Positions 1 through 64,000 of a DNA stretch of 64,000 nt are shown piece by piece. Origin of the DNA: Ianthella basta (taxonomy: Eukaryota > Porifera > Demospongiae > Verongiida > Ianthellidae); NCBI GenBank assembly GCA_964019415.1, contig OZ025874.1, forward strand, positions 5,564,092-5,628,091, given 5' to 3'. Numbering within the stretch: position 1 is the stretch's first letter; the number at the start of each line of letters is the position of its first letter. The position numbers and the translations under genes are program-made. The notes beneath the pieces are model-generated. The model saw only the letters and a program-made list of their open reading frames with translations. It was not told where the DNA came from and searched no databases.

Positions 1-354
1 TAGATGGACACAGTAAGACATCTCAACCACGAAGGGTCTTTGATTGGCTTTTTATATAGCAGGGTGACAGCATGAAGTTAAAGAAATGTGCTGGTTATGC
101 TGTCTGTCACTTTGCTGTATGTAAAGACAATCTTTTCCTTTGCACCCAGTTTTGTAAGTGACAAAGACCTACACAGTCAAAACGTCTGTGTCCATCTATC
201 ATCTACATTTTGCTTGCGAATCAGTAACCCCTTCAGATCAAACTGTACAACACTTTGTAAGCAGTAACAAGAGAGGACATGTTATGATGCTGCATGTTTG
301 TGAAGTGTGCAGAGGACGACTTGTAGTTCATTGAATGCGCCCTACTGCTCTAAC
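1..354. other. MICU intron, incomplete; possible small foldback repeat
   Basis: This stretch lies downstream of the MICU exon ending at 355 and should be intron. I see no further MICU exon in it. A 13-base sequence at 1-13 is repeated as its exact reverse complement at 186-198, so it may be a short inverted-repeat element cut by the window edge. Confidence 0.35.
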
Positions 355-1237
355 CTGACAAAGTCTTCAGGAGTCATATAAATGTCCTCCCTGTTAAAGC
401 GGACAGTGGCACACAAGCGGAAGATCTTGTCTGGAGTGGAGTACAGCTTGAGGCGATCCTCATATGCAATGATGCGTTGGTCTCTGAAGCCGACACGTCT
501 CTTCTTTCCCTCTTCCTCCTCCTTCCCTCCTTCACTATCTTTAGCAATGACAGGAGCTTCTGCAGCAACCTACAAAACCAGTTGTGACCATTTCACATCT
601 ACACACACACCGACCAAATAAGACACATTACAAGTTCCATTTCAGTGCTGTAAACATACATTGCCAGACTATTTTATACACTGAGTGATGCTAGACATGG
701 CTCAGCACCACCTAGTATCACTTCTAGTATGCTACATCAACCCAATTCAGGTGGGACTGACTCACGTGCTCAGCACCCCTCCAAACACAAAAGGCAGTGT
801 GGTTGCCGCACCATAAGAATGCTAAGTTGCTAACAGTCAAAATAAGCCATCACAGGCAGAACACTCATGATGCCACTTGGACTGGAACCCCCAGGATTCA
901 CAGTCGGCCTCAATCCAGACTACAACTTACACTAAACAGAATGCTCACCCTCGCAATCCCCGCCACCACTCACTTCTTCTTGCGCTTTTAGTTTGAAGTG
1001 GTTGTGGTAGAGAATGTAGGATGCGCCGAGGGCAGCCACAGCCGACCCGGTTGCAAGAGACATACGTCTAGCCCTGTTCTTCGCATCCTCCTCGCCCCCT
1101 TCCTGGCGTTGTTCACTCCCATTAGACCCATTAGAGAATTCTCTATAGCTAGGGGTTGTTAGCACTGCCCTAAGGTGGAGTACTCGTCTACACACTGCTG
1201 GGAAGGCAGCTATGACCCTTGCCAATCCCAAGCTCAT
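355..1237 (-). CDS. MICU1: Mitochondrial calcium uptake protein (MICU family), first two coding exons
   Basis: EF-hand gatekeeper of the mitochondrial calcium uniporter, acting in the intermembrane space. Only the 5' part is in the window. Exon 1 is 1237-974 and ends at a strong gtgagt donor. Exon 2 is 569-355, with a ttttgtag acceptor and a GTTAGA donor, joined in phase 0. Exon 1 encodes a basic mitochondrial-type N-terminus and one hydrophobic segment (about residues 60-77, LATGSAVAALGASYILY). Exon 2 has the polybasic KKRR, then the family hallmarks GFRD, YSTPDKIFR and MTPEDFVR that start the conserved MICU core. The EF-hands lie beyond the left edge. MICU1, 2 and 3 share these motifs, so the paralogue is uncertain; the polybasic stretch favours MICU1. 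The uniporter pore gene MCU lies 25 kb away on the same strand. Confidence 0.9.
570..973 (-). other. MICU intron 1
   Basis: Non-coding interval of about 400 bases between the two MICU exons, bounded by a gtgagt donor at 973 and a tag acceptor at 570. I see no further exon or recognisable repeat in it. Confidence 0.6.
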
Positions 1238-1379
1238 CTCTAAGGGAGAGCGCTAAATAGAATTCAACATCGCTGCGTCCGGATTTCCCCGGATTCTTCT
1301 GCACCAATTCCATCAGTGTGGGTCGTGAATCTCGTGATCCAGGGGGGGTCGGACAAGTCCTGGGATTGCGCAATATCAG

Positions 1380-2096
1380 CACCTCAATAATTGCATTCCT
1401 GACATTCCAATCGCGCATCCATATGTTAGCTGACTGTGCTCCAAGGCCGAATGTGCATACCCTGAGCCATGGCAGGGCCTTGTACTGCATTCGCGCCCCT
1501 GGTATGACCCGTACGTACGTAGCCAAGGAGCCATACGGTGGATTGGGCTTAATTGTCTGACCGCTTTCATGATTTAGTTTTGCAAGTTATCGCAGCGTTT
1601 CCTGAGGATTGCCAGCACGCTTAAGCCATTTCTAACATCCCTGCTATCGAATGTGACAAATCGTGTACAGAACCAAGATGATTGCAAGGACGTGGCTGCC
1701 AATTGCACTCCCATTGCAGAAGCAGTCAACCTATCAGTCTTGCAGTCCTGAAGTGATCAATGAGGACTCGCTACCAGCTTCTAAGGAGTCACTTCCACAG
1801 GAGAACTTGCACAGTACTCCAGATTAGGCTTCATCTGCCTCGTAGCCAGCAGCAGCGAACACTCGTACACCGGTGTTGGAAAATGCTCGCAAAACCTACC
1901 TAGATGTTGGGGAAGGGCGGGGAAGGATCCATTTTCTGATAGCCCTTGTCCAACTGTGTGCTCAGAAGCAAAGAAACAAGCGATGCGACGTGTTTCTCGA
2001 AATATGTCTGCTCTTTGCTAGTATAGGTAAAATACACAGTAAAGAGCAGCCGCGTCGGCCATTTTGCGGACACACGTGACCTTGACCGACCCCCCT
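1380..2096. repeat. Direct repeat, copy A (about 715 bp)
   Basis: The sequence from 'cctcaataattgcattcc' to 'gaccttgaccgaccccc' occurs again at 2487-3201 in the same orientation with few substitutions and small indels. Open frames in it (for example on the minus strand at 1376-1570) recur in copy B but resemble no protein family I know. The repeat fills the intergenic space between the divergent MICU and OB-fold/PNP genes and ends just upstream of the latter. It is either a mobile element or a local duplication. Confidence 0.8.
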
Positions 2097-2107
2097 GCTC
2101 GTGATCG

Positions 2108-2176
2108 GATTTGGCGGGATAGTCTCGTCCGCAAAAATGGCTGCCGCCCGCGAAAAGTGGGTCTGGCACATTTCGC
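2108..2176. repeat. Inverted copy of the OB-fold gene 5' flank
   Basis: About 68 bases here are the reverse complement of 3203-3270, the segment just upstream of the proposed start codon at 3277. Shared cores include gcgggcggcagccattttt and gacgagactat. The 35.4 kb foldback carries a related motif (tctcgtacc ... aatggcagcc), so this may be a dispersed small element that also forms the 5' region of the gene. Confidence 0.6.
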
Positions 2177-2486
2177 AGCATTTCTTGGTCTTGCTGACTC
2201 AGCATTACCAGGATCCTGGAGAGCCAATCAGATTGCTAGACAATATTATATTGTGAATAACATAACTATATTAATAATAATTGTAATGTATGCACCGTTG
2301 GGTCACGCGTTAAAGTCTGAAAGGTATACTCACAGACATTGAGAGAGAGAATGATTTGGAATGTAATGTATACAATAGTTAACATAACGGCGATAACGGC
2401 GATAACAAAGGTGATGTGTAAGGTATGTTGGTTGGGTAACCGTTGGGTCACGCGTTAAAGTGGATGGCATTGGTGCCAGACCAACG

Positions 2487-3201
2487 CCTCAATAATTGCA
2501 TTCCTGACATTCCAATCGCGTCTCCATGTTAGCTGATTGTGCTCCAAGGCCGAATGTGCATACCCTGAGCCATGGCAGGGCCTTGTACTGCATTCGCGCC
2601 CCTGGTATGACCCGTACGTACGTAGCCAAGGAGCCATACGGTGGTTTGGGCTTAATTGTCTGACCGCCTTCCCGATTTATTTTTGCAAGTTATCGCAGCG
2701 TTTCTTGAGGATTGCCAGCACGCTTAAGCCATTTCTAGCATCCCTGCTATCGAATGTGACAAATCGTGTACAGAACCGAGACGATTGCAAGGACGTGGCT
2801 GCCGATTGCACTCCCATTGCAGAAGCAGTCAACCTATCAGTCTTGCAGTCCTGAAGTGATCAATGAGGACTCGCTACCAGCTTCTAAGGAGTCACTTCCA
2901 CAGGAGAACTTGCTCAGAACTCCAGATTAGGCTCCATCTGCCTCGTAGCCAGCATCAGCGAACACTCGTACACCGGTGTTGGAAAATGCTCGCAAAACCT
3001 ACCTAGATGCTGGGGAAGAGCGGGGAAGGGTCCGTTTTCTGATAGTCCTTGTCCAACTGTGTGCTCAGAAGCAAAGAAACAAGCGATACGACGTGTTTCT
3101 CGAAATATGTCTGCTCTTAGCTAGTATAGGTAAAATACACAGTAAAGAGCAGCAGCGTCGGCCATTTTGCGGACACACGTGACCTTGACCGACCCCCCCT
3201 G
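2487..3201. repeat. Direct repeat, copy B (about 715 bp)
   Basis: Second copy of the repeat at 1380-2096. The 390-bp spacer between the copies holds a 20-base sequence (ccgttgggtcacgcgttaaa) twice, near 2298 and 2441. Copy B ends immediately before the 5' region of the OB-fold/PNP gene. Confidence 0.8.
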
Positions 3202-3276
3202 GGTGCCAGACCCACTTTTCGCGGGCGGCAGCCATTTTTGCGGAAGTGGGGATGGGGGGACGAGACTATTGGCGGG

Positions 3277-6200
3277 ATGGCCACCGAAGCATCTCAAAGC
3301 GATTGTAGAACTCCTTTATCTACCAGAAATCGAAGTGAACTGACGTCTGATGACATAATGCTGACACAAAGCAAATCGCCTACGCCACTAACAACTTTGA
3401 CTCCGATTCGCGACCTTCATCCAACCTCAGGTAACTGTCTAATTCGTGCCAAGGTTGATCAACTGCGCAAGAAGGATTACAAAAATGGAAACGGTCATTT
3501 CTTTGAGATAAGGCTGTTGGACTGCCGTGAACCGGTTAGTGGAGCAGTAAAGTAAGCCAAGCATGTGTGACCACTTAGCTAGTAGCTAGTAGCTTGCTAG
3601 CTAAACTGAGTTCAGAATTTCCTTCAAGACCACAGCTAGATGAGACCTGTAACTACAGTTAGCTATGTGGATATTTGTAGCCACACGAGAACTGCAATGA
3701 CCACACAATTGCCAAAGACAAGCACTTCTCTTGTTTTAACCATATGTCTTAACACCATACTATAACCCCTTTCACATGACCAACTTTAAACTGGTTTTGA
3801 AGACGTTTTAAAAATAGTTTAAGTCGATTGCGTTCACATGGGCATTGTGACAGCTGGTTCAAAGGCAATGACATCATTATCCTGTGTTTGTTTAGTTGAT
3901 TAGGTGTGATCTTAAGATGGGGGTGACTGAATGTTCACTTGATTCGGGAATACAATTTCAAGCCTTTTAAGACCGACAGTAGAAGAAATTGCGCGAAATC
4001 ATGACCGCGATTGTTGCTGATAGAAACTGACGAAGTACGAAGCAACATTGACTGCTTTGGGTCAGGAACAGAAGCCAGTCCTTACCAGACCATTGTTTGC
4101 GTCTCAAGTTCGCTCTAAATCTGTCTACGATCCTTTCCTCTGTTAGCCATTTTATCGCACCTCTAACCCCCGCTTCACATGTGCAACTAACTTAGGTTCT
4201 GTTTACACGAAAATGTTTTCACGCGAACTCGTTTCAGGATGCTATTATTGACTTGACGTTTTCACGTGTTTACACAAGAACTTTCCCCTCGTTTGCATGG
4301 TAGCGCTCAAGGTGTCAGTTCGTTTAACAAAAAGCAAGATGGTGACACGGCGCGACAACCAGCAAGACAAAAACAAAGATAACTTTCAGTGGACTGATGA
4401 CGAGGCAGAGCTTCTGTTGGTGGTGACATATGAGTACTAGGTGAAGCACGCTAGAGAGTCTTCGGATTGGGAAAAGGTGAAGGCGAAGTATGCGGACATC
4501 CTTGCAATGTTTTGTGAGCAATTACCATCCGGAGCGGACGCAGCGGAAGAACTTAAGAAAGACTACCCCCACAAGCCGATAACCCTGAAGTGTCTGACGG
4601 CAAAGCTAAGAGCTGTTCAACTAAAATACCGGCAGGCGGTTGATTCGGGCAGGAGTGGCTATCATGTGCTACTTTGATCTCTGCAACCAGATTTGGGGTG
4701 GATCACCAGCGACAGATCAACTTCAATCTGGCGTTGAGAGTACTGACACGGCTTCAACTGGTGGGGAGCCATCAGATGCAATGCCAGATGCTTCTGGCAT
4801 TGGACCTGGTGAAGTTGAGGAGGACTCCATGCAACATTCACAAGGCAGCAATGATGGAGATAGAGAGGAAGGTGATGCAGAGACATCCACAGGTGAACAG
4901 TCAGATGCTATGCAGACGCCAAGCAGCGATAGACAAAACCAGGATTCATCTAGCCAGAGAACACTGCTGAATCAGCAGTTAGCCACATGCAGGCATCAGA
5001 AATTGAAGTGGAAGCTCCCTGTCGACTCACAGTTGCTGGAGTGTGCCCGGGAAGACCTGAAAGTTAAACGAAGCATGTTCGAAGAAATGAATAAGATGGA
5101 CAACATAGCACAGTTATCCGAACATGTCCCAGATGTCATCCACTGTGGCCGATGCATTTGCTACAAGGACCTAGTTCTTACTATTCAAGCAGAATGCCAT
5201 AGTTGAGCTTGACCAGCTAAAATACAGAGAAGAATGGACAGAATTCCAACAAGATTAGACAAATTCGTGGCTGTACTGATCCAAAAGGGCTATAGACTGG
5301 ACGTCACTTCGCTAGCATTCACCTTTACTTAGATTCCTTATGTGTCGATCGAATGTTGGACACCGCAGGACTCCAGATTCACAAGACTACAATCTTTGTG
5401 ATCTCTCCTAGCGATTTGCCCAATATACAGCACAATGAATCATTCAACAATAGCTATTATACAAGAAACGCTTGTAGGTTATGGCAGTTCTGTTTGCATA
5501 AGGCAAATCATAACACAGAGGTGTGAATTTCTCTGTTTCCGTGGCTACCCGCGTAATGTCGTGATGTGCGCATGATCTGCAATTTTCTTGGAAGGAAATC
5601 GTCTTAGAACATCGTATCTGGCAGCTAGGTATGTACCTAAGGACGAAACAAGCAGACTTGATCTAATCGTTTAAGCGAAAATGCCAAAGAGCCATGTGCT
5701 ATAATAGAAATATCACAAGGACGTCACGAGACATTGCCCCTGAAAGCGGGCTGTTATGATTGTTCGCAAAAAGAACTTTCTGGCTATTGGTATCGCCAGG
5801 TAGAGGCACATTGATGGCTCATTTCGCATGATAAGGAAATTATCTAGCTTTTCCATGTATGCATTGTTTGTTCTCATTTCCTGTGAGCAGCTACAAGGTG
5901 CAGAAGTTGGTCAGAGAGAAACAAAAGTTAGTTTTCTTGGTGTAACTTTGGATAGGATTAGTTTAACAGCAATGCATGCATGCAAAAGTAAGATCACATG
6001 TGTATGAACAGATTAATGTTCTTTCTGTTCCATTTAGACATTCCTCCGATAGCCAGAAACATATTTCCCGCTAATTTGATGGCTTCGTTAGTGGCGATAT
6101 TGCTCGGTGTAGCAAGGCGCCATCAGCAGATATGGTACGTAGACGTAGAGAGCTTAGTCTGTTCTTCTGGTACTTGTCTGACTTCAATTGAACAAAGCTT

Positions 6201-9200
6201 GCAGGAAATATAAGCAATTGTACAGAGGTAAAAAAATGGCCGCACGCAGCACCCGCATTGTTTACATAGCCATAACCCACATGCGAAGCGACGAGTCCGC
6301 AATCTTGCGTTTCATCTGAAAACATTGTTTTGCAGCGTTTACATGATGACGAACTGAGTACATTTTGAGCAAGAAACACTTCAGGGTGCGTCTTCATTTT
6401 CGAACGAAAACGCTAATGTTTCGGCCGTTCCCTAGTAAACGAGACATGGAAACACATTGATTTCGAAAGGAATATGGGCGAAAATGGTGCCATAAACCCA
6501 GTTTAACTGAACCAGTTTCGACCCGGTTTCACTAATTTTGCATTCACATGGGGAATTTTATTCGTACCATGCGCAAGCACGAGTGATGTAATGTGGAGTT
6601 GGAAAATGGCGTCGGTAGAGGATGCCGGTGGTTATCATGTGCTCCAGGCTCATTTGGCTTTGGAGACGGCGACAGCAGCGTATGAGAGCAACGAGAGAGA
6701 GAGACAATACCAGGAGGAGATGACTGATGGCGTTTTGACGGCAGCAAGCCGATGAACTCGCTACATTTACAACGCTGGTAATGTGAACACTTTTGCTTGG
6801 CAGTGTACACCAGACAAGGCCGGTATGGGTGAGAAACAGGAGCCATGCATTTCTAGACAAGGTTGTAGCACGATGGGATGAGGAAGAGTGGGCAGCAGTA
6901 CCTTAACAATCTTATTGTAGGCCTTAGCGGTCCTTTTTGAGCCCAACAGAAGTTTCTGGATTGTATCCGCGCTCCACGCGTCCACCAGTACTGCTGTTTT
7001 GCCATCCGACCGCGTCTTTCTCCTTTCGCCATTTTCTAACACCCTGAACCTTGTTACAACTGGGTCGAACCCACCTCCAGAATTGGGTTGTGCAAGCCGG
7101 GTTCAACCCAGTTACAAAATCAAAATTCCACACCTCAAAGGTGTGAAACTGGGTTCGACCCAGTTTGAAAGCGTCCATGTGAAAGGGTGTAAGATGATTT
7201 AGCAAAACCAGTTCACCTTTAGGTAGTAGGTACGGCTAAAATGACCAAATCAGTTGGCCTTCATTTTTAGTGGTTGAGTTATCTTCATCATCAGAAATCT
7301 TAACTGAAAGTTCCAAGTCTGTACTTTCATGCTGTCACAAGTTATGAAAGAATGAAAATTTGGCGATTTGCGTCAAACTCTAAGTGTTAATGGTCTGAAT
7401 TGTAATTGCTGACTGTTGGCAGCAGGGATGTTTATACGTATGGTACGGAAGGTGACAGGTGCAGACTTCGGCCTCTTGTGGGTGATCGTTCCACTTGCAA
7501 AGCTTGAAAGTTACTGGATTCTGCATTATAACTGTTCTTAGCGTTGGCTTAGTTAGCGAGTACAAAATGTTTCAATGGCACTTACTCTGGCATACCACTG
7601 TGTGTGCTAAAGGTGTTGCAGAGCTATCTAGTCTGAAGCGTTACAACCAATCTAAACGCGGTTTGCTTCATCGTGTAGAGCATTATGTTGGGCAGATTCC
7701 TATGGCAGCGATAACGGAAAATCGTTTCTGTGATCGAGTTATCGCAAATTTCGTAAGTTGAAAAGGGATAGAGAATAACTCCACAATGAGATGGAAACTA
7801 GTAAATCACTGCCATAGGTTTGTGCACACACGTCTAAAGGTTGTATATCCCAGATTTGGTCAATCTCAGCCTTTGGGGGTAGAAGAAGATCGAATTTCCC
7901 TGGAGTTGCTTGACTTCAATCAAGGTGATAATTTTTCACTTTCACTTAGATTATCTCAATAAGGGAATCACCGATCAATTAACAAGTGACACCAAATTAT
8001 GGGAAATTTACCTGTTTATCACATTTGTAATAATCATCATTGGTGGATTTATGGTTTGAGAGTTGCATAGGCAAAAGTAATGTACCCTAAAGGAAGCTTT
8101 TAGCTGTACCTACTACCTTAAACCTGCTCCAGAGCACTGGTTTAAGTAAACTGGTTTTGAAACCGGTTTAGCATTTTTAGAACAGTTTAAGTGCCCATGT
8201 GAATGCGCTAAATCATTTGATGTGGCCATGTGAAAGGGGGGTATGATAGCTATGTAGCTGGCTAACTAGTTAGCGCACTCAGGGGCGTAGGGAGGGGGGT
8301 TTCTGGGGGTTTCAGGAAACCCCTTTCAAAATAATAGTACCAATAAAACTGAAGAGAAGTAGCTGCTGCAAACTTAGCTGGTGCTTGAGGTAGTGTAGCC
8401 AATGACCTTTTTGTAGCTGGTCCACTATAGGAGACAGTTTTGAATTTACATCGTTTCCCTCATTATTTCAGTTGCAAAAATGGACAACCTCACGTTTGGC
8501 GGTCAGTTTGATTATGTAATATGACGTCATTCTTAGCATTAACCAGAAACCCCCTTACGAAATTCCTGGCTATGCCCCTGGCACTACTTCCCTTTGCTTT
8601 GCAGGATGTGGAAATTAGAGCTGTTGCTTTCAATGAAGTAGGCAACCTGCTGTCCCCCTTACTTGAGGAAGGGAAGTGTTACACTATTCAACACTTTACA
8701 GTCAAAGAGTGTAATCCACAATACCCTGCAAAGCATCAATGTGAGCTTCATTTCAACAATAAGACGAAGGTAGTGGAAGACCCAAGTTCCCCTTCTCCAG
8801 AAATGGAAAACTTGAGTGGATCACAAACAGGTGAAAATTTAATTTATTGCTAAATTGCAGGATGTTTCCATCAGAAGATCTTAATGCACGTTATGTTCTG
8901 CCTAACTCACTCACTTTCACAACTCTATAAACCGAGCTCAACAGTATGCATATACTTTTCATCAGCTTGAACTAAGTTCGTTAGCTCAAATTAAAACCAC
9001 TTGTGCCTCAGTTCTAATTAGTGCCTACTAGTGCAATAGTTAGCTAGCTATAGAGGTTGATTCTAACGGCCCTGGTGAAAAGTATTCATGTACGAGTATA
9101 TATCCTTTAGTTTCATCCGTTTCTCCACAGTAATAGTTTGAGAGGATGAAGCATGCAATTATGCATGCATCTTACTATAATGCACCAGATCTCGGTTTAT

Positions 9201-12200
9201 GTGTTTGTTTAGTCATAAAATTGGCACCTTGCAGGGAATCGGTTCAGGACACTCCATGCCAGTTGAGGGACTGGGCGGGCATGTTCTTAGAGGGGTACCG
9301 TTCACCTAGCTGCCTTGCGGCCGAAGAGCGTGATTCCTCCGTCCATTCTCTGCAGGCCGACATGCCATTTTTAGGGGCTGTCTGTGGCAGCCCCTATAAT
9401 ATATTGTTTTCAAGTTGAGATTCTGTAGTATGGCTTCATGTTACGGATATATACCGTATAGTGGGAAATATTGGTGAGGCATTTTGTGGCAATTTTGTTG
9501 GTTTGGTTGTTTTCAGAAAATCCGCCAAATTAAAACCCCGCCAATATACTGGCTAATAGTTATATACACACGCAATACAGTATAATAAGTATACATAGGA
9601 GTATGTAGCAGTTCATTACGCACATGCGTTGCAGTCGATCGATCGCACGGTGGCCCAGTTGAAGTATGTACAGAGAGAAGGACCTATGCTCAAGTGTGAC
9701 ATTCTCTCAAGGAAGGAGACAAAACGTGAACAAACGCGTGAGGCAAGCTACACGAAGAGAGAGTGGATTTGGTGCAGCTGTAAACGGTCCCGCTATTAAG
9801 CACTTCGCAGTGCCTGAAACAACTGCAAGAGGGCTGAAATCCGAATACCTGCAGAAGTTGAAGGCAATGCAGCATGCTGAGAACACAACCGTTGTGGTGA
9901 AGTTGCTGCCCACGAGGCCACAGGAAGGCCTCTTCTCCTTGGCTGTTGACAGCCATTCTGCGACGTCATTGGTCTGGGGATCGAAGCCCTCCAAATTTAA
10001 AAACTGCCAATTGCCTTTCAGGGCAAATCTGCCAAATTTTATGCCTGCCAATATTTCCTGCTATATGGTATATAATTATAACTTGCACTGGTAGTCTTGT
10101 TCCTAGTAGCACTGGTACATATACTGCATGCGTAGATTGCAACTTGCACTGTGATAGTTGTGGTGGTGGTAGTGGTGTCATGCATGGAAGTAGTGCCATG
10201 CACGGGATAGTAGAATATGGTGGTTGTATAATATAATATTTGGGCACGTGACATTATAGGTGTATGGTGATGTTGGCTGTATTTGTATGTGGCAGTCATG
10301 CAGTGCTGGCACTTGCTTTTCATAACAGAGAAGGACTACACACTTTTACAGTATATAGTGCATTATTGTAGTACAATGATAGGGCTTCATGTTGATGTCA
10401 AACATGCATTTTGCAGATTTTATCTGGAGGAGAAAGAAAGGGAATTTGCCTGCACAATATTTACATTGGATATGTACGATACACATATAATTATACATAC
10501 GTCAATAGTTACATGTTTATAGCTTTAAGGAGGACTGTAATTAAATTGGAGCAAGAAGGGTTACTAGACTAAGTTATAAACATGCAGCCAGTAAAGAACT
10601 CTGTATCACCAACCCTTTGTAATTGCAACCACAGGTTCTCTCCACTGTCATGCACTTTGTATCTTCTGCTTTGCACAGCTACACCATGTACCAGTGGGCT
10701 ACAACCTACACCAAACCGTGCTAAATCTGGCCCAAAAGGCACCTCACCAAGGATAATAGCAAAGATACAGGAATATGGTCCAGATTTTAGTGCTCCTTGC
10801 ATTCGAAGAAAGCTTTTGGAGGATAGAATTTGCACCAATGAAACATTGCCTTCTGTCTCCACAATCAACAAGTATAAAAGACAGAGTCAAGATGGAGCAC
10901 AGAAACTAACAAGTACGTAATGGAACGTAATGGTATTTATTGCTTTGAGTGATCAGTACTGTCGTGGAGCCTCATTGTTACATTGTTTCCTATAAGCGAA
11001 TAGATTGTGAGCAATAATGTAGCAGAATCAATCACCAGCTGATTGCAGAACATTTCGACCATGTAGGCCTTTGTCAGCTGCATATAAAAATTCTAACAAA
11101 ACTTTACAAAGTTATGTATGCAGCTGGTGAAGGCCTACATAGCCACAACATGCTTAAATCATTTGATTGATTCTGCAATTTCACTGCATGTAATTTATTC
11201 ACCTGTATTTATTGCCCAGGTACACGTGTTTCAATTCAATTTTAGGTTGCACTTATGGCAGCAGCTGATTGCTAATAATGTAATCTTTTTTGATGTAGAA
11301 GGAACCCCCCAATCTGCAGCTTCTGGGCAAAAGAGGCAATCCCCTGCTGGATTGTCTAGATCTGCATCTAAGAAAGCTAAGGAAGGTGAGACACTAGTTA
11401 AATGGAAAGGTACAGTTTACCAGCACCATTGGGGAAAGTTCCAGAGATTTAATGGAGAAAGAGGTGCCTGCATGTAATAGATGCAAAGTCTGAGGGATTT
11501 TCAGAGTACACCGCTCGCATGTGGGCTATGTTTTATGTAAACAATATGGCTTCCACGCACACAAATATGTGTCTGTCTATTTTTGCTTCCTCTTTCCTGC
11601 GTGGAGATTACTTGGGATTGCAGTAAATCATACAATATCGTTATCCAGGACCTACACTCTTATACTCTGTGCATGCTTGATTAGTTCCTGTGCTGGCCTT
11701 GTAGACTGAGAAATCCTGTCGTGATTAAGATCAGTTGATGAACTGAGACAAAATACTAGCTGTTCTATTGGATTTAGGTGCATTGAATGAACACACATTA
11801 CGCATGTGGGTTATGCCAGCATTATTTACATAGGGTGAACCGTGTGGTATTATGACATTCTTCTCTATTACCATGGCTTTGCATGTGACTGAGCATGGTA
11901 TGCGCATGATTTGAGAGCCTGGATTGAGCAAAAATGCAGAATTTGTTCATCCTGTCTGAAGTATTTACGAGGAAAAGCATTCTTTGTTGCAGCAAGACAT
12001 CTGCGCACGGCTTGTAGACGGTTGTGCAGTCATTTTCAATGGCTTTGTTCAAACGAATTATGCCACTTCAGCAGGAAGTCACAATATTGTCATGCGATAC
12101 GCCTGCAAAGTGGTTATTTTACCATTGCTTTCACTGAATGGCTGTGCCATAGTCATTGAGAAGGTTTCTTCATGGGATGAAGATAAAAATGGTTAGTCAA

Positions 12201-15200
12201 CTGAATTCTCTAACTTCTCAATGTGGGCAAATGCTACGCAAGGTTTCTATCTAGATTTACATGACTCTAAACATTTTTAACCAGCAAGTAGTCACAGTGT
12301 TTTTTATCATAGCTTCATAGTAGAATGGTTTAACAACTTTGCTCACATGGAAAAGTTAGATAGCACAATTGCACATCGAATGATGCCATTTTCATTAGTC
12401 TGAGATATTCCCTTCAGTACGGCAAGGGCATTTACCTCTATTTTAGTGCCTTTGCTATTGACGATATAACTCGCTGTAGTAAAGCTGAATTAACAAATGT
12501 TGTGCACAGCGATACAAAGAGGTTCTCTGTCTCGTTCACGGTACTTGTCTTGTTCTGATCCAGCTGCGCCAGTAAAAGATAGAAGCGAAAATACTAAGGT
12601 CATAATCAGCTGCATGCAGCACCCGCATTGTTTACATATATAGCCATAACTCACATGCGTACCATGGCAATGGGATCTATATAGTGTAAATGGTTTGTAA
12701 GATACTAATATGGTCAGCATTGGCAAGCTACAATAAGGTATAGAAACCCTAATGCACAGACACTGCACATGCCTTTTGGGGGCACCAAAAAAGCATGTCC
12801 CTATATTGTTTTCAGATTTAGATATTCATATGGCTTCATGTTCGTATATTATTGCCCTGCTGAAAGGCGAGGCAAGTAATGATGCGTTGTCGTCCCTGTT
12901 TATATATGTATGTATTTATGTATATATGTATATACGTCCCAGTCAACCCGAGACACCTAGATTGTGCAATTGCCTGGTGTTCTGCCATCCAGTGCTTTGT
13001 CTGGCTTGCTATTCCTTCTTTCTGACAGCCAGTGACAGCAGATTTCAGTTCTATTACCCAAAATGTACTTGCCCTGACCAAGTTACGCTCATGCACTGTA
13101 CTTACATTCAAGCGAGGCTGGTTGCATTTTAATGTATGCCCTAGTATATTTCTGTCGTTGCAAATGGCAGCACTCGCATCCTTTACAAAGCTTAAAATCA
13201 TCTTTAATGGGTTTTTGCTGTCTCTCAAATGAACAAAATGTGTTAATAAGCAGGTGTTAATAGAGTGATACTTGTAAAAAGCTTAACAAAAGACTCTTCT
13301 GTGAGATACAGCTCCAATTATCATAGATGAACATTGTAAAATGGCCGTGCTCGACGCTCTCTGTTTGCTGGGCTTTAAAACTACTTTCTTTGTATTTTGC
13401 CATGTATCCAAAGAACGCAAAGTCTTTCTGGAACATGTTTAAGTAATAGTAGTGTGGTAGAAAGGTTACCTAACTATTCTCCTGCGAGGTTCAGCCCCAA
13501 ATACAACAGAGGTCAAACAGCCCGTGTAATTGAATCATGACATTACCACTTAGGGTAGCCTGTTTAGCCAGCGCACTCCTCCTCCAGGCACAATGCATGT
13601 GGGACATGGCATATGCCCAATAACAATGTGACCGCAAGCACAGTAAAAATTTGGCTTCCGTATTCTCTCATCTCTCTGCCAGATCGTGCCCGAATTGTGC
13701 AAGCTTGGCATCAATCTGAACTCCTATTGGTGTGGTACATAGTGTCCTTAGTGAATAATTGTTCTCTATTCCGGGATAGGCATTAGTAACTACAGTAAAA
13801 TAGCACAAATCATTGTTGTGGCAAGTGAGAGAGAGGCTGAATCAGAAATGAAGAGTATGGTACGATACAGAATTAAACACTAACTTTTGCATGTGAGCGC
13901 ATTTCCTAGCTAATTCTGCTGTAAAGTCACGTCAATAAATGTAACTTCTTACCCGCCCCCAAAATGTTGCGCACCCTATAACTCTTCACAGGAGCATCTG
14001 ATTGCAAGCGCTCACATGGAAAAGTTAGATCTTTTTGTTGGCTTTTGAAGTGCATCTTTGCCGTGTGTCAGTGTAACAAGCTCACTTGCAACACGAAGAT
14101 TTGCTGAATAGACTCGTTGCCATCTTCACGGGCAGCCATTGTCACCTGATTTTGCCATGACACCCTGCTAAAATGTCGTAACACTTACTAGTGGACCTTT
14201 GGAAAATGACTGTGTAACCGTCTTAGAGCTGCGCACCAATGTCTGGCTGCTATCAGGAACGATTAGCTTCATGAATGAAGCACATTTGTGCGGCGAGTCC
14301 TACGTTTTGTACAGTTTGTCTTGCGAGTCACACGCACGTTAAGCACTGTCACATGCATAACACGGTAACGTCAAAGAATGTGATAAAACTGCACGGTTCA
14401 TGCTATGTAAACGAACTTAGACATGTCCTACGTGCGAAAGTAACATGTACATCCTCATTCATTATGTTATGTAGATCAAAAAGCACTAGCAATTATAGCA
14501 TTTTCACAGTTTGGTTGGGGTGCTTTCACCGTATGACTTGCTGGTCTGGGGGACTTGAAGCCCTTTGCATGTGGGTTATGTCTGCTGCTGCCAAACATTG
14601 TTTACATGGGGTGAATCATGGCTTTATCACATTCTTCTGTGTTACCGTGGCTATGCATGTGACTGCACGTGATATTCGTGTGATTTGAGAGCCTGAATTG
14701 TTCAGAAATGCAGAATTTGTCATTTCACGTCTGTGCGTGGCTTGAAGAAGGCTAAGCAGTCGTTCTCGAGGGCACATTTGAACGGATGACAATGGCTGTT
14801 CAGCATGGCTGCCACTACAGTTCTGAAGAATATCATTGTGTGGATAGCGGTCTTGCGAGAAAAAAGACACAGAGAAGGCTTGCTTCAGAAGCAAAGACAG
14901 TGATCTAGCATTTCCCTGTGAGCATTTGTTGTGCGATGTTCCAGTGCGGAGCTATAAGGTGCATACGTAACTCGAAACAAAGGGGGAAGAATTTTGTTTT
15001 CTTGATGTAACTGCAGCGGTGTAATTTACAAACTTCGCTCATTTGGAAAAGTTAGAATGCATGATTGTGTATTGTGCTATGTGCTTAGTTTCTTGCTGAG
15101 CCTCTGCATCGCTATCCACACCGACAATATGTGCTATTTACTGGGTTACTTGACTGCAATATTTTTCTTATAGAAGACTGACTATCCCCAAGTTTTAATC

Positions 15201-18200
15201 ATACAATTGTAGTGCAAGGATAGGCGTTTACGGTGATACCAAACACAAGTTCATCAAATATGATTTGGAGGAGAAATAGGAGGAAATACAGAAACAAATT
15301 ATTCACCTGCACAGAAGCCCCATTGTTTGCATAGCAAATAACCCACATGCATTGCAACCCCAACAGTCTATAGCATCGTGATGTATCTTTCAGGCTGTCA
15401 GCAATGCTGCATCCCCAACTATCTGAACTATTGACATACACGGGGAAGTTGCTAGCGACTTTTCATCACACTTTGACGTGGAACAGTACCATGCATGATC
15501 TGTCCAAAACCATCTTTAGACATGGTGTTCCCCTGAGCATACATAAGCTTTCAATTTACTTGATGTACCCACATACACTGTTCTTCACTTCCATTCTTAG
15601 ACTACCAATTTTGCAGTTGTTTTTATGTCATATCCATTGTCAGTGCATGCATGATTCCACTTATTCTGGGTGATTCTCTGTCCACATCATGCTACACACA
15701 GTATCGCCTTCAACATGCATACATAGTTATGATTGTGGCCTACCAGCTGGCATACCCAGGCAGATTGATGTCAATGTATTATAAGTGGAATAAGTGCCAA
15801 GTTATCATCATCATGTAAACGTTTATTGTGTAAAAAGTTAGTTTGTGCAAATACAATCTGATGCTGAGTTTGTAAATGATGCTAATGAGTTTGAGGCACG
15901 AACAGAAGATGGAAGTGAGTGCCACAGGGACACACCAAGGAAGCTGAATGAGTGTTGATAGGACGACTTGACAGATAGAAGATTTATTTGATCTCTCTTG
16001 CGAGTGGAGTAATTGTGGGATGGTGTCTTGACAAGAGTAGATAGGTAGGAAGGCCGGAGCAAGAGAGTTGTGGCATTTGGACTTAAGATATGGCGTTCCC
16101 CTGAGCATACATAAGCTTCCATTTTTTATTACTTGATGTGCCCACATACACTGTTCTTCACTTCCATTCTTAGACTACCAATTTTGCAGTTGTTTCTATG
16201 TCATATCCATTGTCAGTGCATGCATGATTCCACTTATTCTGGGTGATTCTCTGTCCACATCATGCTACACACAACATCGCCTACAACATACATGCATAGC
16301 TATGATTGTGGCCTACCAGCTGGCATACCCGCACAATCATAAGCCACACTGTCGTGGAGTAGCTATCACGGATCAGCCGTCGTGGAGACGCCGGAGCAGG
16401 GAAGCCCGCCTTCGGCGGGCTTCCCTGCTAGTGTCTTTATAATCATGAAACTCATGATAAAAAGATGCACAGCTAAAGCAATTGAAAAGAAACAGTTACA
16501 GAAATATCTAAATTGTTTGCAGCCGTAGTACTAAAAATGATTGCTTCTGTTTTGTCAATGAATATTAACGAGAACCTTTATACGTATATACAGCCACCTG
16601 TGTATTACAACCAGCAAGTTTGTCTCCCAAGGGTGACCACATTAGACAGGTTCCACTGTATGTATATGCTGGCTACACATTGTCCTTGAGAAATAGCTAA
16701 TCTGGCTTACTAGACCATCCCAACAAGCACTAGGGAGGTGTGGAAGGGGAGTCTAGAAACATAGTAGTAATTAGTTCGCACCTCACAGTTAGCTACCATA
16801 AATTGTCCAAAGTGGAAGGTGTTCAGTAAACAGACTGATTGTAGGAATATCCTTAATATATTTAATCTTTTCCAGTCTGTGCATCTGCTTGTGCGTGGCA
16901 TTAAAAACGGGCATTTGATTGGACGACGCCATGACATAACCGCAAACATGGCCGCTCTGGCAGTGTGAATGTGCCTTGCCGCCAGCCGTCTCTTAGACAC
17001 TCCATGCTCCTCAGTTTGGGTCTCCCAGGCGCGACGCGCACTTGCGCAGAAGTGCGCTGTTATTTTCTGGTGAGAAGGAACTGCTCTGGCTACCGGTACG
17101 TGGACATTTTTCGCTATTTGGGTACTTTAGCTGTCAGTGTTCTGGGCTGCTGAAAGCCCTTTCTCTGTGGCGAAGTAAGCTATTGGGCAGAAAGCTTGCT
17201 TGGCTTAGGCACTGCCTTATTGGTTAAGGAAAGACATGACCAAGCAATTCTTTTTACATGGTGTATATAGGTGTAGCTAGCTATATGTGCATGCAAGTGT
17301 ATGACAGTGCAAACAAGATCAGCACTATACTCATGCAGTGTCACCCAGCTGCAATCACCCAAATGGTGATGGATGGCCTGCATTCCACTGGGCGACGCGA
17401 TGCGGAGCGAGCGCAGCCGAAGGCCGCACTGGCTTGTATAGCTATAATATTTTACTTATATATGATGGTCGGATGCAGATGTAGTCCAGCCAGCTTAGGC
17501 CTACGTACGACGCAATCACCGACGCACCGGAGGCAGGAAGGAAAAACGAAGGTCCAGTAACAGTCATTTGGATTGTGCAATATTCAATCAATAGTACGTG
17601 TAAACCCTTTGTCCTTAGGGAAACAGCATCTGACAGTGACAAGCTGGATTGTAGAAGAGTCTGTTGCATTCAAGTGCCATGTTTCTAAAGACAAAGGGTT
17701 TACACATACTATTATTGCAAACCACAAGCTATGAATACTATTGACCAAGATTTTAGTCTAAACGATCTCATTGGTCGAACATTGCACAATCCAAACGACT
17801 GTTGCTGGACCCACGTTATTCCTTCCCACCCCCAGTACTTCGGTGCTTTCACTGTACGTGGGTCCAAAGCTGGCTGGACTAATGCAGATGCAACACCAAT
17901 TGTTCAAACACTTCTGCCGATCATGTGATCATGAGCCTCTTTCATCAGCGAAATACAACCTTTTGCAGCCAGGTGATCTTGTATGTTGTTGTTGACCTCA
18001 CTCTATGAATTCTTTTGCTTATGTTTCTTGGCAGTAGCATCAAAAGTCGCGTGCAAGGTGTGAACTAATGCTATGTTTGCTAGATCGTCCTTCCCTTTCC
18101 ATGCATGCCCTCCTGGCAATTATTGGGATGGTCTAGCTAGCCAGATTAGAGAAAGTGCATACCATTTTATATTTTACTGCAGCCACGGACCAAACTGATG

Positions 18201-19186
18201 ACCAGCCAAAACAGCAGGCGGATGAGCCACAAGTGAGGTTTGCTATCCTCACTGCAAACTCAACAGAGCACATGTGTGTGAAAAAATACCTCACTCTTGG
18301 TGACATATCCGACAAAATCTGGAGGGATGCTCGTGACTGCAACTGTAAGAATGACCCCTACTTACAGAAGAAAAACATAGCAGTCACTCATCTAGAGCAG
18401 CAGTGTGATGGTGATTATGAAATGTTTCAGGTCATGGACAGCACTTCTGCAGTGAAAGGAGTGCACTTCAGTTGCACAAATATAGGTCCATGGGATGCCT
18501 TCGAAAGGACTCAGGATATCTTGCTTGAGGCTAAGCACAGGAAGTGGCCACTGAAGCTAATCTGTGTACTTGGATGTTGTGGAGCATCTATCAGTGAAGA
18601 AAAGAAGCAAGAAAAGGACTGGCACGGCACTGTTCTTCTGACAGAGCAGCTAAAAGAATACCTGAACACAGGGAAAGCTGTTCCAGATGGCACGTCATGC
18701 TTGTCTCGCACACATGGTCTGAGTCAGAAATGGCTGAGACTGTTGACCGAATCTGGAATCTCAGAACCTGCAGGAGTTGTTGGAGATGAATACAAGAGTA
18801 TTCCCACTGCAAAAGTGCACCAGTACCTGTCTGGCCCACTTGTCATCAAAGAAGGCAGCTTTGCAGATCAAATTCGTGATTCCAGTGTTCCAATTGCAGG
18901 CATTGAGATGGAAGTCATTGGAGTAGTGAATGCTGTGAAAGCAACAAAGAAAGTGATAGAAAGTGTATGCCCAGGAAGGCTTGTTCCAGAACCTGAAGTC
19001 ACTGTTGTCAAAGGAATTTCTGACTACACTGGTGACAAAGGAGTGTCTAGCAAATCAGCATTCTTTGGCAGGGAAATTGATGATGCTGGCGACAACATCC
19101 GCCAACAAATTGCCACGTTTAATGCTATTGCACTGTTGATGCGATGTGTGGCAAATAACCTGAAGCATCTCCTAAGGGATGACTGA
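3277..19186 (+). CDS. OB-fold / paired-type HTH / PNP-domain protein (5-exon model, 602 aa)
   Basis: Proposed exons: 3277-3534, 8605-8830, 10679-10912, 11299-11385 and 18183-19186. All have GT-AG borders and compatible phases (0,1,1,1), and the total is divisible by three. Residues 53-147 match the RPA70 DNA-binding OB fold (CLIRAKV, FFEIRLLD, DVEIRAVAFNE, CELHFNN). Residues 180-232 match the RED half of a Pax paired domain (TSPRIIAKIQEY, TLPSVSTINK). Residues 251-267 form a bipartite NLS pattern (KR, 11 residues, KKAK). Residues 286-600 are a purine nucleoside phosphorylase/nucleosidase-type domain with GCCGAS, the ribose-binding GIEME (508-512) and the catalytic-Asp motif ISDYTG (D549). I infer nuclear or nucleic-acid recognition coupled to N-glycosidic cleavage; substrate unknown. 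Upstream in-frame ATG 3238 is an alternative start. The last join, across a 6.8-kb intron, is the weakest; a separate PNP gene is the alternative. Confidence 0.62.
4339..5206 (+). pseudogene. Harbinger-associated Myb/SANT-like DNA-binding protein, broken
   Basis: The reading frame begins near 4339 with the trihelix pattern WTDDEAELLL and is interrupted by an in-frame TAG at 4438-4440. It resumes with WEKVKAKYADIL, the conserved DYPHKP and FRQAVDSGR-like region, and then needs a frameshift near 4665 to reach YFDLCNQIWGGSPAT at 4670 onward. This order is typical of the accessory DNA-binding protein of PIF/Harbinger elements in invertebrates. One stop and one frameshift make it non-functional. 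Confidence 0.7.
5469..6285. mobile_element. MITE, 'CATGTGGGTTATG' family, copy a
   Basis: About 817 bp with terminal inverted repeats: left cgcttgtaggttatggc, right gccataacccacatgcg. Internal blocks are shared with the copies at 11801 and 14566 (gtttccgtggctac..., gctacaaggtgcag..., ttttcttggtgtaac). No coding capacity is seen. Confidence 0.65.
8280..8580. mobile_element. hAT-like MITE ending 24 bp before exon 2
   Basis: The left end is caggggcgtag and the right end is the inverse of ccaggggcatagcc. The inner portions (gggggtttctgg and ccagaaacccc) also pair. CAGGGGCGTAG termini are typical of hAT elements. Both sides are flanked by GCACT, a possible partial target-site duplication. The right end abuts the polypyrimidine tract of the exon-2 acceptor at 8604. 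Confidence 0.65.
8831..9447 (+). other. Intron 2 of the OB-fold/PNP gene, 5' part
   Basis: No recognisable gene or element. A 90-codon open frame at 9146-9418 has no family resemblance. Short gctagctagc runs occur. Confidence 0.4.
9448..10074. mobile_element. TIR DNA element carrying a truncated transposon ORF
   Basis: The ends match as inverted repeats over about 45 bases (tatataccgtatagtggg on the left; the right end reads ctatatggtatata on the plus strand). The interior plus-strand frame 9666-9950 contains IKHFAVPETTARGLKSEYLQ, a helix-turn-helix style recurrent in transposon-linked genes of sponges and cnidarians. The frame degenerates afterwards, so this is a non-autonomous copy in intron 2. 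Confidence 0.6.
11062..11142. repeat. Short inverted repeat in intron 3
   Basis: taggcctttgtcagctgcat (from 11063) is repeated as near-perfect reverse complement at 11120-11141 (gcagctggtgaaggccta), giving a 20-odd-bp stem with a loop of about 30 bases. Confidence 0.5.
11801..12659. mobile_element. MITE, 'CATGTGGGTTATG' family, copy b
   Basis: 859 bp, starting cgcatgtgggttatgcc and ending with the inverted form (gccataactcacatgcg). The internal sequence aligns with copies a and c (for example ggctttgcatgtgactgagc). A frame at 11993-12193 looks exon-like (acceptor ttgttgcag, donor gttagt) but lies entirely in the repeat and its homologous region in copy c is not open, so I do not call it coding. 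Confidence 0.7.
12660..14565 (+). other. Intron 4 of the OB-fold/PNP gene, repeat-rich filler
   Basis: No convincing exon. A 13830-14060 segment shares the motif gctcacatggaaaagttaga with the MITE copies and is probably a further fragment. Open frames at 12752-13232 look like no family. Confidence 0.35.
14566..15351. mobile_element. MITE, 'CATGTGGGTTATG' family, copy c
   Basis: 786 bp from tgcatgtgggttatg to the inverted end aataacccacatgca. It shares internal blocks with copies a and b, including ttaccgtggctatgcatgtg and ttttcttgatgtaactg. Confidence 0.7.
15522..15762. repeat. Direct repeat flanking a LINE fragment, left copy
   Basis: About 241 bases beginning atggtgttcccctgagcat and ending at agctggcataccc, repeated with few changes at 16089-16334. 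Confidence 0.8.
15778..16122 (-). pseudogene. 3' end of a LINE (non-LTR retrotransposon) reverse-transcriptase ORF
   Basis: The minus-strand frame ends with the pattern SFSFLGVSLWHSLPSSVR, the characteristic C-terminal motif of non-LTR retrotransposon polymerases (FxxxxxxxWNSLPxxxR-type). It is severely 5'-truncated, has no catalytic domain, and lies between two copies of a 241-bp direct repeat. Confidence 0.6.
16089..16334. repeat. Direct repeat flanking a LINE fragment, right copy
   Basis: Second copy of 15522-15762; the two differ by small indels (an extra ttta-type insertion near 16125) and scattered substitutions. Confidence 0.8.
16395..16429. repeat. Perfect 16-bp GC-rich hairpin
   Basis: agcagggaagcccgcc is followed by ttc and then its exact reverse complement. 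It sits in intron 4 in otherwise AT-richer DNA. It could be the core of a foldback element or a structured RNA element; nothing else identifies it. Confidence 0.7.
17470..17895. repeat. Inverted duplication, about 150-200-bp arms
   Basis: Left arm about 17470-17625; right arm about 17688-17895. Shared blocks (left read in reverse complement) include gacaaagggtttacac, ttgcacaatccaaa and agctggctggacta. The right arm has a roughly 45-bp insertion relative to the left. It lies in intron 4, 290 bp upstream of the PNP exon. Confidence 0.7.
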
Positions 19187-20208
19187 CTATCATAAAGCTA
19201 TAGTTACATAGTGTTGGTACTCAACTTCTAATGCTATAAACTGTAACACTGTTTTCTACTTTTTGTGCTAAATTATGAACATTAGCAGAAAGCAGTAATT
19301 ATACAATATTTATATATAACTTTATTTGCCGTTGCTAGGTGGTTGCTATGTTTATTGAGTGACTATAAAAGTGCTACTTGCAGTGAGAGGCGACAATTTG
19401 TTAACAGACAGCGATTATATCTTATTGGAGAGCAAGAATATCTAATCAGGTTCACGAAAATATCTAATCGGGTTCACTGTGATTCAATGAATAGCAACAA
19501 CACTTCACATGCAAGTGTTTGCACTCAGATGAAACACAAGAACAGTTCAATGAAGCATACAGTAACTCATACACTACACAACTATTAATGTGGTTGGGTT
19601 TTGAATATCTATGGTGCCACTGAAGTATTAGTCAAGGAAAAGGGCGCAAAAAGCTTAAGCTTCATCCTATTGGAAGAACTGCGCAAACTGATTCCTGCCG
19701 TTCTACCGTACTGCAGCTGTCGAAATCTGTGCGTCGATAGTGGCCGATTCTTCCGCACGAGAGGACCCGGTCACGGCGGAAAGACATCTCAAGTAGCTAG
19801 CTAGCTACCGAACGAACACAGACTCAGATTACGGTCAGTTCCGCCACAGCTAATCACCGATCCACTGTCCTGTCCCGCCTTCAGATTCCTCTGAGCCAGC
19901 TTAATTGGCTCCTCCACCTCCAATGCCGTCGGGCTAGCCTTCCGCCGACGCACGATTCACCAGCCAAGTCTTGTTTGAGCCTCCGATCGCGTTGCAGGAA
20001 TGGGGCAAGAAGTCTCCTCCGTAGAGGAAGAGGTTTCCGAAGGTGTAGTACCGACGTTTCTGCCTGACTCGCTTGGCTCCTCGCTAGCTAGCTCTCCTAA
20101 AGAATGAAAATGCATTGGATTCACCCGCGCTCCCCTAATGCTTTCCTTATTTGGCAAGAAACCAATTAACTTTCACCCACGCTTCCCTTTGTTCGGCAAA
20201 TAAATCAC
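19187..20208 (+). other. 3' flank of the PNP exon, no gene seen
   Basis: Non-coding by inspection. Short open frames at 19343-19588 and 19601-19804 show no family features. No canonical AATAAA was found close to the stop codon at 19186. Confidence 0.35.
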
Positions 20209-20316
20209 TTATAACACCTCCTTTTCGGGATGTCGTTGATTTATATGCACAAGGCCCTCGGGCGTTTCGCGCCCTCGGCTTATAAATCAGCGACATCCCC
20301 CAAGGAGGTGTTATAA
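20209..20316. repeat. Foldback element (36-bp arms)
   Basis: The left arm 20209-20244 (ttataacacctcc...gatttata) pairs with 20281-20316 with only a few mismatches. The loop contains a smaller GC-rich palindrome (ccctcgggcgtttcgcgccctcggc region). This looks like a small MITE. Confidence 0.7.
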
Positions 20317-20706
20317 CTAATACTTATTGTGCAAATTATGATCGTGTACACACGCATATTACTAGTTAACTAATAGCACAATTGCAAGTAGCAGCTGCTA
20401 ACCACCACCAGACTGCCATGGTTTGTTGTATGTGGTGGCCTTGTCCATAAGAAACCACTATACTTTGTAGTGCATGGGTTACAGCCACCACTTTGTAGTG
20501 GGTTACAGCCACCACTTCCGTCGAGATCATAGCTATCTGGCCTGTCATTGAGCACCAGCATAAAACAGTTGCTGTCTCAAAGGCCTGTGCACTCCTGCTG
20601 CCTATGAAAGTGTCAAGTGCAGCACATGGAACTTTGTCATATGAACCATGTTCTCTAGGTTATGCCGACTGTAGTGGGAGAAAGTTATGCTATACTGTTT
20701 TTTCAG

Positions 20707-20775
20707 GGTGCAAGGTTCATCTTGACAAAGACCAGAGCATCTAGTCGAAATGTCAGCTAAGTTCCAACCCTGTTA
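20707..20775 (+). mobile_element. Degenerate Penelope-like 3' end with hammerhead remnant
   Basis: The segment gaccagagcatctagtcgaa followed by atgtcagctaagttccaaccctgtt parallels the 3' end of the intact element at 24366-24415. The CUGANGA box is degraded (ttgacaaa), so the ribozyme core is not preserved. Confidence 0.55.
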
Positions 20776-20790
20776 TATATTTTTCAAACT

Positions 20791-20791
<1 letters not shown>

Positions 20792-20850
<59 letters not shown>
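20792..20850 (+). repeat. (GT)n microsatellite
   Basis: Uninterrupted GT dinucleotides for about 58 bases between a Penelope remnant and a LINE fragment. Confidence 0.95.
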
Positions 20851-20853
<3 letters not shown>

Positions 20854-20869
20854 ATGTGGATGTGTGTAT

Positions 20870-21623
20870 GTATATGGCTCAGCCTCAACATTAGTTACAA
20901 AAAAACAAGACTTTAGCAGTCCTACCATGCACCGAAGGACCCAGCTGCCCAGAGTCCAGCACCCAACCACCTCATCCCAGGAAGTGAGCCAAATGAAGTG
21001 GTTTCCCACTTTCAGTATACCAGCTGGGCGTGCAGCATTTTGTCCAAGATGACTGTGGGGTGGACACAGAGATCGGTCCAGGGTCTGCAAGGTTTTGTCT
21101 GCCTTCCAGTCACTCTCCTTCATCTTTCGGTATGAATGCAAGATCTGCACCAGCACCAAGGAAACTGTGTCATCCTTCCAACCTTGTTGTATGGCCTAGA
21201 GAGCACTGTCTTTCTTGAGCCTCAGGTGCACCACCACGAGTTCTTTCTGGTCCGTTGTATGAGGACCATCCTGGGAATTTCTGTCAGGCAGAAAAAGTGC
21301 CACACCAGCATACGCAAGATGGCCAAGCAGCAGAGTATATATCTATTCCATCCTCACTCAATGCCATCTTCACTTCTTGGGCACCTATCCAGCTGGATGC
21401 CCGAGGAGAGACCACATCAGCAGCTTCTTCTCTTTGCCTCTTTGGTGGCAAGCGTACTGCCAGGGGACAGAAACAAAGGTGGAATGATGTTGTGGCCAAC
21501 GATCTGAAGCAATGCAACCTATCCGGGACCTGGAAGAAGCAAGCACAAGAGCTCTCTGTCTATGTCTCTTGGAGAGCTACCGTCAAAGGCAGTGCAAAGC
21601 TTTCAACAAGCAAGCAAAAGTGA
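20870..21623 (+). pseudogene. Non-LTR retrotransposon 3' ORF fragment
   Basis: The frame around 21150-21280 reads LPTLLYGLES...FFLVRCMRTILGIS, the conserved segment after the RT domain of many LINEs (LPxLLYGxExW...R.LRxILGI). A frameshift near 21420 leads to ARGQKQRWNDVVANDLKQCN, matching the usual GRPxxRWxDxVxxDL C-terminus. Stops and shifts show it is dead. Its end abuts the Penelope-like insertion at 21648. Confidence 0.7.
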
Positions 21624-21694
21624 GGGCTTCTCAGCTGGCTCAGGCATCAGAAAGGGTTGGTTCTCTAATACCAGCTTCACAACAGGGTTGAAAA

Positions 21695-21741
21695 CCTTGC
21701 CAACGTTTCGACCAGATGCTCTGGTCTTCTTCAGGGCGAAG
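21695..21741 (-). ncRNA. Hammerhead ribozyme motif, left arm
   Basis: Mirror copy of the right-arm motif (24351-24397) on the minus strand: stem I strand, CUGAAGA, GACCAGA/UCUGGUC stem II with GCA loop, GAAA, ACGUU, stem I return strand. The cleavage triplet here is GUU instead of GUC, still within the GUH rule. Confidence 0.65.
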
Positions 21742-21786
21742 ATAGGCTAGCGCGAGCACGGATCATATTTATAGCCTAGCATCTCA

Positions 21787-22425
21787 TCATGCGCTGTCAC
21801 CGGAAGCCACATCAAGGGGTGTCACCGGGAGTTGCGGGATTGCCTTCCTCAAGGCGGCCATCCAACATCCAGGCAGCTCCAGCCCACCATCCCTGTTGAG
21901 GGAGGGGTGGTTCAGCCTGATGTGGATTGCCTCCTTGAGCATCAGTTCTTTGGAGGTCCTGGCTTGGTCGATCACTGTTGTCTCCTCCCATTTGATTGGA
22001 TGGTGGTTCTCCCACGCATGTTCTGCAAGGGCTGACTTCTCCAGTGTCCCCTTCTGACAGGCATCCTGGTGCTCTTTCATTCTTGTCTCGAGCCTCCTCA
22101 GTGTCTCCCCAATGTAGATCTCGCCACAGCTGCATGGGACTTGATACACCACCTTGGACTTCTTCTCCAGCGCCAGTGTGTCCTTCACCTTGGTTAGCAT
22201 GGAACGTAGAGACAGTCCAGACTTGAAGACAACCTTCATGCCGAATTTCCTACAGACCCGTCTGATGTCCTCACTGACTCCTTCCGTGTAGGGAAGCATC
22301 ACCAGTGGGGGTCTGCGTCCCTCCTCCGGCAGTGGCTCCTCAGTGGTCTCCACATCTCGCCTGGAAGGAATGGATGAGGAGCGGATGAAGTTACTGGGGT
22401 AACCATTCTGTCTCAGCACCTCGGT
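21787..22425 (-). pseudogene. Inverted GIY-YIG domain copy of the Penelope-like element
   Basis: The minus-strand frame contains the element's C-terminal region: RRVCRKFGMKVVF, then the GIY-YIG nuclease signature VPCSCGEIYIGET with RLETRMKEHQ, and ends ...TPLDVASGDSA at 21787. It lacks the RT domain. It is the left, inverted arm of the composite insertion and is not an independent gene. Confidence 0.85.
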
Positions 22426-24305
22426 GGTCTCCTCCATAGCTGCAGTAGAGGAAGGAGCAAGGCAGCTGAGTGAAGAAGATGCTGAGGATCTCCGGGGAAG
22501 GGTATGTGGGATCCTTAGGCATGCCAAGCCTCCGAAGGACAACCTGACCAAGGAGCAGAGGAAGGCCCTGAAGGAGCTAAGAAGCCTGGAGGATGAAGTG
22601 ATCCTGCCGGCTGACAAGGGTAACGCCACAGTGATGATAACGAGAGAGGACTATGACAGGAAGATGAGAGGGATGTTGGATACAGCCACCTACAAACGAC
22701 TGAAGAAGGACCCTACTGCTACCCAGGAGGGAAAGCTGAGTCGAAGACTGAAGGGGCTGGAGAAGGATGGAGAGATCACAGGGCATCTATACCACCAGCT
22801 CAGGCCATCCGGCAGCCAACCTCCCAGGATCTACGGCCTCCCGAAGATCCACAAGGCAGAAGTTCTTCTCAGACCCATTGTCTCATGCATTGGGGCCCCT
22901 TCTTACCAACTCTCCAAACACATCGCCTCTCTCATCTCTCCCTTGGCAGGCAAGACGGACTCACATGTGAAGAACTCCAAGCATTTTGTGGAGGTGATGT
23001 CAGACCTGAGGGTCGAGGAGGACGAGATGCTGGTCAGCTTTGACGTATCCTCCCTGTTCACCAATGTGCCCATCGACGAGGCAGTTCAGGTCATTCGTGA
23101 CAGACTGCGAAGGGATGAAACGCTGGTGAACAGGACCACTCTCTCTCCTGACAGGGTTACAGAACTGCTTGAGACGTGCTTGAAGTCCACCTATTTCTGC
23201 TACAGAGGAGAGTTCTATGAACAACGGGAAGGTGCAGCAATGGGTTCCCCTGTCTCAGCAGTGGTGGCGAACCTGTACATGTAGTTCTTCGAAGAACTGG
23301 CACTCAGGTCCGCCCCAACCAAGCCCCGGCTCTGGAAGAGGTACGTGGATGACACCTGCTGCATCATGAAGAAGGGCACAATGGAAGGACTCCTGAGCCA
23401 CCTCAACAGTGTGCGGCCATCCATCAAGTTCACTGTGGAAGTGGAGAAGGAAGGGAGCCTCCCCTTTCTTGACGCCCTGCTCCAGAGGAAAGATGATGGC
23501 AACTTGGGTCACTGTCTACAGGAAGCCCACACACACGGACCGGTACCTGGACTTCCGGTCCCACCATCCATCTCACGTCAAAAGAGGGCTGGTCAGATGT
23601 CTGTACGACAGAGCAAGGAGCATCACCACCAGGCAGGAGGACTTACAGAAGGAAGAGTGTCACCTCACCGAGGTGCTGAGACAGAATGGTTACCCCAGTA
23701 ACTTCATCCGCTCCTCATCCATTCCTTCCAGGCGAGATGTGGAGACCACTGAGGAGCCACTGCCGGAGGAGGGACGCAGACCCCCACTGGTGATGCTTCC
23801 CTACACAAAAGGAGTCAGTGAGGACATCAGACGGGTCTGTAGGAAATTCGGCATGAAGGTTGTCTTCAAGTCTGGACTGTCTCTACGTTCCATGCTAACC
23901 AAGGTGAAGGACACACTGGCGCTGGAGAAGAAGTCCAAGGTGGTGTATCAAGTCCCATGCAGCTGTGGCGAGATCTACATTGGGGAGACACTGAGGAGGC
24001 TCGAGACAAGAATGAAAGAGCACCAGGATGCCTGTCAGAAGGGGACACTGGAGAAGTCAGCCCTTGCAGAACATGCGTGGGAGAACCACCATCCAATCAA
24101 ATGGGAGGAGACAACAGTGATCGACCAAGCCAGGACCTCCAAAGAACTGATGCTCAAGGAGGCAATCCACATCAGGCTGAACCACCCCTCCCTCAACAGG
24201 GATGGTGGGCTGGAGCTGCCTGGATGTTGGATGGCTGCCTTGAGGAAGGCAATCCCGCAACTCCCGGTGACACCCCTTGATGTGGCTTCCGGTGACAGCG
24301 CATGA
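22426..24305 (+). pseudogene. Penelope-like element ORF (RT plus GIY-YIG), one stop and one frameshift
   Basis: Frame 1 (to 23281) covers the N-terminal region and RT fingers/palm: ADKGNATVMI, IYGLPKIHK, LVSFDVSSLFTNVPI and AAMGSPVSAVVANLYM. An in-frame TAG at 23282-23284 replaces the expected Glu before FFEELAL. RT motif RYVDDT follows at about 23338. A frameshift near 23510 moves to the frame TVYRKPTHTDRYL, which continues through the linker to the GIY-YIG nuclease (CSCGEIYIGET at about 23960-23996) and stops at 24303. Catalytic RT Asp residues and GIY-YIG residues are present, so decay is slight and recent. Confidence 0.88.
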
Positions 24306-24350
24306 TGAGATGCTAGGCTATAAATATGATCCGTGCTCGCGCTAGCCTAT

Positions 24351-24397
24351 CTTCGCCCTGAAGAAGACCAGAGCATCTGGTCGAAACGTCGGCAAGG
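24351..24397 (+). ncRNA. Hammerhead ribozyme motif, right arm
   Basis: Order seen: stem I 5' strand CUUCGCC (24351-24357); CUGAAGA core box; A; stem II GACCAGA, loop GCA, UCUGGUC; GAAA (24383-24386); ACGUC; stem I 3' strand GGCAAGG (24391-24397), which pairs with CUUCGCC apart from one mismatch and one wobble. Stem III is minimal (ACGU), as described for hammerheads of Penelope-like elements that act as dimers. Predicted cleavage is after C24390. Confidence 0.75.
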
Positions 24398-24719
24398 TTT
24401 TCAACCCTGTTGTGAAGCTGGTATTAGAGAACCAACCCTTTCTGAAGCAAGAAAAAGACAAAGAAAAGTCATGTAAAGATGAGAAGCAACGTCGCCAGCA
24501 GCTTGTTGACACTGAGAATGCTCTGCACTGGGACCAACCATCAGCGACAGTGTCACTGCCAGTAGACGTTCAGCTAATAGGGGCTCCACAACCACTGGTG
24601 CTTCTGTCAATCCAGATCACCAGCAATGTAGAACACCTAAATGGCCTATAGCTACATCTCTTCACCCTATAGTGGTGTCCTTAGAGTTTAGCAGCAAATG
24701 CATGGATGTATTGGATGGT

Positions 24720-24728
24720 TGTGTGTGT

Positions 24729-24822
<94 letters not shown>
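24720..24822 (+). repeat. (GT)n microsatellite
   Basis: About 100 bases of nearly pure GT repeat with one early interruption (gtatgt). Confidence 0.95.
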
Positions 24823-24824
<2 letters not shown>

Positions 24825-26297
24825 ACATGTGCACATTTGTCTACTGTACACGTGTGCTTGCATGATACATTAATTTACGGTATTTATGCTGGTACATTCA
24901 TTTCTGTGTGTCAACATGTACACATTGAATGTAGATGTACCCACATGGACACACAAGCTACGTAAGGTTATATACAGGAATTTAATTCCATGATGTTAAC
25001 GTCGCTAAAGAAAACTGAAATCCGTGGAGAGACAGTCATGTGGACCAATCACTACAGCATGGTTTGGTGCGAGGAAGGCACTGGAAGAAGGGAGTGCACA
25101 TATTTCTGAGCTAGTGAGTGATGTCCAGTTCAGCCTAGTAAGGAGGCAGCTATAATTATGCTGATAACTAGGGGATAAAAGTGGCATTGGGCCTACTGAG
25201 GACACAGTCGCACTTTTCAGACTTTTTAGCATTAAGAAGAACTATATAGCTGCAAGATGAGTGGCTGGGTCCTTGTGCTATCTGCCTTCCAGCCTGCACC
25301 AATTGCAAGGGAATGCTGTACGTATATACATACATAGATACGTAGTAGTCTTGCATGCTCAACATGTCGGGCACTTGACTATAGGTAATAAGGTCTATGA
25401 GCCATTTGAATCACTCGTACTTAATTCCTATATACACTTGTTTCCAACAAATAATGATAGCACTTCAAAATGGATAATTATGGCATGGGCATGCACCAGT
25501 TTGGTATATATAACCATAACCTGATTCCTGCATTGTATAATAATTATGTGCTGTTCAGAAGTACTCTATACCCTGCATGAATTGGGTGTCACGCATGCAT
25601 ATATAATCATACAAAACCTGCAACTTGGATTAAAGTTATGAAATAAACATGATTAAATCATGAATTGTGCTGTACGTGTATACACCCCTTTCATATAGAC
25701 CCATTTGGCCTGGCTGTGTGTCCATATACAGTAGACTAGTGCTGTGTGCTATTGCTATGCCGCACATCTGGGACTCTAACCGTAAATAACTTATTGAACA
25801 GTTGTCAATTATGATACCCTCCTCATGCATGCATTGTACTGTAATATACTCACGTGCCTAAAGCACTACGTACATGCCCGCGATGTCATTCATGTGACAT
25901 TTGTTTAGGACTAATTATATAGTCTCGGCCCCAGCTCACTTCCATAAAACATTTCCCAAAAACAAGAGAACCGGATGTACGTACAGACACAGTGTCTCCA
26001 CCTTGTAGCTATACTGGCAGACAACATTTGATCAGGAACAGAGAGGATGGAGCAGTTACTCAGTGCCCCATGTATAGCATTATGTGGGAACAGTGGTCAG
26101 TATAAAGACACTACTCATTCCGCAACAAAGTGTAACCCAAACCTAAACACACACACAATGTATACACTTGTGTACATTATGAACTATATTGTAACTTCAA
26201 TATAATATTACAACATCGTACAATAGATAGCAGTCAGGACGATCCATCATGCCTACCAAACACTAGAGTTCAAAGGACAAATAGTTAATGCTGACAC
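24823..26297. other. Intergenic, nothing recognised
   Basis: Low-complexity, AT-leaning DNA 3' of MCU. The short frames have no family resemblance. No RNA gene was recognised. Confidence 0.4.
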
Positions 26298-29200
26298 TCA
26301 TTCTTCTGGTGATGGTCGTCGTGGCAACGTTGGCAGGTTAAGTTGCAGAGGGTCATGCAGTCTCTTCAGTTCAGCCTCAACCTTTGCTAGAGTTTCCTTC
26401 ATGTGGTTGTACCTGTAGTATATGAGGGGAGATTCACACACCTCACTCTATCCCTACACATAAAAGTTAACAATTAAACCACGGCTGGGATAAAAGCAAG
26501 GAGTGCAAGTCCACATACATACCAGTATACTGTATATACATGTATGAGCACAATCCCCCCATATCCTCTCCACTCACTTCTCAATGTCAAAGCTCTTCTT
26601 CTTGGCCGCCTTGTGCAGCCGAAAGAGCTGAATGCGCTCCTGAGCGTCAGGGTAGGTGTACTCCTGCCTGGTGAGCAGGTAGTAGCAGTAAAAGAGCATG
26701 AGAGTACCATAGGTGGCAAAGTACGTGACAGGCTCCATGATGTCCCATGAGTATTCAAACCAGGTGAGGCGTGCAAAGAACCCAAACTGGACTCCCATTG
26801 CACCCAAACCTAAATGGGAATGGGAATGATAGTGTATAATAATATATATAAGTGAAAGTGGGAATGGGACTGAAAACACATTGTAGGTGCACACAAGAAC
26901 ACTACTTGCAGCTATTCAGTGGGTGTGCTGCACTACTCTACAAACAGAAAAGTACAAGGTAAACTCATCACATCATTCATTAACAAGCAATGACAGCTTG
27001 TGTGGCAAAGATAATGCTACAGCACGTCCTTTAGCCCACCACATGTCCTTAGGTGGCTACATGATGGAACATTGATATTAACAAACGTGTAACATCTGGC
27101 AGCTTGTGGCTCATGTAAGAGCCTGAACAACACAGTGTGCATGTAACATATGGCTATAAAGCTGATCAGCAAATGGGCTGGCTGTGGAAGCCTCATGTCC
27201 ATGTCTGCCATGTCTTGTAATGACATCCTTCTAATCTTAAATAGCTACGTACTTCATACAAAGAAACAAAGCGAACCCCATAAAGCTGATGTGTGGCATA
27301 CAACATGACTCCATTCCAAAGAGGACGTCACACAGCATAAACATCCTATTCATTAACAAAACGTCACTAATTCAATGTCAGCTGTACATAGACAGCAGTG
27401 ACAAATGTCATTGCCACCAATTCCCAGCCCTAACACACACAACACCTCTACCATGTAGAGTAGTGGTGCCTGTCATGCTAGCACACACCAATGTACCTAG
27501 CCACAGTAGAGTGTTGGTCTGCCTCCGTGAGGTGGCCAGCATGTCCTCCAGCTGCTTGTCTAAGGGGACAAGGTCAGTCTTCAGGTCAGCAATCTGACCT
27601 TCCAGCTCCCGTTTCTTGTTCAGCTGGGAAAGGGATTGAGCATTGACATGACACCTTCTGCCTGTCCTCCAGGCTACATTTGGATGTCATGTCAGTCTGT
27701 ACAAATGCTGCCACATTTATGTATGTGCACTCCAATGGTATTTTACTGTGTGTACTGTGCATCTTTCTTCTGATCTGCTCAATGCATAATTAAGGTACAG
27801 TACTGTACATAATAGCTAAATGCCACTCAAGGGGTGGCTGTGGGATTTAGAGCACGAAGCACCTGAGTGCTGAGTGGTCTAAATCCTCGCAGGCACCAAT
27901 TGGGTGGCATTTAAATTTTATAGATCCAACACTGTTCTCTAGTCCAATCAAAATTATCTCCCCTCGTCTGTTTGATGATGTCCATGTCATTGGTAACCGA
28001 CAATGCAGCAGGACGCCCAATAGAAGAACTCTCAGGCACCCGTAAGCCTTCTCTTTACACGCTTTTGCCACCTGCCCTTAATCCTACTTCATAGGGAGGC
28101 CATCCAATCAGAACTGACTGAATAGTTTACAGCAACAGTGCGTATTACAGCATACATAATGGCTGCAATGACGTCACATCAACCTCACGTGCACTCTGCC
28201 AGCAACGAACTATATTGGATTTAGAATCACACACAAAGCAATTGAAATGCTTCTCAGAGATTTAGAATCATCATTTAGATGCATGTTACCTTGGCAACAG
28301 GTTTTAATGTAGATGCCTACATACATACGTAGTGACATACTGGTGTCACTCCATCAAAATCAAGGTATAGCAAAATTCACATTATAAATCAAGCTTCTAA
28401 AATGTACTTAAATACAAACACATAATAACAGTCTCATAAATAAGGCACCAATCAATCAATCATTCAATCAAATCAATCAGCTACTGAACTACATATGCCT
28501 TAATCTTTGTCCCGTAACTTTGGTATTCATCAATGTGTTGGGGCTTGCATTCAGCAACAAACTGTACACGTTCACTTGGACTTCTATCCAACTACCAAAC
28601 CTCAGGCACAAATCACTATTGAACACTACATTTTTACACTCTTTTGGGTTCATAGAGTCACAAGTGTTTGTGGTATGTCTATGGTCTTTGGCCACTGGAG
28701 GAACACTGTACATCTTACTGATCTGTGTCATATACCAATCAACATTACCATACACACCATTCCTGTGCAAGTGTGTGGAATAGGGCTAATTACGACAGAG
28801 TGTTACCTATTTGGCTATACGGGGAAAAGCCAATTCATGCCCCAAGGTGTATTAGAAGGTGCACACGTCCTTGACTGTGTTGCTACTTGCCATTATGTGG
28901 GGTGGGCTGAGGCAGGCATGTTGAAAGTGTTTCCAGAATTAGAGCACATTACCTCAAGGTACCCCTTGTGGGTGTCTAGACTAGTAGCCCCCGAGCTACA
29001 GGCCTTCATAACCGTTGACCTTGCCAAACACACATGCCAACATGCCACACCCACCCCTCACCACCACACCCACCTGATGCTGATCAATGTTGAGAGATGT
29101 ATACAACTTGTGGATCATACTCTTCACGTCATCAAGGCCCTGCACTCCATCCACAGGGAGCTTCACTGCACAAGGGGACGGCATACACACACACAATACA

Positions 29201-30577
29201 AGTGTTCTCTCCAGGGTTCTAGTTCCAAGGGGTATACCTAATACCTAGAATACTTACAATATTAAAGGTAATAATAATACTACAATTCTACTGTTAAGGT
29301 GCATGCATTCCATGTACTTCTGACACTGCAGTGAGTGTAAACAGTACTATCTACATGTGATCTGAAGGGCACATGTGTAGGGACTGCAGGGAATACCATG
29401 CAAAGGGCACACGAGGGTTGCAAGGCAATGGAATGAGGTTAGAGAGAACACTGCACAACACACATACACACAGAGCACTGCAACCTACAGGAGCATGTCC
29501 CTTGTAAGGATTCCAACAAAATGGCTGCCCATACACTTCATAGTGTCAGTGTTGATACGTATATACATACCACTATACTTACAAGCTAACTATCATCTCA
29601 TCATGTGGTACACTATACAAACTATAATACCACAATTCACACACAAGTGTATCTACTCACAGACACTGACACCGCACAGATTACTTCCACATCTGTGCTA
29701 AACCAAAAGTGAACTTGCCCCCACTGGTTCTTACTTCAACTCACATTCTGTCGGCACAGCAACCCTGTATCGTGTCTCGTTGATGATGAGGTCAAAGTCC
29801 TGCTGCATTAGTACATCTATTCCAGTGGACCCTGCGATCCTGTTTCCCTCGGTGGTGTACAGAGCGGCCCTCTCTATCCCTCCATCCTCATCTTGCAAAC
29901 TGAAGAGGAAGTCGCTGGCAGTCTCAGAGAGGGGACGGAGGGTGAACTGGCAGGTGTCCTTCCGTGAAGGGAGCGGGACACTGACAACAGGGAGGCCATT
30001 TTGGACATGGATAGAGGCTAGAACAAGGCAATTGGGTAGAAGGGATAGAGAGGGAAACAAGGGTGGATCAGATGGAAAGAGTGGAAGAGGGAAGAAAGAA
30101 GAAGGGAGTTAAAGAAGGTTGAAGATGGTGATAAATATTTTGGACACCCCAGGTCCCCCACATGACATTCTCAAATGACAACGGAACAAGCGGGGGGATG
30201 ACATAGCTCTACAATAAACAAAAAACTGGGACAACGCACTGTAAAGTGCCTTTTAAATACAGAGCCAGTTAGTCACATCTAAATTGGAAGGCGTGGTTGT
30301 TGCATCGTCATAGCTAGCCTTCCTTGTACCCTCACCTCCCTCGCTGTTGTAGGTGGTGTAGTGTCTCTGGTAGGCGGCGGCGCCCTACATAGAGAGCAAA
30401 TACATACACGCCTACAAGTTAGCGGCACACTGCCCCAAAGCGGACAATTCAGAGTTCGAAAGAAAGGTGCTTATGGTTTGCGATCACCTTTAACACATGA
30501 TCCTTGCAGCAGAGGTTCAATCGTCCAGGAAGGATTCTCCACGCCCTCGCAGCACTAATCCCTCTCCAAGCGGCCAT
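26298..30577 (-). CDS. MCU: Mitochondrial calcium uniporter pore subunit MCU (7 exons, 325 aa)
   Basis: Pore-forming channel of the inner mitochondrial membrane. Exons (minus): 30577-30488, 30384-30336, 30017-29745, 29165-29074, 27623-27497, 26809-26578 and 26412-26298; all have GT-AG borders and consistent phases, with the TGA stop at 26300-26298. The N-terminus is basic and targeting-like. Exon 3 encodes the matrix N-terminal domain (VSVPLPSRKDTCQFTLRPL, STGIDVL). Exons 4-5 encode the first coiled coil (DVKSMIHKLYTSL, QIADLKTDLVPLDKQLEDM). Exon 6 carries both transmembrane helices and the selectivity-filter motif WDIMEP at residues 232-237. Exon 7 ends the second coiled coil. Human MCU has 351 residues. 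The start is the ATG in cataATGGCC at 30577. A partial duplicate lies upstream at 32.1-32.7 kb. Confidence 0.95.
27624..29073 (-). other. MCU intron 4, long
   Basis: The longest MCU intron (1.45 kb). A small hairpin (ggatttaga near 27843 with tctaaatcc near 27879) is the only structure seen. A long antisense open frame overlaps it and exon 4 and is considered spurious. Confidence 0.4.
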
Positions 30578-31064
30578 TATGGATTCGGTTCCAGACAAAT
30601 ATTCGGAAGTAGATACGTCATTGAACGTCACGACTGTTCACGGCCCCGCCTTCAACTGCCCAGAGGTATCACACGTAGAACGAGTTTCTAGCAAACAAGA
30701 GGGACGTGCGGATGGTGCAGTGTCTCCACTTTGTACGCAGGCAGAAAATGTTCAGAAGCAAGAGATACAAGCACAATGTCATTATGAATACTGTCATGTA
30801 CACAGGAAATTCCTACTGTAGCTACACAATATCTTATTAGCTAGTTAGCTATAGCTAGCTATGTCATGAGACCATCTAATAAGCAAAGTGTTTGCTGTCT
30901 AAGTAACTAATACAAGGAATGGTACGAACACGAACAAACATGATACGTCATGTTGATCTCTAGTCATCTACTAGAGCATAGAAAACCAACAGGTTGCAAT
31001 TGGTAGTGTACATACGTAGGTGTTCTAGGTGCCCACAAAGGTAATGTCCACTGCGGGTCTGAAA
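30578..31064. other. Spacer between MCU and the caspase pseudogene
   Basis: Upstream region of MCU. An open frame at 30504-30821 overlaps MCU exon 1 antisense. No independent gene is supported. Confidence 0.35.
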
Positions 31065-32080
31065 CCATTGCATAGCCTTCCGATTAGTCCAGTCCAGTCC
31101 GATTTATCGCAGGGACATAGTGGGGTAGAGTGGGAAGATTACAGTAGAGTAAGCTTGTTAATCGAAAGCTGGATTCTGTGATCTGCTTGAATCCTTCCCT
31201 CGACCAGAACTTCCTCCCCAGTCAGATGTTGAGAATGGTCAAAATCTCAAGAAAGTGGTACTTGGCTGCATGCTGAAACACAACCAAGTACCAAAGAGTG
31301 AATTTCTCCATGACACATAGCCAGGGGGAGTGCATGGCAAAAACTAACAAAGTCTGTCTCAACAGGAACCAAATAGATACCTTTTTCATGACCCAACTCC
31401 TCCTTTTTCAAATCCTCCTCCTGGGATAGTGCTTCAGTAGCTAACTTCAAAGTTTCAAATGTATGCCGCAGTCTTTCCCACTAGAGCCACTGTCCTTGTT
31501 GTGGTGATGTGACGAAACAATTTCCACACCAGCATCTAACGATTTACCATAATCAGCTCCCATCAAATATCTTTGGTTTGCCAACCATGCAGGGTAGGAG
31601 AATTCTGACCATTAAAAGCCTCAAACACATTCTTGATGTGAATCACCTCTCCATCTACACCGTACAGTCCATCAGGCATACCATGAGTGAATATACACAG
31701 TGCAACACTGTCCGCATTTGTATGATCCAAGCTGGCCAGCTGTTGAATATATAGTGGACACCATCTGTTTTGCAGTAAGGTCAGTGAACAGCTTCATCTC
31801 ATAGCCAAGCCACTTGAACTAAGTCTGCATCACTATCAGTTCCTATTCTGCTCTTCAACCCCAATGTCCCAGAAAAACTTTATAGTTGATGATCGCAGCA
31901 GGACTTAGCGGAGTGCTAGACATTCGGCAAGTGTTAGGCCTGTCGATCAGCATCGTATGAAGCTATAATATGGAGTCAATCACTATCAGACTGGCATACT
32001 GTTGGTGATTGGTTGGAGGATTCTGGTGTTGCTGGATAGAAATACTTCGGGCAGGGTTAGGCGATGTGATATCGGGCTAG
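31065..32080 (-). pseudogene. Decayed caspase copy
   Basis: Aligns along its whole length with the caspase exon at 33137-34200 but contains many indels and stops. Recognisable pieces include the p10 region (ADFV-like near 31350), the His-loop equivalent at about 31680 (catgagtg) and the prodomain linker near 32000. At the position of the catalytic Cys the copy retains GCTGAT (Ala-Asp, 31552-31557), as in the intact paralogue. Confidence 0.8.
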
Positions 32081-32095
32081 AAACAAAATCGCTGA

Positions 32096-32663
32096 TGTCA
32101 AAGTCCTGCTGCATTAGTACATCTATTCCAGTGGACCCTGCAATCCTGTTTCCCTCGGTGGTGTACAGGACAGCCCTCTCTATCCCTCCATCCTCGTCTT
32201 GCAAGCTGAAGAGGAAGTTGCTGGCAGTCTCAGAGAGGGGACGGAGGGTGAACTGGCAGGTGTCCTTCTGTGAAGGGAGTGGGACACTGACAACAGGGAG
32301 GCCATTTTGGACATGGATATAGTAGCTAGAACAAGACATATTGGGGGAGGGGGGGGGGGGGGTAGAAGGAATTGGGAGGGGAACAAGAAGTGACAGATGG
32401 AAAGAGAGGGGAGAAAGGAGGAAGAAAAGGCTGAAATGGATTAAGGGGGGAAGGGGGACTGGATGACAGTTCCAAATTGAACAAGAAACTTAAAATGCAT
32501 GAATAATGTGCTGTGCAGTGCCTGTTAAATGCATGAGCCAGTTCGTCTCATCTAAAGTGGAAGTGTGGCTGTTGCAGCATCAAAGTCTTCCTTTACCCTC
32601 ACCTCCGTCATCGTATAGGTGACTGGCGTACGTAGTGCCTCTGTAAGGTGGTGGCACCCTATA
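32096..32663 (-). pseudogene. Partial MCU copy (exons 3 and 2)
   Basis: The minus-strand segment 32330-32096 repeats MCU exon 3 nearly identically (NGLPVVSVPLPSQKDTCQFT) but breaks off at the duplication junction before the end of the exon. An exon-2-like segment is at about 32660-32601, with several changes. No transmembrane exons follow. A poly-G run near 32343-32362 lies in the intervening intron copy. Confidence 0.85.
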
Positions 32664-34190
32664 CACGGGGATCGAACAAACACGCTCAACAACTTTTTGA
32701 ACACACCGCCTCAGGCTTATAGCGGACATTTTTAAGCTTCACAACGAAGTGCACATGGTTGCATTACCTTTACACATAATATAATTAATTAATTAAGAAT
32801 GCGGCTCTCACAGCAGAGACTTGCATGTCCATGCAGGAAGAATTCTCCACACAGATCTTGCAACACTGATTGCATGATTTCAAGGTGCACCCATGCATGA
32901 TGAAATGTCTTCTGAAGTCCTCACGGTTTCAATCACATCCATGCATGCACCAATCACATACAAAAAATAAATCATAGATAGAGGATTAAATGGTGGTTCA
33001 TCCACATACTACACACGCGGGTCAGCATACATTGCACACATTTCAAACTCATGAACGTTAACTTCTTGTATATATAAGTAAATTTGCAATTAGCACACAT
33101 GTATGTAAAGTGATTGAGAGAACTGTCTGCTACATGTCACTGGCCCGCTGCAGGCAATGTCCACTGCGGATCTGCTGGATCCGACACTGGCACAGGACAG
33201 CCTTCTGATTCATCCACTTTCTGGGTCATGCGTGGGAGTGGAGTGAGAGGATTAAAGTATAGTAATTTCATCAGCCGAAAAGCAGTTTCTGTTATCTGCT
33301 TATTTTCATCCCTCGACTGAAACTTTCTCCCCAGTCTACTGTTAAGGATAGTCAAGATCTCCAGGAAGTGGCACTTGGCAGCATGGTCATACATAACATC
33401 AACAACGGCTTTCATAAACCAAGAACCAAAGGCTGAATTTCTCCACGACACATAGCCAGGGGGAGTAGCATAGACAATGACAAAGTCGGCCTCAGCAGGA
33501 AGTCTTTGGACGTCTTCTTCATGTTCCCATTTCAAAACTTCCTTCCGGGAAAGAAGTTCAGTTGCTGTCTTCAAAGTGTCATATGCATGTCTGTGATCTT
33601 TCTCACCATGGCCACTGTCACTCTTGTGATTAGGACAGGTGAAAACCATGTCCACACCATAATCAAAGATACCACCTCGATCAGCCTGTAGCAACACAAT
33701 CTTTGGTTTGCCAATGAGGGTGGGAGAATTATATCCATTGAAAGGCCTCAACACACTTTCAAATATAGGTATCAAATTTTCATCTGTGCCATACAGCATG
33801 CCCTCAACACCATGAGTGAGAATACACAGCACAACACTGTCCATATTCGTATGATCCAAGCTGGCCAGCTGTTGAATAGTGGACACCATCTGTTCTGCAG
33901 TCAGGTTAGTAAACTCCTTCACCTCGTAGCCGAGCCACTTGAATAATCTGTATAAATTCTCTGCATCAAGATGACTCCCGACTCTTCTTTTCATCCTCCC
34001 AGAGAAAAATTCATTGTTGATGATCCATGCAACACCTCGGGGAGTGCTTGACATGCGATAAACGTTAAGGCTGTCAGCACTGTATAAACCGGCTTTGGTG
34101 GCAGTATCGGACTGGTACACTGCTGGGGATTGGTTGGAAGGCTCCGTTGCTGCTGGAATGGAATTGGGAGGTAAAGAATTGGGCGGAGTG
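32096..34190. repeat. Tandem duplication unit 2
   Basis: Repeats the MCU exon 3 - exon 2 - exon 1 region followed by the caspase gene. Homology to unit 1 fades near 34190, within the region encoding the linker N-terminal to the caspase domain. Confidence 0.75.
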
Positions 34191-34850
34191 CTACGGCTAG
34201 ATAGATAGAGCTTTAGAAACTCCATCAGAATAGCTGCAAGGGTAGCGTCATCTTCACTCACTGACGTGGGCAGCACAGTGGTGGCAGCTTGCACAGATGC
34301 CTGGCGCTCCATTGGGGTAAACACTGTATGGTTGGGTAGGAAACAAAACTATTCAATGTCGCTACAAGGATAGAAAAGTGCATGAATTGTGTATTGTGTC
34401 AGCAAAAACAAACTTGCTACATATGTCTCTAAATAAGAGTGCTCCATCCTATAGCTATGGACGTCCTCAGCTATGGAGTTACAGCTGACCATGGTGCAGC
34501 CAATATGCCATGTGACACTATACAGTAATGGCACCGGACCATTACATGGTATATTGTATTACACATAGTTACCAAAAGTGGTGAACTTGCCTTTCTCATT
34601 CTGGTACAGCTCCTCCTTGAGCTCTTCAACATGCTGTATACCAATGCCTGCATACAGCATTGCTTCAACCAGCTCCTTCCAGGTGGGGTCACAGCCTGCA
34701 TCATCCTTCCACACATACAAACCCTCTTGTACTGCTTCTTCCTCATCCAGGGGGTGGTTGCTGTAGCACAATGTAATCCTTTCAGGAGCAAGCCCAAGTT
34801 TTTCCAGTAGGGCTCTTCCCTTTTTAGCTGATCTACGACTCACATATGAT
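33137..34850 (-). CDS. Death-domain caspase homologue lacking the catalytic cysteine
   Basis: Two exons. The death-domain exon ends at 34573 with donor G|GTAACT; the caspase exon is 34323-33137. They join in phase 1. The first exon shows a death-domain pattern: LEKLGLAPERI, then WKDDAGCDPTWKELVEAML. The caspase exon has the p20 catalytic His loop LCILTHGVEG (His codon 33814-33812) and p10 substrate-pocket residues ADFVIVYATPPGY and SWRNSAFGSWF. The QACxG active-site motif reads LLQADRGG, with Asp (33682-33680) instead of Cys. It should therefore be proteolytically inactive, a pseudo-caspase of the c-FLIP-like regulatory kind by inference. The 5' end is unresolved: an in-frame TGA at 34852-34850 precedes the death domain, and an ATG at about 34875 is out of frame, so an extra exon or a frameshift is possible. 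Confidence 0.85.
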
Positions 34851-35357
34851 CAAAGAAGAATGGCATATCCCTTGGAATCTGCAACCAATTGTATAAAATG
34901 AAAGCTGATCAGTCCAGTGTCTATGCATAAACTAAGCACACAGAATAGCTACTTGTATAGATTGTTATAAGTATGGCAACATTTGTCAACCGGAGCACTA
35001 ATTGCACTTTTCCCGGTTACAACGCATTAATCACTGTGAATATTACTATTTCCACAGAAAGTGCATATTAACGAGTGACCATGTTCTGGTGGCTCAGGAT
35101 AAAAATGGTATAGGCTATTCTTTGGTCCTTACCTTGCCAAGTGATGACAATCTGAAAATGGAGGCAAGGTAGCGGTCTGGTCCAAGGTAACTTGGAATGT
35201 GGGGCAATTTGAAAGAGAACATTATCTTAATTTTCTACAGCTAAACACTTTGCACTGTCTTATATGAAGGTAAAGATTTTCTTGTTTGCACTGCATGATC
35301 TTCTGGCGTCAGCATGTATGCAATATCACAACAAAACAAACAATTCTTAACAACCAC

Positions 35358-35465
35358 CTAACCTCTAACTAGTCTCATACCCGACCCTGTCTGGCAGCTG
35401 CCATTTAATTCGCCATCAAAAATGGCAGCCAGTGGACAGGATCAGGTACGAGACTAACCTCTAAC
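35358..35465. mobile_element. Tiny foldback element with target-site duplication
   Basis: 35370-35405 and 35417-35455 form a hairpin (tagtctcatacc...gccattt versus aaatggc...gtacgagacta). Exact 12-base copies of ctaacctctaac lie on both sides (35358-35369 and 35454-35465), as expected for a target-site duplication, allowing a one- to two-base overlap with the arm. Confidence 0.7.
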
Positions 35466-35719
35466 AATGCCATCTCTAACAATCAACCTCTTTCTATGGC
35501 GATTGATGAGTGGCATAAAACTTAGCATCCCTTGTTCAACACCCAAGTGGTTCATGTAGCACAGTTTTATATACCAAAATGTTATTAGTTCAGTGTCACT
35601 GTCACTAATGCAGGTTATAGAATACTTTGGCCAAGGTATTCTAAGAGGGTAAAAAATGGTTGACAATCGCTCTGACAATCCCTCCTCATGATTGAAATCA
35701 CACGGAAATTTCTTGAAGA

Positions 35720-37789
35720 ATGCCAACATGCTGTCGGTGCAACAGCAGCGGCCAATGTAGAAATTGTTCCTGCACTCAATTAAGGAATCGCTGCTTTGAC
35801 TGTCTCCCAATTAGAAGAGGACGATGTGAAAACATTGATTCACAGTCAGTTGAGACAAGTGATGAATCAGACAACACGGCAGAACGAGAAGGTCCTCAAG
35901 AAGAACATGATCAAATGACAAGCAGAATCAATTTCAACAGGTAAGGAGACGACAGAAGTGACAATTTGAGGAATGACACCCAGGTGTCACACTGAAGCCT
36001 CCATTGAAACAGCTCCAGCCAACGTTCAAGGTGCTAGGCCCACCCAGCTACCTTTGGGGCGACCTGGATGGTGCAACAATCACGTGCTTAATTGACAAGG
36101 CGAACAATGAGATCATCCACTGGAGGTGCAACCTTTTCAGGATACCTGCTGGAAAAGGTAGTCTAAGTGGGAACACTTCAGTTGAGTGTGGGTCAGAAAC
36201 GTGGATGTGACGCAGGGGTACATGCCATGAGGCGCCTGAGGGGAGAACCCAACACAGAAGCTACTTTACTGGTAGATGCAAGTAATGCCTTCAAGTCACT
36301 AAGCCAGGAAGCTCCCATGAGAAACGCTTAAGTTCTCTACCCATCACTGGCCAGAATCTTGATCAACGCATATCGTGATGACTCACCACTGTAATCAACC
36401 ATGAGGCCTAGCCACGTCTTTCTTGTTACAACCATGAGGTTATCTACTCCCGGGAAGGAACCACCCAAGGGGATCCCTTAGCTATGCACATGTATGCTAT
36501 TGGTACTCTTACCCCTATCTGCAAGCTTCCAAATTCTGTGCAATACATTTGGTTTGCGGACGATGCGACTGCAGGTCAGCAACTACGTAGATCTCCTAAG
36601 AATCTAGTGGGCCAAAACCGAAGAAGTGCATGGGCCCAGACTTTGCCAGCCCCTGGAAGATGCCATCAGACTCCACCTGTTACCAGCCATCACTGGGCAA
36701 CCCGCCTTCAGTGATGTGGAGAGGAGAGTGCTTGCACTTTTAGTGTGAGATGGTGGTCTGGGCATTCCCATACCCACAGGTTTGGCAGCCAACCAGTTTG
36801 AAGCCCCCTTCCTTCATCACCCAGCCCTTGTGTCCCTTCTCCCACTCCAACACACTGCAGATACTACGTATGTCTCTAGACCAAGTCAGCAGCATCAACA
36901 CCACAGATGCACCTAAGAAAGGAGACCAGTAAACTTCACAGGGAGAAACAGCAAGAAGAAGTGAACGCCCTGAAGCAAACACTCCCAGCTGCCCTTCAGA
37001 AATCACTGGAACTGGCGTTCGAAAAGGGAGCATCTGCATGGCTGATGACTCTTCCAATTGAGGAGCATGGGTTCTCCCTCCACAAACAAGCATTCCAAGA
37101 TGCACTCTGTGTCCGATATGGACGGGGGATTCAACCAGTCTTCCCAGTCACTGTACCTGTGAGGCACAGTTCACCACAACCCATGCCTTCATCTGCTCAA
37201 AAGGAACCTTCCCCTCAATTCAACATGATCAGATCCAAGATGTGACAACCCAACTGCTTTCTGAGGTCTGTCAGCCCTTCAACCTATAACTGAAGAAACA
37301 TGCTCCTACACAACCTCCAATGTGGAAGACAACGCAGGACTAGATGTCAAGCTCAAGGCTTATGGGGGAGTAATAGGCAACACGCATACTTTGATGTGAG
37401 GGTTTGTTAACCTACAAGCGCCATCTAATTGCACCCACACCATTGCAGTGAGCTACAGACAACATGAGAAAGAGAAGAGAAAGGCATATGAGAGAATAGC
37501 TGTTGAAGTGGAGCATGGATCTTTTACACCAATTGTCCTTTCCTCCACAGAAGGGTGGGGTCCATCTGCTACTGTCATGTACAAGAGGCTCGCAACATTG
37601 ATTGCAATGAAGCATGCAGCCTCCTACAGCGAAACAATAAGAACAATCCGGGGCAAGATTGCGTTTTCCCTGATCGACTCAGCAGTGATATGCTTGAGGG
37701 GAGCCCAATCCTCTTTCCACAAGTCAGTGAGGGCACTAGACCTGATCAATACCCCCATTGACCTTTTTGTCAACGAGGGCCGTTTTTGA
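35720..37789 (+). mobile_element. Decayed retroelement ORF (RT-containing)
   Basis: Plus-strand pieces in order: a short Cys-rich ORF (MPTCCRCNSSGQCRNCSC, 35720); a segment with WGDLDGATITCLIDKA and IHWRRNLF-like sequence (36004-36200); an RT core remnant with [17 protein letters not shown] and WFADDATAG (36450-36570; catalytic DD retained); KGASAWLMTLPIEEHGFSLH (37020-37090); and EVEHGSFTPIVLS (37505-37543). Multiple stops and frameshifts separate them. I recognise this order from retroelements common in cnidarian and sponge genomes but cannot name the clade with certainty. Confidence 0.7.
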
Positions 37790-38101
37790 ACTGATCATAC
37801 TTTACTGACCACATTCCCACCACTGTCCACTAGCTAACACTTGTCATGTAGCATGCATGGTGCAACTTATTTCTTATACCTAATTCTGTAAGATGTAAGT
37901 GTAACTTTCTTTGCCTGTGTTGGGTAAAAAATAACTTTAGCCGAAAGAAAGGATATAGAATACTAGGCAACGTGGATGCTGTGGCATCCAATTCAAGTTG
38001 GCTGTGTTAGTTACCAAGGGTTGCGAGTCATTCTATTTTAAGCTAGCTACTTCAATTTACTAAGACTTCCTAATAACTTACCGTACACTTTTTGTGACAA
38101 A

Positions 38102-39601
38102 ATGGACTCGTCATCAGGCAACGGCCGAGGCCTGGTACGTTTTGCTGTGGGTGGCTGCACATTCTCGTCTTTAGCGGAAGACATTTTACAATTGCGTCAT
38201 ATGGGGAACCCCGCATTTGGGACTTGTTCGCAAGGTGCGCTGGTCCAGTGCGAGATCCAATGTCTTTGTCTTTGTGAGGATTCGAATGTGATTGTCATCT
38301 CACTAAGGATACCAGTTCTTCTAATTCCGTACGAGCTTTGACTGCATACGATAGTTAGTGCCTCTACATGTCTTTTAATACCGATTGTCACTGCCTTTTG
38401 TCCTAGCTACAGACAAATGTCACATGATTGACGGTAACTTTAGATCTAGATCCATCATACCATTCATGTGCATGTTACCATAGATACTGTGATGTCACAA
38501 CAATGGTAGGTCCATCTGGAGGTGCATTCACTTCACTCGCCTTACAATTCTGCACAGGGCGTTTGTGCCTTCCGACACTCCCTTGTGCATGTTGGTAGTA
38601 CTAAAGGGCCTTTCAAGCCATTGCATCTGTGCTGAGAAGTGCCAGCTGGATATGGTGCCTTTTACTTGTGCATGAAGTGTTTATTGAGAATAGTGTCTAA
38701 TGGTTGTAACCCGTGTTGCTGACTGTGTCCAAATATGAAGTCTAAATTATAGTGGTAAAGCAGTGCAGTGAAAAGCTCTGGTGTAGCCATCATTTAAGAC
38801 TACTTTGTTACATGTTGTTGCAATGCGTTGGTGTGTTGGAGAATGCAGTGTACGTATGTATTTGCCCAATTTACTTTTGTATACTTGTGTTGTTTGCAGA
38901 TGGCTGAAGAAGAAGCTGATATCACTTCAAACCTCATTTCAGAGGTGGGTGGGGAGGAGGCGGGGCTTGCTTCCTCTCGTTTCACTGGGGCAACGCGGCT
39001 GGGGACCATTGAGCGGCTGAATCTCATTAACTTGGCAAAGCTGTGCATCAAACGTGTCATTGAGTTCACCAGCACTCAAGGGACGAGCATTGATGACTTC
39101 TCACCTCAGATACAGGAGCTCTTTATCTTGTTGGAGAGCTGCATGAGGCACAGGCTGAAGAGTGAGCGGGTCACTGTGGGTCAGGTAGCCGCTATGTAGG
39201 GTGCCCGACACCGGTGGGTTACCTCCTATCTCCAATGTGTAGGGAAATCTTTGGAGAGTGGCAGCGTGTGTATGTGTACATTGGGTCTACTTTTACCTTC
39301 TCCTCACTACTTCACCCTTCCCACTTATCCGCTCCCCTCTCCTCTCCTCCCCTCCCCATCTCCTCACCTCCCTTCCTCTCTCCTCCCTTCCTTCCCTGCT
39401 CTCCTCCCCTCCCTTCCCCTCTCCTTCCCTTCCCTGCGCTCCTCCTCCATTCTCCTCCATTCTTCTCTCCTCCTTGCAGCCAAGCGTAATCTCCTCAGTT
39501 CAACACGCAAGGAGTACTGGAGCCTGGTGGAGTCGTTTGAGAAAGTCTCCCCTGAGTTGGCTGAGACCATTGTTGCTGTCAGGGCACTGCCTAGCATTAG
39601 G

Positions 39602-39668
<67 letters not shown>

Positions 39669-42600
39669 TGTGCGTATGTGTGTATAGTGCATCACATGTG
39701 CTCATCCTATTACCCATGAGCTCTCCTCCCTATGCCAGGACCAACGCTGGCCGAGGCAGAGCCTGGTTAAGGTGGTCTCTGATGCAGAAACGCTCAGCAG
39801 ATTTCTTCAAGGCATTTGTGGAACGCAGAAACATTGTCAGGTACTGCAGTGTGTGAGTGTGAGGTGTGCAGGTGTGGGGTGAGAGGGTGAGAGGGTGAGG
39901 GGGTGAAGGAGTGAGGGATGATACTGGTGAGGGGTGAGGAGTGAGAGGGTGGCTTGGGATCGCTGTAAGTGGGTTAGGTACAGTATGACGTTCTTCCCTT
40001 GCTCATCTCTGTAGTGAGTGGTATGACCCTGAGGCCTTCCTGCTCAATGAAGAGGGCATGGTTATGAGTGGCCTGCTAATGGGGCTCAATGTCATTGACT
40101 ACAATGTCATCATGAAGGGAGAGGATTATGACAGACCTGTAAGTGGGTGGGTGGGGCATGTGTAGTGGGTGTTGCTGCACACAGGGTGTGTAGTGTTGGG
40201 TGTGCAGAGGAACCACATTGAGGTGACAGTAGACCATCAGCTGCAGTGGAAGCTTGCATCATCACAAATTTCTTGCTATCCTTCTCCTCCTTCCCCCTCT
40301 CCTATATACGTACATAACTCTCTCCTTCTCCATACCCTCCCTTGTCCCCATCTCCACACCCTCACATCCTATGCCATCTCTGTTCCCTCCCCCCTCCCCC
40401 CTCCCCCCCTCCCACAGCTGGGTGTTGTTGACCTCAGCCAGTACCTTAGAGATGGAAACTATCTTGCTAGACCAACTGATGAGAGTGAACCTGAGTCCTC
40501 TGCAGAGCCAGACAAGGTAGACACTACATCCTTGGCCAGGTTGATGGACCAGAAGGCCTTCTTGGAGGAAAGAAACAGAAAGCTAGAGTAAGTTTTCAAA
40601 ACAATGTCCTGGACAGTTGTGTTTGTATTTCAGAATGTGGTCATATGATTGCGTGCTGCATAAGGGCTCATTCCATCTTCAGTATTCATACAATGTATAT
40701 TGTATGTACTTCATGTCCTGCCTACAGCCATCACTTAGCACTCTCCTTTACTCTGCACTATTCCACTACTTCGTATGCTACACACAAACATGTACTGCCA
40801 TTGTTTATACTTCTTCTCCCAACCTGTGTTCCTTCTGTCCATTATGTTCTCTAACACTTACACCTGTATGGTAGTATTCCATCCTCCCCACTGCTTCGTG
40901 CAGGTCGATGGTGGAGAGGCTGCAGAAGGACCTGGACACCAAGACAGCAGAGAGTGAAGGACTGGCTGCCACCCTGCATAGCTTGGAGACTGCTGCCAGT
41001 GAGGCCACCAGTGAGAAGGAGAAGTTGAAAATATTAGTAGATCGCTCTTCAGAGGACATGGAGAGGGTTCTACAGGTGAGGAGGGAGGGGAGGTGTTTGG
41101 GATGAGGAGGGAGGGGAGGTGTTTGGGGTGAGGAGGGAGGGGAGGTGTTTGGGATGAGGAGGGAGGGGAGGTGTTTGGGATGAGGAGGGAGGGGAGGTGT
41201 TTGGGATGAGGAGGGAGGGGAGGTGTTTGGGATGAGGAGGGAGGGGAGGTGTTTGGGGTGAGGAGGGAGGGGAGGTGTTTGGGATGAGGAGGGAGGGGAG
41301 GTGTTTGGGGTGAGGAGGGAGGGGAGGTGTTTGGGATGAGGAGGGAGGGGAGGTGTTTGGGATGAGGAGGGAGGGGAGGTGTTTGGGATGAGGAGGGAGG
41401 GGAGGTGTTTGGGATGAGGAGGGAGGGGAGGTGTTTGGGGTGAGGAGGGAGGGGAGGTGTCTGGGATGAGGAAGGAGGGGAGGTGTCTGAGGTGAGGAGG
41501 GAGGGGAGGTGTTTGGGATGAGGAGGGAGGGGAGGTGTTTGGGATGAGGAGGGAGGGGAGGTGTTTGGGGTGAGGAGGGAGGGGAGGTGTCTGGGATGAG
41601 GAGGGAGGGGAGGTGTTTGGGATGAGGAGGGAGGGGAGGTGTTTGGGATGAGGAGGGAGGGGAGGTGTTTGAGATGAGGAGGGAGGGGAGGTGTTTGGGA
41701 TGAGGAGGGAGGGGAGGTGTTTGGGATGAGGAGGGAGGGGAGGTGTTTGGGATGAGGAGGAGGGGGGTGTTGGGATGAGGAGGGAGGGAAGTGTTTGGGG
41801 TGCGGAGGAAGGTGAGTGCTTGGAATGAAGTAGGAGGGTGTTCCAGTGAGGAGGGAGGGTGAGGATGTAGTAGTATTTGGGGTGAGGAGTGTTAGGTGTA
41901 TGAGTGGCATTGGCAGCCGCACTCATCCTTGCATACGTGCCTTCATGTTTTCTTACAATTGCCATGCACCATGCAGAGCTTCCAAGATGACAGAGAGATA
42001 GAGAGAGACACTCTTTCTACTGCTCGGTGAGTCCTTCGCTTCACTGTGTGTGAGTTAACTGTAGGTAGTCAACTTATATGCTGTACCATTGCACTTACGT
42101 ACATAGCTGCCTGGTGTCTGTGAGGCAAAGGCTACAGTAGTATTCAGCCCTACACTACTACCTGTGTGTCTTGTGTCTCTTTGTATCTCCCTGTGTATCT
42201 AAATGTTTAGCCTAGGGGAGTTTGGCTTCTATAGATAGCAATGTACTCTCTCTCAATGTTTAAAGAGTACAAAATTATTCTCCTTTAAGGACTGCTAGAC
42301 AGCTGGCTTATCATTCATTGTCCATTATACTGTAGATTCCTGATAAGTTCTAGGTCCCCTGGCCTCTGGCCCAAACATTGATATGGCAGGAACCTATCTA
42401 TAGTAGCCACTGTATAAATGTGTCATCTGTTGTGTTGTGTACACCTGTATGTCTCCCCCTGTGTGTGCTGCAGTGAAGGTATCAAGGACTTGTACTCTGC
42501 TAGTCAGAAGCAGTTGGACACAGAGATGAAACTACGTCTGGACATGGAGCGCCAGCTGGAGGTGCAACGGAGCCTCCGGATGGAGAAAGAGGTATGAGAA

Positions 42601-45231
42601 GGGAGGGTGGAGGAGGGAAAGGGAAGAGACGGTGACAAGAGGAGGGAGGAAGGGTGGAAGAGGGAAGGTGGAGAAGGGAAGGGGAGGGAGGGTATCAAGG
42701 GAAGGGGAGGGAGGGTATCAAGGTAAGGGAGGGAGGTTGGAGTTGGGTGGGAGAGGGAAGGGAGAGGGAAGGGAGCAGTATGGTGAGTTGTGTGCGGAGA
42801 GAGGTGGGTAAGAGAGGGAAGAGCAGTGTTCTGATTCTTTTTGAATATGCATGTACGGTAGTAAGTGGAGTAGAGTGGTGGAAGATAAGTAATCTTCACC
42901 TACCCCCCTCCCCCAACATTCCTCCCCTCTCACTCTCCCCTTTCCCTCCAATTCCTTTCCTTCCAGACGGCCCTCAGCCTGCTAGAGAAGGATGTTCTAG
43001 AGAAGCAGGCCAGCATTGTCTCTTTGCGCAAGCAGTTGGATGAGATGAAGGCAGTCAATGTTAAGATGCAAGGGCAGCTGCAGGTGGGGACAGTGGTGAC
43101 CCGTCATCACTGGCAGTGATAGATGATGTCATGGATGATGGCAGGGTTGATGTGTTGTGAACAACACTTGAGTAGTCTGCACTTCTGGAGTGAGAAGTGA
43201 CACTGAATTCCACTTGTGCTACTCCCTGTCTCCTCTCACTTACCTCTCCCTCACCTCCACTCCCCTCCCCTCCCCCCCTTTGCTCCCCTCCCCTCCCCCC
43301 CTTCGCTCCCCTCCCCTCCTCCCCTCCCCTCCCCTCCCCCCCTCCCCTCCCCTCCTCCCCCTCCCACAGTACCAGAAACAGACAAGCCAGGAACAAGCAA
43401 CTCGTGTGAAAACGCTTGAGGCTCGAGTGGGACAGCTTTCTTCACAAAACAAGCAGCTGGAACACAGGTATGTATAAATGTACGTATGTGTGTGTGTACC
43501 CGTCATGTGCCCTGCCAGTCCCTCCTACTCCACCCCCCCCCCCCCCCCCCCCTCCTTGTACCACAGCCTCAGCCAGTCAAAGTCCTCAGTAAGTGACTTG
43601 GAGAAGGTTGCCGCTGAGATGGGGGCCAAGATGCAGCAGCTTCAGCTCCACGTGTGAGGGGATGTGTGTTCTCTAATGACCTTTGCCTTGGGTGGGAAAG
43701 TGCTCTCTAGTGACCTTCACAATGGTAGTTCAGGGCAAGGGGTCAACTAGAAGGGACAACTGATATCATTTAGCACCTGCTGGCATTCCATAGGACCCCA
43801 GTCGAAATGACATTCATTAGCATTTTCAATATCTGCAGGTTTGTGGGAGCCTTATTCCCTCTAATGATATTCATTTATTTCCTTCCAGTGAGGCCACAGC
43901 AATTTTATCTTCAAACCAGTATAAACTATTCATTGCATTGTAATTAGATTCATATCTTCTAAAATTCCTCATGTTCATTGTTGGGTATCCTCCCTGTGTG
44001 TTTTGTCCGGTAAACACATTCTTAATCACCCACATCACCTTCTGAGGCCAACATGCAACATACCAACATTTGTCACATGTTATTGGTCATGAAATTCAGT
44101 ACTTCTATATACTTGCATTTAGGAAGAGCTGTGTATTTGTTAAGCTATTTATGAGGACAGTTTTTAACAATGTAATGCAATTTTATATGGATGGCTAATT
44201 TGACCTATTTGACATTCGCCCCCCTCACGGCCTCAGTCTGGTCCACCCATGCCCGGTATGTACTCAAAATGCCCTCAGGGGAGGGGGGGGGGGGGGGGTT
44301 AAACATCAAACAGTTGTTATGAAGAATGCTATACAGGCTACACTTTCATTTCCTTAGGGACAACTTGGAGTCGGACTTGAAAGTTGAGAAGGAGTGGAGG
44401 GAGTCCACTCAAGGGGAGCTGCAGAGGGAGAAGGATAGGAACGTTGAACTGCAACAGGACAGCAGGAAGCTCAAGACAGTGCAGAATGTGGGTTGAGTAG
44501 TGTGACTTCTTCGTCAGTGACAACTGTGCATCAATTTGCTTCCTTGTGGGTCCATAGACACTCCAACCACAGCCTTAGTAGTACTATAAGATCACTGGTA
44601 AATTGATACAGTGCACATTAACGTACATTGAAAGGACTACAATACAGTGTGGCCACAATGATGTCAACAGTACAGTGCAATAGCATGTTACTGTACAGGA
44701 AGAGTAGCCATGGAACACCAGGTTCTGGACACTCTGGGACATGCCCAGGTGCCCTGACTAGCTAAAGGACTCTGAAGTGTACCTCCCTTCAGAGGTGACT
44801 TGGTGCACATCTCTGTGTTGGCACTAAGTGCATGTCTTTAGTGCAGACCCGCCCAGCCCTGCCTGTGAGCCACAGAGCGCAGTGTCACAATGATGTGCAG
44901 TTGGTAGGACCGTCCACTGTCACCCCTACAGCAATGGATAATGCACACTTGAATTTGTTTCAGCTGTGTTTGTCTCATGTCAGAACATTCAAGGCACTTA
45001 CGCAATGTGTCCACCTTCACTGCTAATTGGCATGAGTACTAAATGTCCTGAGCTCACTGTAGTCCCCTGTGTTGTGTGTTGCTTGCAGGAGTATGGTGAG
45101 TTGCAGGAGCGTTATGCAACACTTCAGGACACTGTGAATGAGCAGGAGCAGGCCCTGGCTGAGATGGCAGAGTCACTCAGCAAGTCAAAGCAGCACATGG
45201 CAGATCTGAAGCATAGCAGTGCTATGTTCAT

Positions 45232-45293
<62 letters not shown>

Positions 45294-48008
45294 CAAATGG
45301 AAGTGCTTTTGGGGGTGTGGATGATTGTTGATGTGAATATGTGTGCAGTGGCTGTGTACCTGCGTAGCTGTTTGGGTACATGTGTATACATGTTTGTGGT
45401 CAGGGGGTGGTGGCAGTGATGTCTTCATGCATCACTGGTTTCTAGTGTGTGTGTGGGGGGGGGGGGGCACCTCTACCTTTGGGTGGGGTGGGGGGGAAGG
45501 GGCATGAAGGATTGCGTTAGTGCTGTCCGCTCATCATTGTGTCACTTGTCACTTTTAGTTTCACTGTGTCATTGTCACATTGTATCACTGTGTCAGTTGT
45601 CTTGTTGATTGTCACTTCTTGTCACTGGTTTATTGTGTCTGTGTGTCATTTCTAATGGCTATGTCATGTCATACAATGTTGACCTGTCAGTGTTGTCTCT
45701 TCTTCAGTCTCAAAAGTGGACTGACGACAAAGACATTTCAAGTTGCCAGGGCTGTCAGAAGGAGTTTTCTGTTGCCAGAAGAAAGGTGTGTGTGTGTGTC
45801 GTGTGTGTGGTATAGTACGTATGTATAGGTGGTGCCTGTTTGGGGTGTGTTCAGCTGTGTATTTTGTATACACATGAAGGGTGCATATGCAGCGTATGGT
45901 GTACATAGTGCTTCATGTCTTTGGGGTACCTTGGGATGTTCCTCCTGTCATTTCTCCTTGGAACTGCTCTAAAGTACAAGCACTGTGTTTACTTGTTGTC
46001 TTTCTTGTTTACTTTGTGATAATTGAAGTCATCTTGGTATGTATATGCACTTCCTATTGCAAATGCCAATGTGTTGCCAGGTAACCAATGTGTTGCCAGG
46101 TAACCAATGCCCTTATCTGTTCGAACTCCGAATATATTAATGCCAAGAATGGTGTGCTTGCCATACCATGTCCTGCTGACGTGTGCTGTGTTTGGCACTG
46201 CTGGCACTGATGATCTGACACACACTGCTTCAGCCTAAGCGCCTCTGGGAGGGTGGCCTGGGTGGGGTGAGGAAAGGAGACATTACATCACCATGCCGAC
46301 ATCCCGTTAGCTGCCATCCCTTAGCATCAAAGGGTAGTTAATTGAAACCATGTGTACCTGCTACAAAAGAGATTTACTATTTGGCACATTGTCTAGCATT
46401 ACAAGCTGTTCCCCCTCCTCTGACCCCACCCTGTTGTGTTGCCTCTCTCTGCCCTCCACCTTTCCCCTGCCCCTCCCTCTCTGCTGCCTACCACTCCCCT
46501 GTCCCTCCTCCTCTGCTGCCTACCCCTCCCCTGCCCCTCCCCTGTCCCTCCCTCTCTGCTGCCTACCACTCCCCTGTCCCTCCTCCTCTGCTGCCTACCC
46601 CTCCCCTGCCCCTCCCCTGTCCTCCTCCTCTGCTGCCTACCCCTCCCCTGTCCCTCCTCCTCTGCTGCCTACCCCTCCCCTGCCCCTCCCTCTCTGCTGC
46701 CTACCCCTCCCCTGTCCCTCCCCCTCTGCTGCCTACCCTCCCCTGTCCCTCCTCCTCTGCTGCCTACCCCTCCCCTGTCCCTCCCCTCTGCTGCCTACCC
46801 CTCCCCTGTCCCTCCCCCTCTGCTGCCTACCCCTCCCCTGTCCCTCCCCCTCTGCTGCCTACCCCTCCCCCTCCTCCTCCTTGTCCTGTAGCACCACTGC
46901 AGAGCCTGTGGAGGCATCTTCTGCAATTCCTGTTCTGATAACAGCATGAACCTCTCCTCATCCTCCAAGCCAGTGCGTGTCTGTGACTCCTGCATCATAC
47001 TGCTGCAGCAAAAGGCCTCCCTGTCTACAGGTATACCTGTCATGTCACAGTCATGCAACACAGTGTTTATGACAGTCATGTCACATTCATGTGATGTGCT
47101 TTTGACAGTTACGTCACAGTCATGTGACATATGTACCTAGTCATGTGGCAGTCGTGTCAGCCTTAGATATGCCACTATTGATTGCTCATGTGTGACATTA
47201 GCACATGGCTGCTAGCTATTTCATACCTGTCAGTCAGTAAAGCTTAGATTATTAATTCTGCTTTGGGTCAGACAGTTCACGGTACAATTCTTTGAGGCCA
47301 GTCACACCATCAACCAAGTGTATCCCTTTACAGTGTGTTTTAGAATGGTCACATGACTGTTACATGACCCACGCTCTACCTGGGTGGTGGTGGGTGGATA
47401 CTGACATATCGGACTAGTTGTGTGCCACCTTACATATCTCAACATCCTACCCCAACTCAATCTCACCTGCTCCACACACCACACCCTATCCCCCCACACA
47501 CATCCCTCTAGACTATACCCCCACTGCACCCTCCCTACACATACACCTCTGCTCCACCTCTCCCCACACCACACTATACGTGCCACATCTCAACCCACCC
47601 TCTCCCCACACCACACTATACCACACCTCAACCCACCCTCTCCCCACACCACGCTATACCACACCTCAACCCACCCTCTCCCCACACCACACTATACCAC
47701 ACCTCAACCCACCCTCTCCCCACACCACGCTATACCACACCTCAACCCACCCTCTCCCCACACCACACTATACCACATCTCAACCCACCCTCTCCCCACA
47801 CCACACTATACCACATCTCAACCCACCCACTCCCCACACCACACTATACCACACCTCAACCCACCCTCTCCCCATGCCACACTATACCTCCCTTGCTAGC
47901 CCTACACTCCTGCACTTGAAACTGCCAATACATATTCTCCCTTCTTACACACCCTTCCCCCTTCCCCCTCCCCTCCAACCAGGTGCCACCTCTACTATGC
48001 CTACATGA
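38102..48008 (+). CDS. RUFY2: RUN and FYVE domain protein, RUFY family (17 exons, 656 aa)
   Basis: Endosomal PI3P-binding Rab/Arl effector. Exons: 38102-38134, 38900-39161, 39480-39600, 39739-39840, 40015-40138, 40418-40587, 40904-41075, 41977-42026, 42474-42591, 42967-43083, 43370-43467, 43567-43653, 44358-44487, 45089-45232, 45708-45785, 46892-47030 and 47983-48008; all GT-AG, frame-consistent, 1,971 nt. The RUN domain spans exons 2-6 ([46 protein letters not shown]). Exons 6-14 are a long heptad-rich coiled coil. The FYVE finger (about residues 577-650) has WTDD, the R(R)KHHCRACG ligand motif, FCNSCSDN and VRVCDSC. Human RUFY1/2/3 are 600-700 residues; I cannot separate the paralogues firmly. 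Internal ATG 38900 is an alternative start. Several introns carry simple repeats touching splice sites. Confidence 0.93.
39300..39478 (+). repeat. Polypyrimidine tract (C/T only) in RUFY intron 2
   Basis: Nearly pure CT sequence for about 180 bases leading to the exon-3 acceptor. Similar tracts precede exons 6 (40270-40416), 10 (42900-42965) and 11 (43225-43368). The G/A-rich run 42597-42780 follows exon 9. Confidence 0.85.
39603..39684 (+). repeat. (GT)n microsatellite at the RUFY exon-3 donor
   Basis: Starts three bases into intron 3 (AG|GTTGTGTGTG). It is pure to 39660, then interrupted by tatg and gcg. Confidence 0.95.
41076..41790 (+). repeat. 26-bp intronic minisatellite, about 27 copies
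   Basis: Unit tgaggagggaggggaggtgt plus ttggg(a/g), 26 bp, in tandem from the donor of RUFY exon 7 (CAG|GTGAGGAGG) with scattered variants. Degenerate copies continue to about 41890. The first unit contains the authentic 5' splice site; units ending in ggggtgagg repeat a GTGAGG donor-like string. The G-runs are G-quadruplex compatible. The opposite-strand open frame of 386 codons is an artefact of the 26-bp unit. Confidence 0.95.
45233..45291 (+). repeat. (GT)n microsatellite forming the RUFY exon-14 donor
   Basis: Exon 14 ends GTTCATG at 45232 and the intron begins directly with about 29 GT units. The donor dinucleotide is therefore the first unit of the microsatellite. Confidence 0.95.
46436..46880 (+). 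repeat. C/T-rich minisatellite before RUFY exon 16
   Basis: About 32-34-bp units (tctgctgcctacccctcccc then tgtccctcc...) repeated about 11-12 times. They run into the acceptor (ttgtcctgtag at 46881-46891) and act as an extremely long polypyrimidine tract. Confidence 0.9.
47588..47895 (+). repeat. 38-bp minisatellite in the last RUFY intron
   Basis: Unit tcaacccaccctctccccac plus accacactataccacacc, 38 bp, about eight copies. The exon-17 acceptor follows at 47981-47982. Confidence 0.9.
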
Positions 48009-49238
48009 GGAAAAATCCAAGAGCTTTGCTGTTAACATCTTAATCAGTTTTCAGTTGACCCGTTATAGTCTGCTATATACGTATTTTGCTGGTGCACTTT
48101 AGTAAGACTGATGATGTCATTACTATTGTATCCTGCTATGGAGTGCAGCTACGTGCATGCTGGTGTGTATGTGTACAGTATACATTATACGTGCATGTTT
48201 TATGCATGCATTATAACCAAATGAGCATGTGCTACAGATCGATGTCTTGCATGATTGCATGCTGCTAGCTAGTGATAGTGCTGTTGTGCACGTGTTGGCG
48301 CTGTTCTGTAACTATATAGGTTCTGATTATGTATAAAATTGTATGACATTGCATGTATGTATGTATGTATGTATAATACCCAGCCATTATGCATGCATTA
48401 GTATGTCTGTCTGCATGCCCTGAGGCCATGCATATGCGCATCAATATGTCAACGTGCATTTGCAATTGCAGACATGTATAATAGAATACAATAGATGTGA
48501 TCAGTTGAGACTTGTCCATGCATATAATGTAAACATATGTTACGCGCATACCTCCAACCTGCGCATACCTATACAGTAGTATGAAGCTGCAATTGGGACA
48601 ATATGCCTGCGGCCATGCAGAAGGGACTGGATCCCGAACCAGATCATTGTTACGATAAATTGAACTTGTGGAAGCATGTCATGCAATATGTACCAGTACT
48701 ATAGACAACTGTGTAGCATGCATATGCATGCAGGAGTAATGAATAAATCTGAACAATTTTATATATTGCATGCATGATGCATGACTTGGACATGAGCATG
48801 CACATGAAAGTGATGACCAGTGCACCATGCAATTGTGAATATATGCACCTGAGCTGCTGCTCCTCTCCCGATCACCTGCAGGCTTTGTCTTGGTCTAGCT
48901 TCTCAACAGCTATATGGCTGACATATGCATTTGTAAAGTCTACTATCAATGTGTGATATATACATGAACCCAGGTCATCAAAGGGTACAATCAAACATTC
49001 TTCTGTGATCTGTGAATGTCTTTAACTCTGCATGGGATAGGATGTGGTCCAGCAATCACACCCTATAATGATATTCATCTAGCTGTTTACTTGCTGCAGC
49101 AAACCTTTTCCTTTACATAGGGGGTGGCCAGTGCTGCAAACTATACAGCAACTAGCATCTAGGTGGCAGGGGAAGTATTTCTCGCTCTGATCTTTAGTGA
49201 TATTCTGCTACCTTTCAGCTGTTCGTTGCTGCCCAGGC
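48009..49238. other. Intergenic, nothing recognised
   Basis: AT-leaning sequence with many tgcatgcat-type palindromes and a short (gtat)n run near 48355. A possible acceptor (cctttcag, 49211-49218) suggests an upstream non-coding exon of the ZCCHC24-like gene. Confidence 0.4.
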
Positions 49239-53255
<4,017 letters not shown>

Positions 53256-54828
53256 TGCACAGAGGAGGTAACTGATGGAAAGGAGCAGGATCAAGCACTT
53301 TCCTAAACTTAGCATTCCAAACACTACAGACAGGAGTTATAGTTTACATGCACATTTATACCATTTTATTAAATCATTCTAATTTGTTCTTTGTATTTTC
53401 TTACACTAATGTTTGTTTTCTACAGCATTGCAAGTACTCCTTTATACAAGTGTCTTTCTTCACTTCCAGTACATTTGCCAATTAAGTTTCCTGTCGGGCG
53501 AATTTCTATACTTTGTCAGTGGTGGGTCAGCTTTCATAACAATTGTGAACATGCTATATCTCAGCAAATCCATTTTCTTCAACCTATGTTGCAACCTTTA
53601 TCACTTATCAGTTCGTTATACAAGTTAATTATTTCATGCTGTACTTTCATTTTCAGTACCATCTCTACAGATCAGCATGCAGCTGTTCCTTCTACTTCAT
53701 TATTTCTGACAATTACTGTTATAGTCAGTGAATGAACAACAATTGATTGATTGCTCTTTGATTTGACTAGCTGTATATAACAGCGTTGATGCATGGTCTG
53801 GTCATGTGATCTACATATACATGTGTTTCACTCGGTGAAGTTGCATACCATGACCTCGAGCATTCTGAGTGCAGTAGAATTGTATAATAATTATGTCTTG
53901 TGCATTTGTCTGTTCCAGGGTCACCGGCTCACTTTGTCATGGGAACTTTAAATATGGAGCACTTGCTAACCTAATTTTCAAGTAGGAAACACCGAATTCT
54001 TCAGTTTGGGTTTGAGTGCCAATGAACAACCAATATCATTGTAGTTCTAAGATTGGAATGCAGTCAGAAATGTCTGAATGCATCAATACAGCTAGTGTTG
54101 TCTCACTTCACCAAACTGAGTTTACCGTATGTAGGTCTTGTGCAGTTGTTTGTTGTGTATCTGTTGCTATGTGTTATAATTGCTACTTAGGCCCGAGCCT
54201 GTATTCATGCAGGCAAAATTTAGTAATAGTTATAGGATATTTATCATACATGTGTGTGCACAAGTGTACAAATGCATGTTTTGAGCATGCAAGCTTGTGT
54301 GTATTCAAGATTATAATCAACATATAACAATTAGCAATTGTTGTTTGTCTCTACAACTGTTAGGATGAGTCCCATTGGGTATAGCCGGTCAGGATGTACT
54401 TCTCTGAACTCTATCGGGTCAGTTTCATTGGGCTCTATTGGAAAAAATCCATCTTTGGTACAGTATATAGGTAGACCCAGTTGCATATGCCGATCATGTG
54501 AGTGGTAAGACCGAGGAAACACTTCCAGAGTAGTTGATTGTGTACAGTATATCACCCTATACTTATCGCTCACATTAATGATACGTATGTGGTTAAGCTT
54601 GGCAGAGGTTGCAAGTGCACTTATGCAATAACAACCAGCAATTAACTTGGTCACTGCCAACTTACATAAGATGCATGTACAATCACTGAGTATAACCTGT
54701 TGTCTGAAATACACTAGTCTCAGAATTCATGGTACTGTTCCTGCTGTACTGCATTAATTATATTCATTGCATATTTATCCATATATGGAGTTGTGTAGTA
54801 AAACCACTTCCGTCATGGTGACCTCAAA
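53256..54828. other. Intergenic, no gene supported
   Basis: Contains the ZCCHC24 3' flank (ATTAAA near 53368). A 127-codon minus-strand open frame (54714-54331) has no recognisable motif and is not called. Confidence 0.4.
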
Positions 54829-54833
54829 ATGGC
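54823..54833 (+). promoter_or_regulatory. CTCAAAATGGC start-site motif (BTB-BACK gene 1)
   Basis: The start codon of this gene lies within CTCAAAATGGC; exactly the same 11-mer spans the RBM22 start at 56794-56804. AAnATGGCg is the YY1-type core often found at animal translation starts. Confidence 0.4.
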
Positions 54834-56214
54834 TGAAACCTCCCTTGCAAGTGAGGAAAGTTCAAAGCCCCAGACAAAAGGTAACCTAACAACACTCCAT
54901 CCTGTAAAAACGTTCTACAAACTGAGAGAGAGGTACTCTGAAGACACAGCTGATGTGTTCTTTGTAGACAAAGAGACCAAGGAGAGACTCCCAGCTCACA
55001 GAGAAGTGCTGAAGGTCAACTCTGATGTGTTCTTCAAAATGTTCAATGGAGATTGGAAGGAGAAAGAGGAGAAAGAGATCCCAGCCCCAGAAGAATACAA
55101 CTGGGAGTCTTTCAAAGCAGCCATCACCCTCCTGTATGGTGAAGAGGTTGAGATGGAGGAATCTTCCATCCCTGACATCTACAGGGTAGCTCACTGCTAT
55201 GATCTGAAAGAGGTGGTGTATGTTTTGATTCGAGACATGCACCAGTGGGACAGCAGCATTGTAGCTGCTGTGATGAAGCTGTATACTGTCGTAGTAATGT
55301 TGGAAATAGGAAAAGGCGGAATGAAAAGTGAACTGCTCCAGGCTGTGATGCAATACTTTGCACGAAATTTGAAGAATATCCCAAGAGAAACATTGGCAGA
55401 GTTCTCCTATCAAGCAGTGCTAATGCTCGTTCAGTCTGAGGAGATTGAGATTTCTGAAATGGATCTCCTTTCTAGGCTCAAGCAGTGGATAAAGGATCAT
55501 CCAAGCTTAACCATAGTGGAGGGGGAGAAGCTGCTCTCTCACATCCGCTTTGGCACTATCCCATATGAGACACTCATAGCTTGTGAAGTTTGGCATGAAA
55601 ACCTTAGTCTGGCCCTTAAGAATTACCACCAGCCCTCATGCTTGGCAGAACAGAACATGATCCAGTTTACTCCTCGCACATGTCAGAAAGATATTACCCC
55701 AGTTTTCCCTGTAACTCCTGATCCCACTGTGTTAAGACAATCTAGTAGAGGGAACCAGTTGGAATGTGTTGCTACCTTGTCACCTGCTGTAGGGATGATG
55801 TATTTTGGCAGGCAGAAGGTCAGCTTTGAAGGTAGTATTGGCAAGGTCACTGAGGAATCGTGCACTCTTGTTTGTGAACTTTCCACTATAACTGGAGTCA
55901 AGAGAAGCAATAAGGCTGTGGCAAATTTACAAGATGAATTTACATGTAATGGTGGATTAGTTAAATTCTACTATGGACAATTCAGTGTGACTCTCAGTCA
56001 AACTGGTGCACACATTGTGCTTAAGTGCACCGATTCACCAATTTCCATGCTGCAGCCATATGAATATAGTTACAACAGAAGACAGAGAACCATTACCACG
56101 TCCCTTGAACTGCGATTCAGCAGCCCATTTCCCTGGCTGCTTACTTTTGGTTTAACCCATAGGTGCTCACCTCATATAGAGCATTTCACATTCACTTATC
56201 CATGCAGTAGCTAG
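54829..56214 (+). CDS. BTB-BACK protein, intronless (461 aa), paralogue 1
   Basis: The BTB/POZ domain covers about residues 28-140: DTADVFFVDKETKERLPAHR, VFFKMFNGDW, then ESFKAAITLLYGE. A BACK domain follows, about 145-260: LLQAVMQYFARNL, VLMLVQSEEIEISEMDLL, RFGTIPYETLIACEV. Such proteins usually serve as substrate adaptors of Cullin-3 ubiquitin ligases. There are no Kelch repeats; the C-terminal 170 residues (SPAVGMMYFGRQKVSFEGSI ... FPWLLTFGL) form a module I do not recognise, shared with the paralogue at 62344. The start ATG is in the shared CTCAAAATGGC motif. An intronless frame among intron-rich genes suggests origin by retroposition and later tandem duplication. Confidence 0.88.
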   Translation: MAETSLASEESSKPQTKGNLTTLHPVKTFYKLRERYSEDTADVFFVDKETKERLPAHREVLKVNSDVFFKMFNGDWKEKEEKEIPAPEEYNWESFKAAITLLYGEEVEMEESSIPDIYRVAHCYDLKEVVYVLIRDMHQWDSSIVAAVMKLYTVVVMLEIGKGGMKSELLQAVMQYFARNLKNIPRETLAEFSYQAVLMLVQSEEIEISEMDLLSRLKQWIKDHPSLTIVEGEKLLSHIRFGTIPYETLIACEVWHENLSLALKNYHQPSCLAEQNMIQFTPRTCQKDITPVFPVTPDPTVLRQSSRGNQLECVATLSPAVGMMYFGRQKVSFEGSIGKVTEESCTLVCELSTITGVKRSNKAVANLQDEFTCNGGLVKFYYGQFSVTLSQTGAHIVLKCTDSPISMLQPYEYSYNRRQRTITTSLELRFSSPFPWLLTFGLTHRCSPHIEHFTFTYPCSS

Positions 56215-56799
56215 CTAACAGGTGCAAAATGGCTTCTTAATCAACCATTTATATCCATACCAGTGTCACTCATGCTATTTGCGCATATCACCTGCTTGCT
56301 ATTTTGTAAGTTGTAGTTTCCGCCATTTTATTTTACTACTGTTTTCATAGCTGATTCCATGCATACCATTTGTGCATAATGTACAATTTGTTGGATTGGT
56401 GATGTGTACTCTGTAGCTACACTATGCATCAATCTTGGATGGCATACATAGGTTAGCAGGACATGAGGGACATATATTATACAGTATGTACATGGGAAGG
56501 AACAGGATTGGGTAAATGAATTAGGAAGGGTGAATTAAATGGCTGAATCTGAATGCAAAGAGAGTTAGCTACAGAAGTAGGAATGCCATTGAGGTGGAGC
56601 TATATATCACTCAGATAGCTTGATAGCTACAGTTTATGTGTACATATTCTAGTATGCTGCTAAACAGAGTTATTTACTACTCATTTATTCTGGCCCTACA
56701 TGTGATATACTACCAAATTGGATTAGAATTTCAATACTGCATGCTTCATTGATTTCATGACGTCGTCTGGCTGGTCACGTGATTTACATGCGACTCAAA

Positions 56800-59782
<2,983 letters not shown>

Positions 59783-62343
59783 GTATGTGTTTGCTTGCTC
59801 ATGCGTGCGCACGCATGTGTGTACATGAGTGTGTTTGCATATGCTTGTCCTAGTGTGTGTGTTGTAGAGTGTGGACGTGTACGCATTTTGCAATCAGGAC
59901 TTCCACTGTACACATGCACATACACACATACTTGCACACTTTGTGGGGACACACTAGTCAAGCACGCTAGACCCATTCCACCTCTGGGGCACTTACCCTC
60001 CCAGGCACAAGCGCCTGGGGGCAGAGTGGTTGTAGTGCGCTAGACTAGGACCCCACATGCCCCAAACATACACACATACAAAGTGCAGGTGGGGAGTGTG
60101 TGTGTGTGTGTAGTATGTAACATTGCACTTTCCTAGCTTAACAAGTATGTAGTCAGACCAGGTGGTAAAACAGCAATTGGGTGTATCTTCTGATATTCTT
60201 TAATTTTCTTTAAAACTTGGGATTCTTTCCAGAAGCTGAAGAATGCTGTAGTATGGCTTTCATGATACGTAGTACACTGCAGCTGCAGGTTACTTGATCT
60301 CTGCCAGGTCTGGTGCAGCACATTGGACTGTCTAGTTGCTGCATAGTCCCATTGGGACATTTGATGTTGCAGTATTAGATACGTACGTATACCTGTCCTG
60401 CACTATTAATTATACAATACACTTGGAAGCACTCTTGTGTCCTTCGGGGCATTGCAGACCTGTGTTCGCTGTTTGATGCAAGGCTGTACATATCTCTGTA
60501 CGTATATCTATATCAGTACCTCTCATGGTCAGACTACATAGTGCCAGCACATTGCATTGTACTGCAGGCAGCAATGCCCCACAGGTGACCAGATTTGCAA
60601 ATGTAAGTACTCAAGGAACAACCCAATGGCATTCAGAATTCCAGGCACTTCAAGTCGTACACATGTACAGTTACGTAGTATACAGTATGTGTGTGAAATG
60701 ATTTATATGTAGTGTTTGTGGGGTTGTACAGGTATGCGGATGTCTTCTGGTTGACACACTTGCCACAGCCGATTGTGTGTGTGTCGACTACTTGCAAAAT
60801 GCTGTCAAGGCTTCACCTGTCTGTCGTTGGTGCATTGTCAACTGTAAGCAAGAACAACACTATGTGTATCTGGCTAAAGTCACCTACTGCTTCTTTAGCC
60901 CTTTAGTTGATCTTACCAAGGTGGTGATTACAAGAAAATGATGCACTGATATACAGTGTTATTCTAATTTCATTTCTCAGAAAAATGAATTTAATAGCTA
61001 CTAATGCGCACTGCCTTAAATGTACGATAGACACCATCTGATCAGCACAAGTTGCAGAGTGTCAAGACCAGCATCAGTGTAAGTTGTGGCAGGATGCAGC
61101 AAACAGTGTGTTACTATGCATACCTACTACTAAGATGCCATGAAACGTGACACCTTAGGAGGTTATCATAGTGGTACAATTTTGGAATAGGCCTACTGCC
61201 TGCTGCTTCATGCAGCTGTCTAGCCTCATTGGCAAGATATGAAGCCCAGCAGCTAGTTATGGAGATTCAGGTTGTGAAAGGCTTGTAGCACATGAATTTT
61301 GAAAGGAGAAGGCAGTTGAATGAGCCAAACAGTGCATTGCAAGGCCTGTTTGGGATAAGGCTCCTCAGTGTGACTGTGGCAGGAACACTTCAAGGCCATT
61401 TATGAGTATAACTGGAATGAATGTACCATTCTCAGTGTTGATCCTTACTCATCCACCTCTGCTCCATGCAGTTCCTTTTACCTGAGGCATGTGATTTGCT
61501 ATTAGAGTGTGCGAGAGAACAATCATGTACACCACTTCTTGTACTCTTCTCAAAGTTCCTTGCCTTCAGTGTAATCTTCCGCACTTCAGCTTCTCAAGGA
61601 GAGCCTCTTGCAGGTTCAGGATTAGAGGGATGGTGGCAAGATTAGGCACACCTCAGTAAGGAATTGAGCAGTGAGTGGTCCTTGCTGGATGGATGGGCTC
61701 CTTTAATTATTGATGAGGCACCTGAGGCGTGGTCGACAGTGAAAGCTACCACTCGAGTGGCTTGGAAGTGTACAGGCAATACACAGGGCGTCTTGTTTGT
61801 GTAGAATAGAAATAAGCACAGCTATGGGGATAGCTGTCGAGTCTCCCCCTCACTTGCCTGAACCGTGGTAATCCGTCGTGGTGTGGAGAGCCCGTGCCGT
61901 GTAGCAGCAGTCGCTTCAGATCACCAGAGCAGCCGCTCAGCTGCAGAAACGACCTGCTACTGCTCGTGTCCGCTGTGTTGGCTGTGCGTAATACACACGG
62001 ACACGGTGGATGCTGTGCCGAGAAGAGATGTTCTCAGAAAAGCTATAAAACTGTTAGTGGCGACGTCGCCGTCCGCTACTCGCCTTGCGTATCGATTGTT
62101 TGCAAACGATGTCTTTCTGTGTAAAAGGACTTTAGGGTAGCTATTGTTTGCTTCCTGCGGAGATCCAACAATTCCACGTCTCCTCCCAACGTTCTAGGCT
62201 CAACACAGACTGTGCGCACTCCATCTGCAGTCGTAACAGTCGAATCGTTCGTTGACTAGCCGCGCGGCGCCCATTTTCAAGATGCTTTGGAGTTGCGTAT
62301 TCCCGTCGCTAAAATCAATTCCCGCCGGCGGCAAAGGCTCAAC
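59783..62343 (+). other. No gene recognised; expected RBM22 3' exons not found
   Basis: Scanned for the RBM22 CCCH finger and RRM without success. The 61860-62343 part is GC-richer and is probably the promoter and 5' UTR of BTB-BACK gene 2; an open frame at 61865-62140 has no family features. Confidence 0.45.
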
Positions 62344-63696
62344 ATGGCTGAAGACATGGGGACACCGCAAGGATCAGTTTCGCCGCCAGAAGTTGGACTG
62401 ATAACTATCTATCCTCTGAAGAGCTTTGGGAGACTCAGAGACAGGTTCGGTGAAGACACAGCTGATGTATTCTTTGTAGACCAGAAGACAAAGGAGAAGG
62501 TCTCAGCTCACAGGCAGGTGTTGTCAGTTGCTTCTGCTGTCTTCTTCAAAATGTTCAATGGAGATTGGAGGGAGAAGGAGGAGAAAGAGATCCCAGCCCC
62601 AGAAGAGTACAGCTGGGAGTCTTTCAAGGCAGCCATAACCCTCCTGTATGGTGAAGAGGTTGAGGTGGAGGAGTCTTCCATCCCTGACATCTACAGGGTA
62701 GCTCACTGCTATGATCTGAAAGAGGTGGTGTATGTTTTGGCTCAAGACATCCGTCAGTGGGACGTTGGCCAAGTGGACATTGCAGTGAAGCTCTGCACCC
62801 TCATTGGAGAGCTGGAAACAGAGGAAGAGCAAAGTGGTAATGCACTGCTTGAGGCAGGAATGGAGTGTATTGCACGGAACATGGTGGCGGTTGAAGTAGG
62901 AGACATAGCAAGGCTACCATATCAGGCCATGCTAATGCTTGTTCAGTCTGAGGAACTAGTTCTTCCTGAGGCTGACCTCCTTTCCATTGTTTGTGAGTGG
63001 GTGAAAGGACGACCAGATGTCACAGTTGTACAATCAAGAAGGCTTCTGGATCATATTCGTTTTGGAACCATCCCTTATGAAGCACTCGTGGCTTGTGAAG
63101 TTGGTCACAAGAACCTCAGCATAGCTCTGCGAAATCACCATCAACTTAGTGCAGAAATGGTGAGAAGTAATGTGGAGCAGGTCTCCCCTCGTTACTGGCA
63201 GGATAATGTTTTCCAGGTGTTCCCGGTTAGTCCCTGTCAATCAGTAGCAAAGCAGGGGGATAAGTGGCACTGCAGTTGTACCTCTTCACCATCAGCTGTT
63301 GCAGTGATCTACTTTAGTATGCATGAGGTCACCTTTGAAGGCACTATTGAGATGGCTAATGCACACCTGTGTTCTCTTGTGTTTGAGTTAAGTGCCTATG
63401 GTGTTACCAAGCAGATCAAGCAAGCTGAGGTGGCTTTGCAGGAAACAACCATCAAGAACAACAAGCGTGTTGCCTTTACCTATCAGCACTTTGTTGTGAT
63501 CCTCAATAAGACTGGTGCACACCTGATACTCCAGAGCACTGAGGCGCTGATGGCAGAATGCTTGCAGGGCACACAACTGAGCAGGACCCTCCATTTGCCT
63601 TTCAAGGCCTCGTTTCCATGGCTACTTACCTTCGGGGTGGGAGGCTCAAAGAAAGGTGCCTGTTCCTTTACCTTTACTCATCCTGTATTCCACTAG
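62344..63696 (+). CDS. BTB-BACK protein, intronless (450 aa), paralogue 2
   Basis: Same architecture as the gene at 54829: BTB/POZ (DTADVFFVDQKTKEKVSAHR, VFFKMFNGDWREKEEKEIPA), BACK (LLEAGMECIARNM, RFGTIPYEALVACEVGH) and the same unassigned C-terminal module (AVIYFSMHEVTFEGTIEM ... FPWLLTFGV). Nucleotide identity is highest in the BTB region (about 62560-62740), where long stretches match, and falls sharply after. The ATG at 62344 (aacATGGCtgaa) is preferred because it aligns with the paralogue; an in-frame upstream start at 62287 would add 19 residues. Probable Cullin-3 adaptor by family. Confidence 0.88.
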   Translation: MAEDMGTPQGSVSPPEVGLITIYPLKSFGRLRDRFGEDTADVFFVDQKTKEKVSAHRQVLSVASAVFFKMFNGDWREKEEKEIPAPEEYSWESFKAAITLLYGEEVEVEESSIPDIYRVAHCYDLKEVVYVLAQDIRQWDVGQVDIAVKLCTLIGELETEEEQSGNALLEAGMECIARNMVAVEVGDIARLPYQAMLMLVQSEELVLPEADLLSIVCEWVKGRPDVTVVQSRRLLDHIRFGTIPYEALVACEVGHKNLSIALRNHHQLSAEMVRSNVEQVSPRYWQDNVFQVFPVSPCQSVAKQGDKWHCSCTSSPSAVAVIYFSMHEVTFEGTIEMANAHLCSLVFELSAYGVTKQIKQAEVALQETTIKNNKRVAFTYQHFVVILNKTGAHLILQSTEALMAECLQGTQLSRTLHLPFKASFPWLLTFGVGGSKKGACSFTFTHPVFH

Positions 63697-63717
63697 CTAG
63701 GTGCATTAACTCTTACT

Positions 63718-63723
63718 AATAAA
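63718..63723 (+). terminator. Polyadenylation signal AATAAA
   Basis: AATAAA lies 22 bases after the stop codon of BTB-BACK gene 2. Confidence 0.6.
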
Positions 63724-64000
63724 CACAGCGTCCTGTATCTTTGGTATTCATGCCTTGTATCCTTATCTGTTATTGGTGAAGCCTAAGATTGTCAGATCTA
63801 TTGTAATTGGCGTTAAATATCTCCTTTTTGGATCACGTGCTGCTTTTAGCAATGTACGTATCTCCTAATACTGTATGCCCCCTTATGTTCATTGTTGTAT
63901 GTAATGGTGATGTGCTCAGCAATTATTTTGCAGTTGCATTATCATTTCTTGTGAAGTAAAAGTTTGATTGAATATTTGTGGTAACTTTCCAAGTGTGTGG

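Follow-up and report, generated by a model that had tools for sequence, protein, structure and literature searches.

The analysed window is a stretch of 64,000 nucleotides (G000:C7:5564092-5628091) of the 209 Mb genome of the sponge Ianthella basta, which is represented by 96 contigs. A putative gene of five exons was revealed in this window (Table 1). The joined exons, rebuilt from the sequence, comprise 1809 nt and encode 602 codons followed by TGA. All four introns are of the GT-AG type and have phases 0, 1, 1 and 1; their donor contexts agree with the consensus at 7, 7, 7 and 8 of 9 positions, respectively, and their acceptors are CAG, CAG, TAG and CAG. Thus, the phase-matched frame of 602 codons proposed in a preliminary description of this DNA was fully reproduced. 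The predicted order of domains (OB fold, RED half of a paired domain, PNP-type nucleosidase) appears to be unusual and was met once.

Table 1. Coordinates of the putative five-exon gene, of the conserved motifs in its last exon and of the RED-like and death-like exons on contig C18. Positions are those of the window unless another locus is named.
Feature	Position	Strand	Description
Exon 1	3277-3534	+	First half of OB fold after start codon and unstructured N-terminus; end phase 0
Exon 2	8605-8830	+	Second half of RPA70 DBD-A-like OB fold; end phase 1
Exon 3	10679-10912	+	RED half of paired domain, Pax-type; both ends phase 1
Exon 4 (least certain)	11299-11385	+	29-codon linker with bipartite-NLS-like pattern; both ends phase 1
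Intron 4 of the model	11386-18182	+	6797 bp; putative join of the nucleic-acid-binding part to the enzyme part
Exon 5	18183-19186	+	PNP/MTAN-type nucleosidase domain and stop codon; start phase 1
Glu241-Met242-Glu243 (exon 5 numbering)	18905-18913	+	GIEME motif, substrate-binding type; invariant in 23 of 23 rows
Ser279-Asp280 (exon 5 numbering)	19019-19024	+	KGISD motif; invariant in 23 of 23 rows
RED-like exons, L044 (G000:C18:6462500-6472400)	178-417, 1140-1439, 8335-8637 of L044		
Death-like exons, L044 (G000:C18:6462500-6472400)	803-1150, 6020-6500 of L044		
Third death-like exon, C18 locus	C18:6462217-6462501		

Domains of the predicted protein

The product of exons 1 and 2 matched RPA70 DBD-A (PDB chains 1jmc, 1.5e-8, and 1fgu, 1.8e-8) at residues 41-143. 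Since this alignment runs through the exon 1/2 junction, located at residues 86/87, the two exons can be considered as one unit. This independent search supports the ssDNA-binding type of OB fold suggested earlier, and the only Pfam family found for this part was DUF223 (4.4e-4, under the cut-off). The motif EIRA.AFNE and the aromatic residue at the ..Q(F/Y).. position are conserved in the alignment to RPA70, in which these positions include DNA-contact residues. Like RPA70 DBD-A, the region forms one OB fold of about 100 residues; unlike RPA70, the 602-residue model contains a single OB match, with neither tandem OB domains nor any further RPA domain recognised in it.

Exon 3 matched the Pfam PAX family (4.7e-8, 33.4 bits with a cut-off of 22) at profile positions 70-123 of 125 and, in the search of PDB chains, Pax5 (2.8e-6). 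The RED half of a paired domain, also claimed in the preliminary description, is thereby borne out. This half is shared with Pax proteins, while the match is limited to the above positions and the PAI half is absent; therefore, the 602-residue model is not classed as a Pax protein.

The pattern in exon 4 consists of KR, 11 residues and KKAK. It was noticed by eye and is only a pattern, i.e., a candidate nuclear localisation signal. We know of no homologue of this exon, and no DNA copy of its 87 nt was found elsewhere in the genome. Since both its ends are in the same phase, it can be skipped without loss of the frame, which makes exon 4, together with the NLS pattern, the weakest part of the model.

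No PNP match was detected in Pfam for the 602-residue protein or in the NCBIfam scan of exon 5, and searches of solved chains (PDB) with PNP sequences gave no match. The curated score of PNP_UDP_1 was reached neither by this protein nor by its best paralogue, which is 43% identical to exon 5 (3.6e-5, 23.7 bits vs a cut-off of 25.1). The assignment to the PNP/UDP phosphorylase superfamily rests on fold and motifs. The predicted structure of exon 5 has the fold of this superfamily (PNP/UDP phosphorylase, MTAN-like), and its top structural matches are MTA/SAH nucleosidases. Unlike MTAN, the domain is approximately 100 residues longer, and its identity to MTAN is low (8-17% among the 50 matches listed). 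The GIEME and KGISD motifs are aligned to AVEME and RAISD of E. coli MTAN, respectively (hhalign E 0.0012, probability 19.6%), and the residues that are invariant across the PNP alignment are retained in exon 5. By analogy with MTAN, Asp280 may be the catalytic Asp. Thus, from the PNP domain announced in the preliminary description, the MTA/SAH nucleosidase fold and the EME and SD motifs were recovered and a Pfam or NCBIfam match of its own was not. The profile searches of each exon that the same description had proposed gave PAX over its cut-off, DUF223 below the cut-off in place of an RPA OB family, and no PNP_UDP_1.

Among the defence models of PADLOC, PDC-M60C matched exon 5 weakly (8.2e-4), and the PN-superfamily Effector model matched the paralogue L040 (8.3e-5) and the protein P0014 (1.1e-3). 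When the PNP alignment was run against bacterial genomes and P0002 against viral contigs, pattern matches were obtained, none of which was confirmed.

Relatives of the exons in the genome and in other species

The PNP exons are an expanded family in this genome. In total, 39 rows matched exon 5, including the window itself, some of them being fragments of one copy; 24 of the 39 are clustered on the minus strand at C7:420168-1067951, and four contain stop codons. A very long open frame among these matches (mostly N) was dropped. In the nearest four paralogues (L002-L005) the PNP exon, judged by eye, begins directly after AG in phase 1.

Two copies located at C7:4.375 Mb and 4.394 Mb are 98% identical. 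About 1.6 kb upstream of its PNP exon the former has an ATG exon of 110 codons with a phase-1 donor, which is probably a weakly CARD-like first exon (CARD_2 0.09 and CARD 0.11 for L041:6883-7368, far under the Pfam cut-off). Searched against the genome, this exon matched 38 rows up to E 10; L041:6883-7368 found nothing useful in the PDB. At the same locus, L041:4769-5062 scored 0.18 against Pfam Death. A further death-like exon, with no match in Pfam, was noticed at C7:696 kb, about 12 kb upstream of the PNP copy C7:682606. It should be noted that the death-fold labels are weak and mostly assigned by eye. For the whole genome, Pfam Death yielded 437 candidates, 150 of which were scored, and a death-like query from contig C18 yielded 633, again with 150 scored; TRADD_N was not found over the cut-off (5 rows, best 0.24). 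The window locus would thus be the odd one of the family, with a predicted OB fold and RED half at the place where other PNP copies appear to have a death-type front.

In the protein database, where the 7998 candidates sharing most words with the spliced protein were scored, the PNP exon was found at 66-72% identity in P0002-P0005; the 51-55% of the query covered corresponds to the PNP part. In P0002 and P0005 the similarity to exon 5, examined by eye, begins after the exon border, with none before it. In P0003 and P0004 the PNP exon opens with a Met as its first full codon, and therefore these relatives may start there.

A 201-residue query covering both the OB and the RED exons revealed no further copy of either in the genome. 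Of the 26 rows obtained up to E 10, three belong to its own locus; the next best were the true Pax gene of this genome at C7:7.65 Mb (1.4e-4; PAX 1.2e-34), a locus on C18 (0.006) and a locus on C14 (0.04). In the same protein database, which does contain the PNP exons at the identity level given above, the OB exons found two proteins, both from the contig of the window and none from other species, and the RED exon found no protein; such searches detect only proteins from called open frames that have words in common with the query. In line with the preliminary description, whose author knew of no such protein, the same domain order was not found in other proteomes of this database. Similarly, no published report of an OB-RED-PNP order was recognised in the open-licence full-text literature, a weak negative since most subscription journals lie outside this scope.

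The C18 locus (C18:6462217-6471124) contains three RED-like exons alternating with three exons that look death-fold-like. One of the RED-like exons exceeded the cut-off of PAX (1.3e-5; Pax6 1.1e-5) and a second one was just below it (6.4e-4), while two of the death-like exons had no match in Pfam. A trypsin-like reading of the ORF that follows the RED exons was dropped, as searches gave no support. In the bolder version of the mechanism given below, this locus would make the RED half a recurring part of the defence proteins of this animal.

Gene structure and possible role

The splicing of exons 1-4 to exon 5 is predicted from phases and sequence, and we consider it fairly probable that all five belong to one gene. 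The first ATG in the frame of exon 5 is at 18272, with none before residue 30 of the exon, and the first strand of the domain occupies residues 17-23. Since no in-frame ATG precedes this strand, exon 5 needs an upstream exon. This favours one gene, as do the agreeing phases, the phase-1 start of the PNP exon in the four nearest paralogues and the ATG exon upstream of the PNP exon at C7:4.375 Mb. An upstream exon might also lie inside intron 4 if two genes were adjacent, one encoding an OB-RED protein (exons 1-3 or 1-4 with an unrecognised last exon) and the other a PNP protein with a short first exon of its own. A candidate of 30 codons does extend from an ATG at 17882 to a phase-1 donor at 17972 (7 of 9 consensus positions), 210 bp before exon 5. 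The Met of P0003 and P0004, the length of intron 4 (6.8 kb, partly repeats) and the failure to find OB/RED relatives in other species of the protein database, beside PNP or away from it, also favour two genes. However, the two candidate first exons with a phase-1 donor in this intron are at chance level (about three expected, given a mean of 0.43 per kb on each strand of the window), and the one described has no recognised domain. The frames of exons 3 and 4 soon stop after their donors, at 10920 and 11477, and AATAAA/ATTAAA is not met after them before 13872, nor, it should be said, after exon 5 before 20000. Altogether, we regard two genes as somewhat unlikely. The open frames of intron 4 gave nothing below E 4 with four death-fold-like queries, which speaks for one gene. 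The codon usage of exons 1-4 is not distinctive, as 6-27% of open intron stretches score equally high, and this counts, if anything, against it; neither codon usage nor the poly-A signals discriminated. Very improbable, in our opinion, is a decayed or chance assembly, in which formerly functional exons were split by insertions and are no longer expressed as one protein. It would agree with the stretches in introns 1 (1002 of 5070 bp) and 4 (1615 of 6797 bp) that match repeats, being also present in other genome loci compared, with the lack of a relative of the same domain order in the genome and protein database searches, and with the stop codons in some PNP rows. Against it, all five exons are open, the splice sites are usable and exon 5 has kept the invariant residues.

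Should the exons form one gene, the protein might still have a housekeeping role in the nucleus, as a nucleosidase that tunes methylation or repair by clearing MTA or S-adenosylhomocysteine in the vicinity of DNA, with the OB fold and RED half serving only to anchor it on chromatin. The structural matches to MTA/SAH nucleosidases and the motifs shared with E. coli MTAN are in keeping with this, but the substrate is not readable at such low identity, and the PNP copies are numerous and diverged (39 rows), unlike a housekeeping enzyme. Moreover, the company of the family in sponges, according to excerpts of Kaur et al. (2021; PMC8195603), consists of Death-like and TRADD-N domains. This role thus looks quite improbable. 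The explanation that we favour, tentatively and at slightly less than an even chance, is a single five-exon gene for a PNPase effector of immune type, 602 residues long, with a nucleic-acid-binding front. The sensor and nucleotide-destroying effector imagined in the preliminary description gains in part from the family context, i.e., the expanded PNP family, the probable, weakly CARD-like first exon and the domain company just cited.

According to this favoured explanation, the RPA70-like OB fold and the Pax-type RED helix-turn-helix would take the place of the usual death-fold front. The OB fold would engage single-stranded and the RED half double-stranded DNA, exposed or foreign, and this binding would cluster copies of the protein. 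Enzymes of the MTAN/PNP superfamily are oligomeric. The C-terminal domain would then cleave an adenine nucleotide or nucleoside at its glycosidic bond, depleting this pool in the infected or damaged cell. The nuclear location, DNA binding, trigger, substrate and any cell-death outcome are all suppositions drawn from the domains. A bolder version, rather unlikely in our estimate, is a self-contained animal DNA-sensing nucleosidase: a nuclear polypeptide whose RPA-like OB fold and Pax-type half switch on the PNP-type effector directly, so that adenine nucleotides are destroyed and the death-fold adaptors of its relatives are bypassed.

Detocs-type ATP nucleosidases convert ATP to adenine and ribose-5'-triphosphate. 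In Detocs and other anti-phage systems, according to excerpts of PMC11249213, a PNP-type domain has been proposed as the effector; the window protein resembles such effectors in its putative PNP-type domain, with weak matches to PADLOC models. Unlike Detocs, the predicted gene is an animal one, contains introns and has no two-component partner, and ATP cleavage by its product is putative. For the sponge Amphimedon, Kaur et al. (2021; PMC8195603, excerpts) describe proteins in which Death-like and TRADD-N domains are followed by a variable C-terminus that may be a PNPase. The likeness to these proteins, as far as the excerpts describe them, includes the C-terminal PNP-type domain, the expanded family and the variable fronts on effectors; unlike them, the 602 residues contain no recognised Death-like or TRADD-N domain and carry OB and RED in front. 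If the join of the exons is true, a nucleotide-destroying domain of bacterial type was wired in an animal directly to nucleic-acid-binding modules whose origin lies in replication (RPA) and in the control of development (Pax). It would represent a compact sensor-effector and an example of phase-1 exon shuffling in the building of invertebrate immune repertoires.

Other features of the window

Two open frames, at 4625-5206 in intron 1 and 9663-10094 in intron 2, have by eye the look of transposon remnants, for which Pfam gave no support. At 21787-24305, a reverse-transcriptase-like frame is situated between two near-identical inverted frames; judged by eye, the latter resemble GIY-YIG endonucleases and the whole arrangement a Penelope-like element. 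Strand-biased tandem repeats with units of 26, 63, 38 and 2 bp are located at 41077-41828, 46463-46870, 47557-47888 and 58856-59178, respectively, and coincide with regions of sharp GC-skew swings.
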